32,944 bases of DNA from Gammaproteobacteria bacterium (GTDB lineage Bacteria; Pseudomonadota; Gammaproteobacteria; Steroidobacterales; Woeseiaceae), in contig JAOTWB010000028.1 in NCBI GenBank assembly GCA_029863125.1, forward strand, positions 1 to 32,944, given 5' to 3'. Within the stretch, counting starts at the first letter, position 1; every line of letters begins with the position of its first letter. Below the pieces are notes generated by a model, which saw only the letters and a program-made list of their open reading frames with translations, ran no database searches and had not been told where the DNA came from. The translations under genes were made by a program, and so were the position numbers. Shown in pieces: positions 1-32,944 of the stretch.

Positions 1-1
1 G

Positions 2-1234
2 TGGAAGACTATTCTCGTGGGTGGCCTGCGCGGCGGTGGCCGAGGCCTGTTCGCACTGGACGTGACGAACCCGGCCCTCTTTTCCGAGGCCCTGAGTGCT
101 CCGGCCAGGACCGTCATGTGGGAATTTACGAGCACCGACGACGCGGACCTCGGCCATACGTTCAGCCGTCCTTCAATCGTTCCGCTCGAGGGTCCGAGCA
201 ACACGATCAGGTGGGCTGCCGTTGTCGGCAATGGCTACAACGATCTTGGCAGTGGACAGGCGAAACTGTTCATTCTCTTTCTCGAAGGCGGTCTCGACGG
301 GACCTGGACCAGCGGCACGGACTACATCGAGATTTCGACGGGCGTGGGAGATGCGGCCAATCGGAACGGATTGGCAACCCCTGCTGTCATTGATTCTGAC
401 GGAGACGGCCTTGCGGATCGTGCTTATGCCGGCGACCTCGAGGGCAACATGTGGGCCTTTGATTTGTCGGGCACCAACACGGGCAACTGGGACGTCGCCT
501 ACTCCAGTGGGCCGACACCGACGCCGCTGTTCACGGCGGAAAACAACCAGCCGATAACGTCTACACCCGTAATCGTGCGCAACAGCGCTATCCCGACGTC
601 GAGCCCTAATGCGCCGAACACGTTGGTGATATTCGGAACCGGGCAGTACCTTACAGCCTCCGACGTCACCACGACCGACATGCAGGCTGTGTACGGCGTC
701 TGGGATTCGGGAACAAGCCAACTCAGTCAGAGCGATCTGGTCGAGCAGGTCATCGGTTTCGGCACGACGACTGCAGGCGTTCCCGGACGAACGCTCACGG
801 ACAACGCGGTCGACTATGCGTCGAAATTCGGATGGTACATGGATCTGCCGGACAGCGGCGAACGCCTCGTAACCGACCCGGTGGTCCGCGGCAATCTTGT
901 GTTCTTCAACACGATGATGCCGGACGCCAACCCCTGTAACTTTGGTGGCAGCAGCTGGCTGATGGCAGCGAAGTGGCTCAACGGCGGACATCCAGGCGAA
1001 GTCGCGTTTGACATCAACCGTGACGGCGTGCTCGACGACCTCGATGAAATCGATGGCGAGGCTGCTGTCGGCGTGTCGGTGACGGGTATCGCCACCTCAC
1101 CCGTGAATCTCGGCAACAAGCGATACACGTCGACGACCGAGACGATAGGCGGAAGCACGATTGATGTGACCGACATCCTGAATGTCGGTGGACCCAAGTC
1201 AGGTCGCCTGGCTTGGGAAGAACTTACGCCATAA
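2..1234 (+). CDS. pilY1: PilY1, C-terminal part of type IV pilus tip/biogenesis protein (5' truncated by window edge)
   Basis: The reading frame is open from the first bases of the window, so the gene starts upstream and only about 410 C-terminal residues are seen. They match the beta-propeller domain of PilY1, which sits at the pilus tip or outer surface and modulates pilus extension, retraction and adhesion. The opening GGLRGGGRGLFALDV block and the DSDGDGLAD loop followed by GDLEGNMWAFDL (nt about 391-460) are PilY1 hallmarks; the acidic loop is the known calcium site of the family. A second EF-hand-like loop, D-x-N-x-DG-x-x-DD-x-D, lies at nt 1010-1045. The protein ends in a GRLAWEEL tail like that of other PilY1 proteins. 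A PilY2-like gene and pilE follow on the same strand, the usual minor-pilin cluster order. An internal methionine at nt 17 is not the real start. Confidence 0.93.
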   Translation, partial: WKTILVGGLRGGGRGLFALDVTNPALFSEALSAPARTVMWEFTSTDDADLGHTFSRPSIVPLEGPSNTIRWAAVVGNGYNDLGSGQAKLFILFLEGGLDGTWTSGTDYIEISTGVGDAANRNGLATPAVIDSDGDGLADRAYAGDLEGNMWAFDLSGTNTGNWDVAYSSGPTPTPLFTAENNQPITSTPVIVRNSAIPTSSPNAPNTLVIFGTGQYLTASDVTTTDMQAVYGVWDSGTSQLSQSDLVEQVIGFGTTTAGVPGRTLTDNAVDYASKFGWYMDLPDSGERLVTDPVVRGNLVFFNTMMPDANPCNFGGSSWLMAAKWLNGGHPGEVAFDINRDGVLDDLDEIDGEAAVGVSVTGIATSPVNLGNKRYTSTTETIGGSTIDVTDILNVGGPKSGRLAWEELTP

Positions 1235-1259
1235 GCCAACAGGTTTCAGGAGTCAGCAC

Positions 1260-1589
1260 ATGAAAAAGTTATTCTTCCCAGTCCTCGCAATAGCGGTTGT
1301 TTTCATGAGCACGGCTATTGCTCAGGGTTTTCCGAGCTACTATCCGGCAAAGGGATTTCAGAACACGGGCCGGGTCGATGCCGTGTACGCAGAAGAAAGC
1401 AGAATCGTCATCGACGACATTTCTTACCAGCTGTCGACGTCGGTCGTCGTGCGGTCCTTGTCCTCCAGCAGTGACTCCCTTCTGCGAGTGCGCGCGGGGG
1501 CGCACGTGGGATTCAGGCTCGGCACAGGCCAGTTGATCGAGGAGTTCTGGCTGTTGCCAGGCAACTACGATTCATCCAGGCGGCGCTAA
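1260..1589 (+). CDS. PilY2-like small secreted protein
   Basis: This 109-residue protein has a signal peptide (MKKLFFPVLAIAVVFMSTAIA, cleavage probably after AIA-Q) and a short beta-rich body. The body contains the pattern G-R-V-D-A-V near residue 37, then I-V-I-D-D and S-Y-Q-L-S, which resembles the small PilY2 proteins that follow pilY1 in pseudomonads. The ATG at 1260 is chosen over upstream in-frame starts because AGGAG lies at 1248-1252 with a 7-nt spacer, and the signal peptide begins exactly there. It sits 25 nt after pilY1 and 37 nt before pilE, so it is very likely co-transcribed with them. The PilY2 assignment rests on position and a weak sequence pattern; the biochemical role of PilY2 is poorly defined. 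Confidence 0.65.
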   Translation: MKKLFFPVLAIAVVFMSTAIAQGFPSYYPAKGFQNTGRVDAVYAEESRIVIDDISYQLSTSVVVRSLSSSSDSLLRVRAGAHVGFRLGTGQLIEEFWLLPGNYDSSRRR

Positions 1590-1626
1590 TCGAAGCGACG
1601 TAACGCTCATTTCAGGAATACACGGT

Positions 1627-2064
1627 ATGAAAAAACAACAGGGATTTAATCTGGTCGAACTCATGATCGTCGTGGCTATCGTCGGCATCATTACGGCGTT
1701 TGCGTATCCCTCTTACCAGGAACAAATGCGCAAGACACGCCGTGCCGATTGTTCGGGTGCGCTCGCCAGTTTCGCCAGCACGATGGAGCGGTTCTACACC
1801 GTTAACAATACATACCGCGGCGCGGCAGCCGGGGGCGCTGATACAGGTGCACCGGCGATCTTTCCGGCGACCTGTCCCGTCGACGGTGGAGCAGCGACCT
1901 ACAATCTGACTATCCAGGCCGCAAACGCGTCCACGTTCGAGGTGCGGGCGGCTCCGGTCGGCGTGCAGGCGAACGACAAGTGCGGAACGCTGACGCTCAG
2001 CAATACCGGGCTCAAAGGCATCAATGGCGCCGCCGCAGGCAAGACCTGGGAGCAGTGCTGGTAG
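1627..2064 (+). CDS. pilE: Type IV pilin PilE
   Basis: A 145-residue type IVa prepilin. It has a six-residue basic leader (MKKQQG) that the prepilin peptidase PilD would cut before Phe7. The hydrophobic N-terminal helix FNLVELMIVVAIVGIITAFA carries the invariant Glu5 of the mature protein (residue 11). Position 2 of the mature protein is Asn rather than the common Thr or Ser. The globular domain has the aromatic ERFYTVNNTY segment typical of PilE-type minor pilins and two C-terminal cysteines (KCG and QCW) that would close the D-region loop. AGGA lies 9 nt before the ATG. As the last gene of a pilY1-pilY2-pilE run it is probably a minor pilin of the priming complex rather than the major pilin. 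Confidence 0.93.
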   Translation: MKKQQGFNLVELMIVVAIVGIITAFAYPSYQEQMRKTRRADCSGALASFASTMERFYTVNNTYRGAAAGGADTGAPAIFPATCPVDGGAATYNLTIQAANASTFEVRAAPVGVQANDKCGTLTLSNTGLKGINGAAAGKTWEQCW

Positions 2065-2184
2065 AAAGGTCTTTGTCATACGCCTAAGTACATCCCCGAA
2101 TGGTCCGTTCTGCACGGCTCTTGAGACGATAGCGTACGGCGCGTCGATACATGCGCCGGCTCGGAGTCAGCAGAGGTCAAGGCC

Positions 2185-2787
2185 ATGCGCACGTTTTCTC
2201 ACACCTTTCTCGCGGCAGTCATCTTGTCGTTGTCGCCGTTCGTCTGGGCGGGAGATTTTCAGAAAGGCTGGGCTGCCTACAATTCCACGGATTACGCGAC
2301 GGCTCTGAGCGAGTGGCAGGAAATGGCGGACGCCGGAGATACCAATGCCTGCTATGGCATGGGTTTGTTGTACGGCAACGGATTTGGCGTCGATATGAAC
2401 GACGACCTGGCACTCAAGTATTACAGTATCGCGGCCGCTCAGGGACACGCGGAAGCGCAGTACAACCTTGGCGTCATGTACCAGAACGGCTGGGGTGTAG
2501 CGATGGACGAGGAAGAGGGCATCAAGTGGTACGAGCTTGCCGCCGACCAGGGAGTAGTAGGCGCTCAGCTGGCGCTTGGCCGGGTTTACGGGATGGACTA
2601 CTCCGAGAAATGGGATCCTGTGACCGCATACAAGTGGTTCAAGCTCGCCGCGAATTTCGGCGACATCGACGCCAAGACGAAAATTGAATTCCTGGCGAGC
2701 CGAATGACGCCTGAGCAGGTGGCCGAAGCGGAAGGCAGTTCAGATACCTGGATGCAGAGCCACAAAAATCTGGAAGCCAACGAGTAA
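2185..2787 (+). CDS. Secreted Sel1-repeat (TPR-like) protein
   Basis: A 200-residue protein with a signal peptide (hydrophobic FLAAVILSLSPFVWA, cleavage likely before GDF). At least three Sel1-type repeats of about 36 residues follow, visible as A-x-x-G-x-x-x-A-x-Y-x-L-G-x-x-Y-x-x-G-x-G-V (for example YGMGLLYGNGFGV and YNLGVMYQNGWGV), then a more degenerate one (LALGRVYGM). Sel1 repeats form alpha-solenoids used for protein binding; no enzymatic motif is visible. GAGG lies 8 nt before the ATG at 2185. The gene is separated from pilE by 120 nt and converges on maiA (7 nt between the stops), so it may be a single-gene unit. The binding partner is unknown. Confidence 0.85.
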   Translation: MRTFSHTFLAAVILSLSPFVWAGDFQKGWAAYNSTDYATALSEWQEMADAGDTNACYGMGLLYGNGFGVDMNDDLALKYYSIAAAQGHAEAQYNLGVMYQNGWGVAMDEEEGIKWYELAADQGVVGAQLALGRVYGMDYSEKWDPVTAYKWFKLAANFGDIDAKTKIEFLASRMTPEQVAEAEGSSDTWMQSHKNLEANE

Positions 2788-2794
2788 GCCGCAG

Positions 2795-3439
2795 TTAGCT
2801 CGCGACGGCGTCAAGCTGTTGTTCGGGCGCCGCTTTCCTGAACGCCGATCGTTCGTTGCAGGCGTCGGTTATGGCGACCAGTTTCGGGAATTTATCGAGC
2901 GACACCTCGAATCGCCGGGCGTTGTACATCTGCGGCACGAGTAAGCAATCGGCGAGCGTCGGTTCGTCGCCGAAAACATACGTGCCGTCGCTCACCAGCG
3001 CTTCGGCCGCCGCAAACCCTTCGTGAATCCAGTGTGCATACCAGTCGCTGCCGGCTTTCTCGTCTGCGCCCAGTTTACCTTTGAGATAGTTCAGCACCCG
3101 CAGGTTGTTGAGCGGATGAATATCGCAGGCGATCATGTTGCAAAAAGCACGCACCCGGCTTCGCAGCGGTTCGTTCTTCGGCAGCAGCGATCTTGTCGAA
3201 TAAGTTTCTTCGAGATATTCGAGCATAGCCATCGACTGTCCTATTCTGACGTCACCATCTTCGAGGAACGGCACGAGCATCTGCGGGTTGATTGCACGAT
3301 ATGCGTCTTTGCGATGCTCGGATACGCCGGGCGCCAGTGACACCGGCACGATCTCGTAATCGAGCTTTTTCAGATTGAGCGCGATACGAACGCGGTAGGC
3401 GGCCGAGGAGCGCCAGTAGCTGTAGAGTTTGATCGGCAT
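2795..3439 (-). CDS. maiA: Maleylacetoacetate isomerase (zeta-class glutathione S-transferase)
   Basis: A 214-residue zeta-class GST. The N-terminal thioredoxin-like domain has the family signature SSAAYRVRIALNLK (residues 11-24), whose serines correspond to the glutathione-activating SSC region of zeta GSTs. The cis-Pro strand region reads NPQMLVPFLEDG, followed by the SMAMLEYLEE segment that binds the glutathione gamma-glutamyl group. The all-helical C-terminal domain includes TLADCLLVPQ. The enzyme isomerises maleylacetoacetate to fumarylacetoacetate in tyrosine/homogentisate breakdown in the cytoplasm. The start codon lies directly next to the stop of the upstream fumarylacetoacetate hydrolase, and GAGG lies 5 nt before the ATG, so the two are translationally linked. 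It is the last gene of the hppD operon. Confidence 0.93.
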   Translation of the reverse strand: MPIKLYSYWRSSAAYRVRIALNLKKLDYEIVPVSLAPGVSEHRKDAYRAINPQMLVPFLEDGDVRIGQSMAMLEYLEETYSTRSLLPKNEPLRSRVRAFCNMIACDIHPLNNLRVLNYLKGKLGADEKAGSDWYAHWIHEGFAAAEALVSDGTYVFGDEPTLADCLLVPQMYNARRFEVSLDKFPKLVAITDACNERSAFRKAAPEQQLDAVAS

Positions 3440-4444
3440 TCAGGCCTCGTACTTTTCGACGACCTGGTCGATTCTGCCGAATACCGAATCACCCGACGCA
3501 TCGTTCATTTCAATGCGAATGCGATCACCGAATTTCATGAATGACGTGCTGGGCTTCCCTTCATTAATCGTTTCGATCGTGCGAATTTCGGCGATACACG
3601 AGTAGCCGACACCGCCGTCCTCGATGGGTTTTCCCGGCCCGTCATCCAGTTTGTTGGAGACCGTGCCCGAGCCGATGATCGTTCCGGCACCGAGTGGCCG
3701 TGACTTCGCGGCGTGGGCCACGAGCTGGCCAAAATCGAAGGTCATGTCGATGCCGGCATCCGGTTTGCCGAATGCGGTATCGTTCAGGAACGACAGCAGC
3801 GGCAGGTGCACTTTCGCGTCGCGCCAGGCATCGCCAAGCTCGTCCGGCGTCACGGCGATCGGCGAAAACGCGCTCGACGGTTTCGACTGGAAAAAGCCGA
3901 AGCCCTTGGCCAGCTCGCCCGGAATCAGGTTTCTCAGCGAAACATCGTTGACGAGCATGATGAGCCGGATATGCGTGACGGCATCGGCGGCCGACACGCC
4001 CATCGGGACATCGTCGGTAACGACGACAATCTCGGCCTCGAAGTCGATTCCCCAGTCTTCATCGATCACCGGGATGCTGTCGCGCGGGCCGAGGAAAGAA
4101 TCGGAGCCGCCCTGGTACATCAGCGGATCCGTCCAGAAGGTCGCCGGCATCTCGGCGCCGCGTGCTTTACGCACGAGTTCGACGTGGTTGACGTAGGCGG
4201 AACCGTCGGCCCACTGGTACGCGCGGGGTAAGGGAGAGGCGCAGGCTGCCTCGTCAAATGATTCGCCTTCGCCGGCGTCGAGCTGCGCCGACAGGGCCTC
4301 GAGCGCCGGGCGTGTCATTCGCCAGTTGTCGAGCGCGGACTGCAGGGTGGCCGCAACATCGCCGGCGGCAAGACAGCGCGTGAGATCCCGCGAGACGACA
4401 ACGAGGCGGCCGTCGCGACCGTTTTTCAATGACGCAAGCTTCAT
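3440..4444 (-). CDS. Fumarylacetoacetate hydrolase family protein (fumarylacetoacetase of tyrosine degradation)
   Basis: A 334-residue FAH-fold enzyme expected to cleave fumarylacetoacetate to fumarate and acetoacetate. The metal-binding acidic residues of the fold are visible: Glu136 and Glu138 in FEAEIVVV and Asp167 in VNDVSLRNL. GAGTIIGSGTVSNK follows in the C-terminal half and matches the conserved glycine-rich region. The length fits the bacterial 330-residue FAH type rather than the 420-residue eukaryotic type. The start is the ATG at 4444, which forms an ATGA overlap with the stop of the upstream VOC gene. A longer frame reaching 4510 would overlap that gene by 70 nt and lacks family similarity. 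The neighbours hppD and maiA support the tyrosine pathway assignment; without them it could be called a generic FAH-family hydrolase. Confidence 0.9.
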   Translation of the reverse strand: MKLASLKNGRDGRLVVVSRDLTRCLAAGDVAATLQSALDNWRMTRPALEALSAQLDAGEGESFDEAACASPLPRAYQWADGSAYVNHVELVRKARGAEMPATFWTDPLMYQGGSDSFLGPRDSIPVIDEDWGIDFEAEIVVVTDDVPMGVSAADAVTHIRLIMLVNDVSLRNLIPGELAKGFGFFQSKPSSAFSPIAVTPDELGDAWRDAKVHLPLLSFLNDTAFGKPDAGIDMTFDFGQLVAHAAKSRPLGAGTIIGSGTVSNKLDDGPGKPIEDGGVGYSCIAEIRTIETINEGKPSTSFMKFGDRIRIEMNDASGDSVFGRIDQVVEKYEA

Positions 4445-4980
4445 TCTTCTCTGAACTCCAGTTCGTGAAGCCAGGCCGCATGCCGCGGTGCTTTTTTCGT
4501 TCGGCTCCATTCCTCGAGCATGGCCGGCGCCACCCGTCTTAGTTCATCGACCTGTTCCTGCGTGTGCGTGTTTGCAACGAGCTCCAGGCGGTGCCCGTTG
4601 GGATCGAAAAAGTAGATCGATTGAAAAATGCCATGATTGGTTGGCCCGATTACGTCGACACCCTCGGCCCGGACGTGCTCTTTTGCCGCAAGCAGCGCGT
4701 CGTAGTTCTCGACTTCGAAAGCAATGTGCTGGACCCATTTCGGCGTGTTGCGATCTCGATCCATTTCGGGCCGCGTCGGCAGCTCGAAGAACGCGAGTAC
4801 ATTGCCCATACCGCAATCCAGAAACACGTGCATGTAGGGGTCGGGCTCCTTGGTGGACGGCACCTGGTCTTCGGCAAATGCAACCGTGAACTCCATGTTC
4901 ATCACGCGCCGGTAAAACTCGACCGTTTCTTTGGCGTCCTTGCAGCGGTATGCGACGTGGTGAATTCGTTTGAGATTCAT
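4441..4980 (-). CDS. VOC-superfamily (glyoxalase/dioxygenase-fold) protein in the tyrosine degradation operon
   Basis: A 179-residue single-unit vicinal oxygen chelate protein made of two beta-alpha-beta-beta-beta modules. Likely metal ligands are in IHHVAYRC (His7 or His8), HVFLDCG-x-x-N-x-LAFFEL, VQHIAFEV and GHRLELVAN. The module pattern resembles glyoxalase I and extradiol dioxygenases. The start at 4980 has a strong GAGAGGAG ribosome site 6 nt away. It lies 12 nt downstream of hppD, and its stop overlaps the FAH start as ATGA. Position between hppD and the fumarylacetoacetate hydrolase suggests a role in aromatic ring breakdown, but I cannot assign the reaction. It is not a canonical homogentisate 1,2-dioxygenase, which is a cupin of about 430 residues. 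Confidence 0.85.
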   Translation of the reverse strand: MNLKRIHHVAYRCKDAKETVEFYRRVMNMEFTVAFAEDQVPSTKEPDPYMHVFLDCGMGNVLAFFELPTRPEMDRDRNTPKWVQHIAFEVENYDALLAAKEHVRAEGVDVIGPTNHGIFQSIYFFDPNGHRLELVANTHTQEQVDELRRVAPAMLEEWSRTKKAPRHAAWLHELEFREE

Positions 4981-4992
4981 TGCTGGCTCCTC

Positions 4993-6072
4993 TCAGGCCT
5001 CAGCGTCGACAACGCCGCGCGCAACCTGGTCGCGTTCGATTGATTCAAACAGCGCCGTGAAATTACCTTCGCCAAAGCCTTCGTCCTTTTTGCGCTGGAT
5101 AAACTCGAAAAACGTGGGGCCGACCATGTTCGCCGAGAATATTTGCAGCAGCAGGCGCGGTTCGCCGTCGGCAGTCGAGCCATCGAGCAGTATGCCGCGG
5201 GACTGGAGTTCGTCGACGGGTTCGCCGTGGCCCGGGAGGCGTTCCTCGAGCATCTCGTAATAGGCCGCCGGAGGGGCGGTCATGAACTTGATGCCACGTT
5301 CTGCGAGGCGATCCCAGCATTCGTAGAGGTTTTCGCAGGACAGCGCGATGTGCTGGATTCCCTCACCGTTAAACGCCATGAGGTACTCCTCTATCTGGCC
5401 CGTGCCCTGCGAAGCTTCCTCGTTCAGCGGTATGCGGATGCGGCCGTCCGGTGCGGTCATCGCTTTCGAAAACAAGCCGGTGTGCTTGCCCTTGATATCG
5501 AAATAGCGAATTTCCCGAAAGTTGAAAATCTTTTCATAGAACTCGGCCCAGAAATTCATGCGGCCGCGATAGACGTTGTGCGTGAGGTGATCGATTTCCT
5601 GAAAGCCGCAGCCTTCCGGGTGCCGGTCGACGCCCTCGAGAAACTCGAAATCGATATCGTAGATCGTGGAGCCGTGTTCGTAACGGTCGATCAGGTACAG
5701 CGGAGCGCCGCCGATGCCTTTGATGGCGGGCAAACGCAGTTCCATCGGCCCGGTCGGAATCTCGACCGGCTGCGCGCCCAGCTGGAGGGCGCGGTTATAG
5801 GCGCGGTGTGCGTCTTTCACGCGAAACGCCATACCGCACGCTGACGGGCCGTGCTCCTGCGCAAAATAATAAGCGAGACTGCGCGGCTCGCGATTGATAA
5901 TGAAATTGATATCGCCCTGGCGGTACAGCGCCACCTCTTTCGAGCGGTGTCTGGCGACCTCGGTGAATCCCATCAACTCGAACGCCGGTTCGATAACGCC
6001 GGGCTCGGGAGAGGCAAATTCGACAAACTCGAAGCCATCGAGGCCCATGGGATTTTCGAACAGATCGGTCAT
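4993..6072 (-). CDS. hppD: 4-hydroxyphenylpyruvate dioxygenase
   Basis: A 359-residue HPPD that converts 4-hydroxyphenylpyruvate to homogentisate using non-haem Fe(II). The iron triad is visible: His162 (EIDHLTHNV), His241 ([10 protein letters not shown]) and Glu323 (FFEFIQRK), spaced as in the Pseudomonas enzyme. Substrate-side motifs RIPLNEE and [15 protein letters not shown] are also present. Length is normal for bacterial HPPD. The start at 6072 has GAGG 7 nt upstream. It is the first gene of a four-gene minus-strand operon with the VOC protein, fumarylacetoacetate hydrolase and maiA. The 129-nt upstream spacer separates it from glgX and should hold its promoter, but I find no convincing -35/-10 pair there. 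Confidence 0.97.
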
Positions 6073-6148
6073 TGTGAAACCTCTTTACTTTGCCTGACCT
6101 GGAGATCTTTTCGACATTATGAGCGTTTTCAAGAAAAAAATGTGGTCG

Positions 6149-6169
6149 AAAAGCGGCGACTGCGGTCGC
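6149..6169 (-). terminator. Weak candidate intrinsic terminator after glgX
   Basis: Read on the minus strand, a short hairpin GCGAC-cgca-GTCGC (6156-6169) is followed after two or three bases by TTTT (6149-6152), about 33 nt after the glgX stop. A longer T-run follows near 6134-6140. The stem is only 5 bp, so this is a weak call; it would separate the glycogen operon from the tyrosine operon on the same strand. Confidence 0.3.
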
Positions 6170-6201
6170 GCAGGGCGTTCGCCGGATTCCGGGGTGATCG
6201 C

Positions 6202-8241
6202 CTAACGGGACGTCAGCAAGGTTATCGACTGTCCGGGCACCATCACCTCTCGCCCGCGGATCGTCGCTTCGGGGCTGCGGGCGCTCGAAAACGCAACGTG
6301 CCAGTTAGTTGCAATGCTGACGATCGGCAGCTGCAGTACGGTGGGTTCTTCGTAGCGGTTCATGAGAATCGTAATCGCGGCAAGCCCGGTGCTGCCACTC
6401 ACTTCCTCGATCAGGACGGAAAAAGCGCGGCTCGACGCCCATTCGTCGGGTTGTTTCAGTTCCCCATCCTTGTTAACCCAGCGTATTTCTATGGTGCTGC
6501 TCTCGAGCTTCAGGGTTCCGTGCACGTAGTCGTCGATACGTACGAGCGGTGTCTCGCGCCGCAGCAGCACGAGCTCGCGCACCTGGTCTATGAACTCGAG
6601 ATCCATCGCCGACCAATCGAGCCAGCCGATTTCATTGTCCTGAGCATACGCATTGTTGTTGCCGTGCTGTGTATTGCCAAATTCGTCGCCAGCCAGCAGC
6701 ATCGGCGTTCCCTGCGAGAACAGCAGCGTAGCCAGCATGTTCAGCCGCTGCCGGCGGCGCGTCTCGACGATGTCCGGGTCATCCGATGGCCCTTCGACGC
6801 CGTAGTTGGCGCTCAGGTTGTGCGCGTGACCGTCGCGGTTGTTTTCGCCATTTGCTTCGTTATGGCGCCGCTCGTAGCTGACGACGTCCATCAGCGTAAA
6901 GCCGTCATGGCACGACACAAAATTAACGCTTGCAAACGGCGGTCGTTGGCTGGCTTCGAAAAGGTCGGCGGAGCCATGCAGCCGGCTCGCGAACTCACCG
7001 CTGGTGTCCGGGTCGCCGCGCCAGAAAGCGCGCACGGCGTCGCGGTAGCGATCGTTCCATTCGGCCCACCGCGGCGGGAACTTGCCGAGCTGGTAGCCGC
7101 CGGGGCCGGGGTCCCAGGGTTCGGCGATGAGTTTTGCATGTCGAAGGCTGGGGTGGTTGCTGATGTCGACCAGGAACGGGTGCGTTGACGAAAAGCCGTC
7201 GCGGCGGCGGCCGAGGATGGTTGCCAGATCGAAGCGAAACCCGTCGACGCCCATGTCGCCGGCCCAGTAGCCGAGGCTGTCCAGGATCAGCTGCCGGACA
7301 CGGACATGGTCGAGATCGACCGTATTACCGCAGCCGGTGTCATTGACATAAACGCCGTGGTCATACGGCTCGGTGCGGTAGTAGGTGAGATTGTCAATGC
7401 CGCGGAAGAACAGCGTAGGTCCCCGGTGATCGGCTTCGCCGGTGTGGTTGTAGGCAACGTCCATGATTACCTCGAGGCCCGCGTCATGCAGGGTGCGCAC
7501 CATGTCGCGAAACTCGTTGACGGCGTTTCCGCGAGCGTAGCGCTGCATCGGCGCGAAAAAACCGACCGTATTGTATCCCCAGAAATTTCTTAAGTTCTTT
7601 TCGGCCAGATGCCATTCATCAACAAAAGTCTGCACGGGCATCAGTTCGATGGCGCTGACGCCGAGCGACTTCAGGTGAGCAATTACCTCATTTTGACGTA
7701 GCCCGTCGAACGTGCCGCGCGCCGACTCCTCCAGGGCAGGATGACGCATCGTAAATCCGCGAACATTGCACTCGTAAAAAATAGTATCGCCCCAGGGAAC
7801 GGCCGGGCCGGCGGGAATTTCACTGTCAAATTGGCCACGTACGACGCTTTTCGGCACGAACGGAGCACTGTCGTCGTAGTTAGGGTGAAGCTCACCGCGC
7901 TCGATCCTGTAATCGAATACCGCGGGATTCCAGGTGAGGCTGCCGACAATCTCGCGCGCATAGGGATCCAGGAGCAGTTTCGCCGGATTGCAGCGCAGAC
8001 CTTCCGGCGGGTCGAACGGTCCGTGAACACGGAAACCGTACTGCTGGCCGGGACCGCAGCCGGGCAGGTAGCCGTGCCACACGGCGCTGCTGCATTCGGG
8101 CAGATCTCGCTGCCCGATCAAACTGCCGTCCGGGTTGAAGAGGCACAGCTCGACGCGCTCGGCCACGGCCGAGTACAGGGCGAAATTAGTGCCCGATGCA
8201 TCCGGCGTCGCGCCGAGGATTTCCGGGTTGCCGGGCTGCAT
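6202..8241 (-). CDS. glgX: Glycogen debranching enzyme GlgX (GH13, isoamylase type)
   Basis: A 679-residue GH13 debranching enzyme that hydrolyses alpha-1,6 branches left after phosphorylase trimming. An N-terminal CBM48 region (LGATPDASGTNFALYS) precedes the barrel. The four GH13 regions are clear: DVAYNHTGE, GVDGFRFDLATIL with nucleophile Asp338, LIAEPWDPG with acid/base Glu374, and SCHDGFTLMD with Asp446. The long signature NEANGENNRDGH after region IV is specific to GlgX/TreX-type enzymes. The GlgX start codon overlaps the GlgP stop by one base (TGATG), giving translational coupling. Last gene of the glycogen operon; cytoplasmic, with no signal peptide. Confidence 0.96.
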   Translation of the reverse strand: MQPGNPEILGATPDASGTNFALYSAVAERVELCLFNPDGSLIGQRDLPECSSAVWHGYLPGCGPGQQYGFRVHGPFDPPEGLRCNPAKLLLDPYAREIVGSLTWNPAVFDYRIERGELHPNYDDSAPFVPKSVVRGQFDSEIPAGPAVPWGDTIFYECNVRGFTMRHPALEESARGTFDGLRQNEVIAHLKSLGVSAIELMPVQTFVDEWHLAEKNLRNFWGYNTVGFFAPMQRYARGNAVNEFRDMVRTLHDAGLEVIMDVAYNHTGEADHRGPTLFFRGIDNLTYYRTEPYDHGVYVNDTGCGNTVDLDHVRVRQLILDSLGYWAGDMGVDGFRFDLATILGRRRDGFSSTHPFLVDISNHPSLRHAKLIAEPWDPGPGGYQLGKFPPRWAEWNDRYRDAVRAFWRGDPDTSGEFASRLHGSADLFEASQRPPFASVNFVSCHDGFTLMDVVSYERRHNEANGENNRDGHAHNLSANYGVEGPSDDPDIVETRRRQRLNMLATLLFSQGTPMLLAGDEFGNTQHGNNNAYAQDNEIGWLDWSAMDLEFIDQVRELVLLRRETPLVRIDDYVHGTLKLESSTIEIRWVNKDGELKQPDEWASSRAFSVLIEEVSGSTGLAAITILMNRYEEPTVLQLPIVSIATNWHVAFSSARSPEATIRGREVMVPGQSITLLTSR

Positions 8242-10742
8242 CAGCGTTTGGGCAAAGAGATCGGCTCGAGCCGCCAGATGCCCTCGTTGTAGTCGCGCAT
8301 CGTGCGATCGGTCGAGAAACGACCGGATGCCGCGGTATTCAGTATGCTCATGCGCGTCCAGTGCTCGGCATCGCGATACGCCTCGGCCGCCGCCGTCTGG
8401 GTATCGACGAAGCTGCGAAAGTCGGCGGCTGTCATCCAGGGATCCGACGAATCGCGAATGGACTGGATCACCGGAGCAAACACATTGGTCTCGAAACGAC
8501 TGAAGTGGCCGCTTTCCAGGAGCTGCACGACACGGCTGAAGTCTTTGTCCGAGTCGATGATCGCGCGCGGATTGTATTGCTCGCGCAGCTCTGCGATTTC
8601 ATCAACGTTCAGGCCGAAAAGGAAGAAATTCTCGCTGCCGACGGCTTCCCGAATCTCGACGTTCGCACCGTCAAGGGTGCCGATGGTGACGGCACCGTTC
8701 ATCATGAACTTCATATTCCCGGTACCCGACGCTTCCTTGCCCGCCGTCGAAATCTGCTCCGACAGGTCGGCGGCCGGACAAATGACTTCCATCGCGGAGA
8801 CGTTGTAGTCAGGGTAAAAAACGACCTGCAGCTTGTCTTCCATCGCGGGATCGGTGTTGATCACATGAGCGACGTTGTTGATGCATTTGATGACATTCTT
8901 TGCCATGACGTAGCCGGGTGCGGCTTTACCGCCGATTAGGATCGTGCGTGGCACAATATCGTTGCCACGACGAACGCGGTCGTAAAGATAGACCGCATGC
9001 AACAGATTCAGGAACTGCCGCTTGTATTCGTGGATGCGTTTGACCTGTACGTCAAACAGCGTACTTGGATCAATGACGAGTCCGGTCTTTTTCTGCACCG
9101 CACGCGCGAGCCTTACCTTGTTGCTCAGCTTCACCGAACGCCAGGCCTTGTGAAACTCCGGGTCATCCGCGAATTCCCGCAGTTTCTCGAGCTCGGACAA
9201 GTTCGTGATCCAGGCGTCCCCGATTTTTTCGTTAATCAGCTTGGCGAGCCCCTTGTTGCAGGCAGCCAGCCAGCGTCGCTGCGTCACTCCGTTGGTCTTG
9301 TTGTTGAATTTTTCCGGCCACATTTCGGCAAAATCGCGGAAAAGTCCTTCACGAAGCAACTTCGAATGAAGTGCCGCTACGCCGTTGACCGAGAAACTTC
9401 CCACGATCGCAAGATACGCCATCCGGACCATGGGTACCGGGCCTTCCCTGATCAGCGACATGCGGGCGATGCGGTCGTTGTCACCGGGCCAGCGCTGGCT
9501 GATCTCGACGATAAAGCGCGCGTTGATTTCATAGATGATATCGAGAATTCTCGGCAGCAGCCTTCGGAACATCGAGACAGGCCACATCTCGAGCGCTTCC
9601 GGCAGCAAGGTGTGATTGGTATAGGCCATCGTATTTCGTGTGATTTCCCAGGCTTTGTCCCAATCCATCATGTGCACGTCAATGAGCAAGCGCATGAGTT
9701 CGGCAACGGCAATGGCGGGATGCGTATCGTTGAGTTGAATACAGTGTTTCTCGGCAAATTCGCTGTGGTCCGGGCCGTAATTCTTGGTTCGGTTGCGCAG
9801 CTGATCCTGCAGGCTCGCCGAGGCGAGAAAATACTGCTGCCGCAGCCGCAGCTCCTGGCCGTTTTCCGTGGTCGCGTTCGGGTAAAGGACCATCGTGATA
9901 TTTTCGGCTGCGTTCTTTTCGGCGACCGCGTCTGCGTAGCTGCCGGCGTTGAATTCCGTCAGGTTGAACTTCTCCGTGGCGGACGCAGACCACAGCCGCA
10001 GCGTGTTGACGATGCCGTTCTTGTAGCCCGGAATGGGAATGTCAAACGGTATTGCCAGCACGTCCTGCGTATCGACCCAATCGTGCCGCGTATGCCCGGC
10101 GTGGTCCGTATAGACGATGCTGCGACCGCCGAAACGCACAGTCTGGGCGTATTCGATTCGCTCGATTTCCCAGGGGAAGCCCTCGCGCAACCAGGCGTCT
10201 GCTTCTTCGACCTGGTACCCGTCCTCGATGCGCTGATGAAACATGCCGTACTGATAGCGGATGCCGTAGCCGATGACCGGCAGCGCCAGTGTTGCACAAC
10301 TGTCCAGGAAGCACGCGGCAAGGCGGCCAAGACCGCCGTTGCCCAACCCGGCGTCATGCTCGCGTTCGTACACATCCTCGAGCTTGATGCCGAGGCGGGA
10401 AAGCGCCTCGGTCGTCTCGTCTTCGATACCGAGATTGAGTAAGGCGTTGGACAAGAGGCGACCCATCAGGAACTCGAGCGACATATAGGCGACGCGGCAC
10501 TTGCCCGCACTTTCGGTTGCCTTGCGAGTTTCCGCCCAGCGCTCCATGAGCCGGTCGCGCGCGGCGAAAACCAGGGCCTGGTAAAGGAACGGGGAACTGA
10601 TGCGGATCGTACGCCGTCCCATCAGTCGGCCGAAGTAATGGGTGAAATCCTTGAGGATCGCGTCTGCGGTCATCGGCAGATTGGGCGCCTGCAGCAGCTC
10701 GATATCGCCGATGCCGGTGGTGTCTTCAGGTGTTGCGGCCAT
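8241..10742 (-). CDS. glgP: Glycogen/maltodextrin phosphorylase (GT35)
   Basis: About 833 residues. It releases glucose-1-phosphate from the non-reducing ends of glycogen or maltodextrins using pyridoxal phosphate. The PLP lysine is Lys678 in SGTGNMKFMMNG, followed by GTLDGANVEI. Other GT35 landmarks are GNGGLGRLAACFLDS near the N-terminus, NDTHPA and RIHEYKRQFLN. The ATG at 10742 is preferred because GGAG stands 9 nt upstream and the start then falls 13 nt after the glgB stop. An alternative ATG at 10769 (842 residues) would overlap glgB by 14 nt and has a poorer ribosome site. The glgP stop overlaps the glgX start by one base. Confidence 0.95.
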   Translation of the reverse strand: MAATPEDTTGIGDIELLQAPNLPMTADAILKDFTHYFGRLMGRRTIRISSPFLYQALVFAARDRLMERWAETRKATESAGKCRVAYMSLEFLMGRLLSNALLNLGIEDETTEALSRLGIKLEDVYEREHDAGLGNGGLGRLAACFLDSCATLALPVIGYGIRYQYGMFHQRIEDGYQVEEADAWLREGFPWEIERIEYAQTVRFGGRSIVYTDHAGHTRHDWVDTQDVLAIPFDIPIPGYKNGIVNTLRLWSASATEKFNLTEFNAGSYADAVAEKNAAENITMVLYPNATTENGQELRLRQQYFLASASLQDQLRNRTKNYGPDHSEFAEKHCIQLNDTHPAIAVAELMRLLIDVHMMDWDKAWEITRNTMAYTNHTLLPEALEMWPVSMFRRLLPRILDIIYEINARFIVEISQRWPGDNDRIARMSLIREGPVPMVRMAYLAIVGSFSVNGVAALHSKLLREGLFRDFAEMWPEKFNNKTNGVTQRRWLAACNKGLAKLINEKIGDAWITNLSELEKLREFADDPEFHKAWRSVKLSNKVRLARAVQKKTGLVIDPSTLFDVQVKRIHEYKRQFLNLLHAVYLYDRVRRGNDIVPRTILIGGKAAPGYVMAKNVIKCINNVAHVINTDPAMEDKLQVVFYPDYNVSAMEVICPAADLSEQISTAGKEASGTGNMKFMMNGAVTIGTLDGANVEIREAVGSENFFLFGLNVDEIAELREQYNPRAIIDSDKDFSRVVQLLESGHFSRFETNVFAPVIQSIRDSSDPWMTAADFRSFVDTQTAAAEAYRDAEHWTRMSILNTAASGRFSTDRTMRDYNEGIWRLEPISLPKR

Positions 10743-10755
10743 GCATCCGTCTCCG

Positions 10756-12945
10756 TCAGGCGCCGCCATCCACGCGCGCCGGTTCCAAAATCAATGTCGC
10801 GAGCGGCGGTAGCCGCAATCGCATCGAGTACGGCCGGCCGCGATGGCCCGGCGAGGTAGCTTCATAAGCTGCTGCACCAAGACCGCCGCCGCCGTACTTT
10901 TCGCTGTCGCTGTTCAGCGCGACGCGGTATTCGCCCGCCAAAGGTACGCCAATCTGGTAGTCGTTTCTTACGACGGGCGTCAAGTTTACGACGCAGATGA
11001 TGATACCGCCGGATTTGTCCCGGCGCAGCCAGCTCAGGACGCTGTTGTCACGGTCATCCCACCGGATCCACTCGAACCCATCCCCGCTGAAATCAACCTC
11101 GTGCAGTGCCGGCGTGTCCCGGTACAGGCGATTCAGGTCGCGCACCAGTTTTTGCACGCCCTGGTGCGGTGCGTGCTGCAGCAGGTGCCAGTCGAGCGAC
11201 CGATCGTGATTCCATTCGTTGCGCTGGGCGATCTCGTTGCCCATGAACAGCAGTTTCTTGCCCGGGTGGGCGAACATGGCCGCGTAATAGGCCCGTAAAT
11301 TCGCGAACTGCTGCCAGTCGTCTCCGGGCATGCGCCCCAGTATCGAGCGCTTGCCGTGCACGACTTCGTCATGGGAGAGCGGCAGGACAAAGTTCTCGTT
11401 GAATGCGTAAACGAGACCAAAGGTCATTTTGTCGTGATGGTGTTTGCGATGAACCGGGTCCTCCGACATGTACGACAACGTGTCATTCATCCAGCCCATG
11501 TTCCATTTGTAGGTGAAGCCAAGCCCGCCCGCGTGAACCGGTTTTGATACGCCCGGCCATGCAGTGGATTCTTCGGCGAACGACGTGGCGCGATGCGCAT
11601 GAACCTCCGTATTGAGGCGCCGCAGGAACGCAACAGCCTCGAGGTTCTCGTTGCCGCCATACTCGTTCGGCAGCCACTCGCCCTGCTTACGCGAGTAGTC
11701 GAGATACAGCATCGAGGCGACGGCGTCGACGCGCAGACCGTCGATGTGAAACTCGCTGATCCAGTAAAGCGCGCTGCCGAGCAAATAGTTCATGACCTCG
11801 CGTCGGCCAAAGTTGAAGATCAACGTACCCCAGTCCGCGTGCGCACCTTTCCGAGGATCTTCATGTTCATACAGCGCGGTCCCGTCAAAACGGCGCAGGC
11901 CGTGTTCATCGTTCGGGAAATGCGCCGGCACCCAGTCCATCAGCACACCGATGTTATTGGCGTGGCAGCGATCGACGAAATAGCGAAATTCATCCGGTGT
12001 GCCGAAACGCTGGGTCGGCGCGAACAGACCGATCGGCTGATAGCCCCAGGAACCGTCGAACGGATGTTCGGATACGGGCATCAGCTCAATGTGCGTGAAG
12101 CCCATGTCGACAACATAGTCCACGAGCTCGTCGGCAAAATTTCGGTACGACAGGTAGCCGCCGTCATCCTTGCGGCGCCATGAACCGAGATGTACTTCAT
12201 AAATACTGATGGGCTTGTGGAGCCGCGGTTCAACGGTTAGGCGTTGCATCCACTCGCCGTCCTGCCAATCGTAGTCGCTGTCAAAAACGATCGATGCATT
12301 CCCCGGTGGCGGCTCATGATAGCTTGCGAACGGATCGCCCTTGAGCGGCAGGACGTTGCCGTTTCGGTCCTGAATCTCGTATTTGTACAATGCGCCGTCG
12401 CCGACGGCCGGTATGAAAATTTCCCAGATACCGTTGCCCGGATGCAGACGCATTACGTGCTGCCGGCCGTCCCAGCCATTGAAATCGCCAATGACGCTGA
12501 CGCGTGATGCGTTCGGTGCCCAGACGGCGAAACGCGTTCCGGCGATGCCTTGGAGCTGGCGCAGCTGTGCGCCGAGCTTCCTGTAGATGTAACGGTCCGA
12601 TCCTTCGCCCAAAAAGTACAAGTCCATTTCGCCCAAAGCAGGCGGAAATCGATAGGGATCTTCGATGACATAGGACAGACCGGAGCCATCCGTTATGCGC
12701 AGGGCGTAACGTCGTTTGCGGGGCGGCAAGAGTGCCTCGAACAGACCGCCGGCATGAATTTTCTTCATGTCGGCAATGGGTGCGCCCGCCGCATCGACCA
12801 GCTCTGCCCTGGCCGCGTGCGGCTGCAGCGTGCGCACAACCCGTCCCCCGGCTTCCGCGTGCGGGCCGAGTATGCCGAAGGGGTTGCCGTGACGGCCGGC
12901 GACGAGCGCCTCGTATTCACTGTTCCTGTCTGCTTTAGCGGCCAT
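10756..12945 (-). CDS. glgB: 1,4-alpha-glucan branching enzyme
   Basis: A 729-residue GlgB that introduces alpha-1,6 branches into glycogen. Two N-terminal CBM48-like beta domains ([31 protein letters not shown]) precede the GH13 barrel. Catalytic residues are Asp407 ([12 protein letters not shown]), Glu458 (AEESTAWPG) and Asp526 ([10 protein letters not shown]). Asp526 and Glu458 fall at the same numbers as in E. coli GlgB, which supports the chosen start. The frame is open up to 13179, but translation from there would run through the glgA coding region. The ATG at 12945 has GAGG just upstream and overlaps the glgA stop by 11 nt. A second ATG at 12957 is possible but has no ribosome site. 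Confidence 0.95.
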
Positions 12946-14497
12946 CGTCCTCGCCATATAGCGTTTCGATCGTAGTTTTGGCAGCGGTCGCCCAGTCGAA
13001 TCGGCGGGCCGCCGCAGCCTGGCAGACATTCTGCCACGCAATTGGGTCGCCGGAGCGAATGGACAGCGCACGCGTCGTGGTTCTGATGAATTCCCTGGCC
13101 TGCGCTTCCGGGCTGCGGCCATCGAAAACGAACCCGGTAACGCCGTCTTCGACCGTGTCCTTGAGGCCGCCGACGCCATGAACGATACAGGGTTGGGCGC
13201 CGCGCATCGCGAGCATCTGGCTGATGCCGCAGGGTTCGAAACTCGACGGCATCAGGAAGAGGTCGCCACCGCTGTAAAGCGGTGCCGCAAGGTCCTCCGA
13301 GTACCCCTGAAGAAAGACGATGTTTGGCCTTTGCCTCGCGACTTCCAGCATGCGTTCTTCGAGTTCCGGGTTGCCGTTTCCGAGCACCACGATCACGCTT
13401 TTCCCGCCAACAGCTTCGGCAATACGATCCAGCGGCGTGCTGCCGTCGTGGAACTTGTGCAGCAGCAGGGCCGTTTTTTGCTCGACCAGCCTGCCAACGC
13501 TCGTCATGAGGTGACTGGGCCGCCGTTTCGGCAAAGCGGCCAGGCGCTGGAGCGCGAGGCTGTGTGCCTCATTCGACGGCTGCTCCTTCTGCCAGGTCTG
13601 AAGCTGTGCCTCGATCATGCCGAGCAATCGCTGCCAGCCCGGGCGGCGACCGATCGGCTGGTCGTAATAACAGCCGTTGAGTATGCCGAACAGACGGCCG
13701 TCATCGCGCACCCGCGCAAGATCAACTTCCAGTCCTTCGCCGCCTATGAATCCAATCTCGGGATTACTCGGTCTGCAGATCTCGCCCGCGTAGGTAGGTG
13801 ATACCGTGCTCACCCGGTCCGCGAGGCGAATGGCACTGGCCATAGGGTTCACGCAGTCAGAGTAACGCGGGTCAACGATTGTCCCGTAATCCGGGCGCAG
13901 TTTCGGGTACCAGGCTTCGAGCGATGATTCATCGCCCCGAAAAGGACGCGTGCCCTGGTAGGAAAGATTGTGAATCGTAAGCACGGTGCGAATGTCGCGA
14001 AGACTGGCGAAATGCTCGGCATACTTCGCGAGAATCAGGTAGAAGGCGGCATGCCAGTCGTGCAGGTGCACGACGTCGGGCTGTTTTTCGCCGGCGCATA
14101 TCCACTCGGCCGCCGCCGCGCAATAAAAAGCAAACGTATTGGCGTCGCTCGCAAAAGGACGGGCCGCTTCGTCCCGATGGTAGATCCGCCCGCTGCCGTA
14201 TTGGGCGAACAAAGGGTGATCGAAAACGACGTTTCGTACGCTGCTGTCATCGGCCGGGATATCCCAGATATCGACAGGGTGCGAACTGCCGCGAAAGTCG
14301 ACGTCGATTGTCGCCAGCCGAGATGCACCCGGCAGTTTGTGCAGTGAGCCATACGACGGTGTCGCAACCGACGCCTGCCAGCCTTCCACCGACAGTGCAA
14401 GAGGCAGGTCACGAACGACGTCGCCCACGCCGCCGACCTTACCGCCGCTGAGGGCGCCGTTCTCCGACGCCAGGAAGATGACTGACCGGGTCTCGAT
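12935..14497 (-). CDS. glgA: Glycogen synthase GlgA (GT5), probable non-ATG start
   Basis: This GT5 enzyme elongates alpha-1,4-glucan from ADP-glucose. The C-terminal GT-B domain carries [11 protein letters not shown] and [10 protein letters not shown], and the N-terminal domain carries VVHLHDWH and TIHNLSYQG. The nearest conventional start is a GTG at 14428, but it lies inside the essential KVGGVGDVV nucleotide-binding motif, so it would remove the key lysine (codon 14440). In frame upstream, the residues [19 protein letters not shown] continue the typical GlgA N-terminus, yet no ATG, GTG or TTG occurs before the frame passes into glgC. Two ATC codons at 14500 and 14497 follow AGGA (14509-14506) with 5 and 8 nt spacing. 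I place the start at 14497 by inference, giving about 520 residues. A sequence error (ATG read as ATC) is a fair alternative. Confidence 0.85.
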
Positions 14498-14507
14498 GAT
14501 CGCTTTC

Positions 14508-15797
14508 CTAGCGTGTGAAGTGCAGATGCTGCCCGAGCATGTCAGGCGTAACCAGCGTCAGCCCGCTTTCCGTGACCCGAAACCCGCGCGCCCGGTCGGC
14601 GTCGTGGTCTAGACCTATGATGGTGCCGGAATCGATCCTCGCGCCGCGATCGATAATGGCCCGATTGATGGTGCAGTGCTGGCCGATATTCACCTCCGGC
14701 AGCACGACAGAATCGTTTACCTTGCTGTACGACTCGACGACACAGTCCGAAAACAACAGCGAGCGTCTTATGGTTGCGCCGGAAACGACGCAGCCACCCG
14801 ATACCATCGACTGGATGGCTTCGCCCTGCCGGTCCGGATCGTCGAATACGAACTTGGCGGGTGGCGACTGAATCTGGTGCGTCCAGATCGGCCAGACCTT
14901 GTCGTAAAGGTTGAGCTGCGGCGTTACCGACACCAGCTCCATGTTGGCTTCCCAAAAGGCATCGAGCGTACCGACATCGCGCCAGTACGCCTGGTCGCCT
15001 GTCTCCGGGTCACGCAGCGGGTAGGCATAAACACGGTAGTCTTTAATGATGGAAGGAATGATGTTGCGGCCGAAGTCATGCTGGGTGCCCGGCGTGTCGG
15101 CGTCCCGGATGACCTGTTCGTAAAGGAACTCGGTGTTGAAGACGTAGTTGCCCATGGACGCGAGGCACACGTCGGGTTTGCCCGGAACCGGGTTCGGTTT
15201 CTCGGGTTTTTCATGGAAGCCGATAATGCGGCCCTCCTCGTCTACCGTCATGACACCGAGCTCACCGGCCGCCTCGGCCAGCGGTACTTCGAGACAGCAG
15301 ATGGTCATATCCGCCCCCTCGTCGACGTGATAAGCGAGAAAGGAGCCGTAATCCATCTTGTAAATGTGGTCCCCTGCGAGGATCAGGACGAAACGTGGAG
15401 CATGCTGCCGAATGATGTCGAGATTCTGGTAGACGGCATCGGCCGTGCCGCGATACCACTCACCGCCGACCCGCTGCGAAGCCGGCAGGATCTCGACGAA
15501 CTCGCGTTCACCGGCACCGGAATTGAGCCAGGACCAACCGTGTAATAAATGGCGAATAAGTGAATGTGCCTTGTACTGTGTCAACACACCGATGCGACGA
15601 ATTCCCGAGTTAATACAGTTCGACAGCGGGAAATCGATAATCCGATACTTGCCGCCGAAATGAAGACCGGGTTTGGCGCGCCAGGTCGTCAGCTCGCGAA
15701 GCCGCGAGCCTTGCCCGCCCGCGAGAATCAGTGCCACCGTCTGCCGGGTCAGGCGACTGACAAATCGGGCTTCTTCCTTGAGTCGAGGTTCGTTCAT
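14508..15797 (-). CDS. glgC: Glucose-1-phosphate adenylyltransferase
   Basis: A 429-residue ADP-glucose pyrophosphorylase that makes ADP-glucose from ATP and glucose-1-phosphate, the committed step of glycogen synthesis. The nucleotidyltransferase domain shows [14 protein letters not shown] near residue 24, [29 protein letters not shown] and [11 protein letters not shown]. The C-terminal part has left-handed beta-helix repeats ([35 protein letters not shown]). Length is close to the E. coli enzyme. The ATG at 15797 is chosen because the family N-terminus ([20 protein letters not shown]) begins there; the longer open frame to 15914 has no similarity. It lies 70 nt after malQ, and its stop is about 11 nt upstream of the proposed glgA start. 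Confidence 0.96.
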
Positions 15798-15867
15798 CTT
15801 GCAACTCGTCCTTTCAGGCGTCGTGTATCGCGGCAAACTCCGGATACGCCCTTGCCGGTGAGTTGCC

Positions 15868-17436
15868 TCAGTGGGTGAGTTCGCGACCCGATGCCCGTAC
15901 CATGTCGGCCACATTGTCGCAAACTTTGCGGGTCAATTGTGCGTCAGTTACGCGCCAGCGCCAGTTGCCGCCAGGCTTTCCGGGTGTGTTGAGGCGAGCT
16001 TCAGATCCCAGGCCGAGATAGTCCTGCATAGGCGCGATTGCGAGCTGTGCCTCTGTCGAGAAAGCGGCCTTGATCAGATCATTGTGAATTGTCTCGGGTG
16101 TGCCGCCCGTGATGTCGAGGACGGCTTTCTGCGTGCGCTCGATTTCCTCTGCGCTGCGAATGTCGCCGGGGCTGCCGTGAAACCAGCCGATGGTTGTGTC
16201 GTTGTCGTGCGTGCCCGTGTAGCAGACGCTGTTCCGGCCCACGTCCGACAGCGCGAAATCGTCGTCGCACACGTCGAACTGCAGCACGCGCATGCCCGGA
16301 ATGTGGTGGCGGTCGCGCAGTGCTTCCACTTCCGGCGTGATGACGCCGAGATCCTCGGCCACGATCGGCAGTACCCCGAGCGATGCTTTCATTGCATCAA
16401 AAATCGCGTCTCCGGGACCGGGTTCCCAGGCGCCCACGCGCGCCGTCGCCGAGTCCGCCGGAATCGACCAGAAGGCCTCAAATCCCCGGAAATGGTCGAT
16501 TCTGACCAGATCAGTGAGTTTTGCTGATGCCTGCAGGCGATCGATCCACCACCGATAGCCGTTGGCGGCATGCTTGGCCCAGTCGTAGAGCGGGTTGCCC
16601 CAGAGCTGACCGTCTTCGCTGAAGTAGTCGGGGGGTACGCCTGCGACGCAGTCCGGTTGGCCGTCTTCCCCCAGGCGCAGGATGTCGCGATTGGCCCAGG
16701 CATCGGAACTGTCCAGCGCAATGTAAATCGGCATGTCGCCGAACAGCAGGATGCCGCTGGCGTTTGCATGATTGCGGAAGCGCTGCCACTGGTGGTCAAA
16801 AAGGAACTGGATGACCTTGATCGCCCCGATCGTCGCGGCCTCATCGACCTCGAGGTCCTTGAGCGCCTGTTCGTCGCGGTGCACGTATTCGGGCGTCCAC
16901 TCCGGCCAGGGACGCTCGCCGTGCCGGGTCTTGAGTATGCGGAACAGGGCATAGTCATGCAGCCAGGCAGCGTCGTTTGCCGCAATGAACGCGGCGCAGC
17001 GCGCCTGGACTTCGTCACTGGCTTCTTGTGGGAATCGTCTTGCCGCGGTGTCGAGCAACCGGTTCTTCCCCGGGATAAGGGCACCGTAATCCACGAAACC
17101 GGTGGGCAGTTTCGCCAGTTCTTCGACCTCGTGTTCCACAAGCAGTCCCATATCCACCAGGTCGCCGATGCTGATCAGCATCTCGTTGCCGGCAAACGTC
17201 GACAGCGGTTGATAGGGCGAGTCGCCGTAGGCCGTTGGTCCCGTCGGCAAAAACTGCCATACGCCCAGGTGCATGTCGCGCATCTTGTCGACGAACGCCC
17301 GGGCCTCGGCGCCGATCTCGCCAATGCCACAGGGTCCTGGCAACGACGCGATATGCAGGCAAACGCCTGCCCGCCGTTCGGTCGGCAGGATGGGCGGCTC
17401 GGTGTCACTCGTCGTTGGCTGGTCTTGCGGGTTCAT
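15868..17436 (-). CDS. malQ: 4-alpha-glucanotransferase (amylomaltase, GH77)
   Basis: A 522-residue amylomaltase that transfers alpha-1,4-glucan segments between maltodextrins and frees glucose in the cytoplasm. GH77 landmarks are [16 protein letters not shown] near the N-terminus, [25 protein letters not shown] with nucleophile Asp314, [11 protein letters not shown] with acid/base Glu361, and [13 protein letters not shown]. Length agrees with the compact bacterial type, without the long N-terminal extension of E. coli MalQ. It is the first gene of the glycogen operon. The ATG at 17436 has no clear ribosome site (upstream is AT-rich), so translation may be modest. The promoter must lie in the shared intergenic region with the divergent TonB receptor and its LacI-type operator pair. 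Confidence 0.96.
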
Positions 17437-17485
17437 AAGTATTTACAGGGCAAACTAATCAGCGCGCAGCCGGACCGCAATGCAG

Positions 17486-17518
17486 TGCATACGTATTCAG
17501 GCAATGAATACGTATGCA
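17486..17518. promoter_or_regulatory. Perfect 13-bp inverted repeat: probable pair of LacI-type operators
   Basis: Arms at 17486-17498 and 17506-17518 are exact reverse complements around a 7-nt spacer. Each arm with one flanking base is itself a LacI-type pseudo-palindrome with a central CG (TGCATACGTATTCA at 17486-17499 and TGAATACGTATGCA at 17505-17518), with centres 19 bp apart. It lies between the divergent malQ and TonB-receptor genes and ends 5 nt before a likely -35 box. A near-identical site occurs at 32748-32761. LacI-family maltose regulators such as MalR/MalI bind sites of this shape in related bacteria; the identity of the regulator is inference, as none is encoded in the window. 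Confidence 0.7.
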
Positions 17519-17523
17519 TATCG

Positions 17524-17552
17524 TTGCCGAAGTCCCGATCCCTTCTTAAAAT
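17524..17552 (+). promoter_or_regulatory. Candidate sigma-70 promoter of the TonB-dependent receptor
   Basis: TTGCCG at 17524-17529 and TAAAAT at 17547-17552 are separated by exactly 17 nt and point toward the receptor gene. The receptor ATG is 49 nt after the -10 box, leaving a short leader with a GGGGG ribosome site. The operator pair ends 5 nt upstream of the -35. Predicted by inspection only. Confidence 0.5.
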
Positions 17553-17601
17553 GCGGAAATAGTTGTATCACCACATCAAAGCATTCCCGGGGGAAAACCA
17601 T

Positions 17602-20382
17602 ATGGCCAAGAAACGCCAGAGTGCGTCTTTAGTTGCAGACGAAACCAATAACCTGACTTTGAACGTCCGCCGCACGGCGCTGTCGCTTGCGGTTGCAGCG
17701 GCGCTGCCGGGCGCGATCGCCATGCCCGTGTCCGCGTACGCGCAGGATGCAGACGACGAGGTGATCGAGGAAATCATTACTACCGGCTACCGTCAGAGCC
17801 TCATGAATTCCATTGCCACCAAGCGAGATTCGTCTTCTATCGTCGAGGCAATTTCGGCAGAGGACATCGGCAAGCTGCCCGACTCATCAATAGGTGAATC
17901 GCTGGCGCGTTTGCCTGGTCTTGCCGCGCAGCGATTCGACGGTCGCGCTAACAAAATTTCGATTCGCGGCCTTGCGCCCGATTTCACAACCACAACGCTG
18001 AACGGCCGCGAACTCGTGTCGTCCGACAACAACCGTGCGGTCGAGTACGACCAGTTTCCGTCGGAGCTAATCACCGGCGCCACCGTTTACAAGACGCCGG
18101 ATGCCGCCCTCACTTCCCAGGCCGTGGGTGGCACGGTCGACATGCAGACGGTGCGTCCGCTGAACTACACGGATCAGGTTCTTGCGATGGGTCTGCGCGG
18201 TGAATACGCCCAGGAAGGCAAGCTCAACGGGGATACGGAGGACATAGGCTACCGCGGCAACATCGCGTGGATCGACCAGAACGAGGACGGCACTATTGGT
18301 TGGGCGTTCGGCTACTCGAGAATGTTCCAGCCGATCCAGGAAGAGTATGTGCATGTCTGGGGTTATAGCGATGTCACCGATGCGCAGGGTGAGAGTGGGC
18401 TGTTTATGGACGGCATCAAGCCCTTTGTGAAGTCGAATGAACTGACGCGAGACGGCGTGCTCGGTGTGGTTGAGTTTGCACCGAACGATCAGCTTCGGGC
18501 TCGCGTTGATGTGTTCTACTCGAAATTCGATGACGAGCAGACGCTGCGCGGTGCGGAAATCGCCGGCTACACGGCTTCTGACCGCGACATTCTCTCTGTC
18601 GATGGTGGCCTCGTGCAGCAAGGCACTTGGACAGGCCTCAGGACACAGAATCGCAACGACTTTTCAGATCGCGACGTGGAAACGAACGCGCTCGGGTTCA
18701 ATGTGACCTACGATCTGAACGACGCCTGGCGCCTCGAGGGCGACGTCAGTTGGTCCCGCGCTGTGCGCGAGTATGCCGCCAACGAAGTCTACTTCAGCGA
18801 TGGGCGCGGCCAGTCCGGCTCGACCGGCGAATTTACTTACACCCTGGGCGGCGGCAACGGGCTGAGTGTCGCTTCGGACCAGGACTTCTCCGATGCCAGC
18901 ATCTGGCAGCTGGGCGACAACCTAGGCTGGGGTGGGCCGCTGTGCACAGAGGCTCTGGGTTGGCAATGTGACAGCCAGGACGGGTTCCGCAATACGGAGA
19001 CGTCGGACGACGAAATGACGGCGATTAAGCTGGCAGCTGAGCGAATTATCGATAGTAATTTTGTGCAAAACGTTGAGTTCGGCGTGCGTTACGTGATTCG
19101 CGAAAAGGGACACTCGCGGACGGGTGAGTTCCTGACGCTGAATGATTATCCGAATACTGTTCCTGTTCCTACGGAGTGGCAGATAGGCCCGACCTCGCTG
19201 GATTTCATTGGCGTCGGCGGCATCATGAGTTTCAATGCCCGCGCCGCGGTGAATTCCGGCCTGTACTACTTCTCGCCGGAAAATAACATCGCAGCGGCAC
19301 TCAACCGTTGGGCGGTCGAAGAAGACGTGGCCAATTTGTATGCGATGGCCGAATTCGAGACCGAAATGTGGTCAGGTAACTTCGGCCTGCAGGCGGTGTA
19401 CACGGACCAGACTTCCATCGGAACGCAGGCTGGAACGACTTCGCAAGGCGTCGAGTTCAATAATGTCACGGAAGGCACCGATTTCTGGGAGTTGCTGCCG
19501 AGCATCAACGCGTCCTATCACATCAGTGATGACTGGAAGTTGCGCCTTGGCGTTGCCCGTATCCTCGCGCGTCCGCGCATCGAGGACATGCGTGCCAGCC
19601 GTGAGTTCAGTTTCAACGAGCAGAACATCAATGAAACCGACCTTGAGGATTCGCCATGGGGCGGCAATGGCGGCAATGCGTTCCTCGAGCCATGGATGGC
19701 CTGGCAGTTCGACGTCTCACTGGAAACCTACTTCGGTAGTTCCGGTTACGCCGCTTTGGCTGTTTACCACAAGGACCTGGAGAACTACGTCTACACCAAG
19801 CAGGTGCTCACGGACTTTTCAGGTGTGCAACTGCCGGCAATTATCGACCCGGTGCTCGATCAGGGATTTGTGTCGGCACCCGATAATGGTGAAGGCGGCT
19901 GGATCCGTGGTGTGGAATTTTCGGCATCGCTGCCGTTCGACCTGATGTCTGACAGCCTCAAGGACTTTGGCGCCTACGTCAGTGCGTCCTACACCGACTC
20001 GGAGGTCCAGGAGACGTCCAGCAGCCCGAAGCTGGAACTGCCTGGCCTCTCGAAGCTGGTGCTGAACGGCACGGTCTACTACGAGAACGACGCCGGCTTC
20101 CAGGCACGCGTAAGCGCGCGCCAGCGCGACGAGTTCCTTGCAGAATCATTTGCGATTGGTCTGTCTCGTCAGGAAACGACCGCCAAGAAGGAGACGATCG
20201 TCGATGCACAGTTCTCGTACGATCTTTCGAATGTCGGCGCCGAAGGGTTTTCCCTGTACCTGCAGGGGTACAACCTGACCAACGAGCCGTTCGTGCAATA
20301 CCTGGACGGCGACACAAGGAAGATCAAGAACTTCCACACGTACGGACGCAGCTATATGATTGGCTTCAACTACCGAAGGTAA
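17602..20382 (+). CDS. TonB-dependent outer membrane receptor, probable maltodextrin importer
   Basis: About 926 residues. An extended basic n-region precedes a hydrophobic signal segment (LSLAVAAALPGAIAMPVSAYAQ), as is common in this receptor class. A TonB-box-like IEEIITTGYR then leads into the plug domain (SSSIVEAISAEDIGKLPDSSIGESLARLPG, quoted in parts; IRGLAPDFTTTTLNGRE). The rest is a beta-barrel ending in YMIGFNYRR, with the terminal aromatic-rich strand expected for outer membrane insertion. The sequence style is that of the Xanthomonas/Caulobacter receptor group that includes the maltodextrin receptor MalA of Caulobacter. The ATG at 17602 has GGGGG 8-9 nt upstream; an upstream in-frame TTG at 17563 is not needed. 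No SusD-like partner is present. Substrate is inferred from the surrounding alpha-glucan genes. Confidence 0.92.
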   Translation: MAKKRQSASLVADETNNLTLNVRRTALSLAVAAALPGAIAMPVSAYAQDADDEVIEEIITTGYRQSLMNSIATKRDSSSIVEAISAEDIGKLPDSSIGESLARLPGLAAQRFDGRANKISIRGLAPDFTTTTLNGRELVSSDNNRAVEYDQFPSELITGATVYKTPDAALTSQAVGGTVDMQTVRPLNYTDQVLAMGLRGEYAQEGKLNGDTEDIGYRGNIAWIDQNEDGTIGWAFGYSRMFQPIQEEYVHVWGYSDVTDAQGESGLFMDGIKPFVKSNELTRDGVLGVVEFAPNDQLRARVDVFYSKFDDEQTLRGAEIAGYTASDRDILSVDGGLVQQGTWTGLRTQNRNDFSDRDVETNALGFNVTYDLNDAWRLEGDVSWSRAVREYAANEVYFSDGRGQSGSTGEFTYTLGGGNGLSVASDQDFSDASIWQLGDNLGWGGPLCTEALGWQCDSQDGFRNTETSDDEMTAIKLAAERIIDSNFVQNVEFGVRYVIREKGHSRTGEFLTLNDYPNTVPVPTEWQIGPTSLDFIGVGGIMSFNARAAVNSGLYYFSPENNIAAALNRWAVEEDVANLYAMAEFETEMWSGNFGLQAVYTDQTSIGTQAGTTSQGVEFNNVTEGTDFWELLPSINASYHISDDWKLRLGVARILARPRIEDMRASREFSFNEQNINETDLEDSPWGGNGGNAFLEPWMAWQFDVSLETYFGSSGYAALAVYHKDLENYVYTKQVLTDFSGVQLPAIIDPVLDQGFVSAPDNGEGGWIRGVEFSASLPFDLMSDSLKDFGAYVSASYTDSEVQETSSSPKLELPGLSKLVLNGTVYYENDAGFQARVSARQRDEFLAESFAIGLSRQETTAKKETIVDAQFSYDLSNVGAEGFSLYLQGYNLTNEPFVQYLDGDTRKIKNFHTYGRSYMIGFNYRR

Positions 20383-20407
20383 TTGTGTCTTGACATCGTC
20401 ATGAACG

Positions 20408-20440
20408 AACCCCCGTCGGGCAACCGGCGGGGGTTTTTTT
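20408..20440 (+). terminator. Rho-independent terminator after the TonB receptor
   Basis: A 10-bp stem CCCCCGTCGG / CCGGCGGGGG (one T-G wobble) with a 4-nt loop is followed by seven Ts (20434-20440). It starts 26 nt after the receptor stop and its T-run ends only 13 nt before the halogenase start. It should end most receptor transcripts and leave the downstream genes to read-through or to another promoter. Confidence 0.88.
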
Positions 20441-20453
20441 ACTTGAGCACACG

Positions 20454-21956
20454 ATGATGAACGAACAAGCGATTGAAAAACTGGTGATCGTCGGAGGTGG
20501 CACGGCCGGCTGGATGAGCGCCGCATTGATCAGCCGCTTGTTTGCAGGCACGTTGAACATCGAGCTGATCGAGTCCAACGCCATTGGCACAGTGGGGGTC
20601 GGCGAAGCGACAATTCCGCCTATCCAGGTGTTCAATGACCTGGCTGGCGTCGACGAACAGGAATTTCTGCGCGATACCAAGGCCACAATTAAACTTGCAA
20701 TTGAGTTTCAGAACTGGGGCGCGATTGGCGATCGTTATCTTCACGGTTTCGGTTTCGTCGGCAGAAATGTCGGCGCGATTTCGTTCCAGCACGCGTACCT
20801 GAAAGCCTTGGCGGACGGTGTCGCCGGTCCGCTTTCGGACTACTCATTGAATAACCTGGCCGCCGCCGCGGGCCGATTTAATCGCCTGGCGAGGATCGAA
20901 GATACGCCACTGCCCGGGATTACTTACGCCTATCATTTTGATGCGGGCCTGTACGCGAGATTCCTGCGTACACAGAGCGAGGCACGAGGCGTCAAGCGGC
21001 GCGAAGGACGCATCCAGGAGGTCCTGCTCGATCCCGATTCAGGCGGTGTGGCAGGTCTGAAGATGGAAGATGCTGTGGAAGTGAGCGGCGATTTCTTCAT
21101 CGACTGCAGTGGCTTTAACAGCCTGCTCTTCAACCAGTCGCTGGGTGTCGAATACGACGACTGGAGCGAGTGGCTGCTGTGCAATCGTGCTATTGCCGTG
21201 CCCAGCAGCAGCGAACCACGCTCGTTGCGACCCTACACACAAAGCATTGCACACCAGGCGGGTTGGCAGTGGCGAATACCGCTGCAACACCGGACCGGTA
21301 ACGGACATGTATATTGCGACCGTTTCATCAGCGAAGACGAAGCAACCCAGGTGCTCCTTGATAACCTGGAAGGCGAACCGCTCAAGGACCCTCTTTCGCT
21401 GCGCTTCACACCGGGCTGCCGCAAAAAGTTATGGCATCGAAATTGTGTTGCCCTAGGCCTCTCCAGCGGTTTCATTGAGCCACTCGAAAGCACCAGCATT
21501 CACCTGATTCAGATCGGTATTACGAATCTCTTAAAAGTCTTTCCGACGAAGGGCGACAATGCGGCCAAGGCGCGCGAGTACAACCGCCGTATGCGTTTTG
21601 AGTACGAGGCGATCCGTGATTTCATTATCCTCCATTATCACCAGACGAGCCGCGAGGACACGCCGTTCTGGAAGCACGTCAAGAATATGGACATCCCGAA
21701 GAACCTGCAGGATAAGATGGCATCCTTTTCGGAATCCGGGCACCTGTACCGCATCGATGATGAACTTTTCACCGAAGTGGGTTGGCTACAGGTAATGCTG
21801 GGGCAGGGCATTCGACCGAAGCAATACAATGCACTGGCTGATACGCTTTCGTCGGCGCAGCTCGGTGAATACTTGCAAAACTTGCACACGATCCTGAAAA
21901 CCACGGTTGATAGGCTGCAGCCTTATCCTGAATTCCTAAAGACCTGTTCAAAGTGA
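20454..21956 (+). CDS. Flavin-dependent halogenase, tryptophan-halogenase family
   Basis: A 500-residue FADH2-dependent halogenase homologue. The FAD-binding GGGTAGW motif is at residues 14-20, followed by GVGEATIPP. Lys80 (ATIKLAIEFQNW) aligns with the catalytic lysine Lys79 of PrnA. The halogenase motif W-x-W-x-I-P is at residues 271-276. Glu345-Ser346 in FIEPLESTSIH aligns with PrnA Glu346-Ser347. All residues needed for hypohalous acid generation and transfer therefore appear intact. The substrate is unknown; free tryptophan is not implied by the family name. Such genes are known beside TonB receptors in Xanthomonas, Brevundimonas and relatives, where some halogenate indoles in vitro. A reductase to supply FADH2 is not in the window. 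The stop overlaps the next gene's start by 4 nt (GTGA). Confidence 0.9.
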   Translation: MMNEQAIEKLVIVGGGTAGWMSAALISRLFAGTLNIELIESNAIGTVGVGEATIPPIQVFNDLAGVDEQEFLRDTKATIKLAIEFQNWGAIGDRYLHGFGFVGRNVGAISFQHAYLKALADGVAGPLSDYSLNNLAAAAGRFNRLARIEDTPLPGITYAYHFDAGLYARFLRTQSEARGVKRREGRIQEVLLDPDSGGVAGLKMEDAVEVSGDFFIDCSGFNSLLFNQSLGVEYDDWSEWLLCNRAIAVPSSSEPRSLRPYTQSIAHQAGWQWRIPLQHRTGNGHVYCDRFISEDEATQVLLDNLEGEPLKDPLSLRFTPGCRKKLWHRNCVALGLSSGFIEPLESTSIHLIQIGITNLLKVFPTKGDNAAKAREYNRRMRFEYEAIRDFIILHYHQTSREDTPFWKHVKNMDIPKNLQDKMASFSESGHLYRIDDELFTEVGWLQVMLGQGIRPKQYNALADTLSSAQLGEYLQNLHTILKTTVDRLQPYPEFLKTCSK

Positions 21957-23668
21957 TCGTGAAGCGCCTGCTACTCATTGCCCTGCTGGCGGCGCTATCC
22001 GCAGGGTGTGGAAATTCGGCGGGCGAGAGCAATAAACTATTCAGCAACCCGATCATCCCGGGCTTCGCGCCCGACCCGTCCATCGTTCGTGTCGACGACG
22101 ACTTCTACCTCGTCAACTCGACCTTCGAGTACTTTCCGGGTATCCCGATCTACCACAGCAGGGACCTCGTGAACTGGGAGCTGATCGGCTACGCGTTGAA
22201 CGATCCGCAGCAGGTCGACCTTGGCCGCATCAGGTCGAGCGACGGTATCCACGCATCAACGATTCGCTATCACGACGGTACTTACTACATCATCACGACG
22301 AACAACGTCGACGGCAACATGGTGAACTTCATCGTTACCGCGGCCAATCCACGCGGACCGTGGTCGGCACCACAAGTACTCGAAGGTGCACCGGGCATCG
22401 ACCCGTCGCTGTTTTTCGATGACGATGGCCGCGTATGGTATGTCGGCAATCACGTGCCGCCGGATCCGGAATTCGCGGGCCAGGCGGAGATCTGGCTGCA
22501 GCAAGTCGATATCGATTCAATGCGGCTGGTCGGCGAGCGCCACTATCTCTGGCGCGGCTGCTGCCAGGGCGTCTGGGCGGAAGGCCCGCATATTTACAAG
22601 AAAGACGGTTATTACTATCTCCTGATTTCGGAAGGCGGCACGGCCTACGAGCATGCGCTCGCCGTTGCAATCAGCCGGGAGATCACGGGGCCGTATCTGA
22701 ACAACCCGAGGAACCCGGTCCTGAGCCACCGGCAGCTCAGCTACGACCACCCGATCACGGGTGTTGGTCACGCCGATCTCGTGGAACTCGAGGACGGCCG
22801 GTGGTATGCCGTCGCATTGGGCTGGCGACTGGTGGACGGCATTCACGGCATCCTCGGCCGGGAGACGTTCCTGTTGCCCGTCACCTGGGAGACGGAGCCC
22901 TATTCCTGGAAAGAGGACAAGCTGACGTTTCCCGTCTTCAGTCCGGCGACCGGCAAGATCGAACTTCATTATCCGTTGCCGTTTGGTGGCGACAGCAAAC
23001 CAAGTGACGGCGAGTTCAGCGATAAATTCGATGCAAGAACACTCGACCTGCAGTGGAATTTCAGGCGCGCGCCCGAAAAGCGCTTCTATGATCTGGACGA
23101 TAATCCGGGATCGCTCAGGCTTGTGTTGCAGGCCGGAGCGCTCGGCGAACGCGAGCAATACAGCTTCATTGGCATTCGTCAGCGACATTTCGAGTTCGAT
23201 GCCGTAACGAAAATGACCTTCGCACCCGTCGGTGAGGAGGAAGCCGGTCTCGTCGTCATTCAGAACGATCGCTCGGCCTTTCTGATGACGATGTCGGCCG
23301 GGCCAGACGGGAACATGTTGAAACTTACGCAGGCGCTGCACGGCCAGTCGAAGCAACTCGATGCCGTGCCTTACAAGCATGACGCCGTGTTTTTAAGAGT
23401 GACCGGCGATTACCTTATCTATCGATTCCAGTATTCAGTCGACGGTGGGACCTGGACCACGTTGGGCGGCGATACAGATGGCACTGCTTTGTCGCCAGCC
23501 GCGATCGCCGGCTACAATTACACGGGCGTATACCTCGGACTGTATGCGACATCCAACGGTGCGGAGGCCCGGAACTACGCTGACTTCGAATTCTTCAGGT
23601 ACGAGCCGACGGAACACTCGCGTGACGACTGGTTCGAAAGACAGCTGGCAAATGAAGACAAACACTAG
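21953..23668 (+). CDS. GH43 family glycosidase lipoprotein (beta-xylosidase/arabinofuranosidase type) with C-terminal beta-sandwich
   Basis: A 571-residue lipoprotein with lipobox LSAGC, the lipidated Cys being residue 19. The five-bladed GH43 propeller carries the acidic triad: Asp41 (FAPDPSIVR), Asp150 (GIDPSLFFDDDG) and Glu210 (WAEGPHIY). From about residue 340 a concanavalin-like domain of the GH43 C-terminal type follows (DKFDARTLDLQWNFRR; GLVVIQNDRSAFL). Enzymes of this architecture usually remove xylose or arabinose from beta-xylosides or arabinosides, not alpha-glucan, which is odd in this locus. The start is GTG at 21953, overlapping the halogenase stop; a second GTG at 21959 would give a more standard lipoprotein leader. 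There is no clear ribosome site, so translation probably depends on coupling. Confidence 0.9.
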   Translation: MIVKRLLLIALLAALSAGCGNSAGESNKLFSNPIIPGFAPDPSIVRVDDDFYLVNSTFEYFPGIPIYHSRDLVNWELIGYALNDPQQVDLGRIRSSDGIHASTIRYHDGTYYIITTNNVDGNMVNFIVTAANPRGPWSAPQVLEGAPGIDPSLFFDDDGRVWYVGNHVPPDPEFAGQAEIWLQQVDIDSMRLVGERHYLWRGCCQGVWAEGPHIYKKDGYYYLLISEGGTAYEHALAVAISREITGPYLNNPRNPVLSHRQLSYDHPITGVGHADLVELEDGRWYAVALGWRLVDGIHGILGRETFLLPVTWETEPYSWKEDKLTFPVFSPATGKIELHYPLPFGGDSKPSDGEFSDKFDARTLDLQWNFRRAPEKRFYDLDDNPGSLRLVLQAGALGEREQYSFIGIRQRHFEFDAVTKMTFAPVGEEEAGLVVIQNDRSAFLMTMSAGPDGNMLKLTQALHGQSKQLDAVPYKHDAVFLRVTGDYLIYRFQYSVDGGTWTTLGGDTDGTALSPAAIAGYNYTGVYLGLYATSNGAEARNYADFEFFRYEPTEHSRDDWFERQLANEDKH

Positions 23669-24590
23669 ATGCCTGGTAATCGCCGGTTTCATGCTGCTGC
23701 AGTGCGGCTGTGCAACGGTCGAACAGCAACCAACGATCTACAGGCTGTATTTCCTGGGTGGCCAGTCGAACATGGAGGGTTTTGGTTACGTTGAAGAATT
23801 GCCCGGAGCAATCGCCACTTCGTCTGAACACGTAATGATTTTCGCAGGACAGATGGCGCTCGACAACGAGACGCACGGCGGGGTGGGTGTCTGGCAACCC
23901 CTTGAGCCGGGCTATGGCACCGGATTCAGGTCAGATGGCAAAACCAATCGGCTTTCAGATCGATTCGGGCCAGAGCTCACGTTCGGGCGGACGATGGCGG
24001 CGCACTCGCCCGGCTCGAAAATTGCGATCATAAAGTATGCGCTGGGCGGTTCCGGTCTGGCAGAAGGTGTCGGTTACGGCAATTGGTACCCGGATTTTTC
24101 GGTTGGCGCGGGCCTGAACCAGTACGACCATGCGTTGAAGACGATGCGTAATGCGTTCTCGCATTCCGACATCGACGGCGATGGGGTCGCCGATCGCCTG
24201 GTACCCTCCGGCATCGTCTGGATGCAGGGCGAGGCAGACGCCTACGACAGCCAGGCGGCTGCCGACGAATACCGCGCGAATATCGAGCGACTGATGGGCT
24301 TGCTGCGAGCCGCATTGCGTGTCGACGATCTGCCCGTCGTCATTGGAAAGATCACCGATTCGGGTATGGCGGACGACGGCAGCGTCATGGATTACATCGC
24401 CACCGTGCAGCAGGCGCAGCAGGATTATGTGGACAGCGATGCTTGTGCGGCCTACGTCACGGTTACCGACGGTCTCGCCTACCTCGACGACGGCTGGCAT
24501 TACGACACGGATGGTTTCATCCGGATGGGCACGGCGTTCGCAGAGGCAATGATCGCACTGGAGAAAGGATGCGCGCCGGCCGTGCATTAG
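23652..24590 (+). CDS. SASA-type carbohydrate acetylesterase, probable lipoprotein
   Basis: A 312-residue SGNH-like esterase of the sialate O-acetylesterase/acetylxylan esterase (SASA, CE6-like) group. Catalytic serine is Ser39 in GGQSNMEG; WMQGEADA forms the central conserved block; Asp280 and His283 (DDGWH) complete the likely triad, followed by GFIRMG. The N-terminus is hydrophobic with Cys18 and Cys20 (LLQCGC), suggesting export and perhaps lipidation, although the lipobox is not ideal. A DIDGDGVAD segment could bind calcium. The ATG at 23652 lies 17 nt inside the GH43 gene, and the stop lies 22 nt inside the amylase gene. Removal of acetyl groups would fit with GH43 action on acetylated xylan-type glycans. 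Confidence 0.85.
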   Translation: MKTNTRCLVIAGFMLLQCGCATVEQQPTIYRLYFLGGQSNMEGFGYVEELPGAIATSSEHVMIFAGQMALDNETHGGVGVWQPLEPGYGTGFRSDGKTNRLSDRFGPELTFGRTMAAHSPGSKIAIIKYALGGSGLAEGVGYGNWYPDFSVGAGLNQYDHALKTMRNAFSHSDIDGDGVADRLVPSGIVWMQGEADAYDSQAAADEYRANIERLMGLLRAALRVDDLPVVIGKITDSGMADDGSVMDYIATVQQAQQDYVDSDACAAYVTVTDGLAYLDDGWHYDTDGFIRMGTAFAEAMIALEKGCAPAVH

Positions 24591-26572
24591 TACTGCTGAT
24601 ACTGGCAGCGGTCTCAGCAGGCTGTGGGGGAGGTGGCGGCTCAGCGCCGCCGGTGCAGCCACCACCCCCGGATCCTGGAACGACGGTAACGGTCTATTAC
24701 CTGCGGGCAGACCCGTCCTACGATGGCTGGGGACTGCATCTCTGGGGCGGTGCAATCGCCGCCAGCGTCGCGACCGAATGGTCGTCGCCGCGACTGCCCG
24801 ATCGCATCGAGAACGACGCCGCCGTTTTCGAGATACCGGTCATCGATGGCGCAATGGTCCTCAACCTGATTGCACACAACGGGGATCTGAAGAGCCCCAT
24901 CTACGATCTTGGCATCGTGCCGGAAACGTTCGGCACCGAGGTCTGGATCGTTCAGGACGAGGTCGCGTCGCTGAGTGGAAACATCGGCACGCCATTCGCC
25001 ACCCAGTCCGCGGCACTGGCGGCCCTGAACGCACTGGGCAACAAATCAGCAGAATTGGATCTGTCAGTCGTGGTTCCGAATGATGTGGACTCGGGCCTTG
25101 CCGCCGACTGGGCCGATTCGGCGAGCTTTCTGGAGATCTACGTGCGCGGCTACCAGGACTCGGACGGCGATGGAATCGGCGACCTGCAGGGACTGATTTC
25201 GAGGCTTGACTACCTGCAGTCGCTCGGCATCACGGGCATCTGGCTGATGCCGGTCACGGAAAGCGCAGACAACGATCACGGCTACGCGGTGCAGGATCAT
25301 CGGGCGATCGAGAGCGACTACGGCACGATGGCCGATTTCGAGAGCTTGCTCGATGAAGCGCATGCGCGCGGTATTGCCATCATCATCGACTACGTGATGA
25401 ATCACGCGGCGAGCACGAACGCGCTGTTTCTCGACGCGTCGACAACGGCAGTTAATGACAAGCGCGACTGGTTCGTCTGGGAGGACGTGAAACCGCAGGG
25501 ATGGAACACGTTTGCCGGTGATCCCTGGCGCAATAACGGCAACGGCTGGTACTACGGCATATTCTCTGCGCTGATGCCCGACTTCAATCTGCGCAACGCT
25601 GAAGTGCGTGAGTACCACAAGGACACCCTGCGATTCTGGCTCAACAAGGGCGTGGACGGTTTTCGCTTCGACGCCGTCGGTGTGTTGTTCGAGAACGGTT
25701 CGACAAACTGGGAAGACCAGGCCGAGAATCACGTCCTGCTCGGCGAAGCACAGGCAGTCATTGATGGCTATAACAAGCGTTTCCTGGTCTGCGAATCGCC
25801 GTCGGATCCGGCCGCGTACGCGAACGGTGCATCCTGCGGGCGTGCATTTGCGTTCCAGACTGCGGGTGCGATTCTGAACTCGCCGCGCAACAACGCTGTG
25901 GACGGCACCTTCGTGAATCAGCTCAACCGGCCCGACACGGACCGCATGCCGCTGATTCTCTCCAACCACGACAGCTTTGCCGGCGATCGGCCCTGGAACC
26001 AGCTGAATGGTGAAGTCGGAGACTACAAGCTGGCGGCCGCGAGCTACCTGCTTGCGGCGCAGACGCCTTTTAGCTACTACGGTGAAGAAATCGGCATGGC
26101 GAATGCAGCCGGTCTCTCGGGAGACCCAGCGCTGCGGACGCCGATGAGCTGGACCAGCGACCCGAACAACGCGGGATTCTCTGCGGTCATGCCGTTTCGC
26201 GAGCTGTCCGCCAATGTATCGACGAACAACGTTGAGGATGAGGAGGGCGATTCGAATTCCCTGCTCGAGTACTACCGCGGCCTGTACCAGCTTCGGCGGT
26301 CTTATCCCCTGGTCGCGAACGGCGCCCTGGACGTGCAGTCGAATGGCGGCGATCCGGTGCTGCTACTGACGCGCTCGGGGGCGGGAGGCAGCGTCGTGAT
26401 CGCGATCAACTACGACTCGGTGGTACGCCAGGCCGTCGCGTCAACGGCGCTGGCCGATGCCACATTCGAAGCCGTATTTGGGCTAAGCGGCCAGTTGACT
26501 GCCGACGGTGTTGGCAAGCTCACGCTCAACGTACCCTCGCGATCAGCGGTGGTTTACGTCGGACAGCCCTGA
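24569..26572 (+). CDS. Surface alpha-amylase lipoprotein with CBM41-like domain (GH13)
   Basis: A 667-residue lipoprotein (lipobox VSAGC) with a Gly-rich and Pro-rich tether after the cysteine. A pullulanase-type CBM41 domain (YYLRADPSYDGWGLHLWGG, about residues 40-140) binds alpha-glucan. The GH13 domain starts near residue 185 with the calcium loop DSDGDGIGDLQG. Region I is DYVMNHAA, region II GFRFDAVG with nucleophile Asp368, region III LVCESPSD with Glu409, and region IV SNHDSF with Asp468. SYYGEEIGMAN lies further on. It would cut starch, glycogen or pullulan at the cell surface, a SusG-like role. GGAG lies 5 nt before the ATG, inside the esterase gene. Its 3' end overlaps the convergent fusion gene by 30 nt. 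Confidence 0.92.
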   Translation: MRAGRALVLLILAAVSAGCGGGGGSAPPVQPPPPDPGTTVTVYYLRADPSYDGWGLHLWGGAIAASVATEWSSPRLPDRIENDAAVFEIPVIDGAMVLNLIAHNGDLKSPIYDLGIVPETFGTEVWIVQDEVASLSGNIGTPFATQSAALAALNALGNKSAELDLSVVVPNDVDSGLAADWADSASFLEIYVRGYQDSDGDGIGDLQGLISRLDYLQSLGITGIWLMPVTESADNDHGYAVQDHRAIESDYGTMADFESLLDEAHARGIAIIIDYVMNHAASTNALFLDASTTAVNDKRDWFVWEDVKPQGWNTFAGDPWRNNGNGWYYGIFSALMPDFNLRNAEVREYHKDTLRFWLNKGVDGFRFDAVGVLFENGSTNWEDQAENHVLLGEAQAVIDGYNKRFLVCESPSDPAAYANGASCGRAFAFQTAGAILNSPRNNAVDGTFVNQLNRPDTDRMPLILSNHDSFAGDRPWNQLNGEVGDYKLAAASYLLAAQTPFSYYGEEIGMANAAGLSGDPALRTPMSWTSDPNNAGFSAVMPFRELSANVSTNNVEDEEGDSNSLLEYYRGLYQLRRSYPLVANGALDVQSNGGDPVLLLTRSGAGGSVVIAINYDSVVRQAVASTALADATFEAVFGLSGQLTADGVGKLTLNVPSRSAVVYVGQP

Positions 26573-29500
26573 GATATTCGGTGCACCGACCTTGAGCACG
26601 GCAGAATCCAGCGGCGGCAGCGTGATTCGCAGCATGCCTTGCCCTTTACTGACAATCAGCTGCGCGTGATTACGGCGGTACAGCTGCTCGTCGAGCATGT
26701 AGCGGCCGTCTCCGAGCCGCCATGATGAAATGATGGCGGCGGGAACCCGGACTTCGAGTTCGTAGCGGGTGTCCGGGTCAAAATTACTGAGCACGATCAG
26801 GCGCTCTTTATCGTTCCAACGAACGAAGGAGAAGACCCTGTCGTTGTAGGCATCATTGTCTTCTGCCCGGTTAAAGCCGTGAATCTCGGCGTAATCACCG
26901 TTCAGCGCGGCGCTCGAGGCGCTGAATGTCATCAGGCGGCGATAAAAGTCGCGCAGGCTCTTTTCTTCCTCTGTCAGTTTGGCGCCGTCAAACTTGCCGT
27001 CATTCATCCAGCGCTGGTGGGAGGGCACACCCCAGTAGTCGAAAATCGTCGTGCGCGTCGGATCACCGAACCCCGCGTCGCCATCCCCCGGTTCGCCGAC
27101 GTCCTGCGCGAAATACAGCATCGTCGGTGAGCGGCTGATCAAAGCTGAAACCACCATAGCCGGGCGGCCTTTATTCGCATCGCCGGCGAAACCCGGACTC
27201 GCGATACGCTGTTCATCATGGTTCTCGAGGAAGTGCAGCATGTGTTCCTCGATGTCGAGGACCTCGGCATGCGCAGGGGCCAGCGCATCCGTCGATGCGG
27301 TGCCCTGCATGATTGCTTTCAGCGTGTCGTAAAAGCCGACTTTGTCATACAGGTAATCCATGCGCCCGAGCTGCAGGTAATTGCGATACTCGTTCGGGTT
27401 ATAGACCTCAGCGAGCAGGAAAGCATTCGCGTTTCGGGTCTTTATCGAGGAGTTCAGGTAGCTCCAGAATTCGACGGGAACCATCTCGGCCATGTCGTAG
27501 CGAAAGCCGTCGACGCCTTTGTCAAGCCAGTAAAGAACGATGTCGCGGAATTTGCCCCAGCTGTCCGGAACGTCCTTGCCCGCCCAGAATGCCGCATGTT
27601 GCTCGATGGACCAGTCGCGCGCAGCCTCGGGCAGGCGATCGAACGCATAGCTGCCGTCCGGCTGCACGCCGTAGTTGATCTTGACCGTCTCGAACCAGTC
27701 GTCGAAGCGCGGCTGCGGTTCGCGTGCGCCATTGCCGGTCCACTTCGCCGGCGACTCGGTAAACAGGCCGTCGGCGAGCAGATGTTCGTCACCGCCCAAC
27801 GGGCTGTATCCGTCGGGTGAGGCCGGAACCCGGAAGTCCTGGCCCGGAACGTAATAGAAGTTATTGTTCCGATCCCATTCGACGGACGTGTCATCGTCGG
27901 CGCCAAAGCTGGATACGCCTTTGGGCCGGCTGATTGATTCGTAGCCTCGCGCGATGTGATTGGGCACGATATCGATAATGACCTTCATGCCGTGCGCATG
28001 TGTTCGTCCTATGAGCGCCTCGAACTCTTCGAGACGCCGCGCCGGATCATCGGCAAGATCGGGACTGACGTTGTAATAATCTTTCACGGCGTACGGCGAT
28101 CCCGCACGGCCTTTTACGACGTCGGGATCGTCGCTGCTGATGCCGTAGTCGGTATAGTCGCGGATAAGGGCATGGTGCGGCACGCCCGTGTACCAGATAT
28201 GCGTCGTACCCAGCTCGCGGATGCCATCAAGCGCTTTGTCATCGAAATCGCTGAACTTGCCAACGCCGTTTTCTTCGATCGTGCCCCAGGGCTTGTTCGT
28301 GGTGACCTTGTTCCCGAACAGGCGCGTGAACACCTGGTACACAACGGGCTTGCCGGCTGTCGACGTTTGGTCGGACTCGTTGATTTTCAGAATCGCGTTC
28401 GATCTGTGCCAGTCGAAGCGCACTTCCAATGTGTTTGCGCGTTTGTCAAAGGCTGCACCGGCACCCTTCCTCGGCATGCGCTTCGCGACGGGAATGTCCC
28501 GGCCATTGACATCGACGGATTCAACCGGGCTTGTCCAGTTGTGGATAACCAGGGTGATTTCCCGTTGCGCCGGCATGCCGTCGTAGGTCGTGGCGTCGCG
28601 GTGCATCTCGATGGTCAGTGCATCAGCAGCGTGACGCGCGTTGAACTTCAGCAGTTCAAAGCGGCCGTCTTCGAGACTGGTTCGGCTTTTCCCGTCATCG
28701 TCATACATCTGGCCGTCGGCGTCGGCAACCGATGCGTCGGCGTAGTAATGCAAAGTGAGATTAGCGCTTGAATAGTCCTCGGTCGTTGCTATGTCATCAA
28801 TCATCGGAATAAACGAACCGGCGCGCACGAGCACGGGAATCGTCTCGAGCGTCACGGGAATGCCGACGTTTTGTGCGCCGTCGTAACGCCGGTCGTTCCA
28901 GAAGTCGAACCAGGCGCCGGCAGGTACGTCGACATTCACGGTCTTGACGCCGGGATCCGTGACCGGTGCAACTAGAAACGCATTGCCCCAGAGATAGGCG
29001 TCTTTCTCGTCGATTAACTCTAAGTCGCTCTCATCTTCGAAAAACAGTGGCCGCATGAGCGGCATGCCCGACGTACTGTTTTCATATGCCAGCGTGTAAT
29101 TGTACGGCAGCAATCGATAGCGAAGCTTGATGTAGTCGCGAATGATATTGCGTGTCTCGCGATCGTGAAACACGGGTTCGGCCGGGATATGTTCCTGCGC
29201 GTGTGGACGATAGACCGGCTGGAAGACACCGTACTGCAGCCAGCGAATGTAAAGCTCCTTGTCGAATTCTTCACCGCCGGCGAAACCACCGAGATCCGAA
29301 TGGTTGTAAGCGAGGCCGAACATGCTCATTTGCAGGCTCAGTTCAACCTGGGGCTTGAAGCCACCCCAGCTGCGATTGACGTCTCCGGTCCACGGCACCA
29401 TTCCGTAGCGCTGCGAGCCCGCAAATCCTGAGCGCATCAGGATCAGCGCGCGCATGTCCGGGTACTTCTCGACCTGGCGCTCGTAGACCATCCTGGCCCA

Positions 29501-30802
29501 GACATGGCCATAGGCGTTGTGAATCTCGTCGCCGGTTGCTTCGATTCCGGCGTCGCTCAACCAGTGCAGCGCATCGCCGGGATGCACCTCGGGTTCACCG
29601 AGGTCACCCCAGGTTGCCGCGTTGCCCTGTTCAAACAGCATTTCATAGGGCTCCCAGAACCATTTCTGCGCCGTGTCGTTGAACACATCGACCAGGCCGG
29701 TATTGCCAAAGTAGAAGTCGAAACGGCGCGGCTCGCCCGTTGGAGTTTTAGCCAGTGCCCCGTGGTCGACGGCGCTCTGCCATTTCTCGGAGGTACTCAG
29801 AATAAAGGGCTCTGTAATTACGATCGTCTTGACGCCCTGCGCCGCGAAGTCCCCGATCATTTTTTCCGGCGTCGGCCACGCAGCGCCATCCCAGTCGAGC
29901 TTGCCCATGTGGCCCTGGATGTCGGGGCCGAACCAGTAGATGTCAAGAATAATCGCGTCGAGCGGGATATCGGCTTTTTTGAAGCGCCTGACGACGTCGC
30001 GGGCTTCTTTCTCAGTGTGGTAACCGAATCGGGACGCGTAGTTGCCGAAAGCCCAGCGCGGCGGCAGCGGCTGCTTGCCCGTGACCTCGACGTAGTTTTC
30101 GATCAGGTCAGGGTAGCTGTTCCCGGCAATCACGAGATACGCCGTGCGCCCGCTCACGGCTTCGAACTTCAGAACGTCTGCTTCCGTGTGGCCGATATCG
30201 AGCCAGCCGCTGGCCGTGTTGTCGAAAACGACTGCGTACTTGTCGGACGACAGGACCGCCGGCAGGCCGTAGTACATCTGATCGGCATCGGTCTCGTAGC
30301 CGTAGGACGCCTTGTTGTAGAGCGGCATTCGCTTGCCGCGCCGATCCATGCCCATGACGCGCTGGCCGCCGCCCAGGATCTTCTCGCCGTCATCGAGATC
30401 GAAACGAAAGCCGCGTACCGTGTCGTAGGCGAAATAGCCGTGCTCCTCGGCAACCAGGACTTCGCCATCTTTCATAAAAGAGACTCGAAGCGGCGATTTC
30501 TCGATGCGTGCCGTCAGCCCGTCGATCGTGAATTCGAGCGCAGATTCGGTTTCGCTGACGGCGGTGACGATGTCGGGTGTGTCGCCGCCCGCTATTGCGA
30601 ACGACGGCAGCTGTTTTACGCCATTCTCGAGGTAGTGAACTTCGAATGCGGCGTCGTCCAATGGCGTGACCCGAAGCCGACCACGGTTGCTTATGACGAT
30701 CAATGACTGACCGTCGAGTGCGTGGCTTTGATACTGGCCGAAATCTGCAGAAGCAGGGCTAACCGAAAATACAGCGGTGATGAACAGAAACAGTAGTCTC
30801 AA
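26543..30802 (-). CDS. Periplasmic GH31-GH13 fusion: alpha-glucosidase/transglucosylase joined to alpha-amylase
   Basis: A single 1419-residue frame. Signal peptide at 1-20 (FLFITAVFSVSPASA). Residues about 21-805 are a complete GH31 enzyme: N-terminal beta-sandwich, barrel with nucleophile Asp400 (WGDLGEPEVHP), acid/base Asp474 (WTGDVNRSW), and C-terminal beta domains. The GDLGEPE form resembles, from memory, GH31 4-alpha-glucosyltransferases such as Cellvibrio Agd31B. A linker of about 12 residues (INESDQTSTAGK) leads to residues about 818-1419, a complete GH13 enzyme starting VVYQVFTRLFGN. Its catalytic residues are Asp1103 (GFRYDMAEM), Glu1132 (LLAEVYNP) and Asp1196 (LENHDEQ), with region I DIVPNH. 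The start is TTG at 30802 with GGAG 6 nt upstream. It lies 22 nt downstream of the cyclomaltodextrinase gene, clearly the same operon. Confidence 0.93.
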   Translation of the reverse strand: MRLLFLFITAVFSVSPASADFGQYQSHALDGQSLIVISNRGRLRVTPLDDAAFEVHYLENGVKQLPSFAIAGGDTPDIVTAVSETESALEFTIDGLTARIEKSPLRVSFMKDGEVLVAEEHGYFAYDTVRGFRFDLDDGEKILGGGQRVMGMDRRGKRMPLYNKASYGYETDADQMYYGLPAVLSSDKYAVVFDNTASGWLDIGHTEADVLKFEAVSGRTAYLVIAGNSYPDLIENYVEVTGKQPLPPRWAFGNYASRFGYHTEKEARDVVRRFKKADIPLDAIILDIYWFGPDIQGHMGKLDWDGAAWPTPEKMIGDFAAQGVKTIVITEPFILSTSEKWQSAVDHGALAKTPTGEPRRFDFYFGNTGLVDVFNDTAQKWFWEPYEMLFEQGNAATWGDLGEPEVHPGDALHWLSDAGIEATGDEIHNAYGHVWARMVYERQVEKYPDMRALILMRSGFAGSQRYGMVPWTGDVNRSWGGFKPQVELSLQMSMFGLAYNHSDLGGFAGGEEFDKELYIRWLQYGVFQPVYRPHAQEHIPAEPVFHDRETRNIIRDYIKLRYRLLPYNYTLAYENSTSGMPLMRPLFFEDESDLELIDEKDAYLWGNAFLVAPVTDPGVKTVNVDVPAGAWFDFWNDRRYDGAQNVGIPVTLETIPVLVRAGSFIPMIDDIATTEDYSSANLTLHYYADASVADADGQMYDDDGKSRTSLEDGRFELLKFNARHAADALTIEMHRDATTYDGMPAQREITLVIHNWTSPVESVDVNGRDIPVAKRMPRKGAGAAFDKRANTLEVRFDWHRSNAILKINESDQTSTAGKPVVYQVFTRLFGNKVTTNKPWGTIEENGVGKFSDFDDKALDGIRELGTTHIWYTGVPHHALIRDYTDYGISSDDPDVVKGRAGSPYAVKDYYNVSPDLADDPARRLEEFEALIGRTHAHGMKVIIDIVPNHIARGYESISRPKGVSSFGADDDTSVEWDRNNNFYYVPGQDFRVPASPDGYSPLGGDEHLLADGLFTESPAKWTGNGAREPQPRFDDWFETVKINYGVQPDGSYAFDRLPEAARDWSIEQHAAFWAGKDVPDSWGKFRDIVLYWLDKGVDGFRYDMAEMVPVEFWSYLNSSIKTRNANAFLLAEVYNPNEYRNYLQLGRMDYLYDKVGFYDTLKAIMQGTASTDALAPAHAEVLDIEEHMLHFLENHDEQRIASPGFAGDANKGRPAMVVSALISRSPTMLYFAQDVGEPGDGDAGFGDPTRTTIFDYWGVPSHQRWMNDGKFDGAKLTEEEKSLRDFYRRLMTFSASSAALNGDYAEIHGFNRAEDNDAYNDRVFSFVRWNDKERLIVLSNFDPDTRYELEVRVPAAIISSWRLGDGRYMLDEQLYRRNHAQLIVSKGQGMLRITLPPLDSAVLKVGAPNISGLSDVNHR

Positions 30803-30824
30803 GACAAGCTCCGTTTACTAATAC

Positions 30825-32693
30825 TTATTTTTTCTTTACTTCGAGCAGCAGCACGGAGCGTGGCCCGACTTCCAGCGAACCTGACAGTACGTAGGATTTG
30901 CCTGACAGCACGTCGACGGCCGGCTGTCCCGGGTCCAGCCGTTCGTGGAATCGATCGAGATCCAGTTTCCTGGCTTTCTTGCCGCGGTTGAATACGACCA
31001 TGACGCTCTCGTCATCGTTGTAGCGGAAATAGGCATAGACGTTGCCGATGGGCGAATACTGCATGAGTTTACCGCGGTGGATAACGTCTGCGTTTTTGCG
31101 CCAGTTCAGCAGTTTGCGCATGAATCGTTGCGCATCCAGTTCCTTCTCGCTCATGCCTGTGCCGGTGAAAGCATTGCGCCTGTCGCCTTCCCAACCGCCG
31201 GGGAAGTCCATGCGCAAGGCACCGTGACTCTCCGTGCCCGGGTGCGACATCAGGATTTCAGTGCCATAGAATACCTGCGGGATGCCGCGCATCGTGAGAT
31301 AGAAAACCGTCGCGATGCGGAACAGCGCGTAGTCCTCATCCAGCTGCGTGTAAATGCGGCTCATGTCGTGGTTGTCCGGGAAGATCATCAGGTTGAACGG
31401 GTCGGCGTACAGGAAGTCATGCCCGAGCATTTCGTAGACCGGGGTCCAGACACTGCCCCAGGGTTTCTCAGGATCCGTCAGTGATTGCTTCATAACGATC
31501 TGCAGGGGGAAATCCATAAGGCTCGGCAGTGACGATTCGTAGCCATCGTGGTTTTTCTTGCCGCGCTGCCAGTACGAGACGATCGCCGGGCTCGGGCTCC
31601 ATTCCTCGCCGACGATATTGAAATGCGGATACTCGTCCATGATGCGACGCGTCCACTCGCTCATGAAATGTTTATCGGGATACGGGTACGTGTCCTGCCT
31701 AATCCCGGAGAGCCCGACGTACTCGATCCACCATAATGAATTCTGGATGAGGTAATCGGCCAGTAGCGGATTTCTTTGATTGAGGTCGGGCATCGTCTCC
31801 ACGAACCAGCCGTTGGCATGTGCGGCCTTGTCAAAAGCCGAGGCGTATGGATCCTGGTTGGTCGTGCGCGCATGTGACGTTATGGTCTTGCTGTCCGGCA
31901 GGTTATACCAGTCCGACGTTGGCAGATCGTCACTCCACCAGTGCCCGCTACCGGCATGATTGGCAATCATGTCCTGGATGATGCCGATACCTTTGCCACG
32001 AGCGGCTGTGACGAACTCGCGGTAACTTTCATTGCTGCCGAAACGCGGGTCGACCTTGTAGTAATCCGTTGTCGAGTAGCCGTGATAGGACGCCCGGGAT
32101 ACGGCATTCTCGAGAATCGGGTTGAGCCAGATCTGTGTGAACCCCATATCCGAGATGTAATCCAGATGCTGCAAGATACCGCGAATATCGCCACCGTGAC
32201 GGCCATAATTGTCTTTACGGTTCAGCTTGTCGTCATAGCCATCGATCGAATCGTTGCCTTCGTCTCCATTTGCAAAGCGATCCGGCGTGATCAGGTAAAC
32301 GACGTCCGCGGAACTGAATGCCTTCGTATAGGCAGGATCCGCATTTTTTTCGCGCAGTTCGTAACTGTAAGACAGTGTCTGCTCCGGCCCTGTGAATTCG
32401 AGTTCGAACGTCCCGGGATCGGCCGATTCACCGATATCGAGATAGACGAACAGGTAGTTGGGGCTGTCGCCGCGCTCGCTGCGGATAATCTCCACACCGG
32501 CGTAATCGACCGAAGGCGACAGCTCGCTGACGTTGTCGCCATGTACCAGCAACTGGAGTTCCCGATGTTTGAATCCTTGCCACCAGAAAGGCGGCTCCAC
32601 GCGTTCTATGTCGTCTGCGCCGGCCGCAAGAGCCGAATCACTGAAACCCAGGAGCAGGCAGCAGCCGGCCGCGATGAATGCAAGTTTCGTCAT
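30825..32693 (-). CDS. Periplasmic cyclomaltodextrinase/neopullulanase (GH13, SusA-like)
   Basis: A 622-residue exported GH13 enzyme. Signal peptide 1-23 ends at SALA. The N-terminal domain (VEPPFWWQGFKHRELQLLVHGDN) is the typical cyclomaltodextrinase N-domain seen in SusA-type neopullulanases. The catalytic barrel has region I DMIANHAGS, region II GIRQDTYPYP with Asp334, region III VGEEWSPS with Glu363, and region IV PDNHDMSR with Asp443. The C-terminal beta domain ends in SVLLLEVKKK. It would linearise cyclodextrins and cut imported maltooligosaccharides or pullulan fragments in the periplasm. AGGGGG lies 4 nt before the ATG at 32693. It is the first gene of a two-gene operon with the GH31-GH13 fusion and divergent from the MFS permease. 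Confidence 0.94.
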   Translation of the reverse strand: MTKLAFIAAGCCLLLGFSDSALAAGADDIERVEPPFWWQGFKHRELQLLVHGDNVSELSPSVDYAGVEIIRSERGDSPNYLFVYLDIGESADPGTFELEFTGPEQTLSYSYELREKNADPAYTKAFSSADVVYLITPDRFANGDEGNDSIDGYDDKLNRKDNYGRHGGDIRGILQHLDYISDMGFTQIWLNPILENAVSRASYHGYSTTDYYKVDPRFGSNESYREFVTAARGKGIGIIQDMIANHAGSGHWWSDDLPTSDWYNLPDSKTITSHARTTNQDPYASAFDKAAHANGWFVETMPDLNQRNPLLADYLIQNSLWWIEYVGLSGIRQDTYPYPDKHFMSEWTRRIMDEYPHFNIVGEEWSPSPAIVSYWQRGKKNHDGYESSLPSLMDFPLQIVMKQSLTDPEKPWGSVWTPVYEMLGHDFLYADPFNLMIFPDNHDMSRIYTQLDEDYALFRIATVFYLTMRGIPQVFYGTEILMSHPGTESHGALRMDFPGGWEGDRRNAFTGTGMSEKELDAQRFMRKLLNWRKNADVIHRGKLMQYSPIGNVYAYFRYNDDESVMVVFNRGKKARKLDLDRFHERLDPGQPAVDVLSGKSYVLSGSLEVGPRSVLLLEVKKK

Positions 32694-32747
32694 TTCGCCC
32701 CCTTCGTTATTCCTGTAAATATAGTCATTTAGCCGGTTTCACGGGGA

Positions 32748-32761
32748 TGAATACGTTTGCA
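32748..32761. promoter_or_regulatory. Third LacI-type operator copy
   Basis: TGAATACGTTTGCA differs by one base from the right-hand site of the pair at 17505-17518 (TGAATACGTATGCA) and has the same central CG. It stands in the 142-nt divergent region between the cyclomaltodextrinase and MFS permease genes. A TACAAT -10-like box for the permease is at 32790-32795, without a well-spaced -35. A TATATT box for the other strand lies at 32723-32718. Shared control of both divergent units is inferred. Confidence 0.6.
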
Positions 32762-32835
32762 GACGGGCCTTGCGAAATCATCGAATTGCTACAATGCAGT
32801 GACCGGCTACTAGCGACCGGAAAGGCAACAGAATA

Positions 32836-32944
32836 ATGGAAAAGAAGCCTAATTTGAGTTTCTGGCAGATCTGGAACATGTGTTTCGGATTCCTTGGCAT
32901 TCAGTTCGGGTTTGCGTTGCAGAACGCCAATGTCAGCCGGATTT
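32836..32944 (+). CDS. MFS sugar permease, N-terminal fragment (3' truncated by window edge)
   Basis: Thirty-six codons are visible, from ATG at 32836 to the end of the window. The N-terminus (MEKKPNLSFWQIWNMCFGFLG) continues into IQFGFALQNANVSRI. This is typical of the first transmembrane segment of SLC45-like MFS maltose/sucrose permeases found in maltodextrin loci of Proteobacteria. It would carry maltose or other periplasmic breakdown products across the inner membrane by proton symport. A weak AAGG ribosome site lies about 11 nt before the ATG. The family call rests on a short stretch plus context. Confidence 0.75.
   Translation, partial: MEKKPNLSFWQIWNMCFGFLGIQFGFALQNANVSRI

Follow-up and report, generated by a model that had tools for sequence, protein, structure and literature searches.

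A BrvH/Xcc4156-like halogenase gene is inherited with its upstream TonB-dependent receptor in predicted alpha-glucan uptake loci

BrvH is a flavin-dependent halogenase with a solvent-open site and a preference for bromide. It brominates indole, on which its activity is weak; in the part of the paper available to us its natural substrate is not named, and indole is considered perhaps not to be that substrate (PMC5945002). A separate body of work describes the MalA/XCC2469 type of maltodextrin CUT locus in Caulobacter and Xanthomonas campestris; in the Xanthomonas study, XCC2469 is reported as the only receptor gene induced by maltose (PMC1790865). We examined a locus in which genes of these two kinds stand side by side.

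The DNA analyzed, here called the window, is a stretch of 32,944 nucleotides from a gammaproteobacterium of the Woeseiaceae (assembly GCA_029863125.1, contig JAOTWB010000028.1). The assembly holding it amounts to 2.49 Mb, is about 74% complete, and has a single PF04820 match. The features of the window are listed in Table 1. The receptor gene ends 71 nt before the halogenase gene starts, and this pair is flanked on both sides by a large set of glycogen and starch genes. The receptor reading frame is open from a TTG at 17563; the ATG at 17602 is the preferred start. A preliminary description made from the sequence had reported the order of the halogenase, GH43, SASA, and GH13 genes, with overlaps of 4, 17, and 22 nt between successive genes. 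Both the order and the overlaps were confirmed from the DNA, the 4-nt overlap of halogenase and GH43 being given the GTG start at 21953; a start at GTG 21959 would remove it. The finding in that description omitted the TIGR01782 receptor, the hairpin between receptor and halogenase, and the surrounding glycogen and starch genes. By eye, the GH43, SASA, and GH13 products have lipobox-like cysteines, and the halogenase has no visible signal peptide, as had also been stated.

Table 1. Positions of the receptor–halogenase pair and neighboring features in the window
Feature	Position	Strand	Basis or remark
CBM48-GH13 enzyme; GlgX-like inferred by position	6202..8241	-	profile match
Glycogen/starch phosphorylase	8241..10769	-	profile match
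GlgB-type branching enzyme	10756..12957	-	profile match
GlgA-type starch/glycogen synthase	12935..14428	-	profile match
GlgC-type nucleotidyltransferase	14508..15797	-	profile match; longer ORF 14508-15914 was scanned
GH77 4-alpha-glucanotransferase, divergent from receptor	15868..17436	-	profile match
TonB-dependent receptor, TIGR01782 (TonB-Xanth-Caul) type	17602..20382	+	581.8 bits, cut-off 310
Receptor Trp443 codon, long loop, hypothetical halogenation site	18928..18930	+	numbering from ATG 17602
Intrinsic-terminator-like hairpin with T-run, receptor/halogenase gap	20407..20440	+	MFE -28.9 kcal/mol, z -5.35
Flavin-dependent halogenase family protein, PF04820, BrvH/Xcc4156-like	20454..21956	+	500 aa, profile match
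GH43 predicted lipoprotein, beta-xylosidase-type C-terminal domain; optional gene	21953..23668	+	PF04616 + PF17851
SASA-type carbohydrate esterase, predicted lipoprotein; optional gene	23652..24590	+	PF03629
GH13 with PUD (pullulanase-associated) domain, predicted lipoprotein	24569..26572	+	PF00128, PF03714
GH31-GH13 fusion protein, 1419 aa	26543..30802	-	profile match
GH13 cyclomaltodextrinase-like	30825..32693	-	profile match

The halogenase matched the PF04820 profile with 613.8 bits, covering 456 of its 458 positions. Lys80, the motif W271-Q-W273-x-I275-P276, Glu345, and Ser346 are invariant in 36 aligned halogenases, the window's included. Comparison of the gene with two 80%-identical orthologues gave dN/dS values of 0.068 and 0.061, with dS near saturation, and we conclude from these low values that it is under strong purifying selection. 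Judged from its sequence, the protein is a member of the flavin-dependent halogenase family with intact catalytic motifs; the earlier remark that it looks active holds as a matter of appearance, and is joined now by the strong constraint. The structure model (pLDDT 93.4) has a full-length fold in common with Xcc4156 (PDB 6y1w), the Pseudoalteromonas sp. L11 halogenase (9luq), and BrvH (6frl), with TM scores of 0.94–0.95 (query length), rmsd of 1.6–2.1 Å, and identities of 41–48%. The same three proteins were also the top PDB matches by sequence. On sequence and modeled fold the protein is thus placed, as a new member, in the BrvH/Xcc4156 group, its nearest relatives among solved structures.

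Relatives were picked by halogenase sequence alone, as the best 80 of 107 proteins having a short peptide pattern in common with the window protein; these gave the 80 named loci. Twenty further stretches came from the same family as the window. Genes in both sets were called with our own caller. Gene families were single-linkage clusters, named from one Pfam-scanned representative or by eye. In the named loci, the gene directly before the halogenase was a same-strand TonB receptor in 24 (20 of them with alpha-glucan genes within 9 kb), a Cupin_8 gene in 26, another halogenase in 8, and something else or a contig end in 22. A TIGR01782-like receptor was present somewhere in the fetched stretch for 62 loci; among the 18 stretches in which none was found, two halogenases follow a TonB receptor of another type. 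In the block of the halogenase tree that holds the window's protein, a TonB receptor precedes 38 of the 42 halogenases, alpha-glucan genes lie no more than 9 kb away from 37 of them, and the neighborhoods of homologues, whose comparison the preliminary description had put forward as a check, are here non-random. None of these 42 rows has a GH1, GH3, or GH16 cluster within 9 kb, or a SapC or Cupin_8 gene within two genes (all four counts by eye). Halogenases beside SapC or Cupin_8 genes fall in other blocks of the tree. Among the 24 family stretches examined, a linked receptor–halogenase pair was found in 17, of which 15 have GH77 and 6 have SASA. These results demonstrated that the constant partner of the halogenase in the window's clade is the upstream TonB receptor, in predicted alpha-glucan loci, and that the conserved pathway around the halogenase is that of alpha-glucan.

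The genes directly downstream fared differently. The preliminary description had taken the overlap chain to tie halogenation to glycan chemistry, and its first option was the halogenation of phenolic or indolic groups on plant or algal polysaccharide fragments. The GH43 and SASA genes do stand in the overlap chain here, and the order halogenase-GH43-SASA recurs in L112, L122, L124, and L125, with a 4-nt overlap of halogenase and GH43 in the first three and a 38-nt gap in L125. However, neither GH43 nor SASA clusters were found within 9 kb in any of the 80 named relatives, some of whose stretches are cut by contig ends. In an 80%-identical orthologue (L113) the halogenase gene is followed directly by GH13, with neither gene in between, and among the 14 linked family loci in which the gene after the halogenase can be seen, that gene is GH43 in 4. 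The 4-nt overlap with the next gene recurs with GH13 as well, as in L032, L034, L035, L048, and L049. Because GH43 and SASA are optional, translational coupling to them was rejected as an explanation. In addition, the matching glycan loci that lack a halogenase have a different receptor. Alpha-glucan has no phenolic groups. With all of this against it, a role in modifying polysaccharide-borne phenolics or indoles is highly improbable; the tie of the halogenase is to the receptor and not to the glycan enzymes.

The receptor was present at E <= 1e-90 in 55 of 296 genomes of the order, and the halogenase at E <= 1e-100 in 48 of these 55, versus 51 of the 241 genomes without the receptor (overlap counted by eye). 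The receptor-bearing genomes without a halogenase hit were sampled alongside other unlinked receptors, and linked loci were added for contrast. From 89 alpha-like receptors, 71 mal-type loci were used, 61 linked and 10 unlinked; this proportion is no rate, because L152–L171 and part of L132–L151 were fetched on the ground that their receptors had no halogenase listed as a neighbor. A halogenase proved to be present in the stretch for four of L152–L171. Not used were 8 unlinked receptors whose stretch shows no alpha-glucan gene, 1 whose stretch has a halogenase at another place, 6 with a halogenase in the vicinity but not adjacent, and 3 where the contig ends. No receptor shorter than 780 aa entered the receptor-tree, W443, and motif analyses. 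The ten unlinked members are alpha-glucan (mal-type) loci in which the receptor is present and the halogenase absent; three of their genomes (G083, G270, and G310) are without any PF04820 match at E <= 1e-20, and in the remaining seven 1 to 10 matches lie elsewhere.

On the receptor tree of the 71 loci, halogenase presence changes once, compared with a mean of 9.6 and a minimum of 6 in 200 shuffles. On the trees of other genes, each for the loci with that gene, it changes 6 times for MFS (shuffle mean 6.4), 3 times for LacI (3.7), and 4 times for GH97 (3.5); GH77 stayed outside this count, since only one halogenase-less locus has it. The receptors of the halogenase-less loci form one clade with a support of 100 (7 of the 28 loci with receptor and MFS). 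That clade is rejected by the MFS data (p-AU 1.8e-5; 7 of 28 loci halogenase-less), the LacI data (p-AU 3e-80; 4 of 26), and the GH97 data (p-AU 9e-42; 4 of 14). The MFS set takes in some distant members, with 26–28% identity to the best match. When 9 other unlinked alpha-like receptors were added, the halogenase state changed 5 times on the resulting receptor tree of 80 rows. Pairs of loci within one genus gave a similar picture: L176, with halogenase, and L160, without, have 84% identity in MFS, 83% in GH97, and 72% in GH13 versus 36% in the receptor, and for L112 versus L132 the values are 76% in GH77, 74% in GH13, and 34% in the receptor.

Tree distances of halogenase and receptor correlate with r = 0.70 (n = 59). 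In the 15 loci with GH77, the halogenase–receptor correlation is 0.913, versus −0.05 for halogenase and GH77; in the 21 loci with MFS, it is 0.716, versus 0.012 for halogenase and MFS. Halogenase distances also correlate with those of GH97 (0.58, n = 10) and weakly with those of LacI (0.23, n = 22), and receptor distances correlate with MFS (0.46) and LacI (0.35) too. We conclude that the halogenase is inherited with the receptor, and not with MFS, LacI, or GH97 (by the trees) nor with GH77 (by the distances). Our reading is that exchange takes place within loci that are otherwise held in common, either of receptor and halogenase together or of the two against a different receptor. Mere physical linkage, in which the two genes are carried along on one block of DNA and are functionally untied, would draw on the 71 nt between the genes in the window and on the fact that co-transferred genes correlate without interaction. 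GH77, however, is the receptor's direct other neighbor in 14 of the 15 GH77 loci (by eye), and its distances are uncorrelated with those of the receptor (r = 0.06, n = 15) or the halogenase, so adjacency alone is insufficient for the halogenase–receptor correlation. The pairing moreover recurs with an unlike receptor type, a CarboxypepD_reg domain plus barrel, in L068 and L080. We consider linkage without function very unlikely.

Co-inheritance suggests that what the halogenase acts on, or works with, is particular to its receptor. One candidate is a small aromatic compound imported or bound by this receptor type alone, so that receptor and halogenase would co-evolve through their common ligand. 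Such a ligand would account for the co-inheritance equally well, and the open site and weak indole activity of BrvH (PMC5945002) are in keeping with it. A cytoplasmic enzyme would, however, need an inner-membrane importer for the compound, and MFS, the one importer family tested, is not tracked by the halogenase (r and n as above); the neighboring enzymes, too, are alpha-glucan enzymes. We judge this explanation rather unlikely. Another is that a halogenated indole or phenol serves as a signal or defence compound released during feeding, with the receptor as an expression partner only. Its appeal lies in the recurrent coupling to feeding loci and in the indole bromination known for BrvH (PMC5945002), but no natural-product biosynthesis gene was found among the 16 scanned window proteins. 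There are also several halogenase paralogues per genome, for example 10 PF04820 matches each in G272 and G274, which together with the co-divergence of halogenase and receptor would be unexpected for one diffusible product. We regard a diffusible signal or defence product as quite unlikely.

The explanation that we tentatively prefer takes the upstream receptor, with which the halogenase is inherited, as the substrate of the enzyme. The locus, predicted to serve alpha-glucan uptake, would import maltodextrins, and the enzyme would halogenate an aromatic residue in the chain of the receptor, probably a tryptophan, in the cytoplasm; because the halogenase has no visible signal peptide, the chain would be modified before it is exported. 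The receptor as substrate is our best guess, hypothetical and not a result. We know of no case of halogenation as a protein modification of outer-membrane receptors.

The loop around W443 offers one hypothetical site. In the receptor model (pLDDT 83.5), W443 lies in a long segment between strands 421–425 and 461–482 that is modeled with lower confidence (block means 65–67). It is the sole invariant tryptophan across 36 aligned linked receptors, an alignment that L140 and L141 lie outside. Position 443 is Trp in 59 of the 61 linked receptors, Tyr in L140 and L141, and Tyr in all ten halogenase-less mal receptors; nine columns are fixed in the linked receptors and missing in the halogenase-less ones, and W443 is the only Trp among them. 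The motif W-[GST]-G, which was chosen after the sequences had been inspected, occurs in 51 of 61 alpha-type linked receptors, 21 of 26 other linked receptors, and none of the 10 halogenase-less mal receptors. Most of those 26 are close relatives of one another (Duganella and kin). Among unlinked receptors outside the ten mal ones, the motif is also present in 8 of 9 that are alpha-like, with no halogenase adjacent or nearby, and in 1 of 7 others. Where a halogenase is in the vicinity but not adjacent, it is present in 3 of 6 alpha-like receptors and in 6 of 18 others; the motif counts were worked out from fractions. One of the 8, L153, stands in a genome (G267) without a PF04820 match at E <= 1e-20. 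After tree correction, W443 and the motif gave 4 independent pairs and no significance. With tree-corrected support nil and counter-examples at hand, W443 was dropped as a proven target. If a loop tryptophan were halogenated, it might, as a speculation, tune sugar binding. The signal-peptide N-region was of no greater length in linked receptors. A fold search with the receptor model gave distant receptors, mainly of siderophore types, as the 50 matches listed, and no solved relative was found by sequence at E <= 0.001. A wider generalization, that this bacterial halogenase class consists of receptor-maturation enzymes that halogenate tryptophans in glycine-rich loops of their cognate TonB receptors before export, and that the Cupin_8 and SapC genes beside other pairs may do related work, seems to us unlikely.

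A terminator-like hairpin was found in 46 of 67 receptor–halogenase gaps (shuffle mean 0.9), and in none of 20 gaps after the halogenase and none of 65 stretches before the receptor. After receptors it was found in 56 of 87 cases with the halogenase next, 13 of 30 other same-strand cases, and 3 of 7 halogenase-less mal loci. The idea of a terminator special to halogenase operons was rejected because hairpins are common after receptors without a halogenase next, as the same-strand cases show; the hairpin is a feature of the receptor end. In the 46 hairpin gaps the halogenase start, as called, lies a median of 39 nt after the scored T-tail; in the window it lies 11 nt after it. The dozen or so nucleotides that separate the T-run from the start are too few to accommodate a promoter, so that expression of the halogenase likely depends on read-through past the hairpin, and the halogenase would then be less abundant than the receptor.

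A receptor-linked role would give a puzzling group of halogenases a testable job. For BrvH-type enzymes, the tracking of receptor lineage narrows the search for a natural substrate to two candidates, the receptor and its ligand. Halogenation of the receptor itself would be a modification of a kind new to outer-membrane proteins; otherwise, attention should turn to what a defined receptor type binds. The halogenase-less sister loci serve as natural controls, in particular the one-genus pairs L176/L160 and L112/L132. Culturable environmental isolates that carry the pair include Rheinheimera sp. 4Y26 (L041) and Sphingopyxis sp. JAI128 (L034).

Among known halogenases, the free-tryptophan enzymes RebH, PyrH, Thal, and BorH have a fold like that of the window halogenase (TM 0.87–0.91, query length), and they and PrnA, compared by sequence only, have the catalytic core in common with it. 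They differ from it, among the matches listed, in identity (29–34%) and rmsd (2.7–3.7 Å), and the phmmer alignment with PrnA ends at query residue 409, short of the C-terminal region. Among the literature matches listed, no title concerned halogenases of TonB receptor or sugar loci, with subscription journals mostly outside the scope of the search; we do not claim the pairing of halogenase and TonB receptor as novel. Among known loci, the MalA/XCC2469 type has a TonB receptor together with alpha-glucan enzymes, and the locus in the window, with its TIGR01782 receptor alongside alpha-glucan enzymes, resembles that type. The word halogenase occurs 0 times in the text of the MalA/XCC2469 paper (PMC1790865). 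A sugar transporter and a LacI-type repressor would also be expected in a MalA-type locus; no MFS transporter or LacI repressor was found in the window, which is cut at both ends, and they are present in relatives such as L032, L034, and L154.

Some relative loci fetched for comparison with the window carry a TonB receptor of another type, consisting of CarboxypepD_reg plus the barrel, followed directly by the halogenase (L068 and L080). ABC transporter genes accompany both genes in these two loci, and a putative glucoamylase (PF10091) is next in the L068 stretch. This is a receptor–halogenase pairing of a separate kind.

Two halogenases per locus were present in the predicted alpha-glucan loci L073, L076, L115, L116, L131, L173, and L182; the second one adjoins GH97, GH13, or the first halogenase, and has no same-strand receptor immediately upstream. 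The halogenase of L040 adjoins a gene read by eye as gyrB-like, with no receptor within the fetched stretch. One 45%-identical halogenase is retained in each of the very small relatives G046, G073, and G094 (genome size 1.4–1.5 Mb, completeness 88–90%).

In the window itself, a GH31 and a GH13 enzyme are fused in one 1419-aa protein, and ORFs of approximately 1680 aa from the same cluster adjoin the related loci L126, L129, and L132. A tyrosine-breakdown-type trio lies approximately 11 kb from the receptor.

Positions of features in the window and in relative loci
Location	Positions	Feature
Window	2795–6072	Glutathione transferase-like, fumarylacetoacetate hydrolase-like, and hydroxyphenylpyruvate dioxygenase genes
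Window	26543–30802	GH31–GH13 fusion
L068	6907–11515	CarboxypepD_reg-type receptor, halogenase
L080	248–4925	CarboxypepD_reg-type receptor, halogenase
L040	7483–11506	Halogenase, gyrB-like gene

Most of the loci L089–L111, plus L127 and L128, contain a five-gene module, receptor–halogenase–SapC–Cupin_8–halogenase, hosted mainly by Duganella and its relatives. Elsewhere, relatives of Cupin_8 are known protein hydroxylases, a role that would fit a receptor-tailoring module.
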